Shown here piece after piece: positions 1 through 64,000 of a stretch of DNA of 64,000 nt. The stretch's first letter is position 1, and each line of letters opens with the position of its first letter. The notes below the pieces were generated by a model. It saw only the letters and a list, made by a program, of their open reading frames with translations, did no database searches and had not been told where the DNA came from. The stretch lies in contig CP136890.1 in the NCBI GenBank assembly GCA_034359265.1, positions 98,791,501 to 98,855,500 of the forward strand. The letters run 5' to 3'. The position numbers and the translations under genes are program-made. Source of the DNA: Canna indica (lineage: Eukaryota > Streptophyta > Magnoliopsida > Zingiberales > Cannaceae).

Positions 1-297
1 AAATAGCCAGAAACACTCGACAGAACAGGGCTACAAAAATTAAGTTCCTCAGCTTTAAGAATTAACCAATCCATTAGAAAAAACACAAACTTTAGCAATT
101 AACAATTATTTATTTATTTTTGCAATTAACAAATTAACATTGTGGATAAACATCTATAACCCCATAAACTTTTCACTACATCTCAATAGCCTATTATTCT
201 AAGCTGGTATACCATAGATAAAAGACACACCACAATTACATATATATATTAGTTGTTTGCCAGATCAATTTCCTATGTTCCCATGAATATATTAATC

Positions 298-3200
298 TTA
301 GGAAATGAACGAGAAGGAAGGTTGAATAATGACCCGAACTGCAATGGGAATTCGTACTGAGTGCTTATTTCCGCCATCATACCATGTCAAGCTTCCGAAT
401 CTAAAGTCGCCTTGCACCCTTCTAACTGGTGTGAATGTCAACGCAAACGTTTGCATCTTGATGGAAGCATTGAACTCCAGAACAGAAGGCTGCACAGTTA
501 TGTTAACGCCCGAAGGAGCCTCCACCACTGCCTTGTAGATTGAGTTTGCGTCGCCGACGTTTGTGACGGTTCTCCACACTGTCACAGGTGTGTTGAGATC
601 AGAAATGGCGATAGAAGGCAAGTTCAATTGATAGAGACGATTGTCCACCAAATTACAACTCGATGCGTCGTTAGTGCACTGATAGAATTTGAGGTAATCT
701 TTTGGATCGACGTCATAAATAAGCCCAGGATCTACAGCTTTGTTAGGATCGATGTGACCGCCTCCAAAGTCAAAAGGATCAGCGAGCTTGCGAGGAATGC
801 CGTCCGCTTCAATTGGGAAGCCGTATGCATCCATTGTGTGAGCTTAATTAATTTGGAAAAACCAAGGCTTACGTCAAGATCAATATATAAAATGAACAAA
901 AATAATCTCATATTCTATATATGTGCACATATATGGAGTATAAGTTACAGATTAAATATTTATATATAATTGCTCACCAGTTGTTACAAGTGCAGATTTG
1001 ATAGCAGCAGGAGACCAATGAGGATGCACTGCTTTAAGAAGAGCTACTACTCCAGATACGTGAGGACAAGCCATCGAAGTTCCAGAATCAAATGCGTACG
1101 AATCTCCTGTTGCAGCCAAGACATTCACTCCTGGGGCTGTGATATCCGGCTGTAAAATTAAGTGGTACGTTAGCATTTAGCATAATTTATTTTGATTGAG
1201 ATCTTGTGATTTATATATGTATAAGTTTATATAGGCACTGGTCTATATATATAAGCATCTCAGTAGTGGATAATTTGATCAGTTTTTTTTAAAAAAGAAA
1301 TTCACAAGGACGATATATGTATATAGGATTATATACAAGTATGTATATTTACCTTAATTAAATCGGGGTACAATAAACTTGGACCTCTTGAGGAGAAAGC
1401 TGCTACCGTCGGCGCCATCACTTGACTCCCCACAACGGTAGAAGCAGGGCTCGCCTTTACAACGGGGGATGTGCTGTTACAATAAACATCAATTATAGTC
1501 AGATATACAACTAGGAAATTAATTAATTTACAAATTAATGAATAGTACGTGGAGAATTAAAGCAAACCTTGTACTGTCAGTGTAGTTTATTATTTGCAAA
1601 AGCACATCATTATCTACGAGGACATGTACAAAGCCTTCCAATCCCTGGGTCACCAGAAGACCCAGAGAGGTTCCTGTTGAGATAACACCCTTCGCATTGG
1701 CTTGCACTAAGCTACTCACCACCATCCCCAAGGCGCCGTTAGCTTGCGTTGCGCTGCTGGGAATTTTGCCGAAAGCAGCAGACTGTACAGAATCACTGCA
1801 GGCGACTATCTTCCCAGCTACATCCGTAGAATTTATAGCATCTGTAGAGCAACTGTAGATAATTGTTTGCATGCACACGAGTTATTAGTTAATTATACGC
1901 ACTGTTCTCAAAACTCTTGTGTAGAAATAAAAGGGAAAGAAAAAGAAAATAAATGCAGGCCTGCAAATACGTAATATATATTTACTTTGGGATTACAACT
2001 AGATCTTTGAATCCTTCATCCTTGGCAGCATAATATAAAGATTGACCCTGCAAATAAATTATAAATTAGGTCCTCAGATTAGCTTTGAACACAGTGAATG
2101 GTTGTTCAAGAAAAATTCGTATACCACTACAGTTTCATTGTCTCCAAGGGTTAAGACGGTGGGAAAAGAACGATCCATAGTGCTGGCAGCAACTGTAATC
2201 ACCCATGGCAGGTCATTACTCATTGTTTGAGGTATTGGACCATCATTTCCCCCTGAGAAGATTACTGTTATCCCCTTTGCAACTGCGTGGATGGAAGCAA
2301 AATGGGGATTCAATCGCCCGGCAATCGAGAGTGATAAAATATCCACGCCATCTTTTACAGCATCATCTATTGCTTTCAGTAAAGCAGCATCATCACAATT
2401 TCCTTGTTTTGTCCAGCAAGCCTTGTATATGGATAGCCGAGCACGAGGAGCGCCTCCTCTCGCTGTACCCACGCCGAGGCCGTGAAAACTTGCATTGGCT
2501 ACGAATGAACCTGCTGCGGTGGAAGCTGTGTGCGTCCCGTGGCCATGGATGTCTCGAGGAGATAGGTAGTCTTCTTGTATAAGCTCAGAAGTATTCAGGC
2601 CTCCGGTGTACCATCTTGCGCCGATGATCTTCCGGTTGCAGTTGTCGGCTGTGAAGTTTTGACCCACTTCACACTTTCCCTTCCATCGAGACGGTATCGG
2701 TCCATAGCCGGTGTCATCAAAACTCCTCGATTCCGGCCAAATGCCTTAATCAATTATAGATCAATATTGTTAAATGAATTCAAAACTATAGCTATATATA
2801 TGTTCATGAAGAATTGAATGCTTGCCTGTGTCGACAACTCCAATGATGACATCTTCTCCATACTTGGCTCGTTCAAGTAGTCGCGAGCGTTGCTGTTGCT
2901 GCTCAAAACCTAATCCCAGGTAATCCCAGCTTCGAGTAGTGTGCAGTGGAACGCTGCCGCTTGGCTTTATGCTGATCACTTCCGGCAATTCTAGTACGTG
3001 ATGGATGATATATCATATATTAACTTGATCTTTTAATAAATATCGTATATATGTGAGATTTAATTTATACCTGCAATTTGCTGTGCTTGGAAATCAGTAA
3101 GCATGGCGGCGAAGCCTGAGAAACAATGTCGATAACTGTAGACGATTGAGCTCAATGCTTCCTCCTTGCTATATATGATCAGGAACCGAAGGGAGAAATT

Positions 3201-3631
3201 GAGAAGATGAAGGAGTCGAGATTTAATTTGATGCAAAACTAAATAAGGATTTATTTAACTTTTACCTCCCGAGCAAATAAGACAACATATTATGGTGCGA
3301 TGCAGTGACAAGATTTGGGTCTTCATGTTGCCTCTCTCCAAGGTACACTATGTACAACTAATTAATTCACGAAAAATGAATAACAAAATATTAATTGGTG
3401 CATGTCTTATTAAGTACAACATATACAGTAGAAATAATTAATTAATTCAGTAATAAATGCATATATAATTGATTAGAAATAATTAATTAATAAATAAATG
3501 GGAAGGTCGATCTCTCATGCATGCACCTTGGTTGGTGGCTTATGATCTCCACCTGCAGCTTCAGTTTGGAAGAAGCTCAGAGCTGTGAAGAGAAGAAGAA
3601 AAATGGAAGACAGAATAGGTTTTGAAACCAT
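298..3631 (-). CDS. Subtilisin-like serine protease (plant subtilase, S8), 10 exons
   Basis: Secreted plant subtilase, predicted to act in the apoplast. Exons on the minus strand: 3631-3527, 3357-3266, 3168-3071, 2990-2826, 2744-2125, 2047-1986, 1852-1568, 1473-1353, 1149-978, 842-298. Together they give one open frame of 754 codons, the usual family length. Residues 1-26 look like a signal peptide (hydrophobic run ending near TEAAG). An inhibitor_I9 propeptide follows (YIVYLGER). The catalytic triad is Asp152 (VVDTG), His222 (GHGTH) and Ser541 ([12 protein letters not shown]). The oxyanion Asn is about residue 320 (GGNDGP). A PA-type insert comes before Ser541, and the C-terminus is fibronectin-III-like (TVTNVG). 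Intron 4 uses a GC donor (CAG|GCAAGC), which the frame requires. Nothing looks broken. The substrate cannot be read from sequence. The splice sites are my own predictions. Confidence 0.93.
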
Positions 3632-3678
3632 CTTGATTACTAATTTTTTGTGGAGTAGCTAGTCCAAGTTCTTCCAGT

Positions 3679-3686
3679 ATTTATAG
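3679..3686 (-). promoter_or_regulatory. TATA box of the subtilase gene
   Basis: On the minus strand this reads TATAAATA, about 50 bases upstream of the start codon at 3631, implying a short 5' leader. Placement rests only on motif and distance. Confidence 0.55.
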
Positions 3687-4272
3687 TTAAGCAATCCAAC
3701 TAGTATTGTAATGGTCAACTGTGGCAGCTAGGTTTGCACAGCGTGGGAAGTTCAAATTTAATTGGTTCTTAATTAATTCGGATCGGACTTGTTCAAGGGA
3801 TTCTGAGAAAATTATTACAGAATTAAACATATAATTAATTTGCAATTGGAATATCTTTATAGCTACATTGAATATTACGCGATCAGAATACATATTTTTT
3901 TCGTTTATCTTAGCAACATTAAGATCGGTTCGTCGCTGATGGCCCGTCTGAAATAAATAAAATACGACTAGTGTAATTAATTAATAATTTCACAAGTCAG
4001 GTAAACCTTAATTATCCAAATTAGACATGTGGGAATACGACTGATTCCCCGTGGACTTGCAACTGGTAAACGTTCTAACTAATTAATTTGCAGAATGATG
4101 GCATAATTAAGTCGGTTAATGAGTAAGGAATAAACATTAATTGAACCATTCTTGTTTGTACGAGTTAGCTTTCACATTTTAATCCTTATACCTGGTCAAC
4201 TCTACATTATTGGGTATTAAGAAATGCGAGATGCATGTAAACGTCAAATTGATGTTTTGCTCTAAATAAATA

Positions 4273-5360
4273 ATTGGGAAAAGATTTTTAAAAAAAAATT
4301 GTCCCTAACGTTCCTCACGGGTACTAAAATGACCCTAAATTTTTTTTGAAATCAATAATATCTCTTACGTTATGAAATTGAGTATAAAAATACATCTATA
4401 AGTAAACAACGTTAATTGATAGATAATAGAGCTGGCGTAGCTGATGACTGGGAGTAATGACGTGGACATGTGGTGCACATGCAGGTCAAGACGTTTTCTT
4501 ACGGGTATTCAAATATCTCTAACGTTTTATCACGGGTACTAAAATGCCCCTAATATTTTCTCACGGGTATAAAAATATCCTTAATATTTTCTCACAAGTA
4601 CTAAAATATGCCTAACGTTTATTTTGGAGTTAAAATACCCCTGAGATTATTGAAAATTATACAAAAATGATATCATACTAATTTTTGTTAGGTGAGACTT
4701 AACGAAGATGTCGTGGATACTGATAGAGATGTTGACTTTACACATAGTACACATACAAAGAACAACTTACCACACAATCGTAAGGGTGAGCAAAAAAATT
4801 GAAAAATCAGTTAATTGAAAAATCGATTTGAAATCGAATTAAATTTTTCGATTAACCGATTTGATAGTTTCAGTTTTAGTTTTTATTTTCTAAATTTTCA
4901 ATTTTTCTATGTGTCGCTTAAGTGGCTAGTTGCTCTCGGCAATATGCGTCACGTGTAAAGTCAATATCTTTGTCAGCATCCATGTCATCTCTGTTAAATC
5001 TCACCTAACAAAAGTTAGTTTGGTGTCATTTTTGTACCATTTTCAATAATCACAGAGGTATTTTAGCTCCAAAATAAACGTTAAGGGTATTTTAGTACTT
5101 GTGAGAAATATTAGAGACATTTTTGTACCAGTGAGAAAATATTAGAGGCATTTTAATACCCGTAAGAAAATGTCTTAGCCTGTGCGCTACATGTCCACAT
5201 CATCAGTCCTAGTCATCAATCACGTCAATTTCGTTATCTCTCAATTAATATCGTTTGTATCCAATTTCATAACGTAAGGAGTATTTTTAATCCAAAAAAA
5301 AAATTAAGAGTATTTTAGTACTCATGAGAAAATGTTAAAAGTATTTTTATACTTTTTTCC
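4273..5360. mobile_element. Fold-back / MULE-like non-autonomous element with long inverted arms
   Basis: The stretch is almost a complete palindrome. Its left half (about 4276-4770) reappears reverse-complemented in the right half (about 4925-5358). Recurring internal units resemble CTCACGGGTACTAAAATG. A 10-base direct repeat, TAAATAAATA, flanks both sides (4263-4272 and 5361-5370), a possible target-site duplication of the size Mutator-like elements make. The flank is AT-rich and of low complexity, so this is not conclusive. No transposase is encoded. A loop of about 150 bases near 4780-4920 has A/T-rich CGATTAACCGATT motifs. Confidence 0.6.
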
Positions 5361-5902
5361 TAAATAAATATAGTGGGTACGATAAATTAAAATGTCAAAC
5401 ACAAGAAATTTAAAAGAAAATATCTTTTTTCTTCTTTTTCTAAAAATTGATTTAGAAGAAAGAAGGGAATTAAGTTGGGGGCCGCATGTGAACGTACACC
5501 CATGTTTTTGTCAAAACTAGCATTGTTGGCATTTTTTTAAGGGCAATAGGAAGGAGGGATAAATTTAATAGTTTTTCGTTATGAAAGCAGCATTTATAAG
5601 AGTTATATAAAAAGTTAATTAATTGATACATCATGTAAACCGATCTGTAAACTGGTTAGCTCATTGAACCAAATCGAATATGCTTTTGCTTCTGTTGCCC
5701 AATTATAAGATCCAGATATCAACCGAAGTAAATAGATTGCTATGGCTAAAGAACACAATTCAAACAGATGGTAATAGAACCATTCAGCAATATGCCTGAC
5801 AGCCTCATTGCCAATAAGAAAAAAGACAGTGACCAAAAAAATATTCCCTTCGAGATAAATCTGATATAAAGACTAATTGGATAAATAACTCATCTAGGAA
5901 AC

Positions 5903-9105
<3,203 letters not shown>

Positions 9106-9330
9106 GGTTTACAAGCTGAAAGAAACGAAACAAGACCTAAAACGGTAAATCGCGGAAGGCGAAACCTAAAACTTAAAACGGCTCGAAAAGAAACCGTGAC
9201 AAGGAATAAAAATGACGCTTTGATTACCTCTCTATCTCTCTTCCTGCGCTCTTCTTGTCTATGGCGCCGCCGTTGCTGTCCGCTTCTTTCTTCTAAATAC
9301 AACAGCGCATCAGCTTACGAAGGACGATCG

Positions 9331-9361
9331 TTAGGGTTTTACTTTGGAAAATATATAGTGG
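9331..9361 (-). promoter_or_regulatory. RPS20 promoter: telo box and TATA-like element
   Basis: On the minus strand AAACCCTAA (9331-9339) is the telo-box motif typical of plant ribosomal-protein promoters. About 13 bases upstream is CCACTATATA (9352-9361), a TATA-like element. The same ten bases occur upstream of RPS13 at 12549-12558. Confidence 0.7.
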
Positions 9362-10541
9362 ATTGCGGAGTGAAAATTTCCATTAAACCCCCCATTAGTT
9401 ATCATAATTTTGTAAATTGCTAAAATTATCACATGGCTTAAATGACCTTTATATCCCGCTCCATTTACCACTACCTCCGGTGAAGTGAAGTGAGTCCTCC
9501 ATCCCTCGGCCAAGGCTGTGAAAGTGAATCAGCGATTTGTTTCTAAAACAATAATGTTTTAAAAAATAGTTTCGTCGCTTTTGAGCAGAAAAAAGTTTGT
9601 TTGAAGAAATATTTTCGATTGAAGAACAAAAAGCAATTTAACTTAAGTGAAATATTTAAAGTACGTTTATCATCAAATATAAAAAGATTCATATTTTCTA
9701 ATATTGAAAATTCTAATATTATTAGATATCCATTTTTTATTGTTTAATTTCATCAAATATTTCTAAAACATCACATTTTAAAAATAATTTCTGATATTTA
9801 AGAATAATTATAACATCAAAAGTTTTGGTATAATGTAAAACACTTTGATCTATAAAAGTTATTAAATTTTAAGAATATATAATATTAGTTCTCTTCAGTT
9901 CTCATGTTTAAAACTTAATGTATAGCCCGGAACACAAATGTTATAAAAATTACTAATTCTGCTGCGTTAATTATAAAACATTACACAAGGTTTTATTATT
10001 TTAATTCGCTGCCACCGCTTGGAAAGAAAATTACGGCAAAGAATTTTAGGATTCCTTTAATTCAGTAATGCTGCAAGCTACGATATATTGAAGTAAAAAT
10101 AACAAAAGCCGTATTCCGCATTCATCGCCGAAATTCCTTTACCAAACAAATAACTTAAGGATTCTCCTTAAATATTTCACTAATTAACCAGCTAAATTTT
10201 CGAATTCAAATTGTTGGCATAATACAAATCGGCCAAAAGTTAAATGGAAGAGAACCATTCAATTGGAAGAATTCCCGCTTATATTAGTTGAAGGTTGATG
10301 AAAACAGGCCAAATGAATAATGACACAACAAAATAAGCACCACATTGTCTAACTCATCTTTAAAAGCAGTCATAAATCATCACAGAAAACAAAAGCATCA
10401 AAAGGTCGACACTCCAATAACATTAAATAGTTCTTTCTGTAACAACTAAAGTCTTTGAAGTGATCAAATGATTGCTGAACTGACTTCTAGATTCCTCGCA
10501 GAACATAAACATTTTACCAAAATTATTTGATGAACCGAATC
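9362..10541. other. AT-rich intergenic DNA between RPS13 and RPS20
   Basis: I see no supported gene, RNA or complete transposon here. The stretch is AT-rich and contains the RPS20 upstream sequence on one side and the RPS13 3' flank on the other. Confidence 0.6.
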
Positions 10542-12471
<1,930 letters not shown>

Positions 12472-12548
12472 GGCGACGGCGGCGTTGGCTGGAACGGCGG
12501 AAACCCTAGACAGCGGAGAAGAGCGCGAAAGAACTGCCTTGCGATGTT

Positions 12549-12558
12549 TATATAGTGG
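12549..12558 (-). promoter_or_regulatory. TATA element of RPS13
   Basis: On the minus strand CCACTATATA, followed by AACATCGC, lies about 80 bases upstream of the start codon. AAACCCTA telo-like motifs occur on the plus strand at 12501 and 12600. Confidence 0.5.
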
Positions 12559-12894
12559 TCTCAGATGATTTGGTATGTAAATTACCATAAATACCCTCAA
12601 AACCCTAGTCACTCGATGAGGAAGCGGCCTACGAGGATCGTCCGATTCACTTTACCGTGCGATAAAAAAGGACAAGGGTTAATTTCATTTTTGTCCACAA
12701 GGTTCCAAGGCTCAAGGCTTAATTGTTTAATTCGATAGCTTTCTTCAAATTTTATTTTAGTCCTCAATTTTGTAATTTTTTTACAAAAATTTATATATTT
12801 ATAATATAATTCCATGGTAATCCTTTCATTTAAGAATCATTTATTTTCTTAAATATATATGCAATTTGTTGGCATAATCAAGTCAACTCAAACG

Positions 12895-13245
12895 TCACTA
12901 ATCATGGGACTCCATCCGATTATATAAGAACACATATATCCTTCATTTTATTATCCGAAATTTGACTGTAATGAGCCTGACATCTCTAGGATAAACTTCG
13001 ACTCATTTCAGACATATTCTTGTGAAATTTAGGGAGATATTATTGCTTGAGACATCTATATCTTACACTATAAAGAGACATAATGTACATCAAGTATATT
13101 CTCGATTTTAATTTCATACACATTATTTGAAATTTCTTCTTACTTGAGCGCTAAAGTATTTTTACAGGTCCTCCGCTAGAGTCACACCCATACCAGGAGA
13201 CGTGAATGAACGCATCACCTCAACTTCGTGCAAGACTGTTTGGTA
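12895..13245. repeat. Dispersed repeat, copy 1 (solo-LTR-like)
   Basis: This segment is clearly related to 42726-43062. Shared blocks include CGACTCATTTCAGACATAT, CACTATAAA(G/T)AG plus CATAATG-like text, and CCGCT(A/G)GAGTCGCAC. The TATA-like CACTATAAA element followed by a downstream C/T-rich block suggests the promoter part of an LTR, but I see no TG...CA ends. Confidence 0.5.
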
Positions 13246-13249
13246 TTCT

Positions 13250-14080
13250 ATATTATGTATTTTGTCAGCTTCAATTTTATATTTTTGGTATTGTATTTTT
13301 ATTTATTGAATTGTGATATGTGAAAAAAAATGAACACGTTCGAACAAGATACCTGAAACTTGTAGTGTAGTACTCGTTCTCGAAGAATAAATAAATATAT
13401 TCCAATAAAATGTCTGTACTATATACCCACCACAAGTTTCGAGTAGGGTCCGACTCGAGGTGCCAACTGGATAGGATCCGAATCCAAATCGCTAAGAATG
13501 AATCCTATACGTGGTAGAGTATATAGTATTGGAACCGCTCATCCCTAATAAATTTAATCAAAAATTCTATTTTTCCACTAAATTGAACATTCCATCGATT
13601 TAACAACTAAATTGAAATTAATGTTGAAATAATATTAACAAAACTAGTGATCTGTAATATTCCGAAGCGATTCATTTGCTTTTTGCTATCAATAAAACAA
13701 TTAGTTGTTCAGTTATCATATAATATGCAAAGTGAGATCATTTCTATTAATTTTGTCCATAACGAAAAATGGAAAATTCATTTGAAAAATAAGATACCAT
13801 GAAGGGAACCCAATTAATTATCATACTGCTAGCCTCAATGGAGTAAACATTTGTTTTGGAAATTGCCATCGACAATCCAATTTAACTTCATAAAAGAAAT
13901 TTGAAGAAGAAGAAGAAGAATAATAAAGGAACAGGAAAAAAAAATCAGCTAAAAAAGAAAAGAAAAACTATTCTGGCATCGATGTCTTTAGTATCCGTTG
14001 TCATTTCGGAGCACCGCCTGCCTTGCTGTCGAATTGTTGCCATGGCTGAGTCTAGGCGGCTGACCTCCTATCACCCTCAC
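13250..14080. other. AT-rich intergenic DNA downstream of CHX copy 1
   Basis: No supported gene. It contains adenine-rich runs near 13890-13970 that create a spurious lysine-rich ORF. Confidence 0.55.
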
Positions 14081-16639
14081 CTACTGCTGCACCACCAACA
14101 AGGACACTCGGCCGCCGAAGTCCGTCGACACTAGTAAGTCCCCGATGACCCCTAACTCCGGGTACTCGCTCCACATCGACAACCCCGTCGTGAGCGGCGA
14201 CTCCTTCCCTGCGTTTCGTCCCAGTATGAGCAGGTTGAAGTCATTGCTCACCTCACGGATAACCCCCAGCGTCCCCTCGCTGTCCCTCACCATCTCCTCC
14301 CTGTACACCACCCTCTTCCCGTTCACACTCGCTTGTCGGAACCTCATCAGCATCTTATTGTCGGTTAGCTCCTCACTCCCCGGCTCCCACCTATCCCTGG
14401 GCAGGAAGAACCGCACCACCGTCAGCTCGACGGAGCTCCGCTCCACCATGCGCGCGGCGAGAGCGAGCGCTTCGCGGTCATCTGGCCCGCCGAAGAAGTA
14501 GACCGCCACGCGGTGCAAATGCGGCCCTCCGTCGAAGAGCCCATTGTCAACGAAGATCCCGACAGAGCAGGGCGCACACCGGAGGACGTTGAGGTTGACC
14601 GCGTGCACGGGAGTGCAGCCGAAGCTCACGTTGCCGCCCGCCACCATGTGTTTGCGGAAGGGAACGATGACGAGGGACACCTTCTTGTCGAGGGCAAGGG
14701 AGCAGAGGTCGCTGTGCATCGTGCTGTAAGGGGAGAGGCAAACGTACGGGAGTACAGAGACGGCGCCGGAGTACTTCTTCTCGAAAAGCGAGAAGGCGTT
14801 GGTGATGTGTTCGGTCTCCGAGAGTCCGGACGTGGACTTGTCGTGGCGCTTGTAAGGGATGAGGACGGCATCCGTGCGGCCGACGAGCTCGTTGAGGTGA
14901 AGCAGGTAGACGCAAATAGGGGAGTTGATGGAGGGGCCGAGGGCCTCGAGGAGGACGAGGAGGGCGTTGACATTTTCCTGCTGGTAGACGCAGGCGAGGA
15001 CGCCGAGCTCGTGATTGGGCAAGGCATGCTCCACATTCCGACGCATGTAGGCCACGAAGCGGTCCTCCGGCCGATACATGCGCCTAACCATGGGCGTGGT
15101 GCCGCCGCAAATGATGACGATGGAGATAACGACGGCGGTGAAGAGCTGCGTGTCCACCTTCTGCAATCACATAAAATATATACCTTAAAATTAAGCTGTG
15201 ATTAATTTAATTAGTTATAATTAGAGAAATAAGGAGTAGAATTTGGCAATTGGTGAATTTGCACAACGTACATGTTCTACCTTCCACTGCGTAGCATATC
15301 CTACTTCTTGAATGCCCTTGTTGATCATTATGATCCCGAGAGAGAGAACATCGCGGCGCGACATGGTGGTGAAGATGCACGGAAGAATCACGCCCACGAA
15401 CTTGGAAACTACTGTCAATAGCAGAAACAATTCCAGCATCCCCCATTGCCTCACGTCTACCATTGTTGCGAAGTCAATTTGCATCCCGGCGTGGGCTATG
15501 ACCATCGGCGTTAGCAGCCCGGCCACAAAGCGGTCGACCCGTTCCACCAGCGTCGTCCCCAGCGGGGCTCCCCCCGGCAACACCATCCCGAAGAGCAAGG
15601 GCCCGATGATGAAGTCGAACCCGATCATCATGCACATGAACCCGCACGCAAACGCCATTAGCAGCACCGATACGACGCTCGCCTCGCCCAAGAGCGCCCC
15701 CTCCGGCGTGCGCTGCACGATCATGACCACGAGCGGCCTCATCACCAACAAGATGATTCCCGCCACGCCGATGACGGACAGCGGTCCGAGGAGCCCGCGC
15801 AGAGGGTTGTCGGCCCTGCTGCTCAGCACGAACGTGCGCATGCAGCCATCGGCCAAAAGATAGATGATGTCAGCGATGAGAGCAGCAGACATGGCGAGGC
15901 GACCGACCTTGGAGGCGAGGAGGTTCAGCTCACTAAGGAAGCAGGAGACCACGACGTACGAGGTCAGGCTCCATTTGTTGGATATGTAGTGGAGCAAGGA
16001 TATTTTTGCAAAATTAGAAGGCAGCCTGTTCTTCAAGGCGGAGGCAACAAGGTAGACGGAGAGATAAGGAAGCAGAGTGCCGACCACCGCGACGCTCACC
16101 GCCTTCTTGCCTACCTTGGGGATCATGCTCAAGTCAGTCTTCACGCCCAACACAAAGTAGAAGAGCGTGTAGGACATGACAGTCACGGTCTGAAGCTGCT
16201 CCAAGGTCTGACGGGAAAAGAGCAGCTTTTCAAACTTGAGGGTCCGGCCGAGGCAACTCGGACTTAGTAGTATGCCAGCCTGCAACATGAGCATGTCGAT
16301 TAAGAAGCAAAGCATTCATTCGTGGTGGAGATTCATGACCACATATATACCTAGAGATGGAGTCGTTCGATTAGACAAATTAATTACCACAATTTGAGAG
16401 ATGATGATGGGTTGGCCGAGGCGGGCGAGGACGACGTGCGTGACGCGGGAGAAGATGAAGACGATGACGATATGGTACAGGACAATCGGTAAGGCAAAGT
16501 TGAAGGGGTTGTCGCCCAACCATATGCCAGTGGAGGTGGTCGTCATGGCGCGGTAACAGTAGATGGTGTTTGCCTCCGCTGGTGGTGCGTCGGCGCCGAG
16601 ATAATCCGCCATTTGTTCGCTGCCGGCGGTAGTTCCCAT
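14081..16639 (-). CDS. Cation/H+ antiporter of the CHX (CPA2) family, copy 1
   Basis: Predicted endomembrane or plasma-membrane monovalent cation (K+)/H+ exchanger. Exons: 16639-16388, 16279-15281, 15160-14081. They join to 776 residues, normal for CHX. The N-terminal motif is GIWLGDNPFNFALPI. The Na_H_exchanger membrane region runs to about residue 420. The C-terminal half is soluble, with a USP-like region (YFFGGPDDREALALA). The membrane-helix motif normally written SAALVND reads SAALIAD, so the aspartate (Asp221) is kept. The coding exons are GC-rich compared with the flanks. Antisense ORFs of up to 230 codons on the plus strand are by-products of this composition. The paralog at 31153-33831 shares both intron positions. 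Confidence 0.92.
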
Positions 16640-16650
16640 TTTTTAACCCA

Positions 16651-16653
<3 letters not shown>

Positions 16654-16694
<41 letters not shown>
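16654..16694. repeat. GA microsatellite in the CHX copy 1 5' leader
   Basis: An uninterrupted (GA)n run of about 40 bases begins 15 bases upstream of the ATG. It reads CT-rich on the transcribed strand, like the pyrimidine-rich leaders of many plant genes. Confidence 0.9.
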
Positions 16695-16697
<3 letters not shown>

Positions 16698-16744
16698 TAT
16701 ATAAGAATGATGAATGGTCGGTGCTCCTTAATCGGCGACCCTTA

Positions 16745-17238
16745 AATATATATATATATAGTTGACAGTTGACCAAAAACTTTGTCAATATGCGAAGGGA
16801 AGCACATTTATGTTCAGATTACTACACCCGCTAGTAATTTATTTATTTCCAATCTATATATCATGTTGTATCCTAACAATAAATAGTCGAGTGGATTTTA
16901 AAAACTATCATAAAATAAGCTATGAAAACAATAAACACGATAACACATTGTTACAAAATATAAGGAAATTTCTTGCATATCCAAAAATCGAACCTGGCGA
17001 GAGAGGAATAAAAATCAAGCACAAATTAAAAATTAATATGAAGAAATAATAATAACATGCAAATTTACATGTGGTTCGGAAACTGCAAGATGTCGTTCCT
17101 GCTTCCACAAAGAAATTTGTTAAAATTGACTCAATTGGAGCCTCAATCAAGATCAAATTAGATTGGATTTGTGATCGAACTATGTTCAATTGGAGCCCGC
17201 AGCCGCGCCCACGACGCGCCTTGCAGGTATGGCGAACG
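16745..17238. other. AT-rich intergenic DNA upstream of CHX copy 1
   Basis: A TA microsatellite near 16747-16760 may supply a TATA element for CHX copy 1. Nothing else is supported. Confidence 0.5.
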
Positions 17239-17313
17239 CGTGAGTCTAAGGATGACAATGATTCGGTTAATCGTACTTTTAGTGGTTAATCGAAATCGAA
17301 AAAGAAATCGTTC

Positions 17314-17934
17314 TGTTAGGGATCCTCGGGTTTGTTAAGTTTTGTACGTGTCATGACGGTTCCTAACGTGCATTGTAAATATACATCATTTGCATCCATG
17401 TAAAATGTTCGTGCACCGCCCACCGCTCTCGCCCACGACTAGGAAACGACCCTCGTTTGCTAAGCCACTACATGGTCGGTAGGGTGTGCGGATCATGTAA
17501 TTATGCTTTGTAAAAGCGCTTGCGCACCGCCTACCGCTCTCGCACACGACTAGAAAATGTATCTCGTTTCCTAGCCGTGGCATGATCGGTGGGGGTGTGC
17601 GACCATAGAAAATTTTGTCATACTCCTCGTGCTTTTGGAAACCCCGTGGGTGGCACAAGGGACTAGGCTCCACAAGTATAGTACTCAGGTATAGTCTGGG
17701 CACACTCTAGTTTTTCGCTCTTGCATTCGTTCAACCATTTGTAAGCATTTTCCATACAATCGGTCATTTTGCCAAAATGTTTTTGCCTCCAAGCGCACAA
17801 AGACTTGAAGACGAACGAATTGGGAGCCCGCGACTTTTCGACATTGGCAAAGCGGTCTTTGCCTAAGGCTCATCCCTTGTGCGGGAGAAAGGGAGCCGCA
17901 CTAACGTTTTCGCTCAAAATAGTTAGTCCGTGAC
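17314..17934 (+). repeat. 5' LTR of the gypsy element
   Basis: Begins TGTTAGGG and ends TCCGTGACA. It aligns along its full length with 22414-23044. Internal GCACCGCCCACCGCTCTCGC blocks recur twice in each LTR. Confidence 0.9.
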
Positions 17935-17936
17935 AG

Positions 17937-17950
17937 TTGCTATCAGAGCG
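17937..17950 (+). other. Primer-binding site (tRNA-iMet type) of the gypsy element
   Basis: TTGCTATCAGAGCG follows the 5' LTR by two bases. It resembles the canonical TGGTATCAGAGC complement of initiator tRNA-Met with one substitution. Confidence 0.75.
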
Positions 17951-18077
17951 AGGCAAGCTCGCAAAACTTTGTGCAAGCAACCGACGCAACCCGTCGACAA
18001 GCTCGTGCCTTCGTCGTTGGAGACAAACGACGTTGGGGCACTCGACAATCTCGCATGAGATATTTTCTTGAACAAGC

Positions 18078-18990
18078 ATGGCTCGCAAGGGAGTCGGTGA
18101 AACGAGTGGTGTCGCCCAAACGGTGGCGACCATTCCGGAAGAAACATTAGGGGATGACCCAATGCAAACTCAACAAGCTATGACGGGAAGTCGCACCATC
18201 CAACGACTTGGAGACTTGGAAACGATGGTGGCCGATCACAACGTAGTCATAAACGTCATTGAGAACGACATGAGCCCGCAGGTCGATAAGCTAGCCGACG
18301 CACAAGAAGTTCTGGAGGCAAGGCTAGACGGACTCGAGGACAACACTCAGGAAGCAATCAAACAACTTCGAGAGGAGATTGCAAAACTAAGTGCTACAAT
18401 TTTATTCCTAACCCGAGAGATCCACTCGGGCGGTGGTAACTCCTGGCAACGCGAGATGCCACAACACCACCTCAAAGCACCCGAACCAAAGCCTTATAAT
18501 GGGGATCGAGATGCAAAAGCAGTGGAGAAATTTCTCTTCGACTTGGAACAGTACTTCAAGGTCACGAGGACAACCGATGATGATATGAAATTGTCTGCTG
18601 CAACCATGTATCTGTCGGAGGATGCAAAACCCTGGTGGCAGACCAAATACGACAAAATTCAGAAGGGTCATGCAAAGATCGACACTTGGGATGATCTCAA
18701 GCGAGAACTGAATGCTTAATTTTTTCCTGAGAATGTGGAATTAATCGCCCGACGAAAGTTACGACAACTCTGTCACAATAATTCAATTTGAGAGTACGTG
18801 AAGGAGTTCTCAACCATTATACTAGATATTCCAGACATGGCCAAAACCGATCAACTATTCACCTTCCTTGAAGGCCTAAAGTCGTGGGTGTAACAAGAAC
18901 TTACAAGGAGAAATGTCAAGTCCTTGTCGGAAACGAAGATCGTTGCAGAGCGACTCACTGACTATAATTCAAACGAAAACATGACAAAGG
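18078..18990 (+). pseudogene. gag of the gypsy element, interrupted
   Basis: Open from MARKGVGETS for 213 codons, then a stop right after RELNA. Homology continues in frame (FFPEN, then LRQLCHNN, then EYVKEFSTI) with more stops at about 18790 and 18890. The retrotransposon gag core is recognisable: PKPYNGDRDAKAVEKFLFDL, then WWQTKY. A predicted coiled coil (about residues 60-115) precedes it. Confidence 0.85.
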
Positions 18991-19339
18991 TGGCGCCTTA
19001 TAGGTCGAGATTCTAGAAGCCCGACAACTACAAGGGCAAAGGCACTACAGGCGATATGAGATGGAGGAATCACCCGCAAAGATAACACCCTCCGAAGGGG
19101 GCCCTCAAATGGATTACCCTCCGAGGGGGAACCAACATATCCCGCACCTATCTTCTTGTACAGAGAACCCCACATGGTCCGAGAATGTCCTCAACGACAA
19201 GCATTGAACACCATCATAGCAGAATTGATGGCGAAGAACATAGCCAACATCACCACCAAGAAGGAGAAGGGCAAATCTCCTACAGTCCCCCGGTATGGAG
19301 GACTATTCCAGCGAAGATGAAGACACTAAAAGGCCTAAC

Positions 19340-19983
19340 ATGGGAGCAACGTGTCTCCTCAATGCCATCAAGACTCAAGTGGGGGAGCAAGGTCACGAGC
19401 TGATGTTCATTGACATCGAGCTCAATTGCAACAACACCCGAGCGATGGTTAACTCGGAGGTAACTCATAACTTCATCGCCAAAGGAGAAGCAAAATGACT
19501 ACGAGTCAAGCTAGACAAGATATAGAGTCATGTCAAGGCGGTGAACTCGGAAGCACATGAAATCAACGGCGTCGTACGAGATGACTCGCTGAAGATAGGA
19601 GGATGGAAGGGTCAAACTAATCTGATGGAGATACCTCTCGATGACTACCAAGTCATCTTGGGGATGGAGTTCCTCAAGTCGGCGAAGGTGGTGCCAATGC
19701 CCTTCCTCAACACCTTATGCTTGATGGGGGAGAACAACCCCAGCATTATTCCAATGGTGCGTTCGACACTAGGAAGCGAAGACAAACTCCTTTCTGTCAT
19801 ACAAATGAAAAAGGGAGTTCGACGAGGTGAACTCACAATGGTGGCTGCAATGAAGCTGAAAGGACCACTCGATGGGGCAGAACGAGAACCCGCAGCTGTC
19901 TCGAGAAAAGACAACCAGTTCGAAGATGTGATGCCACCCGAATTGCCAAAGACCTTACCATCAAAGAGAGGGGTGGATCATTG
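19340..19983 (+). pseudogene. Aspartic protease region of the gypsy element, inactive
   Basis: The retropepsin fold is recognisable from NTRAMVNSEVTHNFIA and DYQVILGMEFL. The active-site DTG of the family is replaced by NSE, and stops follow after EAK and further on. Catalysis is not possible from this copy. Confidence 0.75.
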
Positions 19984-20029
19984 AATCGAGCTAGAATCGG
20001 GGGCTAAACCCCCATACCTGCCACCTTAT

Positions 20030-20360
20030 CAAATGATGCCACCAGAATTGGCAGATCGAACCGCGGAAATAACTAAAGAAGCTGCTCAAAGGAGGATTGA
20101 TTCGCAGCTCCAAAGCTCCCTTTAGAGCCCATGTGCTATTCCAGAAGAAGAAGGACGAGAGTCTCCGCCTATGCGTGGACTATCGAGATACACTTGGCAA
20201 AGTGACTGTGAAGCAAGCTCGATGGCAAGACTTCTTAGCTGAGTTCGACATGACATTGGAATACAAGCCGAGACATTCCAACGTGGTGGCAGACGCCCTA
20301 AGCCGCGCGCAAGATAGAATGGGTTGCAACCATTCAAGGAGAAATTGGGAGCGATGTTAG
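20030..20360 (+). pseudogene. RT/RNase H remnant of the gypsy element, internally deleted
   Basis: The start of RT (VLFQKKKDESLRLCVDYR) runs directly into the end of RNase H (ARWQDFLAEFDMTLEYKPRH, then NVVADALSRA). The RT catalytic YxDD and most of RNase H are missing. The join falls at the KVTVK residues. An upstream frameshift separates the ELADRTAEI segment. Confidence 0.85.
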
Positions 20361-20446
20361 TCAAGTGCAATCCAACTTCCGTGGGAAGATAAACATGGGA
20401 TTGCTCAAAGACACCCAGGCGAAGGCGCTGTTCAAGCTGATCAAAG

Positions 20447-22100
20447 ATGGAAAGACAAGAAAAGTTTTGGGTCCGAGACAGACTCATCTTCACCAAAGGA
20501 AACCAGTTGTACGTACCTAGGGTAGATGGCCTGCGTAGAGAATTGCTAAATGAGTGTCACGATACTTTTTGGACAGGGCACCCTAGCATACATCTAACAG
20601 TGGCCCTACCGGAGAGGGTATTCTATTGGCCAAAGATGGCGAACGACGTTGATGAGTATGTGAAGACATGCTTAGGGATGGAAATATTACCCATTTAGGT
20701 GGGTACCCACGAGTATGGGGGGTAGTTTCCTACCCGCGGGGATTTAGTGGATAATATTTTTTACCCGTTTATTATATGGGGCGGGTATGGGTATTATAGT
20801 ACCCGTACCCGTGAGTATCCGTTACCCACGAAAATTACTAAATTACAGTATTATCCTTGGTAAATATACTAAAAAAACTCTAACCTAATTCAATACTCAT
20901 ATACTTTATGTTTTGAAACCTTGTGATGATGATGTTATCAAAATGTTGTGTGTTTATCAAAATGAAATATGTATACTTAAAGTTGTTATCAAAATACTTG
21001 AAGAGTTAAAGTGTTATTAAAATATTATAATTTATATTTTTTTAAGGTGTCATGGGTACCCGCCAATACCCGTGGGTATCCGTCCCCCCGCGGGTAATTA
21101 AATGGGTATCTATTTTTGATACCTGCGGGGAATAAACAGATAGCGGGTCCTCGTTTATTTCGCGGGACGGCTAGCGGGTAGGCACCCCCCGTACTTGCCC
21201 CGCCCCGTTGACATCCCTAGACATGCTTGATTTGCCAACAAAACAAGATCGAGAGGCAGAAGCCCGCGGGTCTCCTCGAACCCCTGCTTGTTCTTGAGTG
21301 ACCATAGGAAAGTAACTCTATTGACTTCATAGCGAGTCTACCCAAAGTGGAAAAGTTTGGTTCCATCCTGATGGTCGTAGATCGCTTCTCCAAATACGCC
21401 ACATTCATGACAGCCCCCTCGCGCTGCACATCAAGCGAAGCCACAAAGCTCGTGATGGGGAACGTCGTCAAACATTGGGGTATCCCAAGGAATGTCATCA
21501 TTGATCGAGACCCACGTTTCCTTGGCAGATTTTGGGCATAAGTGTTCAAATTATTGGGGTCTCCAACTATACTTCTCCACGAGCTTACACCCTCAAACAG
21601 ACGGGCAGACATAGCGCATGAACGCACTTCTCGAACAATATCTCCGACACTTCGTGGCGGCGAACCAAAGGGACTGGGCGAAACTGCTAGATGTAGCCCA
21701 GTCTCCTACAATCTGCAGAGGAGTTCCGCAACCAACATAAGTCCATTCGAGATTATATTAGGACGGCAATTGGACACACCCCACTCATTGGTTCTCGGCT
21801 ACACTGGAAGCAGTCCAACTGCTTATCAAATGGCCAATGAGTGACAACAAAATCAAGAGATCGCTCGAGCCTACCTCGAATTGGTAGCACGCAAAATGAA
21901 GAAGTAGGCAGATGAAGGAAGGAGACATCAATGATTCACTGTCGGAGACCAAGTACTAATAAGACTCCACCCAACATCCCTCGTAGTCTTTAGGTGCAAG
22001 ATACACAAGGGCCTCGTACGCAAATACGATGGCCCCTTCCCTGTCATAAAAAGGGTAGGGCCGATGGCCTATCGACTCCAACTGCCAGCATAGTGCAAGA
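20447..22100 (+). pseudogene. Integrase of the gypsy element, split by a MITE
   Basis: The zinc-binding HHCC domain starts near FWVRDRLIFTKGNQLYVP and is interrupted at YVKTC by the MITE at 20673-21219. It resumes with ICQQNKIERQKPAGLLEP. The rve core follows (SILMVVDRFSKYATF, then IIDRDPRF). A frameshift and a stop replace the glutamate of the catalytic triad near 21610. A late fragment reads SYNLQRSSATNISPFEI. Confidence 0.85.
20673..21219. mobile_element. hAT MITE inserted in the gypsy integrase
   Basis: The ends are TAGGGATG and CATCCCTA. The 8-bp target duplication GACATGCT is perfect (20665-20672 and 21220-21227). The 547-bp interior is non-coding and full of TACCCGC/GCGGGTA motifs, several in inverted pairs. 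Removing the element and one octamer restores integrase homology, confirming it is an insertion. Confidence 0.93.
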
Positions 22101-22402
22101 TACACCATGTCTTCCATGTGAGCAACTTGAAGCTCTACCACGCCGACCCGCACGATGACGAACGCAATATTCCAACACGTCCACCTGCAACAACTAAGGC
22201 GGTGCAACATGAAGCAGAGGAGATACTAGCGGACCGCAAAGTGAAACTTCCTAACAGCAATAAAGAGCGGGAGTACCTTGTCAAGTGGAAGGGACTTTCT
22301 ACCTCCAAAGCTAGCTGGGAGAAGAGAGCACTTTGCGATATGAAGAAGACGTCATCAGTGCATTCAAGAAGGGGTCGACGAGGGCGTCAACTTCATAAGT
22401 GA
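22100..22402 (+). pseudogene. Chromodomain at the C-terminus of the gypsy integrase
   Basis: EEILADRKVKLPNSNKEREY followed by LVKWKGLSTSKASWEK is a typical chromodomain, marking the element as a chromovirus. Chromodomains of this family steer integration towards particular chromatin. The reading frame here is a fragment. Confidence 0.85.
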
Positions 22403-22413
22403 GGGAGAATGCA

Positions 22414-23044
22414 TGTTAGGGACCTTCAAAATTGTCAAATCTTGTACGTGTTATGACAGTCCCTAATGTGCATTATAAATATCACATCATTTGCATCAAT
22501 GTAAAATGTTCGCGCACCGCCCACTGCTCTTGCCCGCGACTAGGAAACAACCATCGTTTGCTAAGCCGCGGCATGATTGGTGGGATGAGCGGATCATGTA
22601 ATTATGCATTGTAAAAGCGCTCGCGCACCGCCCACCACTCTCGCACACGACTAGGAAATGCCCTTCGTTTTGTAGCCGTGGCATGACCGGTGGGGGTGTG
22701 CGGCCATAGGAAATTTTGTTATGCTCATCGTGCTTTTGGACACCCCCGTGGGTGGCACAAGGGGCTAGGCTCCACAAGTATAGTGCCCACGTATAGCCTA
22801 GGCACACTCTAGTCTTTCGCTATTGCATTTCAATTCGTTCAAGCATTTGTAAGTATTTTTCATACAATCGGTCATTTGGCCCAAATATTTTTGCCTCTAA
22901 GTGCACAGAGGCTTGAAGACGAACGAATTAATTGGGAGCCCGTAACTTTTCGACATTGGCACGGTCTTTGCCTAAGGCTCATCCCTTACGCGGGAGCAAG
23001 GGTGTCGTACAAACATTTTCACTCAAAACAGTTAGTCTGTGATA
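22414..23044 (+). repeat. 3' LTR of the gypsy element
   Basis: Begins TGTTAGGGACC directly after a purine-rich tract (GAGGGAGAATGCA, about 22401-22413) that serves as polypurine tract. Ends TCTGTGATA, a decayed CA terminus. Confidence 0.9.
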
Positions 23045-23435
23045 ATTCGATTTCAAAAACTAGTATCCGAAATCGAAATCGAAATCGATTCATTATCGAT
23101 TATACGTAAAATAATCGAAACCGATAAAATTGATTCAGATACTAATTGATTACCCGTTTACTAACCGATTAATCAATTAATAAACGATATATATATATTA
23201 TCGATTTCTATTGGTTACCAATTAACCGCAGATAATCAGTAACCAAAATCAAAATATATAACTGGTTTCGATTATCGATCATATACGTGAAAATAGAAAT
23301 CAAACGGATTTTAATTAATTTTTGAATTTTACTAATTGAAACCGAAATCGAATCGCAGATCCACTATTTGATATCGAATTTTGCAGTTTTGTTAAATATG
23401 ATTAACCGATTTCAATTGCCACCCCAATGTGAGCC

Positions 23436-24790
23436 CACCCACGCTAGCTGAGAGCCTTTCCTGGGCACGCTGGCCTAAGCATGTGGGTCCGCGCACAAGA
23501 GGCGAAAAATTTTACGCATCATGCATTATTTTTATTTTTACTTTTTCATCCACTCTTACTTTCCATTTTTTTCTCATTTCTCTCGTTCTCTTTCTTTTAT
23601 CCTTTATTCACTAATTTTTTCTCCCCCTATTTCTGTTATTATATTGTTTATGTTATATTTAAATTCAATACTAACTTGTGTTTTTACTAGATAATCAATT
23701 TAAATTTAATCCTAATTCTAATTTAATTAAATGTCTGATTAGACAACTAATTTAATCATATTTTTTCCCTCAATTTTTGTTGAATTAATTCTGTGTGCGG
23801 AACTCAATAATTAAATTTCGCTTGCGGTGAAATTCAAATGTTGAGTCCAGCCAAGGAATTCGATTCGAATTACTCGACGGAGTTCTTAAATTTTTATGTT
23901 TTTGTTTTAATCCGAGGCACCGATATGTTAGACATTCGCTAGTATATTAGACTTTGCTCTCGCGGTTATCAACTACTTTTCGTCGTATGTGCAAACGTCC
24001 ATTTTAATAATTCGACTGACTTAGACACTGTAATGTTATAATAATTTGGCTCTAAAATTTTAATGGTTTGTTGTAGGGATAGCAAGTTGAATTCTATTTT
24101 TTCCAAGTAAGATGTCGTTTGGTTGACACAAGTTATTGCAATAAGTTATACTTTTCAGAAAGTTATATTTTGTGATCTTGTTTGGTTGACACACTTTCTG
24201 TATTTTGCAAAAAATAACTTACTTATGAGGACCTAGGTAAATTGCACTTTATGTGTTGTATTTAAAAGAAAAAGATAACTGTATTATCAAATTTGTATTT
24301 AATGCTAGACTTAATTTGTGTTTTTAACCTCGTGGATTAGATAATTCATAAATTCTTCACTTATTTTATTTTATTTTATTTTATTTTTGAACAAAATATG
24401 GATTAGATAACTGTTCTGCTGACTATCCTAAGGGAATTCTATTTGTTGCAGACAACACCCTTCATTTGGTAAATGTCCTGAGTTCAAATTTTGATCTTTT
24501 GTTCTTTTGGTTTTTTATTTTCATCTTGAGTTAAAGCAAATATTGATGTACGTTTATTAGAAAAGGTACAATATAAGTACATGTGAATGTTATGAATTTT
24601 CTGTAATGGTTGGTTCCCCTTCAGTTAATAGCAAATTTTGCAATTATAACCCTAATTAAGTGAGTAAACGTCTTGTTGTCTTCTGCTTGGGCTGATCCCA
24701 TATAGTTTGTCCACCTGCACATGAGGGCATTGATGTCAGGGTGAGTGCCTCAGGCCTTGTTTGGTTCATGGAATCAAATTTGGAATTAGA
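23436..24790. other. AT-rich intergenic DNA
   Basis: No gene recognised. An (ATTTT)n run lies near 24365-24390. GTTTGGTTGACAC recurs near 24120 and 24180. Confidence 0.5.
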
Positions 24791-24799
24791 AAAGTGAAA

Positions 24800-24997
24800 T
24801 TTGTTCCCACATTTCAATTTTCAATTTTCTTCGAGATATGTTTAATGTATGAAAACTCCGCCTATGTGAGCCTATGCAAGCATAGCCAATCCCAAGTCTG
24901 GATAAAGGAGGAGGGTTGCAGTATGTCCAGTCAAACTAGAATCCATATAATTGATCTCATCTAGTCTAGTATAGGATTGAGGCTTTGTTGTTGTTGT
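24800..24997 (+). mobile_element. Possible Au-like SINE fragment
   Basis: The 3' part, TGGATAAAGGAGGAGGGTTG followed downstream by GATTGAGGCTTTG and a (TTG)n tail (about 24986-24997), resembles the 3' body and TTG tail I associate with plant Au SINEs. I see no clear A and B boxes, so it is probably 5'-truncated. Confidence 0.45.
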
Positions 24998-24999
24998 AT

Positions 25000-25707
25000 G
25001 TTTGATGTTTGAAAATATGAGTAGTTTTTAGTTGGTTGAGAAAAGTGAATTTTTGTTTGGTTTGAGAAAATTATATTGATCATATTTCTCAATATATTTG
25101 CGATGACTTGCTATAATTTCTTCAACCTAGACAAGGTTAAAAGATAAACAAGGTTGTGCTGAAATTAGAGGAGTTATCTATTTTTTTAGCATATGAGTTC
25201 TCAAATTTTTACAAGGTGCTGCACTTGCTTCTAATAAAAAGTTCATTTTCCTTTCCTAGCTGAAACTTGATATGGTATTGTACACCCTGATAAGTTCCAG
25301 ATGTGAAACTGGACTAGGCCATGTTCTGATATGGTTTTGGCCATTGGGAAATGGTTTTAGATTAATTTAAAAGACACGAAACATAGTTGTTATTGCAAAT
25401 ATTTCTATACTTTCAAAAGATACAAAATGTTTACAAGAAAAAAGTAGCAAGGATGTGGTAAATACTTTTGGGTCATATAAAGGCATAAAGGACGAGATGT
25501 CATGTGTTTTGTTTGATGTTGGTTCATTCTTTTGGGTCGTGTTTGTTATGATTCTTTTTTCTCGTAGGATGTTAGGAAACTGGAACTCTTGTATTCTGGC
25601 CCTGTTCAGAGATTGGTAGTTGATTATGCTCTTATTGATTGTGATACTGCTGTTGTATCAGATCAGTAGAGGAAATATTTCTATTCAATCATATCCTAAT
25701 ACTGTAG
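25000..25707. other. AT-rich intergenic DNA before the CACTA element
   Basis: No supported feature. Confidence 0.5.
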
Positions 25708-26350
25708 AAGCACTACTAGAAACATGGGCATCAGCAACGGCTGATGTCGTTGCTGAGCCGTTGCTGAAGAGCATCAGCAACGGCCGGAGCCGTTGCAATG
25801 GAGCCGTGGCAGAAAGTCGCGTTGCTGATAACTTAGCAACGGATCAGCAACGACCGCTCGGGCCGTTGCTAACAATATTATCAGCAACGGTTTTGCCACG
25901 GACCCGGAGCCGTTGCTGATAACATTAATATATAGCAACGACCGCTGAGTCCGTAGCAACGTCGTTAGTAAAACCCCGTCGCTAAGCCACTGCTGTAGGT
26001 CATCAGCAACGACTTTCGATACACTTTTAGCAACGGCTTTCCCACGGACGGCCGTGGGAAAGCCGTTGCTGATGATGTGAACCTGGTAACGAAAAAATTT
26101 TAAATTTTAAATTTCCATTGATACATTGATACATTATCTGATACATAACTCACACACCCATACACTCATACACACATTCATTCACACATCACAAATACAC
26201 CAAGATATACATCAAAACAATTATATTTATATTGATAATTATCCATGATAGTATAAAAACTATTCAAATGCAAAATTGAAGTATCAATATCCAAACAAAA
26301 TAAATTAAACAAGTCCAATATCTCAGTAACAAAGTCAATATAAAAAAATC

Positions 26351-26836
26351 TCACGATGACGATGGAGGATGGCTTGGATCATATGGCGGGGTCTGGAGTG
26401 CTTGAGTGTACACCGGCGTGGACTGACTCGAGGACGATGGATTAAATGATGCCGAAGAGATGCCTGCTTCGGGATGACCTGACATGTTGCGTAGCATAGC
26501 TTGTATATCCGACATCATCTGACTCTGGCGCTCCATTATCTCAGTCTGACGCGCGACCGAATCCTCTAGAGTCCTTATTCTGCTACTATGAGCATAACTG
26601 GATCTAGAGGTGGACGGCCGCTCACCAGCGACCGGAGGGGTCGGTGCCCAGAGTGGCCCTAAATTATGTCGAATCAATAATGAACTCCAATAGGGCAATT
26701 CCCAAAAGATACTTTTTTTCACCCAGTTATGTGTTTGGCCAAAACCTGACACTCTTTCATTGCGACCAATTACTATATCTGGAAGTGCTGAAACACGTGC
26801 TAACATTTGTTCACCAGACAACGTCGGTGGTGGCAC
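26351..26836 (-). pseudogene. CACTA C-terminal ORF (TNP-like), fused remnant
   Basis: The N-terminal part (LSGEQMLARVSALPDIVIGR, then NWVKKSIFWELPYW) belongs to the middle of TNP2-type transposases. The C-terminal part is a coiled-coil stretch (RIRTLEDSVARQTEIMERQS) followed by a Ser/Pro-rich tail, as in the second En/Spm protein. This suggests an internal deletion joined two genes. Confidence 0.7.
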
Positions 26837-28413
26837 ATCTCTTTCGACTCTGCCTTAGTAAATTTATTATGATTCCTTCGATATTGATGATTAACCGGTA
26901 GCAATCGACGATGAAAATCAAAGAATGAGATTTTTCGTCCGTTCTGAAGACTGATTGATTTAGAGTGTTCCATACAATACGGACAAGAGAGTCGGCCGTG
27001 AGTGCTCCAAGCAGACAACATGCCGTACGCCGGGAAATCATTGATTGTCCATAAGATCGCGGCCTTTAAATTGAAGTTTTGCTTCCGATGACAATCATAA
27101 GTAACAGCTCCCTCAGTCCACAATGTTTTGAATTCATCTATCAAGGGTTTGAGAAACATGTCAATTTCTTTTCGCGGACCCTTAGGACCCGGAATAATCA
27201 TCGAAAGATAAATAAATTCATCTTTCATGCACATTGACGGTGGCAAATTATAAACTGTCAGCAGCACTGGCCAAACTGAATAAGGAGTTGCAGAATGTCC
27301 AAACGGATTAAAACCATCTGTGCACAATCCCAATATGATATTTCTAGTATCCCTAGCAAATGAAGGATAACATGTATCCAAATGTTTCTATGCTTCACTG
27401 TCAGATGGATGAGTCATTACTGTATCATCACGACTTCTTGCATGCCAACTCATGTAGGGGGCTGTCTTTTCCGACATGAATAATCTTTGAAGCCTCGGTG
27501 TTAGTGGAAAATACCGAAGCACCTTAAACAGGATATTTTTCTGTCGGACCGATTTCTTCTCCTTGTAACGAGGATGTTGACATACAGGGCATTTATCCAA
27601 CTGCACATTTTGTTTATAATATAAAATGCAGTTATTTTGGCACGCGTGTATTTTTTCGTACCAAAGCCCCAATTTTCTCATTAGCTTTTTAGTCTTATAA
27701 AAAGTTGGCTCAAACTTGTTATCAGTAGGCAACATTCCATTAATCAATCTAGCAATCCGATCATACGCAACTCCGCTGATATTACAATCGGCCTTGATGT
27801 TTAAAAGCTGTGTCATTGCTGAAAATCTAGTATATTTAGGACAATTCTCATACAAAGGTTCATCGGCAGCTTTCAACATCTCGTAAAATTATGCAGCTTC
27901 TTTATTCGGTAATTCAATCTCTACCGCAGTTTGTACTTCTGTGATATCAACCGCTGTAGTATCTGGTGGGACTGATGTCTGAAGAACTGGCTGATCAACA
28001 TTATCATTCAGGTGGAATTGACCCCCAAGACTATCAAGTATCATAGTTCTATAGGGATTACATTGACTGGATGAAGAAGCACCGGCAGAGAAAGATTCAC
28101 CATATGTCTGAACGACAGGATTGCTCGACGTCCCGACTTCGCGTGACTCCCCGTGACAAGTCCATAGAAAATATCTTGGTGCAAACCCTTTGCTATATAG
28201 ATGCAGAGTGACAGTCTCCCGATCCAAAAATCGTCCATTCGAATAAATGCGGCACGGACATCGGATTTGATCATCGATGCTAACGAAATTCCGATTCGAA
28301 TAGGCAAAATTTAGGAAGTACGTTACGCCTAATCGAAACTCATTCGTTAAAGCTCCACAATCAAGACGTCGGTACATCCAACTTCGATCAGCCGACATGA
28401 TTCTGTCAATCAA
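26837..28413 (-). pseudogene. TNP2-like CACTA transposase with nonsense mutations
   Basis: Three consecutive pieces read in order. First is a transposase-associated domain (MSADRSWMYRR, then RCPCRIYSNGR). Then comes the Transposase_21 start (EPLYENCPKYTRFSAMTQLL, then CPVCQHPRYK). Last is its core (NIILGLCTDGFNPFG, then SVWPVLLTVYNLPP, then GPKGPRKEIDMFLKPLIDE). The breaks are single stops after NKEAA (27889) and after HPSDSEA (27388). The downstream half of the catalytic region is missing. Confidence 0.88.
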
Positions 28414-28469
28414 TGATAATTTCTTTGGTTAATGTCTTTATGTGAGATTGTCCTATTCCATTCGGGATT

Positions 28470-28660
28470 TATGTTATTTATATTGCACCAAGTACTTATT
28501 TTAACCGTTAACTTCATTCTAAATTTCGGCAGCATCTCCCTTCAGTTCTCCGAATACGCATATCATCTGGGCGCGTATCGGAGAACAAGAGAGATATTAC
28601 CGAAATTTAGAATAATTAGTTAACAGTTAAAATAAAAAACGTAAGTGCAGTACAAATAAC
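28470..28660. repeat. Inverted repeat inside the CACTA element
   Basis: TTAACTTCATTCTAAATTTCGG and the following bases through CTCCGAATACGC reappear in reverse complement (GCGTATCGGAGAAC to CCGAAATTTAGAATAATTAG), giving arms of about 75-80 bases with mismatches and a short loop. It lies just upstream of the transposase start. Confidence 0.75.
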
Positions 28661-29680
28661 TATATTCCCAAATTGTCCAATCAAGGACAATTCAAGAATT
28701 GTACGTCGTATAAAAGATCGTCTACTTCTTTTACATGAACATACAATCCCCGAACGGATCTAAGGTTTTGCTAAATCATATTCGACTCGTCGATGCGTAC
28801 GTGAAATATATCAACGATTCCGACACGAGTCCAAATTCGACGATTTCGGCAAGAGTCCGAAGAGAACGATTTCGGCGCGCGTCCGAAGTGGACGATTCCG
28901 GCGCGCGTCCGAAGTGGACAATTCCGAAATTAATCTAAACCCTAATAATTAATCTAACAAATTAAACAATTAATCTAAATAATTAATTAACAATTAAAAA
29001 ACAATTAAAAATATATATATTAATCTACAAATTCCGGCGCCGGAGTCAGGTGGACTCCGGCGCCGGCGTACAGTGGCCGGACACACTGTCCGGCCACTGT
29101 ACAAGGTCCGGCGGTAGCCACCGGCCGATCGCCACCGGCCGAAACCCTATTTTTAGGGTTTCGGTCGGATTTCCCGCCGGCCGCAACGGGAAGAGACGGC
29201 CGGCCGGCGATGTATACCTGATAGTGTCGGCAGCAGCGGGTAGAGGAAGAAGCGTCGTCGGCGTCGGTAGCGGCGGCGAGAGGCGGGAGGAGGAGGAGGC
29301 GGCGGCAGCGGGAGGAAGAAGGGTCGGGCGCGATCGCGTGCCCTATATAAACTTATCAACAATGGCTCGCGTGTCCGTTAGAAAGTCGTTGCAGATACAA
29401 CATATTTGCAACGGCTCGGGCGGCCGTAAGAATGCCATTGCAAATAGCAACGGCTTGAGCGGCCGTTGCTGATAGCCGTTACTGAAGACTCAATTTCTAG
29501 TAGTGAAGGTATGCTGCTTTTTTTTTATGATATTGCCTCAGCATTTAGATGATGGTTTTTCATGTTTTGCTACATGTAAGTTTTGTTGTTTCTTATTTTT
29601 TTAAGCTATTGTTGTTTTTTATTGCAATATAGTTATCTATCTGTCAAAAGGATAATTGTGCCTTGAGCTCATACGAGAGA

Positions 29681-29683
29681 TCA

Positions 29684-29725
<42 letters not shown>
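29681..29725. repeat. TA microsatellite
   Basis: An uninterrupted run of alternating A and T of about 44 bases. Confidence 0.9.
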
Positions 29726-29728
<3 letters not shown>

Positions 29729-30159
29729 CCCAAGCTAGTTAGTTAGATTTATGAGTTATAATTTATCATCATGTAGCAATCCAAATGCCTCGTATAGTTG
29801 AGGATTTTATCTTTTGATTTTATTCATATTTCTTTTGTTTTTACGTGCAGATATAAAAAGGATGAAGTGCAAGGATCTACTTTTTGAAAAAGACTATCAG
29901 TGATATGTATTTTTGAAACAATCTCAATGTATTTGAAACTCCAAACTAATGCATTTCCTTGACTAGCAGAATGTATTTTGACTAGCACAATCTTAATGTA
30001 TACAATGACTTCCGTAAGTTATTTATGGTTGTGTGTTAATTTATGTGTTTGTGAATTTAGAAATATAATGGTTCATATGTAGTTTCAAATTTTATTTTAT
30101 GATTTCGTGTAAATGTGATATGTTTTAGGTGCTCGGGATTGATTTATGTATTAGCCAAT

Positions 30160-30579
30160 AAAATGTATTACCGACGAATATATTTTGTTGGTATTACCAA
30201 CAGAAATATATTCGTTGGTATTACCAATGGAATTACCAACAGAAACACTTCTGTTGGTATTATCAACGAAAATAATTTCGTTGGTAATACCAACGGAATA
30301 ATTACCAACGAAAATACTTCTGTTGGTATTACCAACAAAAATAATTCTGTTAGTAATACCAACAGAATTATTTTTGTTGGTATTACCAACAAAATTATTT
30401 TCGTTGGTATTAATAACGGAAAAACATATGTGTTGGTAATACCAACAAACGAAAAAAATCCGTTGGTAATACTGATGGATTTTAGCAACGGAGTGTCCGT
30501 CAATAATAATATTACCGACGGATTTTGGAGTATCACCAACGAATTTCGTCCGTTGGTGATACCTTATTTTCTTGTAGTG
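30160..30579. mobile_element. Solo CACTA-type terminus with subterminal repeats
   Basis: Reading from the right, the end is CACTACAAGAAAATAAGG, a CACTA terminus. It is followed by about 400 bases of TTGGTATTACCAAC units in both orientations. No matching left terminus is seen, so it is a truncated end. The 157-codon ORF across it encodes only repeat-derived NxFVGITN peptides and is not a gene. Confidence 0.7.
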
Positions 30580-30599
30580 TCTAAATAAAAAATATTATT

Positions 30600-31152
30600 T
30601 TTATATATCATATTAGTTATATATGAAAAAATATTATATTTTATATGTGTTAAAATAATAATTTACAAATAGGTTTTAATTATTTTTTTATATAAAGAAT
30701 AATATATTAGTTATTTGATGTATATTTCATAGCAAGTACTCATTAATCAAACATATTACCAATGAGAAATTACGATTCATATCAAGTAAATTATTTTTGA
30801 TACTTTCAAGATAAATATACTAAAAAAAAATAATTTACTAGAATTATAATTTTTTATGAAAATTTACTTTTTATGTCAACCAAGTGGGCTTTGGGGTTGG
30901 TAATTGGTTATTTGGACCTTTATTCACCTTCCTGGATAATTAATAAAATTTTATTTTGATAAAAATTCTGATCATCGAGTTATATTAACTCGGACAAAGT
31001 TTAATTGAGACGGTCTGCTGTGGGTCAAATCTAGTCTGTCAGTTTATAAATTATGATCAAAATAATTTTGATACATTATTTTCCGTATGTAAAACTAAAA
31101 TACTTATGAAGAAATCAAATCAACAAGCATATATCGTCATCATCATTTAAAG
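30600..31152. other. AT-rich DNA downstream of CHX copy 2
   Basis: No supported feature. Confidence 0.5.
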
Positions 31153-33831
31153 CTAGGGCAACTCATCAGTGGTCGCGTGTACACGATGGTCGGAACCTAG
31201 AAACCCTCGTGCTCCTTGCCTCTTGCTCTTGGGAGAGACATCTGAGGCCTGCACCTCCGATGCCGACATGATGACTTGCTGCCTCACCACCAGCGTTGAC
31301 ACTCCGCCTCCAAAATCCGTCGACGCCAACAAGTCCCCGATAATTCCCAGCTCTGGGTACTCACTCCACGTCGACAACCCCGCCGTCAATACCGACTCCT
31401 TCCCCTCTCTCCGCCCCACTATGAGTAGGTTGAAATCGGGGCTCATCTTGCGGATCACCGCCACCGTCTCCTCGCCGTCCCTCACCAGCTCCTCCCTACA
31501 AACTACCCGCCTTCCATCCACCTTCTCGTGCTGGAACTGCTTCATCATCCTGTCGTCGATCTTCTCCTCCCGCCCTTCTTGCCGCCATTCCTCAGGCGGG
31601 AGGAACCACACTACCGTCAGCTCGATGTTGGTGTAATCCGCCATGCGCACGGCGTAGGCCAGCGCCTCCCGGTCGTCGGGCCCACCGAAGAAGTAGACGG
31701 CCACCCGTTGCAGAAGCGACCCGGCGCCGGAGAGCCCATTGTCGATCAAGATGCCGACGGAGCACGGAGCGTACCGGAGGACCTTGACGTTGACGACCTT
31801 AGCGGCAAGGTTGGAGTTGCTGATGGTGCCGTTGGCCTCGAAGTACTTGTGGAAGGGAAGGATGGCGAGCGTGGCCTTCTTGTCGAGGGCGAGGGAGCAG
31901 ATGTCGTCGTGCATCGTGGTATACGGGCAGATGCAGACGAAAGGGAGGACGGAGACATAGCCGTCCGGGTACTGCTGCTCGAACAACCTCCGGAAGGCGT
32001 TGACGATGAGGTCGGAGTTGGAAGGGGCGTCAGTGGAGGAAGTCCTGCTCTTGTACTTGTGGGGAAGGATGACGGAGTCGGCGCGTCCGACGAGCTGGAT
32101 AAGGTGGAGGAGGTAGAGGCAAATGGGCGAGCTAGTGGTGGGGCCGGAGGTCCTGAGGAGGGCGAGGATGGGGTTGACGTTGTACTGCTCGTGAATGCAG
32201 GCGAGGACGCGGAGCTCGTCGTCCGGCTTGGAGTGCTCGAGGCTGCGGTTCTTGTACGCCACGTAGCGTTCCTCCGGCCGGTACAAGTACTTTATGAGGG
32301 GCGCGGTGCTTGCGCTGATGAAGAGAAGTGTCAAGATGATCACGGTGTATTGCTTTAAATTGATCACCTGCAATCCATATCGAGAAAGTTCGATTCAATT
32401 AATTTGTTTTATATTTATTGGATTAAAGCTAGCCCGCGCATGCATGCATATAGCATGCATGCATGCGGTACGTGCCTTGGACTCATGCAAATTAACAGCG
32501 CCGACTACTTCATCGACTCCCTTGCAGAGCATCATGAGGCCGACGGTGATGGTGTCGCGCTGCGTCATCCTGCAGTAGAGGCAGGGCAAGACGGCCCCTA
32601 TGAACTTGGTGACGATGCACACGCACAAGAACACTTCTATCCACTGCCACCCGCCGACGTCGGGCAAGTACTCGAAGTGCACCCTCATCCCGCTCGAGCA
32701 GAAGGTCAACGGCAAGAATAGGGTTACGACGAAAGTATCCATGCGATGCGCCAAGGTCGCCCCTAGTGGCTCCCCCTCCGGCAGCACCAGCCCGAGGAAG
32801 AAGGGCCCCGTGGTGAGGTCGAACCCCGCCAACTGGGTCACCACTCCGCACGTCAACGCAGTGGACATCACCGCCACTAAGCTCGCCTCGCCCAGAGGTT
32901 TCCCCTCCGGCGTCCGTCTTATGAGATGCACGATGATCGGCCGGAGAACGAAGACGATTAGTCCCAACATACCGAAGAAGGACAGCAATGCGAGCACCCC
33001 CTTGACGGGGGAGCCCATCTTGGCGCTCAGGAGGAAGGTGACGAGGAAAGCCTCGGCGAAGACGTGCAGGACGTGGGAGATGAGGGTGGCCGACAAGGTT
33101 AAGCGGCCGAGCTTGGAGCTGAGGAGGTTGAGCTCGCTAAGGGTGCAGGAGAGAACGATGAAGGAGCTCAGGCTCCATTGGTTGCATACGTTGAGGAGCA
33201 GATGGGTTTTTGAGTACGCATCAGGGAGCCTGTGCTTCATGGAGATGAACAGGAGATAGACGGAGAGGATCGGCAACGCAGTGCTGACGACGGCGATAGC
33301 CAGAGCCTTCCTGCCGACCTTGGGGACCATGTTGAGGTCGGCCTTGAGGCCGGCCATGAAGCTGAAGATCATGTAGCTGAACATGCCGGTGTTGGTGAAC
33401 TGCTCATGGATTTGTGGGGCGAACACTGTTTTCACAAACGTAAAACTTTGCCCGAGGACACAATTCCCCATTAGAAGCCCCGCCTGCACAACAAATTAAT
33501 TATAATCAAGGCTGAAATCAATCAATTAATTGATTAGAAACTTACAATTGCAGGCAGGCATGCAGGCACGTACCACAATCTGAGAGACGTGGATGGGTTG
33601 ATGGAACCGGCGGAGGAGGAGATGCAGGAGGCGATGTAAGATAAAGATGAAGCTGATCTGGTAAAGGAGGTTAGGCAAGGGAAATTGGAGAGGGTCGTCG
33701 CCCAGCCAAAGGCCGCCGGAGTTTGTGGGGTAGGTATGGAAGCAATAGCCATCCCTGATTCCGAATTGCATGACGTCGGCGAAGTCATTGAAGATAGCGG
33801 TTTGGTTTGTCAAGATGGACGTGGATGCCAT
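31153..33831 (-). CDS. Cation/H+ antiporter of the CHX (CPA2) family, copy 2
   Basis: Predicted monovalent cation/H+ exchanger of internal or plasma membranes. Exons: 33831-33574, 33483-32476, 32367-31153. They give 826 residues in one frame. Intron positions match copy 1 (after SQIV, and before the soluble C-terminal half). Intron 2 needs a GC donor (CCAAG|GCACG); the nearby GT would break the frame. The start at 33831 (MASTSILTNQ) is chosen because an upstream in-frame Met at 33969 would add an extra hydrophobic segment not typical of the family. The conserved aspartate of the SAALVND-type motif is histidine here (SATLISH, His223), so ion coupling may be altered. The C-terminal tail after LVVRQQV is longer than in copy 1. 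Confidence 0.9.
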
Positions 33832-33999
33832 AAGGGCTTGACCTGCGCGCGTAGATCGAGATGTGCAATAAGGAATAAGGTAAGCACGAAAGTAAAGAGA
33901 AAGAGATGAAGAAATGAGAACAATAATTAAAAGGGCCAGGAAGCCAATTAGAGTGAGTAGTGACCACAAAATTAGGAGATAAAGTAGGATGATGGTCAG

Positions 34000-36240
34000 C
34001 TTAATCCAGCGATGTTACTTGTTTTACGATACGTAGTTTTAGTGGATAGTTGACCGTGAGAAGACCTTTTGCTATTTTCCCGTTATGTCTACTTATTTAT
34101 TTATTTATTTATTTATGGAAACAAATTAACTTTTAGCATTTTATATATATACACAATTACACACAATAGTATTTTTCCAACAGCTAGTATTTTAATAAAA
34201 CCATCAGTTTAGCACGGTCCAATGTTTCAGCTGATTACATACAATTCAAAACAGATTATTCAACAGGACTGCGTTAATTTAGAAGAGCATTTATCCAATA
34301 ATCATAATATGAATCAAAACAATTCTGGAATCTGCATGACCCTCCATATAAGCTTATATAATAAAATCTAACCAAGGAAAAAGATTTTTTTTTGACAAAA
34401 CTATCCTCATATATATATACCCGGCCTGTACGTATGATGAAAAATATGTCTATTTCAATAATCTGTCTAGATGTCACCAATCCGGAATAATTTGGGAGCA
34501 ATCTGTTCAAGTGTCATCAACCCAGGACAATTCGAGAATATTTTGTCTGTATGCCAACAATAATGGACCATAGACAACACATCTCGTCATGGATGTCGAC
34601 AACCCAGGACAACTTGGGATAATCTGTCCAAGGTGTCGATAACCCGGGGCAAAATCACCAATGGAGTCAAAAACCCGTGACAAAGACAAAACACCATTCC
34701 CTATTATCTTTATTTGCTTGTGTGATTTTTTATTTGTGTTGTAGATGACTTATAAGGAAGATATCTTGAATAATATCTCGTTCATGATCAAGGATGATTG
34801 TGAGATGCCAAATATTATTACAAGATAACTATTGGACTAAATTACGGGAGACTAAATTGCGAGATCAAATTGTCTCAAAATTTAGTACCATGATTTTTTT
34901 GTCCCTTCATATAAAATATGATCATTTTTATTATCATTTTATGGAGGGTCAACTTTTAAATTACTTATCCAAAAAAAATCAGTCCTATAATTTATATGCT
35001 GAAACTAATTATGGCACTGGCATATAAAATCTATACGATAGATCTTAAAGTCATACTATGCTGCTGATATGTGAGAATTAAGCATCAATTTTATCTGAAT
35101 TCGATTTTCGGATTTGAATTTGAAACAAATTTAATTTCCTCTTAATTTACCAAATTTAAAATTTAATCTTCAATTTACTCGGTAAATTAATCCTAATGTT
35201 TTCGTAAGAAGAAGATGAAGTATGAATTCACAAAAATGTTATTAAAAATAGGTTTTGACATAGGATTATTTTTTTATAAAAATCAACATTTTCGTAGATT
35301 TCCAATGTCAATTTTATCAACTATATCAAATACATGCACCATTTAGCCGATTTCTCTCATTAATGGTGTCGATTTTGGAAATTTGATGTCGGTCAGATCG
35401 ATTTGGGGTGTCAATTCAATTTGCATGCGACAACTGATGCCTATTGGATTTGGACACTGATTTTCTACTGCTTCTAGCACATGTTTCTATTTTAGCTTCT
35501 CGTATTGGTGCTAATTTTAAAAAATTATATTTGTGCATTTTCTTGTAGAGGCGAAATGATTAAATAAAACTTCATTGAACCCTAATCTAGATAACTTAAC
35601 ATCAATTTTGTGATTCGTAGGAAATTTTGCTGCCGTGGCGGTGGATGCCATGAATCTAGAGGGAGGTGGCCGAGAAGGGGCCGAAGGCGAATAAATTCGG
35701 CTAAAAATCATATGATGTCCAATAACAAATTAATTGACGCATGTTGTCGCCGAAGAGAGCTTGGGGTCGGGTGTCGTGCGTGAAGATGCCCTAAACCTGT
35801 GGGTCTCTGGTTTTGTTCACGAGATACGAAACTACGACATATTTATAAGTATGCCACGACCAATTTCGATCAATTTTGCGAAACAACAAAAATGACTCGT
35901 AGTAGAACTCCGACTCCTATACAAAAGTGAGCTTTCTGAAATTTGGATTTTGCGAAACCAAACACGAAACCAACGCGCGAATGCATTGCCAAAGATTATT
36001 TTGGGTCCAATTTCGATTTCGGAGCGAAAATGAAACCTAAAATTGGGGCAAACAAACAGGCCCCAACAGTTTGGCTTTTTATCACCTCAAACTCCTAAAG
36101 TATGTTTATTTCACAAAGTAAATTGATGATGCCCATGATAAGAGAGAAGCATACCTTCAAACCTCTAGATATGAGAGACTACACAACGTACGAGTGCCTC
36201 GATGAGATCGAAGGCCCACAAGGAGCACACAATGCGATGG
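34000..36240. other. Intergenic DNA between CHX copy 2 and the LINE
   Basis: It contains a (TTTA)n microsatellite near 34090-34116. At about 34430-34690 it has degenerate tandem units of GTCGACAACCC(A/G)GGACAA plus TTGGGA-type text, spaced roughly 60-70 bases. No gene is recognised. Confidence 0.55.
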
Positions 36241-36258
36241 AAAAAAAAGAGGTCCAAG

Positions 36259-38260
36259 ATTTTTTTTGAGCTAAAGCATCTTGTATTCAATCAAGAGTAA
36301 TGAGTGAGATACAAGCCAGGGGGAGGGAGAATAAAAGAAAAGAAAAAATAGGTAACCTAAAAATCACCATTAGTGATATCAAGATACAACAAGTTAGGCA
36401 CACTAGTAAGAGAGGAAACAATTTATCAGGGCTACCACAAAACTATGCACGCCCCGAGCCACATCATGGAAGCACCTTTGGTTTCTCTCAAACCAAAGAT
36501 AACAACTCCAGACAATGAGAAGACGCGTCTTTTTAAGGGACAACTTGTTGACAATCTCATTCGGCAGGGAGTCCTGAAACCAAGTAACAGGGAAGGTCGG
36601 CTCCTTGAGTTGAGTAAGAAATATACTCCAAGTAGAAGTAGAGTATGGGCAATTGTAGAAAATATGATCAAATGATTCATCCTCATTTGCACACAATAAG
36701 CAAGTAGAGTCAGTAGAGTCGCTGATCAGTCCCCGTTGCAGGAGTTTATCCCGAGTTGGCAGGCGACGTTTAGACCATATCCAACAGAAGAGGGCCACTT
36801 TTGGTTGTAACTTACGTTGCCAAATGAAGCGATGATAGGTGTCAGCCACACCTCAGAAGATCAAGAGCCGGTAGAGGGAGTTGGTTGATAATGCTTTGTT
36901 AGGAGTCTACTTCCATCGAATGATATCATCACCCGAAGAGAACCGAAGAACCTCCAAAGCCGATGCCATCTTCTGTAGAAGCTCAGCATTAACATAGGAG
37001 AGGAAGGATATATTCCACCTGACTAAAACACCCAAGTTATCCACAACATGGGCCTCCGCAATGGAGATTCGGGGAACACGAGCAAGGCGATGCAGCTGAG
37101 GAAAAATCTCAGCCAATGTGCGATTGCCATTCGAAGGCTCCCTCCATAGTTGAACAAAGGTCCTTATTCCCACCTCATAGTCCGGAGAACCTGAGAAGAT
37201 CTCTTGCAACTTGAGGATGTACTGCCAAGCCGATGAGGCGTAGCGAGTCTACCAATGATCAAACCAAGAAGATGGGTCATGGGCAGTCCCTCGGATGATG
37301 CTAATCCATTGACAGTCTGTAAGAGTTATATATTTCCATAGCCACGAGCCTAACCGGGCCTTGTTGTGTGCAGTGAGATCAAGAACGCCTAAATCGCCAT
37401 CCTTGCGCAAGCAAGTAACCAAGTCCCAACGGACAAGGCACTTGCCTTGGCAAGAAGAAGAGTCGGCTCCCACCCATAAAAATTTCCATATTCGATTGTT
37501 AATATTTTGATGACCCAACCCGGGGCTTGGAACATGGACAAGATGTAGGTCGAGCTACTAGTAATGGAGCTATTGATGAGGGTGAGCCGCCCTGCCTGCG
37601 ACAAGAGGCGGCCCTTCCAGGAGTTGAGCCTCCGATCAATGCGCTCAATAAAGAAATTTGAGTCATCTTTTGTCGGTTTGCCCACCCTCAACGGAAGGTC
37701 AAGGTACTTGAGGGGAAGCGATCGAACAAAGCATCCAAAAAAGTCAGCCGCAGAGAGATCACCCTTGAGACTAAGTAGGCAAGTCTTTTCAGGGTTAGTC
37801 AGGAGGCCAGTGGCATCCCCAAAGCAATGTAAATAGCAGACGCGGATTATAAAGACTTGCGGGGTTGTTAGCACTGAAAAGCACTAGGTCATCGGCAAAG
37901 AGAGAATGAGTGACTCTGCCTTGTAAGAAATTGCCGAGAACACCCTCCAGAAGATTGTTTCTAACCGCTAAGTCGATAAGCATAGAGAGGCAACCGATCG
38001 AGAGGTTAAAGAGGAATGGAGACAGGGGGTTACCCTGCCTAATACCCCTTCGATGTCAAAAAACTCGACCCATTTCCCCGTTAACAATAAGAGAAGATTC
38101 CGATTGCAGTAGATTTTCGATCCAGCATATCCATCGAGGGAGAAGCCACGAGCCCTCAGCATTTGCAAGATGAAATTCCAGCTCATCAAGTCGAACGCTT
38201 TCATGAAGTCCACCCCTTTTGTTGTTTAGACGAGGCATAATTTCACCCCTTTTGTTGGGA
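36259..38260 (-). mobile_element. LINE (L1-type non-LTR retrotransposon), 5'-truncated and decayed
   Basis: The order on the minus strand is as follows: late RT (DFMKAFDLMSWNFILQMLR; LFADDLVLFS near 37900), post-RT region (NPEKTCLLSLKG; RLNSWKGRLLSQAGRLTLIN) and zf-RVT domain (FCWIWSKRRLPTRDKLLQRG; CLLCANEDESFDHIFYNC). The endonuclease and early RT are missing. Several frameshifts separate the pieces. A short poly-T on the plus strand near 36259-36266 may be the remnant poly-A tail. Confidence 0.9.
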
Positions 38261-38299
38261 CAAGGAAAAACTAGATTGTCCCATTGACCCACTAGACCG

Positions 38300-39579
38300 A
38301 ATAAATTGTGTTATATGAATGTACAGGCATTGGTTTTTGACTGAAATAACTTTTTAAGAATGAATTTTATTTGTTTGGAAAATAAACTGTAACGAAGTGA
38401 AAAACCAAATCTGAACGAGAACACAACATGCACAGAAATGCAAGTTGGCCATTGCAATAGTCTACATTATTCCCAGGTCTCAGCACATATGTAGTAGCAA
38501 GTTCGAAGCATGCGTCAAGTTAGAGAAGACACAATAACTTGATCTCATTAACCACATTACTTATTATAGAAACAGTTTAAATCAACCAAATATTGAAACA
38601 GAGTAAAGGTAAACTCTTCACAGGTAGATGAAAATCCACTACCCTAAACAAGTTTTATAAAGCAGAGCAGATGTGTGCAAAGAACTCTGATAGCGCGACC
38701 AACTCCAGCTTGTGTAAGGTGACAAGAACCAACATCGGGTGAGCATAAATGCCAAGAAAGCGATCTACATTACAAGTATTACTTAACAAAAACTAAGGAA
38801 CTTCAGCAGTAGTAAAGTTTGTGCTGCCTCAGTTGATGGAAGTGCCTGACCTCATAGCAGCTTCTAGCCTGCTATTAACAAGTTAAATTCCACGACATAA
38901 CATTTTAAATAGATGAATCTTCTTAAAAACCTCAAGATAGTTCTTCAATCTAACAAATCCTATATGGTTGTGTTACATATGATAGAACTATTGCCCTAAT
39001 AAATTACTCGGTTAACAATGTATTGACTATTGATAAATTCGAATATGCCATTAGTAAGAGATAAACAATAGTGTCGCGGATGCAACAAGAAAATCCAAGC
39101 ATGATAATGCTGTAACAGACAAAGGATCCGCGGATTAATTTTATAGAGCTGATCGTAATGTAGTAAGATTTAAGAAATTAACTTATCAAAATCAGGGAAA
39201 TTGAACCCTCAAACACCTCAATGGAACATATCATAGTAAGATTAGAGAAGCTAGTCCAACTGACACATAGGAGTCGTAGAATAAGATACAAAGATATCAA
39301 GGAAATGAAACCCTTATAAACACTTTTATAAAACCTTGTAAAGCGATGAGATCATTTTTAGAATGAGCAAACTTACTACAAGACTACACATCATTCTTCC
39401 AATCAACATGCAATTTAGGGTAGACCACTAAAGAAGATTATTGATTGGTCTAATGCTAAACTTATAGCACTTTTTCTAACTATATATGGCGACAAAAGTG
39501 ACAAGTATAACATTGTTTCAAAACAAATCCACAATCATATATTATATATACCTGCATTGCCGCTGCCGAATTTAGGATT
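38300..39579. other. AT-rich intergenic DNA between the MLF-like gene and the LINE
   Basis: No gene recognised. It is probably the 3' flank of the MLF-like gene. Confidence 0.5.
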
Positions 39580-40726
39580 TCATTCAGGCAAGTATTGTTG
39601 AGCAGTCCCCTTCCAAGCTTTCTCAAAGCTAGGTATCTCATCTGGGCATCAACAAAATGAAAGATATTAACAAATGATGAAAATAATTATCTACTCATGT
39701 GAGACAACAAACCTTCACTCAGGTTATGCAATGCTTGCTTTGTGTCCACCCTCCCATCGGAACTCAATATTCTCACTATTGTGTGACCCTACAAAACAAT
39801 ATGACCTACATCTTTAATAATATTTTCTCCATTGAAATCAGCATGACAAGATTCATGAGCGAAGTAGAATCTTAAAACAAATACAATATAATGCAAAAGA
39901 AGAACAATATGGGCAAATACTTTGTCTCGAATTCCACAAGAGATCTTATGAGTTGCTTTGCCCGTAGTTGCATCATCTTCCTTGGTCTCTTCCAGAACTG
40001 TCTGTTAAACGATCATGCAAGAATATGAAACTGAATAAAAAAAGGCAACAAGCAAAGCCTCTATTACCACTCATTAATTGCGACTCAAAAGAAAAAGTTC
40101 ATAATTACATATTTACATGGATAACATTATTGACTTACTCCATCAGTACCAGTTCTCTTGAATGTGGATGAAGTATAACATGCTCCATTTGGACCACCGT
40201 AAGTGACAGTTGAGCTTCGGTAAGCATAGCTATGGCCTCGCAGATGCATTCTATTAAAATGGTCTATGTCATTCTTGAACTGATTATGTGCACTTCCTTT
40301 CTCTGTATATGTAGAATGAAGTAATATGGTCATCCATTGCTTTCTAATATCAACTTGAGACAGGAGAGAAACGATTGATCTACCTTGTGCCTTTTCGTCT
40401 GGATGTTGAACAACATACGACTCTTTGCTACACATAGAAGGTCTCTCCCCTTTCTCCATATCGGTCTTCTGTGCATCGCTTTCATCATCAGAAGAAAGCT
40501 CCTCAATGATTGGTCGTCTTGACCTATCTTTTGGGGGAGCCTGACCTAGAAATCCAGCATTGCTCGTCTCCCCAAAGGTGCACCAGTTGGGCATGCTTGG
40601 CCCAAACATGGTTCCAAAAGGTTGTTTAAAGAAAGGATCATCAAAAGGGTCTCTCCCATCATAACACCCGGCAAATGGGTCAACTGAACCAAAGAAATTA
40701 TTTTTAACACCTCTTCCCCTCTGCAT
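39580..40726 (-). CDS. Myeloid leukemia factor (MLF1-interacting family)-like protein
   Basis: Plant member of the MLF family, whose biochemical role is poorly defined. Exons: 40726-40384, 40302-40139, 40001-39921, 39788-39713, 39641-39580, joining to 241 residues. Family features are VDPFAG, RDPFDDPFFKQPFG, PIIEELSSDDE, SSTVTYGGPNGACYTSSTF, DDATTGKATHKIS, and the C-terminal FEKAWKGTAQQYLPE. The 81-bp intron 40303-40383 lies inside a longer open frame. I removed it because it has GT...CAG borders and breaks family similarity (without removal the frame still stays open). The start at MQRGRGVKN is chosen from family pattern; an in-frame Met upstream at 40804 is less likely. Confidence 0.87.
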
Positions 40727-40899
40727 TTCTTCAGTACCAACTTCTACAAATAAAAGGAGTATTGTTTTCATATTTTGCAGATTCCCAAACATTCTATAAT
40801 GCATTTAGAACATGATCAAAGATACAATTTACCAACAGTAAATCCACAAAATCCAAGCAAGCATAAGTTACCATCAACTTTGGCTCTTAATTCATTCCG

Positions 40900-41480
40900 A
40901 GCACTATGTCAACGGAAAAGGGCACGTGAAATCAACACCATTTCCGACCATATTTGAAAGCGGAATTGCATTGCACAAATACGATTAAGAAAAATAACAA
41001 GAGAATACAACCAGACAGAACAAACCAAAATTGTATAGAGAGCAAAAACTATGGAAGGCATATCACTGTCTCAACCGACCATGGATCTCAAATGCAGAAC
41101 CCTAATAAAGAGAATGAAGAAGAAAGAGGCAGATTACATATCCTTTGGGCGATGCGATCTCCCGCTTCGATCATTCCCCTCCGTAACTGCCAAACGTAAT
41201 CATCCACGAACCACTTCCCTCGCTTGCTTCCAATCAAATACGCTCTCAAAAACGTGCTTTTTTTGGCTTTATATAGGGCTCCCCTTGTTGCAGCCTGTAT
41301 GATGGGCTTGCAAGCTTTTGAGCCTGCAACCTATTTTGCAACCTGCAAATGCGGGCTACAAAACTTAAATCCTACAATTAGATTAATTGCAGGTAACCAA
41401 ACACTAATTTTAGATAAATGCTGCAAATCAAGTTGTAATAATGTTTACATGCAACCAAACAGTCCCTAATATTTACATGT
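40900..41480. other. Upstream flank of the MLF-like gene
   Basis: Probably holds its promoter and 5' leader. No motif decisive enough to place a start. Confidence 0.45.
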
Positions 41481-41912
41481 AACACTATGTTTGGATTGAG
41501 GGTTTCGGAAGATTTAGGAGGGGTTTGAAGGGGGAGGGTTTTGGAGGGGTTTAAAATACCCTGTTTGGATAACTTTTTTAAGGGGTTTGAAACCCCTCCA
41601 AACCCCTCCTAGAACCTATTTTCAAAACCTCTCAAAATGGAGGGTTTTGGAGGGGTTTGAATAGTTAATGAATTAAAAATAATTAAATTACAAAAGTATT
41701 CTTAGAACAAAAATATATATTATTATAAACGAGGGCATAGCGGTCTATCAAATCCCTCCAAACCCCTCCAAACCTTATATGAAGTTTAACCAAACAAGGT
41801 TTTTAAAACCCTTTCAAAAATCTCCAAACCCCTCCCCCTCCAAAACCCTTCAAACTCCTTCAAACCTCTCCCCCTCCAAACCCCTTACTCAAAGTTATCC
41901 AAACACAGTGTT
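41481..41912. mobile_element. MITE with GTTTGGAT-type ends
   Basis: The left end AACACTATGTTTGGATTGAG and the right end (complement AACACTGTGTTTGGATAAC) are inverted repeats. The interior is filled with GGAGGGGTTT and its complement in mirrored order, so the whole element can fold. The exact target duplication is ambiguous (TA or TAA). Non-coding. Confidence 0.75.
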
Positions 41913-42469
41913 AATGTTGCAACTTGCAAGGCAAACGTGGAAGAGGGATTTTGCCCGGTAAGATTTCACTTTTTACTCTTTATTTTGTAAAAAGATGCAA
42001 GCTAGATTTTTGATTTTTAATTATCTTGTTCTCATCTGCTTCATGTCTGTAGGTGGTGGAGTTGCTCTCATATATGCTACAAAGGAGCTTAATAAGATAG
42101 AAGAAGAAAAAAAAAAAGGAAGATGAAAGAAGAGAAAAAGAGAATGAAAGAAAAATTTAAAGATGAAAGAAAAAATATGAATACGATAGTTATTTTCGTG
42201 GACGAGATGAAAGATGGGAAGAAAGAAAAGAATCGACGAAGATAGATATTGATTTATGTATGAATGAGTAGAATATGTTTGAATTTTATTTTAAAGTTAG
42301 AATTTTGATGTAACTAGACTCTTACTTTATTAGATGTATTTTTTGTAATGGATATACTTTATGAATTTTGTAATAGATATATTTTATGTTAAATGATTTT
42401 TTTGTCTTTATATGTTTCTTAGGATTTATGCAAATATAATTAAATTATAAAAATATTAAATTTTATATG

Positions 42470-42720
42470 CATGGAGACCCTCACGAAAAAAAATAAATCT
42501 ATGAAAAAAATAATTAGTGAGGATCATCGATCCTCACAAAATGTAGAATTAGTGAGGGTCGCGAACCCCATATGACCCCCACTAAAAGCTTTTAGTGAGG
42601 GTCACTCAACCCTCAGACATCGCAAGAAAATTCTCATCATTAAAAGTATAGGTGAGGGTCATGTTCTGACCCTCACTAAAAGTAGCTTTCGTGAGGCAGA
42701 ACGCAGAACTGACCCTCACC
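42470..42720. repeat. Cluster of GACCCTCACTAAAAG motifs
   Basis: At least six copies of GTGAGGGTC / GACCCTCAC in both orientations, spaced 20-50 bases, including a palindrome around CACTAAAAGCTTTTAGTG. This is the look of a transposon subterminal region, but no terminus is identified. Confidence 0.55.
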
Positions 42721-42725
42721 AATTC

Positions 42726-43062
42726 TCATGAGCTCGGGGCTCCACTCGATCATACAAGGACACCCACGTCATTCATTAATTATCAAAGATTCGACAATAA
42801 TGAGCTCGACATATTTGAGATAAATCTCGACCCATTTCAGACATATCCCCACGAGATTCAAAGAAACATCGATCATCGTCTCGAGACATCTTTATCCTGC
42901 ACTATAAATAGGCATGATGCACATCAGATATAATTTTGATTCTAATTTCATACTAACCATCTAGAATTCCTTCCTACTTAATTCTTCACAAGTCTCCCGC
43001 TGGAGTCGCACTGGACCAAGAGATGCGAATGACCACATCACCTCGGTTTCAAGCAAGAACAA
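42726..43062. repeat. Dispersed repeat, copy 2 (solo-LTR-like)
   Basis: Homologous to 12895-13245. This copy keeps a better TATA block (CACTATAAATAGGC) and CTCCCGCTGGAGTCGCAC. It is likely a promoter-bearing LTR fragment. Confidence 0.55.
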
Positions 43063-43525
43063 CGTATATTCTCTCTCTTTTTGAAAAAAAATATATATAA
43101 ATGGCAATAGATATATAAAATATGTTTTATATTAAACGTCTAAATCATTGCCATAAAATGATCATCATTCCTGTCATTAAGATACTCTTGGTGCCAAAAT
43201 TAATTAACTGCAAAGTGCAAACATGACGAATTAAATTATTAAATAGCATTTCACAAATATTAGACATCGATTCATACTTAAAATCAAACCCGAGTTCAAG
43301 TTGCCGACTACTAAGCAAGTTATTATGGCAACTTACATCATATGTACACGACAATCATAGCAAACTTCTGAAACCCAAAACATTGACAAACATTAGAAGT
43401 ACATGACTTGTTTTAGTGGGACACAAGGACAAGGGTAGAACTAGAGAAGGAAGGAGTTGGTCGTGACTCGTGAGCCTTCAAACGCTAGCGCCGCAACAAA
43501 TCAGATTCAGTTTAGCTTTTTCCAC

Positions 43526-46500
43526 TTACAAGTAACTGGTGCTTGAAGCCTCCATCACCCCGTTACGGATCTGATCCGTAATATCTCTCACATGACCGGG
43601 GCCATGAGGTATGAAGACGGTTGTGTTCCTTGATGAATTCCCTAGCTCTTTGATAGTGTCAAAGTACTGTGTAACCATTATTAGTTCCATCACTTCTTTT
43701 GCACTGGTGCCCGATACTGTATGCGAGAAGTTCAAGATGTTCTCTCTTAGACCTTCAGTTATAGCCTGGCGCTGCTTTGCCACCCCAACACCTCCAAGAT
43801 ATTTAGCCTCTGCCTCTGCTTCAGCTTTCTTCACCATGAGGACCTTTTCAGCTTCCCCTTTGTACACACTAGCAAGCTGAAGCCTCTGGGCTGCAGGTTA
43901 TGAAATAATACTACGTCATTTGACAACATATAAGAAAAGGCTGGAATAAGAAGCACAAACAAAAATGCAAACAACTCTTCATTGAAATGTTTAAATGGAA
44001 ATAATTGTTTATTTTGGCATTTTGAAAGCCAACTCTTTATCAATCTCTTTCATAATCCAACTCTTCCAAACCCAACTCCTTATCAAAAAGTTGGGTTTGA
44101 CACTAATGGACTAAGGGCTCTCTTTCATGTATCAATATATAGCAGAAGAAATCTTTTCATTTTTTTTTAAAAAATTGGTAGTCCAACTGATTATAAAGAT
44201 TTAACAAACAGGAAGAGCTAAACTAGAAAAGGACCCTACTGACAAAATGGTATGATAACAACTACTATTCATGAAATATGGGAGAGGTGTTCTGTAACAG
44301 CAAGTTATTCTAGTTAGTGCATTCTATCACTACAAGCATTTAGAAGGGCTCCCAACTATATATCTTCCAAAATTCATGACCACATATGCATGATAATATG
44401 CAATGGATTTAATACCTGCATTTATTTCATTCATTGCTTTCCGCACAGCGGGATCTGGTATGATATCCACCATCAGTATCTGCTCAATGCTATAGCCATA
44501 GCCTTCCATTACCTGATTACAATTTCCATGTCAAATGACTCAATTTTGAATGTGAAAACATGATATAATCAGTACCATTAAATAAGGCACCTAGAGTTGA
44601 ATGATTATGGAGGAAACAGCTATGGATCAAATACACATATAACCCTCAAATTCTAGTAAAAATAACCACTTCAAAGAAGATCCTTCAAGTTAAGTAGTTT
44701 GCAGATGTATTGCTAATTAAAAGCCAAACAAAAGAAATTACCGGTTTTTAAAACTTGCAAGCTAATTATGCAAGTATTAGCAGGTCTAGTCAAAATGCAA
44801 AACCATAAAAAGGGGCAAAGCATCTTTTAAAGCAAATCCTTGTAACAACAGTAAGAAGTCAAAAATCCAAGTATTGTGCTGGTTGTGGGCTACCTGATTG
44901 GAAATCACACAGATACAAATAGAAGACAAAAAGAACGGATGACGATGAATGATGATGATGATGATGATGATGATAATAGTAAGCATTAACATCCATGGAG
45001 ATCTGCAGAAATCAACTTTGACTGAATAATTCATAATAGCCATGTAAAAGTGCATTACTATTCATTGCAAGGAAAAAGATGAAGAGCTTGCAGACTTTGC
45101 AATGATAACATCTGTACTACAATCAGTCTCAAAAGTTAGAAAAGAATTATTATAAGAAAAGGGAACAAAAACCATCAATCAACCAATGTCCTGAGGAACT
45201 GCATAATTTCAAGCATGAAAAAGATAAATGAATGCCAGGTACCTAAAATAAGTGATACCTTTTCTAGCTCCTCAAGAACTGCTTTTGCAACATCATTTTT
45301 TTGCTCAAAGAGTTCATCAAGATTCATTTTCGGAACATGGGCTCGAACAACTATGGTTTGAACCAAAATACACTTAATTCATAAAACCAAAACATAAAAC
45401 CATTATAAAAATAAATCAATACAAAGAAGTATAAGTCACCATCAAAAACATAAGCCTGAATCTGCTCTTGTGGATTTTGCAGCTCATAGAAAGCATCATC
45501 AGCATTTTCTTTAACAACGCGATATTGAATTGAGCAGAGGAGCTGCACGAACACATTATCCTGTTGAGAGAGCCAACATGTCAATAATCCACACTTTAAC
45601 TTAACAATATGATGCGGAAGTCTAACCTAGATAGTTAGAGATATGAAATATGCAAGTGAACATTAAAGATATTAGGAACTTGAGTTTGAGGCCTTACAGC
45701 TAGGCCCTATGCAAATGGCAACATTGCTGTTAGCTACAATCAATTTCAAAGTTTGTTTTCAATAGGGCCCTGAGACCAATGTGATGTAGTTTTGATTTTA
45801 TTACAGATAATCAGACCAAGTCATTATATTCAACCTTTTGATTCTTCACTGGACTAAATGGACTTAATTTATATTAAATTTAAAACTGATAGCAATTAGG
45901 ACTCATGCTTATTATACTAGTCCTTTTATTGCCATGCTAAATTACACTAATTGCCCAAACAATAAAAAATTGAAGTGCTAGGTCAATGGTGGTAAAATGG
46001 AAGGAGGAAGAAGAGAACAGTAACTAGTGCAAGGGTCTACATTATGCAAGAAGCAAAGAGTCATCCCATGTTCCAGATAACAAGCGAGAAAGTCAACAAC
46101 TTCTTTTTCAAGAAAAGAACATGAGCAAAGAAAATAAACATGGAAATGTTTCAAGTGTGATAAAAAAAATGTTTAATGAATTTTGGAGCTGTAAAATGTT
46201 CGAACAAATTGAAACTGCATAATTTTAGCCTTCCTAAAAAAAATCAGATCCATCAGATTCTCAATTCTTCATCCATTTTCCTTCAAGTCACTTTGGACTT
46301 AACCATTTTCCCTTACTATATTTACTTAGTTTGACTTCAGGAGAATCTTTACTCTCTTTTGAATGTTTTCCATATATTTTGAACCTTGTGCTACGATTGT
46401 TTTTTATTTTGAACCCTACGACATGCATACCTATCTTTTCCTGGACTTGCATACAATATATACTCTAAAGCATGGTTTAAAATACCGGTACCGGTACCGA

Positions 46501-48235
46501 TCTCTATCGGTACCTATATGTACCGGTACCGATCTCTATCGGTACCTGTATGTACCGGTACCGTACTTGTACCGACACACGGTACGGGCCGGTACAAAAA
46601 AGGCATATCGGCCGGTGATTTTATTTTTTTCCGGTTAAAAATAACTATAATAACACATAATTATTTGGAGTCTTTAAAAAGAGCCGTTGCGTCATACCGG
46701 GCGGTATTAACCAAGATACCCGATATCGCCCAATACCGGGTATCTCGTATATTGGTTTTTTGAAAAACTGATAAATACCGGCCGTACCTGGCGGTACGGT
46801 ACGGTATTTTAAACCATGCTCTAAAGTATCATTGAACTACAACCATATAGCTAACCACTAAATTGTTATAAGAATTATGAGAGAAGAGAAAACAAGCAAC
46901 AGAGGGTTTTAAACAAAATCTTCATTTTGACAAAAACTAGCAAATACAATGACATATAAGTTCAATGTTAACTAGATATCTGGCTCTAATTTCATAGAAG
47001 AGCACCTTTGAAGAGTCAGACTTTCGATCAACTTTTTACTGTGGAAACTTCATGACTGTTGAAGATTTGCAAATATTAAAGAAATTTAAGACTGATCCAC
47101 ATCACTCCGTACTTATGACATGTTCTTAAATATAGCACTAACAAAACATCACCATCTTTTTGTTCTTTTCTAGATTACAAGTCCTCCACGCGATAGTTTT
47201 TGCCAGCAATCTACCAGCAACAAGAACATGTAACTTCTCAAGTATTAGGATTTTTTTCAAAAATTTCAAAATTTCAAAGATATCTCCAGCTATAATGTGT
47301 CGTATCTCTCTATGCTAAAGGGGCATCTCACATTCTGAAATTGTGCTACTAAAGCAAATGGACTGATCATTTACTCTCTCCAGTTAGTTAACTACATCTG
47401 ACAAGATCTGGCATTTGTTTTTGCCATGCTTACAACAAAAGTCCATCTACCTATGGCCTATTAGCAGAAGTGAGTCAATGCCAGTATTTAAGCTCAACTC
47501 GAATGTCTTTTCTTTTGAGGGGTCAACTCAAGTATCTTGTGTAGAACGTGATAATGATGTCCAATCCTCCCGATGAAATTGGCTTCATTGTAAAATGATA
47601 GTGTTGAATGACAAAAACAAACTGTCAATCACCAAAATATGGAGGTTGTTCAGTATTAGGACGTACGGAAGAAGTTTAAGAACAAGATTCACAAACTAAA
47701 ACGTTTAGCTCGATATAAATTTCAGTACTAACTTCAATTCTTTGATACAGTTAATGATAACGATGATGGATTTAATCTCTCCACGGAGGGAGATGATAAA
47801 CCATCTCCCTCCGTGGAAACAAAATTTGATCGCGAAAAGAAGGACGACTAATATCCTTAAAACTCATGTATTCATGTTGATCAAATCAATTATCCGTATA
47901 AACCCCCAAAAGGCATCAACTAAAGATAGTTCCACTTCCAGCACCAAACGTAGATAAGGCAGAATCGGAATCGTGGAAACACCGAAACACACTACGCATT
48001 CGATTGCAATTGAAAGAAGGGCAGGCAGAGGATGACCGACCTTAGTCTTGGTCTCGACGCGTACGTCGAGGGAGGAGACGCGGGTGGAGAGGGTTCCGGC
48101 GAGGCACTCCCCGGCGAAGGGGTTGAAGAAGTGCAGGCCGGGCCCGGCGAGGCGGACGAACCGCCCCCACTGTTCCACGACGCCGACGCTCGCCTGGTCT
48201 ATGCAGGCGCAAAAGACGCAGTTGGTGCTCGCCAT
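43526..48235 (-). CDS. SPFH/Band 7 hypersensitive-induced response (HIR)-like protein
   Basis: Membrane-microdomain scaffold of the prohibitin/stomatin group. Plant HIR proteins associate with the plasma membrane and with NLR immune receptors. Exons: 48235-48041, 45560-45440, 45350-45259, 44512-44416, 43890-43526, giving 289 residues, the usual length. The SPFH core covers SVGVVEQWGRF, SSLDVRVETKTK, DNVFVQLLCSIQYRV and YVFD/VVRAHVPKMNLDELFEQK. The C-terminal half has a coiled coil (EAEAEAKYLGG) and ends VFIPHGPGHVRDI. The N-terminus is MASTNCVFCACIDQ: it lacks the Gly2 myristoylation site of typical HIRs but has Cys6, Cys9 and Cys11 that could be acylated, like the At5g51570-type subgroup. 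Intron 1 is about 2.5 kb and hosts a MITE. Confidence 0.93.
44947..44977. repeat. GAT trinucleotide microsatellite in an HIR-like gene intron
   Basis: About ten GAT units between exons 3 and 4. Confidence 0.85.
46471..46818. mobile_element. hAT-type MITE in HIR-like gene intron 1
   Basis: Terminal inverted repeats CATGGTTTAAAATACCG and CGGTATTTTAAACCATG are flanked by a perfect 8-bp target duplication CTCTAAAG (46463-46470 and 46819-46826). The interior has tandem TACCGGTACCGATCTCTATC units. Non-coding, 348 bp. Confidence 0.93.
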
Positions 48236-48460
48236 CCTTCCTTTTTCGTCTTCCCTCTCCTCCTCCTCCTCACAACAACGAAGAGAGAATACGCGTGATC
48301 ACGGCCAAAAAATGTCCACGATATCGAAATAGAAAAGAGGCGAGGAGGGTTGATCCGGTATTTTTTGCTAAAAATAAAATATATATTGCATTTATTTACA
48401 TGTCGATATGACATTGGAACTGAAAATTACTTATTTTAAGACATTAATACTAATCTTGCA

Positions 48461-48892
48461 TGATGGGAGATGAAAAATTTATCTCCATCCGTCCAATAAA
48501 ATCTGCATCCGTCGTCTTATTCGATTTATTTATACAAAAAATTAAGTATAAATACGAATATGGATCTAAATTTTTTATCTGTATGGATACGATACAAATG
48601 CATATATGAATATGAATTCGCACCGTACTATTTGTTATTATTTTACTCATGTATATAAGTCACTTAGTATATATTATATAGATATATTTTATGGTCAATT
48701 ATATATAAAATTATAGTAAGTTACTAATTGTTATAAATCTTAATAATATAAGTTAATTTTTATTATTTATTTTTTTACTACGTATGGTGCGGATGTTGAT
48801 GTGGTGCAAATATATGCATTTGAATGCGATGCGAATATCCGCATCTAATAATATAGTATTTGCACTATATTTGATCTGTTGTCATCCCTACT
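48461..48892. mobile_element. Degenerate hAT-like MITE upstream of the HIR-like gene
   Basis: The right end (complement TAGGGATGACAACAG) is a hAT-type terminus. The left end ATGGGAGATGAAAAATTTATC is weaker. Flanking CTTGCATG and CTTACATT match at 6 of 8. The interior shares GCGGAT/ATCCGCATC motifs with 11095-11510. Confidence 0.5.
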
Positions 48893-49324
48893 TACATTTA
48901 TGTCAATACTGGTATTTTTAAATAAGTTTTTTAAATTTAAAATAAATTACAATATCATCAATTTTCTAAAATCAGATTAGCTTTAATGAAAATTACTAGA
49001 TTTGAAATATGGTTACTCAAATTCTTCGTAACCTAAAATTTCGTGATACCATAGTTTAGTTCGCACTGATAGTATATTGGATGTCGTGTTAATTTTATAA
49101 GACTTATGAGTTTGCTACAACCAACTTCAGTTTAAACATTTTAATTAGGTCAATAGTTCAAGTCGATTAAGTTAATGAGATCGTTATCCCATCGAACGAA
49201 CCATAACAAGACCTAGTCGATCCAGGGCTCGATGAGGAAGCCTATATGGACAAATGATTTACTATGAAGTTGATAGATAGTTATCTCATCAACCAAGTCA
49301 GTAAACATATAATACTCATTTTAT

Positions 49325-49505
49325 CCCTCAAATATATAAACAAATATATTTTTAAAAATTAATTTCAAATTATAAAAAATAGCAGGACAATAAAATTGTT
49401 GGGATTAAAAAAATATTCTGGACCAAAACTATCCAATACATTAAAGACTTTTGCCCGACGTTTACAAAACTAAATTTAATTTATATTTTTTGGACCTTAG
49501 TGCAA
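49325..49505. repeat. AT-rich degenerate repeat, left flank of the viral locus
   Basis: The text AAAATATTCTGGACCAAAAC followed by AAAGACTTTTGCCCGACGTTTACAA is a unit of the same family found right of the viral locus at 61175-62222. Confidence 0.65.
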
Positions 49506-49507
49506 TC

Positions 49508-49627
49508 GGAAGAGATTTTCAAATCGAATACAGGTCGCGAGGGGCACGGATTCGAAGTGAAGACGCAGAGAGCGGAAATAGAATTTCCGAAATGAGGAAA
49601 TTATATTGAAGCGGAAGAGGATTACAG
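49508..49627 (-). other. Viral leader fragment (segment-B type)
   Basis: Same sequence as 58362-58480 and 50098-50190. In transcript orientation (minus) it belongs to the leader that follows the segment-B TATA box. It marks the left edge of the viral locus. Confidence 0.75.
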
Positions 49628-49680
49628 TATTAAATCCCACTGGGGGATTTAATACACTCGTTTCAGCAATACATGGCCGA

Positions 49681-50097
49681 CTAGCATTACGCCTGTTCCG
49701 GCTTGTGCCGATGGAAGATTGTACCTCTCATTATGTTGTTTTGAGTATCCTCCTCTGAGGTTGTTTACCCTCGAGTGTATTGTGGGAATATTTCCAAGAG
49801 GAACTTGAGTCTTTGAACTACCTGGCGGATACATTGCCGGTCCCATGATAGGTTCCCTTGGTAATTTTGTAACGTTTGACGATTCAACGGTGGATGTTAA
49901 TACTGTTTCCACCTTTGTCATATTAGTCCTTTTGGAGAGCTGCTTAATGATGGGATAGTCCATTTCGGCAGCATAGACGACTTCAGTGGTGTCATAATTA
50001 TCGCAATCATCATTGCCCTTGATATTATCATCTTCTTCATTGATATCATTATCTTCTTCATCTTCTTCATTTTCTTCATTGATATTATCATCTCCCT
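49681..50097 (-). pseudogene. Coat-protein fragment, minus strand (left arm)
   Basis: Encodes the acidic N-terminal region and the RVNNLRGGYSKQHNERYN block. It shares the variants GSSKTQ and LRGG with 52569-52990 rather than with the neighbouring copy, as expected if the two arms are an inverted duplication. It ends abruptly at 49681, where it meets a 30-bp scrap of segment B. Confidence 0.85.
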
Positions 50098-50224
50098 CCG
50101 CGAGGGGCACGGATTCGAAATGAAGACGCAGAGAGCGGAAATAGAATTTCCGAAATGAGGAAATTATATTGAAGCGGAAGAGGATTACATTGTTGGAAGA
50201 GTAGAACTTTTCGTTATGCGAGGA
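50098..50224 (-). other. Viral leader fragment joined to the coat-protein start (left arm)
   Basis: The leader is in the orientation opposite to the adjoining coat-protein ORF. The same abnormal junction occurs at 52440 on the right arm. Confidence 0.75.
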
Positions 50225-51012
50225 TGTCACTCCAGCTTGAGGAAAATGATGAATTTGATGAACTCCCAAAGTGGGACACATCTGAAGAATCCTACGACGA
50301 AGATAACACCAATGAAAATAGGTATGACCTATTTTTCTTCCAGAGGGGGAAGGGAGATGATAATATCAATGAAGAAAATGAAGAAGATAATGATATCAAT
50401 GAAGAAGATGATAATATCAAGGGCAATGATGATTGCGATAATTATGACACCACTGAAGTCGTCTATGCTGCCGAAATGGACTATCCCATCATTAAGCAGC
50501 TCTCCAAAAGGACTAATATGGCAAAGGTGGAAACAGTATTAACATCCACCGCTGAATCGTCAAACGTTACAAAATTACCAAGGGAACCTATAATGGGACC
50601 GGCAATGTATCCGCCAGGTAGTCCAAAGACTCAAGTTCCTCTTGGAAATATTCCCACAATACACTCGAGGGTAAACAACCTCAAAGGAGGATACTCAAAA
50701 CAACATAATGAGAGGTACAATCTTCCATCGGCACAAGCCGGAACAGGCGTAATGCTAGTCCTTCCTGAAATTCTAGGACAATACAGTGACGTGATCTCAA
50801 GATGGGAATCAATCACGTTAAATCTGATCAATGAGAGAAATTGGACGGATAACAAGTCCAAAATATGCTATATTGAAAACCTATTAGGAGAAACTGAGAA
50901 GAAGACATGGATGCAGTGGAGAATGGCATTCCCTAATGAGTACGACGAGTTAACCAATATAGCTGATGACCCACAAAATGTGTTGTCCCAGATAGAAGAA
51001 TGTTTTTACTAG
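50224..51012 (+). pseudogene. Coat-protein N-terminal region (left arm)
   Basis: 262 codons from MSLQLEENDEF. An acidic Asn/Glu/Asp-rich segment is followed by the capsid region (VLPEILGQYSDVISRWESIT, WMQWRMAFPNEYDEL). It ends at a stop right after EECFY, while homology continues in the -1 frame from 51000. Identical in layout to 52440-51653. In badnaviruses this region is internal to a polyprotein; here nothing upstream of it is viral coding sequence. Confidence 0.85.
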
Positions 51013-51326
51013 AAGATCCAACCACAGGGTCTACTGAAGAGCAGAATAGAGCTTACGAAGACTTGGAGAGACTTTCATGCCAAAACGTGAAAGACTTATT
51101 TGAGTACATAAACGATTACAAAGTTCTAGCTGCGAGATCTGGGAGGATGTATGTGTCTCCAGAGCTATCAGAAAAGTTCTTCAGAAAGATGCCTCCTATA
51201 ATAGGAAAAGAACTGGAGATAGCGTTCGCAGAGAAACACCCGGGAAACACCCGGGAGATAGCGTTCGCAGAGATAGCGTTCGCAGAGAAACACCCGGGAG
51301 ATAGGTATTTTCTTACAAATAGTTAA
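51000..51326 (+). pseudogene. Coat-protein middle fragment (left arm), truncated
   Basis: Continues capsid homology in the -1 frame (NVKDLFEYINDYKVLAARSG) up to IAFAEKHPGN at about 51247. It then runs into the repeat spacer, where IAFAEKHPG is partly repeated. Confidence 0.85.
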
Positions 51327-51417
51327 ATTTTTCAAACTTCTCTGAAACGCTGCCTTCTTGCACTGTTCCTCCAGGTATTGATATGTGAAATGTATTCGGG
51401 GAAATACTCCTAAAGTA
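51248..51417. other. Spacer of the viral inverted repeat
   Basis: The first 55 bases are a patchwork of duplicated GATAGCGTTCGCAGAGA and CACCCGGGA pieces. The rest is coat-protein sequence on the minus strand (IHFTYQYLEE region). The short repeated patches suggest template switching at the fold-back join. Confidence 0.8.
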
Positions 51418-51665
51418 TTTCCCGGGTGTTTCTCTGCGAACGCTATCTCCAGTTCTTTTCCTATTATAGGAGGCATCTTTCTGAAGAACTTTTCTGATAG
51501 CTCTGGAGACACATACATCCTCCCAGATCTCGCAGCTAGAACTTTGTAATCGTTTATGTACTCAAATAAGTCTTTCACGTTTTGGCATGAAAGTCTCTCC
51601 AAGTCTTCGTAAGCTCTATTCTGCTCTTCAGTAGACCCTGTGGTTGGATCTTCTAGTAAAAACAT
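51303..51665 (-). pseudogene. Coat-protein middle fragment (right arm)
   Basis: Same capsid segment as 51000-51247 and 53227-53590, on the minus strand. It extends 170 bases further than the left arm (through LKNLTICKKIPI) before the patchwork junction. Confidence 0.85.
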
Positions 51666-52440
51666 TCTTCTATCTGGGACAACACATTTTGTGGGTCATC
51701 AGCTATATTGGTTAACTCGTCGTACTCATTAGGGAATGCCATTCTCCACTGCATCCATGTCTTCTTCTCAGTTTCTCCTAATAGGTTTTCAATATAGCAT
51801 ATTTTGGACTTGTTATCCGTCCAATTTCTCTCATTGATCAGATTTAACGTGATTGATTCCCATCTTGAGATCACGTCACTGTATTGTCCTAGAATTTCAG
51901 GAAGGACTAGCATTACGCCTGTTCCGGCTTGTGCCGATGGAAGATTGTACCTCTCATTATGTTGTTTTGAGTATCCTCCTTTGAGGTTGTTTACCCTCGA
52001 GTGTATTGTGGGAATATTTCCAAGAGGAACTTGAGTCTTTGGACTACCTGGCGGATACATTGCCGGTCCCATTATAGGTTCCCTTGGTAATTTTGTAACG
52101 TTTGACGATTCAGCGGTGGATGTTAATACTGTTTTCCACCTTTGCCATATTAGTCCTTTTGGAGAGCTGCTTAATGATGGGATAGTCCATTTCGGCAGCA
52201 TAGACGACTTCAGTGGTGTCATAATTATCGCAATCATCATTGCCCTTGATATTATCATCTTCTTCATTGATATCATTATCTTCTTCATTTTCTTCATTGA
52301 TATTATCATCTCCCTTCCCCCTCTGGAAGAAAAATAGGTCATACCTATTTTCATTGGTGTTATCTTCGTCGTAGGATTCTTCAGATGTGTCCCACTTTGG
52401 GAGTTCATCAAATTCATCATTTTCCTCAAGCTGGAGTGAC
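51653..52440 (-). pseudogene. Coat-protein N-terminal region (right arm), frameshifted
   Basis: Counterpart of 50224-51012 with one extra base in an A/T run near 52135. The frame is therefore broken early, and two overlapping ORFs (52442-52110 and 52450-51653) each cover only part. The stop after EECFY is shared with all other copies. Confidence 0.85.
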
Positions 52441-52568
52441 ATCCTCGCATAACGAAAAGTTCTACTCTTCCAACAATGTAATCCTCTTCCGCTTCAATAT
52501 AATTTCCTCATTTCGGAAATTCTATTTCCGCTCTCTGCGTCTTCATTTCGAATCCGTGCCCCTCGCGG
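52440..52568 (+). other. Viral leader fragment (right arm)
   Basis: Segment-B-type leader in plus orientation, from CATCCTCGCATAACG to CCCCTCGCGG. It joins capsid sequence at AGGGAGATGATAATATC. Confidence 0.75.
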
Positions 52569-53239
52569 AGGGAGATGATAATATCAATGAAGAAAATGAA
52601 GAAGATGAAGAAGATAATGATATCAATGAAGAAGATGATAATATCAAGGGCAATGATGATTGCGATAATTATGACACCACTGAAGTCGTCTATGCTGCCG
52701 AAATGGACTATCCCATCATTAAGCAGCTCTCCAAAAGGACTAATATGACAAAGGTGGAAACAGTATTAACATCCACCGTTGAATCGTCAAACGTTACAAA
52801 ATTACCAAGGGAACCTATCATGGGACCGGCAATGTATCCGCCAGGTAGTTCAAAGACTCAAGTTCCTCTTGGAAATATTCCCACAATACACTCGAGGGTA
52901 AACAACCTCAGAGGAGGATACTCAAAACAACATAATGAGAGGTACAATCTTCCATCGGCACAAGCCGGAACAGGCGTAATGCTAGTCCTTCCTGAAATTC
53001 TAGGACAATACAGTGACGTGATCTCAAGATGGGAATCAATCACGTTAAATCTGATCAATGAGAGAAATTGGACGGATAACAAGTCCAAAATATGCTATAT
53101 TGAAAACCTATTAGGAGAAACTGAGAAGAAGACATGGATGCAGTGGAGAATGGCATTCCCTAATGAGTACGACGAGTTAACCAATATAGCTGATGACCCA
53201 CAAAATGTGTTGTCCCAGATAGAAGAATGTTTTTACTAG
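52569..53239 (+). pseudogene. Coat-protein N-terminal part, segment A
   Basis: Capsid region leading into the rest of the viral coding sequence. It has an acidic stretch (NEENEEDEEDNDINEED), then KLPREPIMGPAMYPPG, VLPEILGQYSD and WMQWRMAFPNEYDEL, ending EECFY and a stop. The continuing capsid frame starts at 53227, overlapping by 13 bases in the -1 frame within a run of five T. All three copies share this, so it predates the duplications or was present in the virus. Confidence 0.88.
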
Positions 53240-54510
53240 AAGATCCAACCACAGGGTCTACTGAAGAGCAGAATAGAGCTTACGAAGACTTGGAGAGACT
53301 TTCATGCCAAAACGTGAAAGACTTATTTGAGTACATAAACGATTACAAAGTTCTAGCTGCGAGATCTGGGAGGATGTATGTGTCTCCAGAGCTATCAGAA
53401 AAGTTCTTCAGAAAGATGCCTCCTATAATAGGAAAAGAACTGGAGATAGCGTTCGCAGAGAAACACCCGGGAAATACTTTAGGAGTATTTCCCCGAATAC
53501 ATTTCACATATCAATACCTGGAGGAACAGTGCAAGAAGGCAGCGTTTCAGAGAAGTTTGAAAAATTTAACTATTTGTAAGAAAATACCTATTCCAGGATA
53601 TTACAAAAGGGAAAAGAAGTATGGCCTCAGAAAGGCCAGGACATACAAAGGGAAGCTGCACGACACACATGTGCGTATATTCAAGAAGAAGCATTCCGAT
53701 AAGGTAAGACGTTGTAAGTGCTTCATCTGCGGGGAAGAAGGGCACTTTGCGCAGGAGTGTAAGAGAAAACAAGGTAACATAGCCAGAGCAGCGATCATTG
53801 AAAACCTAGAGTTATCCGATGACTGGGATGTTGTCTCAGTTGAGCAGGACGAGCCTGATAGTGATGCAATATGCTCTTTCTCAGAAGGAGAAGTCGGCAT
53901 GGCAAATACCCTAACATCTGAATTAAGGGAAATGCCATACGAATCCGTTTTTGTTATAATAACAGATGAGAAAACTGAGGCAGAAAATTCATGGAGAACA
54001 AGAGTTACTCTCCCAGAAAATATGAATCAATGTGTTCACAGATGGGAGGATAATAATTCTGAAGTGACAAAAGGCTGCGAGAGATGTACCTGCTGCAAGG
54101 AAATTACAAATCCAAGGATGAGATCGCATTGCAGGATTTGCCTATTAACAGTATGTCCTATGTGCTCTAGATTTAATCTAGGAAGAAAGATTACTATAAA
54201 GAAAGCAAATCCTTTGCCTTATGATGATAAAGATGCTTTAATCAGAGAACTGCTAGAGTACACAGTTTATCTTTTGGCCGAAAATGATAGATTGAAAGAT
54301 GAGATAGATGAGCTGAGAACAAGCAAGGATATATTTGATCTTGAAGAGGAGTTTAGCAATCTAAAGCTTGATCAAAAGAAAGAAGATGATCAAGAAGCTG
54401 AAAAGAAGATCAAAAGGGGGAAACACATTGCAGAAGAAGAAACCCCTACAACAAACAGAAAGCAAACGGGAATAATGTTTAAAGAAATGGCAAACATACT
54501 TTCCTTATAA
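53227..54510 (+). pseudogene. Coat protein C-terminal part with two zinc motifs, segment A
   Basis: 427 codons. A capsid domain (NVKDLFEYINDYKV, PPIIGKELEIAF) is followed by a basic stretch (RIFKKKHSDKVRR). Next comes a CCHC knuckle (Cys165, Cys168, His173, Cys178) of the kind that binds viral nucleic acid. A second cysteine cluster fits C-x2-C-x11-C-x2-C-x4-C-x2-C (residues 287-313), the pattern described for badnavirus and tungrovirus polyproteins. A coiled coil (about 335-365) and an acidic tail finish it. The TAA at 54508 is followed in the same frame by open sequence leading to the protease at 54571, so this is one polyprotein region broken by a stop. Confidence 0.9.
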
Positions 54511-54570
54511 GAAGAAGAAATTCCCCTATTTCCTAAGAGAGGCAGAAGAATTCTAAACCGACTCTATAAC

Positions 54571-57204
54571 ATGGAGATACTTATGGAAATTCCAGGGATG
54601 AGGAACTTCAAAGTTCAAGCCATATTAGACACAGGGGCAACTATCTGCTGTATTGATCAAGATTCGATCCCAGCAGAAGCACTTGAACCAAGTGCTTACC
54701 CTATCCTAATCAATGGGGTAAACTCCCAGCAAACGGCAAGAATGAGGCTAAGAAATGGACAAATGTCGATAGAAGAGAATAAGTTTAAAATTCCATTCAC
54801 TTATGCATTCCCGATGGGGAAAAGAGATGACATCCAAATGCTAATAGGATGCAACTTTATTCGGGCCATGCAAGGAGGCGTCCGAATTGAAGAACAGACA
54901 TTAACATTCTATAAAAAGGTAACCACAATTACCACAAGAGTGGATACTGAAGCTTTGGCCACTGCCGCCATTGATGAACTGAGCTTATCGGAAGAAGAAT
55001 ATTTAGAAGTAAAAAGTGCAGTCACTTATGACAACTTCCGAGAATCAGAACACTTTAAGAAGAAGTTCGGCCCATTACTGCAGAGACTAAAGGAACAAGG
55101 GTTCATTGGAGAAAACCCAGTTCAGCATTGGGCCAAGAACCAGGTAACATGCAAGCTAGATATAATCAATCTAGACATCACTATTCAGGATAGACCTCTG
55201 AAGCACGTCACACCGCTAATGAGAGATCAGTTCGAGAAGCATATTAAAGCCCTTCTCCAGATAGGTGCCATAAGACCAAGCACTAGTCGCCACAGGACAA
55301 TGACAATGATGGTTAATTCAGGCACAAGCGTAGACCCGGTAACAGGGAAAGAGAGCAAGGGAAAGGAAAGGATGGTCTTCAACTACAAGACCTTAAACGA
55401 CAATACCCATAAGGACCAGTACAGTCTTCCGGGTATCAACACCATCCTCAAAAGAATTGACAACAGCCAGATATTTTCTAAATTTGATTTAAAGAGTGGA
55501 TTCCATCAAGTCGCAATGGATCCGGAATCCATCCCCTGGACGGCCTTCACAGTACCAGGAGGACTTTATGAATGGCTCGTTATGCCATTCGGACTAAAAA
55601 ACGCACCTGCCGTCTTTCAAAGGAAGATGGACCAGTGTTTCCAAGGTACAGAAAAATTCATTGCTGTTTATATAGATGACATTCTGGTATTTTCTAAAGA
55701 CGAAAAACAACATGCAAAACACCTGAAGACTATGTTAAAGATCTGTGAAAAATGGGGTTTAGTACTATCCCCTACGAAGATGAAAATTGCAACTAGAGAA
55801 ATTGAATTTTTGGGAGCGGTAATAGGAGATAGTAAGATCAAACTCCAACCGCACATAATCAAAAGGATTGTCACATTTGATGAAGAGAAGCTAAAGAGCA
55901 AAGCAGGACTGAGGTCCTGGCTCGGCATATTAAATTATGCAAGGTCCTATATCCCAAACTTGGGAACACTTTTAGGACCACTGTATTCAAAGACTAGCCC
56001 ACATGATGATAAACGAATCAAACAATCGGATCAACAATTAATCGCAAAGATTAAAGAGTTAGTTCAAGGACTCCCTGACCTAGAGTTACCCCCACCTAGT
56101 GCTTATATAGTCCTTGAAACAGACGGATGCATGGAAGGATGGGGAGGAGTTTGTAAGTGGAAACTCAAAAGGAATGATCCTAGAAGCACGGAAAGATTAT
56201 GTGCTTATGCAAGTGGGAAGTTCTCGACAGTAAAATCCACCATTGACGCAGAAATCCATGTCTGTATGGAAACTCTAACATCACTAAAGATTCATTACCT
56301 GGATCAGAACGAGATTACTCTCAGGACAGATTGTCAGGCCATCATCAGCTTTTATAACAAAACAGCACAGAACAAGCCATCTCGAGTTAGATGGATAAAT
56401 TTTGTGGATTTTATTATAGGCACTGGGGTTCAAATTAACTTTGAACACATAGATGAGAAACTGAATACATTGGCTGACGCTTTGTCAAGATTAACAGCCA
56501 ATCTGGTGCAAATTCAAGAACCAGACTGCATTACTGAACATTTGAGAGAGCTTGAGGGAGCGCTCAAGGAAGCAGAACAAGCTCCCCAGGAGATAGTCAA
56601 ACAATTACACACAACAATCTGTGTAATAAATAAGGTGTTAATGGAAGCTTGTGAGGATTTGGCCTTAATGGCAATCACTTCATGGGATGACGACTGGCAA
56701 GACACCCTAGAGGAGAATGAAACTGTGATAGGAGACATCTTGGAGATAGGTCGAACTATTATTTCTAATGATCCTAACCCACCTCCGCGATGGGACGAGA
56801 TCCCTTACTGGGATGATTATGAGGAAGTAGAGGAGATCTTGAAGCGAGTAGCCAGATATGAAAATTTGATCGGGCAAGAGAATATTACAGAAGAAGCCAC
56901 ATACCCTCACATAAAGGAAGAAGCTATAATCACAGCAATCACAAGCCCACAACAAGACAGACCTAAACAGGTAAAGGAGAACCACCCTGAAGGGGACTAT
57001 GTTGAGGACTTTCTCAGCAAATATTTCAATGAAGACTACTTCAGCACTAGCATCCTGAATGAACAACCAGAAAGCTCGAATACCAGGAGCTATGAACAAG
57101 AAGAAACAAAGCTAGTAGCATATGACGAATTCTCTCCTGAAGAACTGCTACCACAGCTGGATTATGAGACCCTAAGAAAGGGGAAGTATCCAGCCAGATA
57201 CTAA
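54571..57204 (+). pseudogene. Viral protease - reverse transcriptase - RNase H region
   Basis: 877 codons. Pepsin-like protease has active site DTG at residues 20-22 and the IGCNFIRAM block. RT follows with FDLKSGFHQVAMDP and catalytic YIDD at 367-370. RNase H1 shows TDG near 518, TDCQAI and LADALSRL near 635. About 220 C-terminal residues are acidic and of unknown role. The similarity pattern is badnavirus/tungrovirus-like rather than gypsy: no integrase follows. This single stretch is open and its catalytic motifs look intact, but it is cut off from the capsid region by a stop codon. Expression from this locus is uncertain. Confidence 0.93.
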
Positions 57205-57282
57205 ACACAAACAGGGGAAGTGGATAACCCCTAGAATAAGATCCACATTTACTAATTATTTGTTAATTTTGCAGTTTTTACG

Positions 57283-57693
57283 ATGATTCTGGATAACCTC
57301 AAAACCCTGATGAAGAGTCAGCCTCATGTAGCACAAAATACAAGAAAAGATATCACAATCGCTCAATACTGGGCGGTACTAAGCGGAGCCACAGGCCTTG
57401 AAGAGTTGGAGCGACTAACTGGAAAATTATTATTCAAATATCCAAGGTCCATGGACAAAGCCCATCAATGGAAGCAAGAAGTGTATAGCATTCACAACGC
57501 CCAGTCCTTGAAAGCAGTAGAGGAAGTAGGAAGGCTCCTGGCAATATCCTACCTTCAAAAGGCAAGATTAGAAGAAGCTGCAACAAAAGATAATTGGGCA
57601 TCCGACGCACTAGGACCAGTTGAGCACCACATTAAGAATTTGGTCCTGTGCCATAAAATGCTGTGCAGCAGTAGACAAAGCAATGTCTACTAA
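57283..57693 (+). CDS. Small viral ORF of unknown function, copy 1
   Basis: 136 codons between the polymerase region and the promoter. Predicted helical and soluble, with no recognised domain (features: LTGKLLFKYPRSMDKAHQWK, LEEAATKDNW). Position matches the extra ORF downstream of the polymerase in tungroviruses and some endogenous caulimovirids, but I cannot show homology. The second copy at 60310-60720 differs by about five residues and is also open. Confidence 0.75.
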   Translation: MILDNLKTLMKSQPHVAQNTRKDITIAQYWAVLSGATGLEELERLTGKLLFKYPRSMDKAHQWKQEVYSIHNAQSLKAVEEVGRLLAISYLQKARLEEAATKDNWASDALGPVEHHIKNLVLCHKMLCSSRQSNVY

Positions 57694-57713
57694 GGATAAG
57701 AACGAACCTCCAG

Positions 57714-58152
57714 AATCGGACAATATGTCTATATCAAAAGGACAATAATTGTCCTAGTGTGGGTGTAATTAATAGCTGTAAAGTTGATATGTCTATATCA
57801 GAAGGACAATAATTGTCCTAGTGTGAGCTGTAAAGAGAACAACCACTGTGGATGACCAGTAACTCAACGGACGATGGGGCCCAAAGAGCACCCGCATTGA
57901 ATTATTGAGCCTTCCTCCGGAAGTTTCTCTATAAGCCTATAAAAGGCACTTAGTAAGGAGTTGCAGAACGCACTTGAGCAACCAAGGAGTTCTACTTCTC
58001 TTATCTGTGTAATACCTTTGAGAGATATAATCTAAAGCTTTCAAGCTTTCCTTTGTGATCCAACTTGTGTGTTCAACTTTGTGTATTCCTCATTCTGCTC
58101 CCGTGTTCCCAGCAACCAGTGATCACATTGAGAAGTCGCTTCCACCCACTTT
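57714..58152 (+). promoter_or_regulatory. Pararetroviral promoter region, segment A
   Basis: TATA box CTATAAAAG at 57938-57946. Upstream are two near-identical blocks ending GGACAATAATTGTCC, a 7-bp-arm palindrome, and a GATGGGGCCCAA(A/T)GAGCACCCGCA block shared with segment B. The leader starts near GAGTTGCAGAACG. This is the equivalent of the CaMV 35S region by position, just before the primer site. Confidence 0.75.
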
Positions 58153-58164
58153 TGGTATCAGAGC
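58153..58164 (+). other. Minus-strand primer-binding site (tRNA-iMet)
   Basis: TGGTATCAGAGC, the exact motif used by caulimovirids for initiator tRNA-Met priming. It defines position 1 of the viral genome by convention. Confidence 0.9.
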
Positions 58165-58361
58165 CTAGTTTTGGCTTTCAAGTAAATTTTACAGGTATTT
58201 CTTGTCATTCTCTAGTTCCTATACAGCTCTAAATACTGCTTTTTCTAAGGTAAATCTAGGTTATGCATTTAGAAACCCTATCTTGAGGTAGACGATAAAG
58301 AGGGAAGAAGTATTCCAAAGGAAGAAGGTTCCCGTTACGTTCGTAAATACCACAGGGGGAT
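58165..58361 (+). other. Viral leader, segment A
   Basis: About 200 bases of leader after the primer site, without an ORF of note. It then switches to segment-B leader in the opposite orientation at about 58362. Confidence 0.7.
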
Positions 58362-58750
58362 CAGAAGAGATTTTCAAATCGAATACAGGCCGCGAGGGGC
58401 ATGGATTCGAAGTGAAGACGCAGAGAGTGGAAATAGAATTTCCGAAATGAGGAAATTATATTGAAGCGGAAGATGATTACATTGTTGGAAGAGTAGAACT
58501 TCTCGTTATGCGAGGATGTTCTGCACATTCATACTAAGACTCTATTTATAATGAAAGGTTGCTTGCTCCTTAAGCAACTAAGGTTGCTTCCTGACGAAGG
58601 AAGCTCATCTTTAGTGCGGGTGCTCATTGGGCCCCATCGACCACTAAATGATGGCTTTCCACAAGTGGGAAGTGACCATACACACTAAGGCAATAATTGC
58701 CCGACACAATTATTAAAGACAAGTCGAAGTCGGAGCCGATCGTCGAGGTG
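58362..58750 (-). promoter_or_regulatory. Second pararetroviral promoter and leader, segment B, minus strand
   Basis: On the minus strand: GATGGGGCCCAATGAGCACC, then TATAAATAGA (TATA, 58541-58550), then GTGCAGAACATCCTC and the leader down to 58362. Each block parallels segment A in order and spacing, but the sequences clearly differ, so B comes from a related but distinct genome or genome segment. Confidence 0.75.
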
Positions 58751-58899
58751 CCCATGTGATGTGGGTCCCTTGATATTCGGCTTCTCGATCCTTCGCGGCA
58801 TCGGATCATCCAGCGGTCCGTGCTGTCTCGCCTTCTGTGTAAGGAGAAGAGGATCTCCGAGTTCCTCCGCAACCTACAAAACAAACTCTAATAAAAATA

Positions 58900-59336
58900 T
58901 TAGATAATTGTGGCAATTTGTTCCCGGTGGTACGCCACTTCCGCACAGTTCATCTTCAATCTGGAGCCTTATGTTTTAAACCGTTGATGGACTCCGGCGG
59001 TGCACGTTCTGTTATGTTCAGAACCCAGATCATGAAGTGGTTGTCCATGTCTGCGTTCATACATATAGAACATGGCGGGGTAAAAATTTGCGTCCTTCGT
59101 AGGAGCCGTACGTGCAAAGCCAGAACATGAAGTGATAGTCCATGTCTGCTTTCTTCGTAGGCAGAGTCAGAACATGAAGTGGTAGTCCATGTCTAATTCC
59201 TTTGTAGGAGCAATATAAGTCCCCACAACAAGGATCAACGACTACTGGATGATCTTCAGCGTCCAATCCGTAGTCATCGTCCGATCTGCACCTGTGGTGA
59301 TTCTGTCCTGGCGGTTCACCACTACCGCTTGAATCT
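58900..59336 (-). repeat. Non-coding part of segment B with tandem motifs
   Basis: AACATGAAGTGGT(A/T)GTCCATGTCT recurs about three to four times between 59030 and 59190, spaced roughly 50-70 bases. It lies between the B ORF and the B promoter. Confidence 0.6.
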
Positions 59337-60011
59337 TCAGCAGGGTCCTACTCCTGTGCTCGTTTCAGGAGTCTTGGATTTCTTGACGCTGCCCCGCTTC
59401 TTTTCGCAATTTCTCGTGAAATGACCCTCTTCACCGCAGTTGAAACATTTGCCTCGCCTAGCACGCGGCTTGGCTAAGCGGTATTCGGATTTTGCATTTT
59501 TCCGAGGGTCGATCTTCTTCAGCAGACCTTTACACTTCGAGCAATACATGGCCGATTCAAGCGGGATAACTTCTGATGATCTTTTATAAATTATTAAATC
59601 TTCAATTTCATCCCCACCCTCCTTTAAAAGTGAAATTCCTAGAATTTCATCATTTCCTTCTTCCGATTTACCTTCTCTTTGTGGAAGAGAGAACGGAATA
59701 GATTTCGGCATGTTTTGATGTCGGACCTTTGAGGTTGAAATTCCTGGAATTTCACCATCCTCTACTTCTGAATCTTCTCGATCAAGAGATGGTTGGGGTT
59801 CCGACCGCGCCACAGTGAGATGTCGGACGACCGTCGCGCCGTCTTTTTCCTCGACATCTGATTTATAACCCGTACAGATCTTGAGGACCTTGATCTGTAG
59901 GTTTATCTCTTCAACAGACGATGGTATGATTGCCATCGTATCCTTCTTTTCAGCGAAGAGATGATCCCGCAAGAGTCTACTCCTTCCAATTGATAGCGCT
60001 CGCCTCTGCAC
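59337..60011 (-). CDS. Zinc-knuckle protein of viral segment B, unidentified
   Basis: 224 codons. Features: two similar acidic motifs (GEIPGIS at 87-92, DEILGIS at 121-127), a CxxC pair (Cys157, Cys160), a basic stretch, and a CCHC knuckle (Cys189, Cys192, His197, Cys202) followed by a Lys/Ser tail. The knuckle suggests nucleic-acid binding. It does not align by eye with the segment-A capsid. The start is uncertain: MAIIPSS at residue 26 is an alternative, and an overlapping frame upstream (60235-59903) may carry part of a preceding viral protein. Confidence 0.6.
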   Translation of the reverse strand: MQRRALSIGRSRLLRDHLFAEKKDTMAIIPSSVEEINLQIKVLKICTGYKSDVEEKDGATVVRHLTVARSEPQPSLDREDSEVEDGEIPGISTSKVRHQNMPKSIPFSLPQREGKSEEGNDEILGISLLKEGGDEIEDLIIYKRSSEVIPLESAMYCSKCKGLLKKIDPRKNAKSEYRLAKPRARRGKCFNCGEEGHFTRNCEKKRGSVKKSKTPETSTGVGPC

Positions 60012-60106
60012 TCTTCAAAAAGTGTTGGGGGTATTCGATCGTTTAAGGGTATTGCAATCATACCTAGATGGCAATCATACCTAGTAGATTTCTCGCAACA
60101 CCCCCC

Positions 60107-61174
60107 ATACCAGGAGCTATGAACAAGAAGAAACAAAGCTAGTAGCAGATGACGAATTCTCTCCTGAAGAACTGCTACCACAGCTGGATTATGAGACCCT
60201 AAGAAAGGGGAAGTATCCAGCCAGATACTAAACACAAACAGGGGAAGTGGATAACCCCTAGAATAAGATCCACATTTACTAATTATTTGTTAATTTTGCA
60301 GTTTTTACGATGATTCTGGATAACCTCAAAACCCTGATGAAGAGTCAGCCTCATGTAGCACAAAATACAAGAAAAGATATCACAACCGCTCAATATTGGG
60401 CGGTACTAAGCGGAGCCACAAGCCTTGAAGAGTTGGAGCGACTAACTGGAAAATTATTATTCAAATATCCAAGGTCCATGGACAAAGCCCATCAATGGAA
60501 GCAAGAAGTGTATAGCATTCACAACGCCCAGTCCTTGAAAGCAGTAGAGGAAGTAGGAAGGCTCCTGGCAATATCCTACCTTCAAAAGGCAAGATTAGAA
60601 GAAGCTGCAACAAAAGATAATTGGACATCCGACGCACTAGGACCAGTTGATCACCACATTAAGAATTTGGTCATGTGCCATAAAATGCTGTGCAGCAGTA
60701 GACAAAGCAATGTCTACTAAGGATAAGAACGAACCTCCAGAATCGGACAATATGTCTATATCAGAAGGACAATAATTGTCCTAGTGTGAGTGTAATTAAT
60801 AGCTGTAAAGTTGATATGTCTATATCAGAAGGACAATAATTGCCCTAGTGTGAGCTGTAAAGAGAACAACCACTATGGATGACCAGTAACTCAATGGACG
60901 ATGGGGCCCAAAGAGCACCCGCATTAAATTATTGAGCCTTCGAGAGATTGAGAACACACTTGAGCAACCAAGGAGTTGCAGAACACACTTGAGAAACCAA
61001 GGAGTTCTACTTCTCTTATCTGTGTAATACCTTTGAGAGATATAATCTAAAGCTTTCAAGCTTTCCTTTGTGATCCAACTTGTGTGTTCAACTTTGTGTA
61101 TTCCTCATTCTGCTCCCGTGTTCCCAGCAACCAGTGATCAGATTGAGAAGTCGCTTCCGCCCACTTTTGGTATC
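60107..61174 (+). repeat. Direct repeat, copy 2: viral 3' end, right edge of the locus
   Basis: Copy of 57079-58159. The promoter has lost its TATA box by a local rearrangement near 60940-60990, where the GAGCAACCAAGGAGT block is duplicated. It ends TGGTATC, seven bases into the primer-binding site, then host AT-rich repeat. Confidence 0.9.
60310..60720 (+). CDS. Small viral ORF of unknown function, copy 2
   Basis: 136 codons, the same as 57283-57693 with about five residue changes (for example GATSLEEL for GATGLEEL, PVDHH for PVEHH). Open throughout, but the downstream promoter is damaged. Confidence 0.75.
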   Translation: MILDNLKTLMKSQPHVAQNTRKDITTAQYWAVLSGATSLEELERLTGKLLFKYPRSMDKAHQWKQEVYSIHNAQSLKAVEEVGRLLAISYLQKARLEEAATKDNWTSDALGPVDHHIKNLVMCHKMLCSSRQSNVY

Positions 61175-62222
61175 TTATATCATAAAAAATATCATGAATT
61201 AAAATAAATTTTTTAAAGTTATTCAACTACTTTAGACTTCAAGCTAGACACGTTTCCCTAAAATCTATAAAACCAAATCTAAATTACAAAATGATATATT
61301 TTGGTACATGTTTTTTTAGACTCTGTACCTTTCTATGTGATACAAATATATTTTATGAATTAAAATTAGTTTTTTATAATAATAAAACTAAAAAATAATA
61401 GTGATGTCTACAGTTTTTTATATAACTCTAAAAAATTAATTGTAGTTGACGAAATATATATTTTTATGATATAAAAGAGGTGCTATGGGCAATAAAAGTA
61501 TTTTAAGTCAAAATATTTCACTGCTTTCATTTTAAATTAATATTATATATTTTGAGCAAAAATCTTTAACATATTGAAAACTTTTGCCAAAATTTATAAT
61601 AATTTTAAAAAATTAATTTTAATTCATAAAATATATTTTTATAATGTAAAAGAGGTTCTAGTGTCTAAAATAATATTTTGGACCAAAATATTTTACTATT
61701 TTTAATTTAAATTTAGTATTATAAAATTTTAACAAAAGTCTTTTGCCCAAAGCCTAGAATGACTTCATAACTCTAAAAATTAATTTTAAATCATGATTTT
61801 TGTTTTGATATGAAAGTAGTGCTAAAGAATTAAAAAATATTATACAAAATATTTTATTATTTTCAATTTAAATTTAGTGTTATAGACATTAGGCAAAGTC
61901 TCAAATGCAAGACTTTTACCCCAAGTTTATAATTTCATAAATCTAAAAAATTAATTTTAATTCATGAAATATTCTATGATATAAAAGATGTATTAGCATC
62001 TAAAAAAATATTTTTAATCAAAATATATCATTGTTATAATATATATTTAATTTTATAGATTTTGCGCAAAATTCTCTAATGAATTAGAGAGTTTTGGTTC
62101 AAAATACTTTTTAAGACCATAGTGCCTTCTTTTTATCATAAAAACACACATTTTATTGATTAAAATTATTTTTTTAGATTTTCAAAAAAAAATTAAATGC
62201 ATTATAAACTTTTTGCGAAGAA
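61175..62222. repeat. AT-rich degenerate tandem repeat, right flank of the viral locus
   Basis: Units of about 170 bases marked by AAATTAATTTTAATTCAT(A/G)AAATAT, followed by ATAAAAGAGGT and TTTTGCC(C/A)AAA text, recur at about 61357, 61434, 61612, 61782, 61953 and 62155. The same family flanks the viral locus on the left. Confidence 0.7.
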
Positions 62223-62230
62223 GTAAAATG

Positions 62231-63788
62231 TAGGGATAATGATTTTACGGTTCGGTTTCGATTTCGATTAGTAAAACTCAAAAATTATTTTAAAACGGTT
62301 TAGTTTCGATTATCGAATCGTGGATAACCGGTAACCGAAACCAATTATAAATTTTGATTTTGATTATCGATTATTCACGGTTAATTGGTATCCGAAATCG
62401 TTAAAATATAAAGTTTTAAATTATAAGTTTATAATTCGAAGCCCATTACCCGTTACCCTTTACCCACTTACTCATTTACTATCTATAAAAACCTAAAATT
62501 TATCTGCCCCGAATTTTCTCTGCCGACTCCCACTCCCATCACTACTTGACTCCTTGTATCTCCCCCTCGGCGTCAGCGGCCCTCTCCGACTCCCGACCAC
62601 TCGGCGGCCCTCGCCGACTCCTATCACCTCGGTAGCCGCCTCTCATCACCTCGGTCGCCGCCTCGCGGGATCCGTTGCCTTCCCTCTCAATCGGAAGGCA
62701 GCGCCGGCACCGGCGGTGCGAGCGGCCTCCTCCGCTTCCTCCAAGCCCGAAGCTGCGGCGAGATCGAAGCCACTGATGGGCATCACCAAGCCCAGGCCTA
62801 TCTCCCCTGCAATGTAGGCCCTCGTCGGCGTGCCTGAGATCCCCCGCACCCAAGCGCTCAAGCTCACCTGGGCTTACATCAAGGAGCTGAGTACAACCTC
62901 CAGGTGCCCGCTCTTAGTATATTATGTGTTTCCTCCCTTCTTTATAGACATTCCATTCTATTTCATTATTATGGTAAAGAGTAAGCATGTGTAAGTGATT
63001 TCTTTGTATTTTTCCTTGCTTTCGTTCGATTATCCGTGTGTTGTAATTGCAGAGCAGGGCCATTTTTATTAGTTACAGAATACGACTCAGAAGAAGTGTT
63101 GTTTAATGTATTAGTAGTTGATCAAATCGCAAAAAATTCTTTCATTCATGGAATGTGTGTTTTTGAACATACTGTGAACACAGTGATTGCATATATATAA
63201 CTCTAAACACATCATGTCTTCTAAGGCATTTTCTCTTTTTTGGAATTGTTTAAAGGAAGCAAAAATATTCAGTCAGTTACAGAAATTGGCAAATGATTAT
63301 ATTGATTTGTATTAATATGGGTAAGGTACTAAGGTATGTTATATATAGATCTAAGTTTCTGTGAGGGAGATGTGAGGATCATACAACATTTTAGAGGTCA
63401 TTCTGCAATTATTCTAATGTGAAAACTGATTAGTTGATATACAAAAGATCATGAATAATTTGTTTTTAAAGGATAGTACCGGAGAGAAACCTAATGCTCT
63501 GTTGATATGATATTAAGAATTGTCAGTTTTCTAATGCTCCTGTCCATTTGTGTAAACTGTTTATTGTTCACTGTTTTTTTTCAAATTATATATTTTAATA
63601 TTTGAACCGGTTAACCGGTAGTAAACGGATAACCGGTTCAATCCGAACCAAAAAATTCGGTTTCGGTTATCCGCGGATAATCGAAACTGAGCCGGTTTTG
63701 TTTTCGGTTTCGGTTAGCGGGTTTGGAAAACAGTTTCGGTTTCGGTTAACCTCCAAAAGTGCGGTTAACCGAACCGTTGCCATCCCTA
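62231..63788. mobile_element. hAT element carrying a captured gene fragment (Pack-type)
   Basis: The left end TAGGGATAATG and the right end (complement TAGGGATGGCAACGG) are hAT-like termini. The 8-bp target duplication GTAAAATG is perfect (62223-62230 and 63789-63796). Both ends are followed inward by GGTTCGGTTTCG/CGGTTAACCG motifs. The GC-rich centre (62510-62905) differs sharply from its surroundings and encodes part of a SWIB-domain protein. No transposase. Confidence 0.92.
62500..62904 (+). pseudogene. Captured SWIB/MDM2-domain protein fragment
   Basis: A plastid-transit-like Ser/Ala/Pro-rich leader precedes SKPLMGITKPRPISPAM. After an in-frame TAG, VGVPEIPRTQALKLTWAYIK follows, the start of the SWIB domain. 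A six-base insertion follows the KE codons, and the fragment stops at CTCCAG|GTGCCC, an exon/intron border. So genomic DNA, not a cDNA copy, was captured. The domain is incomplete and interrupted, hence non-functional. Confidence 0.85.
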
Positions 63789-63796
63789 GTAAAATG

Positions 63797-64000
63797 AGTA
63801 TTATAAATGATGTTTTCGGATATGAGAATTTGGTAGATGTCATTTTTTATTTTTTTATTTTTTTTAACAAAGATAGAAAGTCACAATAGATGATCCATAC
63901 TAGGGATCAAATCCTAGATCTCTAGGCAACATACAATATGTTATCATCAACTGTGCTACTCAATGTTGGCACAAATGTCATTTGTTTTGTATGCACATAT
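63797..64000. other. Window end, no gene
   Basis: AT-rich. The text GGGATCAAATCCTAGATCTC is reminiscent of a tRNA-like B box, but no SINE or tRNA can be folded from what is visible. Confidence 0.4.

Follow-up and report, generated by a model that had tools for sequence, protein, structure and literature searches.

Musa and Canna belong to the same plant order. In Musa balbisiana, the endogenous banana streak virus is replication-competent according to the accessible part of a recent review (PMC10377300), which also records siRNA immunity from inverted-repeat EPRVs as already published for tomato and soybean, where such caulimovirid loci come with 22-nt siRNAs. The route of caulimovirid DNA into plant chromosomes is termed speculative in the same text. 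In grasses, the available sections of Chen et al. 2017 (PMC5491270) describe multicopy, non-autonomous pararetroviruses that lack RT/RH, recombine with RT-bearing partners and have regulatory sequence in common with these partners.

Here we describe a viral cluster (about 49.5-61.2 kb; Table 1) within a window of Canna indica DNA, that is, the whole stretch of 64,000 nt analyzed, which contains zero Ns. Like the tomato ‘TSA’ siRNA loci (Valli et al. 2023, as presented in the accessible part of PMC10377300), it holds rearranged EPRV sequence in inverted-repeat conformation. In contrast to TSA, the host is a monocot, the virus is badnavirus-like, and a second element—hereafter JE—lies within the arms. 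A CHX-like protein of the host has exclusively monocots among its best named matches.

Table 1 Features of the viral cluster, in window positions.
Feature	Position	Strand	Remarks
JE fragment (R-U5 part)	49505..49626	-	JE sense on - strand; 96% to window 58360-58481; its end, ~7 nt from the JE primer-binding site (by eye), is the left cluster edge
Filler	49627..49678	.	Includes a short stretch similar to part of the JE zinc-knuckle ORF region (by eye)
Left palindrome arm	49679..51250	+	99.87% complementary to 51415-52987
Viral copy 1 (N region)	49679..50097	-	In left arm
JE piece, left arm	50098..50223	-	96% to 58390-58519
Viral copy 2 (N and capsid start)	50224..51250	+	In left arm
Filler	51251..51300	.	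Templated insertion: the adjoining viral 15-34 nt in repeated copies
Viral copy 3 (capsid start and N)	51301..52442	-	98.5% to 52569-53591 across shared part
Right palindrome arm	51415..52987	-	
JE piece, right arm	52443..52568	+	JE sense
Viral copy 4: N (5'-truncated) and capsid ORF with zinc knuckle	52569..54510	+	N and CP frames differ
Viral POL ORF, 897 aa	54511..57204	+	Aspartic protease, RT, RNase H
Small downstream ORF (ORFd), 136 aa	57283..57693	+	
Viral TATA box to tRNA-Met primer-binding site	57938..58164	+	TATA at 57938; primer-binding site at 58153-58164
JE copy without ~355 nt of leader	58347..60021	-	
TATA of that JE copy	58543-58550	-	
Zinc-knuckle ORF of that JE copy	59337-60014	-	
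Filler	60022..60106	.	
Second viral fragment (POL end, ORFd, promoter region)	60107..61173	+	96.1% to 57080-58159; stops inside its primer-binding site (by eye), forming the right cluster edge

A near-perfect palindrome is the outer fold of the cluster

A preliminary description of this DNA had reported a near-perfect 1.57-kb inverted repeat with arms at 49681-51247 and 51418-52984, a spacer of 170 nt and essentially one indel. The repeat holds up: the arms are reverse complements with 99.87% identity over 1,573 aligned positions. Their edges were refined to those in Table 1 and the spacer to 164 nt; besides the sole indel (1 nt in a run of A, 50530/52135), there is one mismatch, at the inner arm edge (51248/51417). 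The central 400-nt slice (51133-51532) was computed to fold at -268 kcal/mol, as compared to -104 on average (sd 5.4) when shuffled 100 times—bearing out the expectation that a transcript would fold into dsRNA—and the other listed inverted repeats of ≥150 nt in the window, outside the viral cluster, all show ≤78% identity. The palindrome is therefore not a chance arrangement.

It forms the outer fold of four alternating N/capsid-start copies (-,+,-,+) of an endogenous badnavirus-like caulimovirid, with nested inverted pairs at 51301-52315/52569-53591 (98.5% identity) and 49679-50097/50351-50760 (96.7% identity). The arms had been thought to cover a viral capsid region; each does include the capsid start—only the first part of the domain—but also the acidic N region and 126 nt of JE.

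Arms this similar might be expected if the assembly were at fault, as may happen through unsplit hairpin reads. For Canna indica, one published assembly was built from nanopore reads and anchored 725.7 Mb, versus 752.9 Mb here (accessible part of PMC9371203). We nevertheless consider an artefact highly improbable: the center is asymmetric, with a 50-nt filler in the 164-nt spacer, and the arms end in unlike flanks and enclose a nested fold. Moreover, comparable inverted repeats elsewhere in the genome differ by 1-4% from arm to arm and thus do not represent one strand read back.

The virus is a broken badnavirus-like caulimovirid

The viral origin proposed earlier is substantiated by a Caulimovir_coat_dom match (E 1.3e-45) and by the ORF that follows, which encodes aspartic protease, RT and RNase H. 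The coat and these three enzyme domains are those of an endogenous caulimovirid; so too are the tRNA-Met primer site (at 58153) and the TATA box 215 nt upstream of it. The suggested badnavirus-like affinity agrees with an RT tree, in which the closest relatives are the Rhynchospora endogenous polyproteins P0002 and P0003 (sister group, 99/96; 81% identity), from a host family different from that of Canna. A POL query against viral contigs returned zero relatives, and among the titles listed by literature searches there was none on this Canna virus or on JE.

Whereas the Musa balbisiana virus is described as replication-competent, the window copy is broken by an N/CP frame change, a stop codon between CP and POL, and a missing movement protein (MP) region. 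This stop codon is absent from 13/13 sister rows (12 separate copies). No MP match was found among the window ORFs scanned, and what adjoins the N start is JE; at one sister locus (L024), the ORF upstream of N gave a weak PF01107 (MP) match below the cut-off (E 0.006). The window copy without MP looks like a deleted member.

JE is a candidate non-autonomous pararetrovirus

In about 2 kb, JE combines a TATA promoter with a tRNA-Met primer site and a single ORF, whose domain matches are confined to a zinc knuckle; JE has no reverse transcriptase. Within the units of locus L013, no further sense ORF of ≥100 aa was found. Scoring 40 of 673 candidates yielded at least 81 matches, meaning that JE—like the grass elements—is multicopy without RT/RNase H. 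Recombination with an RT-bearing partner is a further likeness; regulatory sequence in common with that partner may be another, in that JE and the virus both have one short promoter block. The spacing from TATA to primer site is similar in JE and virus (172-234 nt in rows with a TATA; one JE row is without). While the grass elements eRTBVL2 and ePVCVL keep MP, CP and protease domains (available part of PMC5491270), JE has just its zinc-knuckle ORF in ~2 kb.

A classification of JE as an LTR retrotransposon was rejected, given that, at three loci inspected by eye, its terminal repeats vary in length, its 3′ ends lie at the primer site and no TG..CA ends were seen. These repeats measure 329 nt (L034), 139 nt (L035) and about 350-400 nt (L036), with differing starts. 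We regard JE as a candidate non-autonomous pararetrovirus, markedly smaller than those of grasses, and as a more novel part of the locus than the hairpin-siRNA idea.

Joints at landmarks point to end joining of unfinished cDNAs

The recombinant joints (N/JE and JE/N) are identical in the two arms, as are the differences; the arms therefore stem from a single unit, chimeric beforehand, that was duplicated in inverted fashion. JE next to N was found nowhere outside the window (40 of 316 candidates scored), and upstream of N the sister loci carry other sequence, common among them, in 14/14 readable rows. The idea that the 126-nt piece is a native viral leader was dropped in view of these rows and of its match to JE. 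A splicing origin of the JE/N joint was likewise discarded, since the sister loci simply continue upstream of N.

Inspection by eye placed seven segment ends close to a primer site (-10 to +8 nt): the two outer cluster edges, the end of JE at 58346, and one JE end each in L013, L034, L035 and L036. The end of the larger JE copy, at 58341-58346, lies within the sequence complementary to its primer site; here virus and JE have five nucleotides in common, leaving the crossover ambiguous. The left-arm JE piece stops 44 nt before the primer site on one side and reaches the JE transcription start, as predicted from TATA spacing, on the other. Its joint with N, 31 nt away from where the JE TATA box begins, sits in a 4-nt ATGT (50224-50227) common to JE and virus; common words of 4-5 nt at joints may be chance. 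The JE copy of L035 begins ~37 nt from its TATA (by eye). Other joints (49626/49679, 50097/50098, 51250/51301, 60021 and 60107) and the upstream JE ends in L034 and L036 lie away from a primer site or RNA start. Together, the joints at landmarks and the central filler, which repeats its neighboring sequence, point to end joining of unfinished reverse-transcription products.

The palindrome is probably the outer fold of a recent, rearranged pararetrovirus cluster, built in random-looking orientation from abortive reverse-transcription products of virus and JE, and most likely a passive by-product of their integration. In an order that we infer from one genome, a JE cDNA extended to its RNA 5′ end would first have become linked, within the common ATGT, to the start of N in viral DNA; a further viral fragment would next have been attached to this JE/N chimera in head-to-head fashion. 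An inverted duplication of the N-JE-N unit may have followed, sealed by end joining in which the unit's own end was copied repeatedly, as in polymerase-theta-like filler, before the cluster would have been joined to the chromosome at two ends, both at primer-binding sites.

The near identity of the arms had been attributed to recent formation, gene conversion or selection. An old inverted repeat held identical by either of the latter would fit arms without internal substitution outside the homopolymer indel, and also nested copies 3 and 4 that differ by 5 substitutions and indels of 9 nt and 1 nt in about 1,023 nt. Still, we judge such an old repeat to be very unlikely. The 0 substitutions in 1,569 nt set an upper bound of about 74-147 thousand years at assumed substitution rates of 1.3e-8 and 6.5e-9, and the insertion looks young anyway because, with 40 scored out of 1,045 candidates, the nearest relatives of the window viral copy reach only 89-91% identity in RT. 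Recent formation thus accords with the near identity of the arms, while selection is not needed, as set out below.

Orientation looks random, and arm siRNAs would have targets

Inverted repeats (≥500 nt, ≥90% identity) made up mostly of virus or JE sequence occur in 7/20 other loci (18 separate places) as opposed to 0/5 random loci, the 20 having been hand-picked from a candidate list that already showed opposite-strand match pairs. With as few controls as these 5 random loci, the difference from 7/18 is not significant (Fisher p 0.13); it reaches p 0.027 with the rest of the window as 5 more controls. Neighboring non-collinear fragments lie in the same orientation 17 times and in opposite orientation 19 times with the window included (binomial p 0.87 for 19/36), and 16/16 without it, in a count that includes native tandem joins and one fragment pair counted twice (overlapping L011 and L012). 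Fragment orientation in these loci looks random; hence, selection for a hairpin is not needed.

A by-product may still function, and both readings may hold: the palindrome might be transcribed and diced to 21-24 nt siRNAs that silence related viruses or endogenous copies in trans. Inverted-repeat EPRV siRNA loci are characterized by transcription, abundant DCL2-dependent 22-nt siRNAs and trans-silencing of transcripts that match. The 1.57-kb arms and the strong central fold suit dsRNA, and a rearranged EPRV with a long inverted repeat is the structure found at siRNA loci of tomato and soybean. Read-through would yield long dsRNA that, judging from known pathways, plant Dicers could cut. Arm 21-mers recur in 19/20 sister loci (22-mers in 18/20) and in 0/5 random loci, so arm siRNAs would have targets; yet 11/20 loci have ≤12 arm 21-mer positions and one (L021) has zero. 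The JE TATA region at 58.54 kb faces the palindrome, but this only recognized promoter-like TATA region to do so is 5.5 kb distant, with two AATAAA motifs on its strand between 58517 and 53000. Given also that the arms are without the RT gene and that fragment orientation looks random, we consider a functional hairpin locus doubtful.

Implications for plant pararetroviruses

Taken further, the cluster allows a tentative scheme, possible rather than probable in our estimation: Canna would harbor a ~2-kb helper-dependent mini-pararetrovirus, JE, with a promoter, R-U5, a tRNA-Met primer site and a zinc-knuckle protein but no RT, whose abortive cDNAs may recombine with badnavirus-like cDNAs at reverse-transcription landmarks, the chimeras seeding long palindromes that could become dsRNA-producing silencing loci. 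In this young cluster, the outer edges and some inner joints lie at primer sites or the predicted RNA start, and one joint carries self-templated filler. The idea of inverted-repeat EPRVs, as known from tomato and soybean, is extended to a monocot, and, if true, a non-autonomous pararetrovirus of 2 kb would fall markedly below its grass relatives in size.

A near-perfect inverted repeat inside a larger viral cluster

In this part of Canna indica chromosome 1 (98,791,501-98,855,500), the inverted repeat reported in the preliminary description is real: 49679-51250 and 51415-52987 align with one mismatch and one indel over 1,573 positions. That description was partial, however, in that the palindrome sits inside a larger viral cluster of about 49.5-61.2 kb. 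Self-comparison of the window revealed an array of four viral copies alternating in strand, with a 126-nt piece of a second, small element (JE) bridging copies 1 and 2 and, likewise, copies 3 and 4. The latter two differ by five substitutions, one 9-nt and one 1-nt indel. Because the identical two joints, as well as the differences that set copies 3 and 4 apart, occur in both arms, the palindrome is, on the evidence of its sequence, an inverted duplication of one N-JE-N unit (N, an acidic viral region). A 50-nt filler consisting of repeats of adjoining sequence separates copies 2 and 3; filler of repeated neighbouring copies is a typical pattern of polymerase-theta end joining.

An AT-rich repeat (73%) is common to both cluster flanks, and the virus may therefore have inserted into repeats of this kind; inspection by eye showed no target-site duplication. 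Elsewhere, the window contains a weak self-palindrome outside the viral cluster, two CHX-type cation/H+ antiporter-like stretches in GC-rich parts, and DNA-transposon fragments.

Coordinates of features in the window and in sister loci (L handles, locus-internal positions)
Feature	Position	Strand	Basis or remark
Viral copy 1	49679-50097	-	self-comparison
Viral copy 2	50224-51250	+	self-comparison
Viral copy 3	51301-52442	-	self-comparison
Viral copy 4	from 52569	+	self-comparison
JE copy	58347-60021		lacks ~355 nt of leader
Arms' 126-nt piece within JE copy	58390-58519
Left edge, at primer site	49505		by eye
JE end, at primer site	58346		by eye
Right edge, at primer site	61173		by eye
JE ends, at primer site	L013, L034, L035, L036		by eye
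Cluster flanks	49343-49428; 61598-61688
Weak self-palindrome	4311-5331		~1 kb, 69% identity
CHX-like stretch	14081-16315		PF23256/PF23259
CHX-like stretch	31153-33495		PF23256/PF23259; PF00999
DNA-transposon fragments	26800-28428		PF02992 Transposase_21, PF13963
JE-type tandem units	L013 2019-6652		2,033 nt between primer sites
JE-type tandem units	L011 2296-9633
Sense JE, then directly first part of POL	L035 1353-3664; L036 1141-3531
Continuous palindrome	L016 2638-3945		arms ~650 nt, 96.6%

A broken virus and its probable small partner

The cluster derives from an endogenous badnavirus-like caulimovirid: one ORF encodes a coat domain, and the ORF that follows (POL) carries aspartic protease, RT and RNase H domains. 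A tree was built from 27 RT pieces, that of the window and those of 26 of 120 listed proteins; in it the window RT was sister to endogenous polyproteins of Rhynchospora (support 99/96; identity up to 81%). As it reads, the window copy is broken. N and capsid (CP) lie in different frames, and a stop between CP and POL is absent from all 13 sister rows (12 separate copies, L009 and L010 overlapping; rows from 13 of the 20 loci, none from the other seven). Upstream of N, JE stands in place of the sequence that sister loci have at this point (14 of 14 readable rows), which in L024 falls within an ORF with a weak movement-protein (MP) match (PF01107, E 0.006, below cut-off). The nearest RT relatives in the genome, among 40 scored of 1,045 candidates, are only 89-91% identical, which makes the window virus look like a distinct, young insertion.

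The arms' JE piece recurs inside the window's JE copy. Tandem JE units of 2,033 nt in L013 combine a TATA region and a tRNA-Met primer site with an ORF of 199 aa that matches nothing in Pfam but zinc knuckles. Among 70 candidates scored, a JE protein matched only Canna indica Cni_G02349 at E ≤ 0.001. JE-like stretches are many in the genome, with at least 81 matches from 40 scored of 673 candidates. An LTR retrotransposon was ruled against by the unequal terminal repeats (329 nt in L034, 139 nt in L035, about 350-400 nt in L036), varying starts and 3' ends at the primer site in these three loci; the end pattern fits a pararetrovirus, with the minus strand primed at the primer site.

L011 holds five primer sites on one strand, one with a mismatch, at spacings of 857-2,084 nt; together with L013, these spacings suggest several unit lengths of one small replicon. 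Where JE runs directly into POL (protease region), it is preceded by CP sequence in L036 and, on a by-eye reading, by an MP-like stretch in L035. At two places of the genome, C6:17046-17059 kb and C4:74617-74620 kb, both strands carry JE matches only a few kb apart, possibly more inverted pairs.

Segment ends and reverse-transcription landmarks

By eye, seven segment ends lie close to a primer site (offsets of -10 to +8 nt), a count that omits the JE ends in L011, L012 and L027. Five nucleotides common to JE and the viral leader (58341-58346) leave the exact crossover there ambiguous. A distance of 31 nt separates the JE/N joint from the first base of JE's TATA box, which places the joint at the predicted 5' end of JE RNA, as expected for strong-stop cDNA run off its template; by eye, the L035 JE copy begins ~37 nt from its own TATA. 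Counter-cases are the joints 49626/49679, 51250/51301, 60021 and 60107, away from primer sites, and the upstream JE ends in L034 and L036, also away from landmarks; the arms' JE piece ends 44 nt before the primer site.

Inverted arrangements in other loci

We compared 20 stretches (18 separate places) chosen by us from the genome hit list, in which opposite-strand hit pairs had already been noticed; all but L019 contained virus or JE sequence. Inverted repeats ≥500 nt long and ≥90% identical, mostly in virus or JE sequence, occurred in seven of the 20 (L009, L012, L013, L016, L017, L021, L027) and in none of five random loci. The difference was not significant by place (7/18 versus 0/5; Fisher p 0.13); with the rest of the window as five added controls, p was 0.027. 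The L016 palindrome, almost without spacer, turns inside the RT gene. Neighbouring non-collinear fragments had the same orientation in 17 and opposite orientation in 19 cases (16 versus 16 without the window), some 'same' cases being native tandem copies and one pair, in L011 and L012, being counted twice. These counts fit random joining; the inverted shape is therefore expected without selection, on what is a coarse test.

Possible hairpin RNA and a probable passive origin

The preliminary description saw in the palindrome a possible hairpin-RNA locus that could confer antiviral immunity. The concept itself has already been published: section 3.5 of a review (PMC10377300) describes rearranged inverted-repeat caulimovirids of tomato that yield trans-acting 22-nt siRNAs, and similar soybean cases. 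The central slice of the palindrome has a strong predicted fold, and arm 21-mers recur in every compared locus but L021 (19 of 20, at 1 to 259 positions per locus) and in no control locus (0 of 5). The two recognised TATA regions both belong to virus/JE sequence: the viral one (57.94 kb) faces away from the palindrome, and that of JE (58.54 kb) faces it from 5.5 kb, with two AATAAA motifs between. An siRNA immunity locus is a possible reading. The best-supported origin is a passive and recent one, in which abortive products of reverse transcription, from the virus and from its partner element JE, would have been joined into the cluster.
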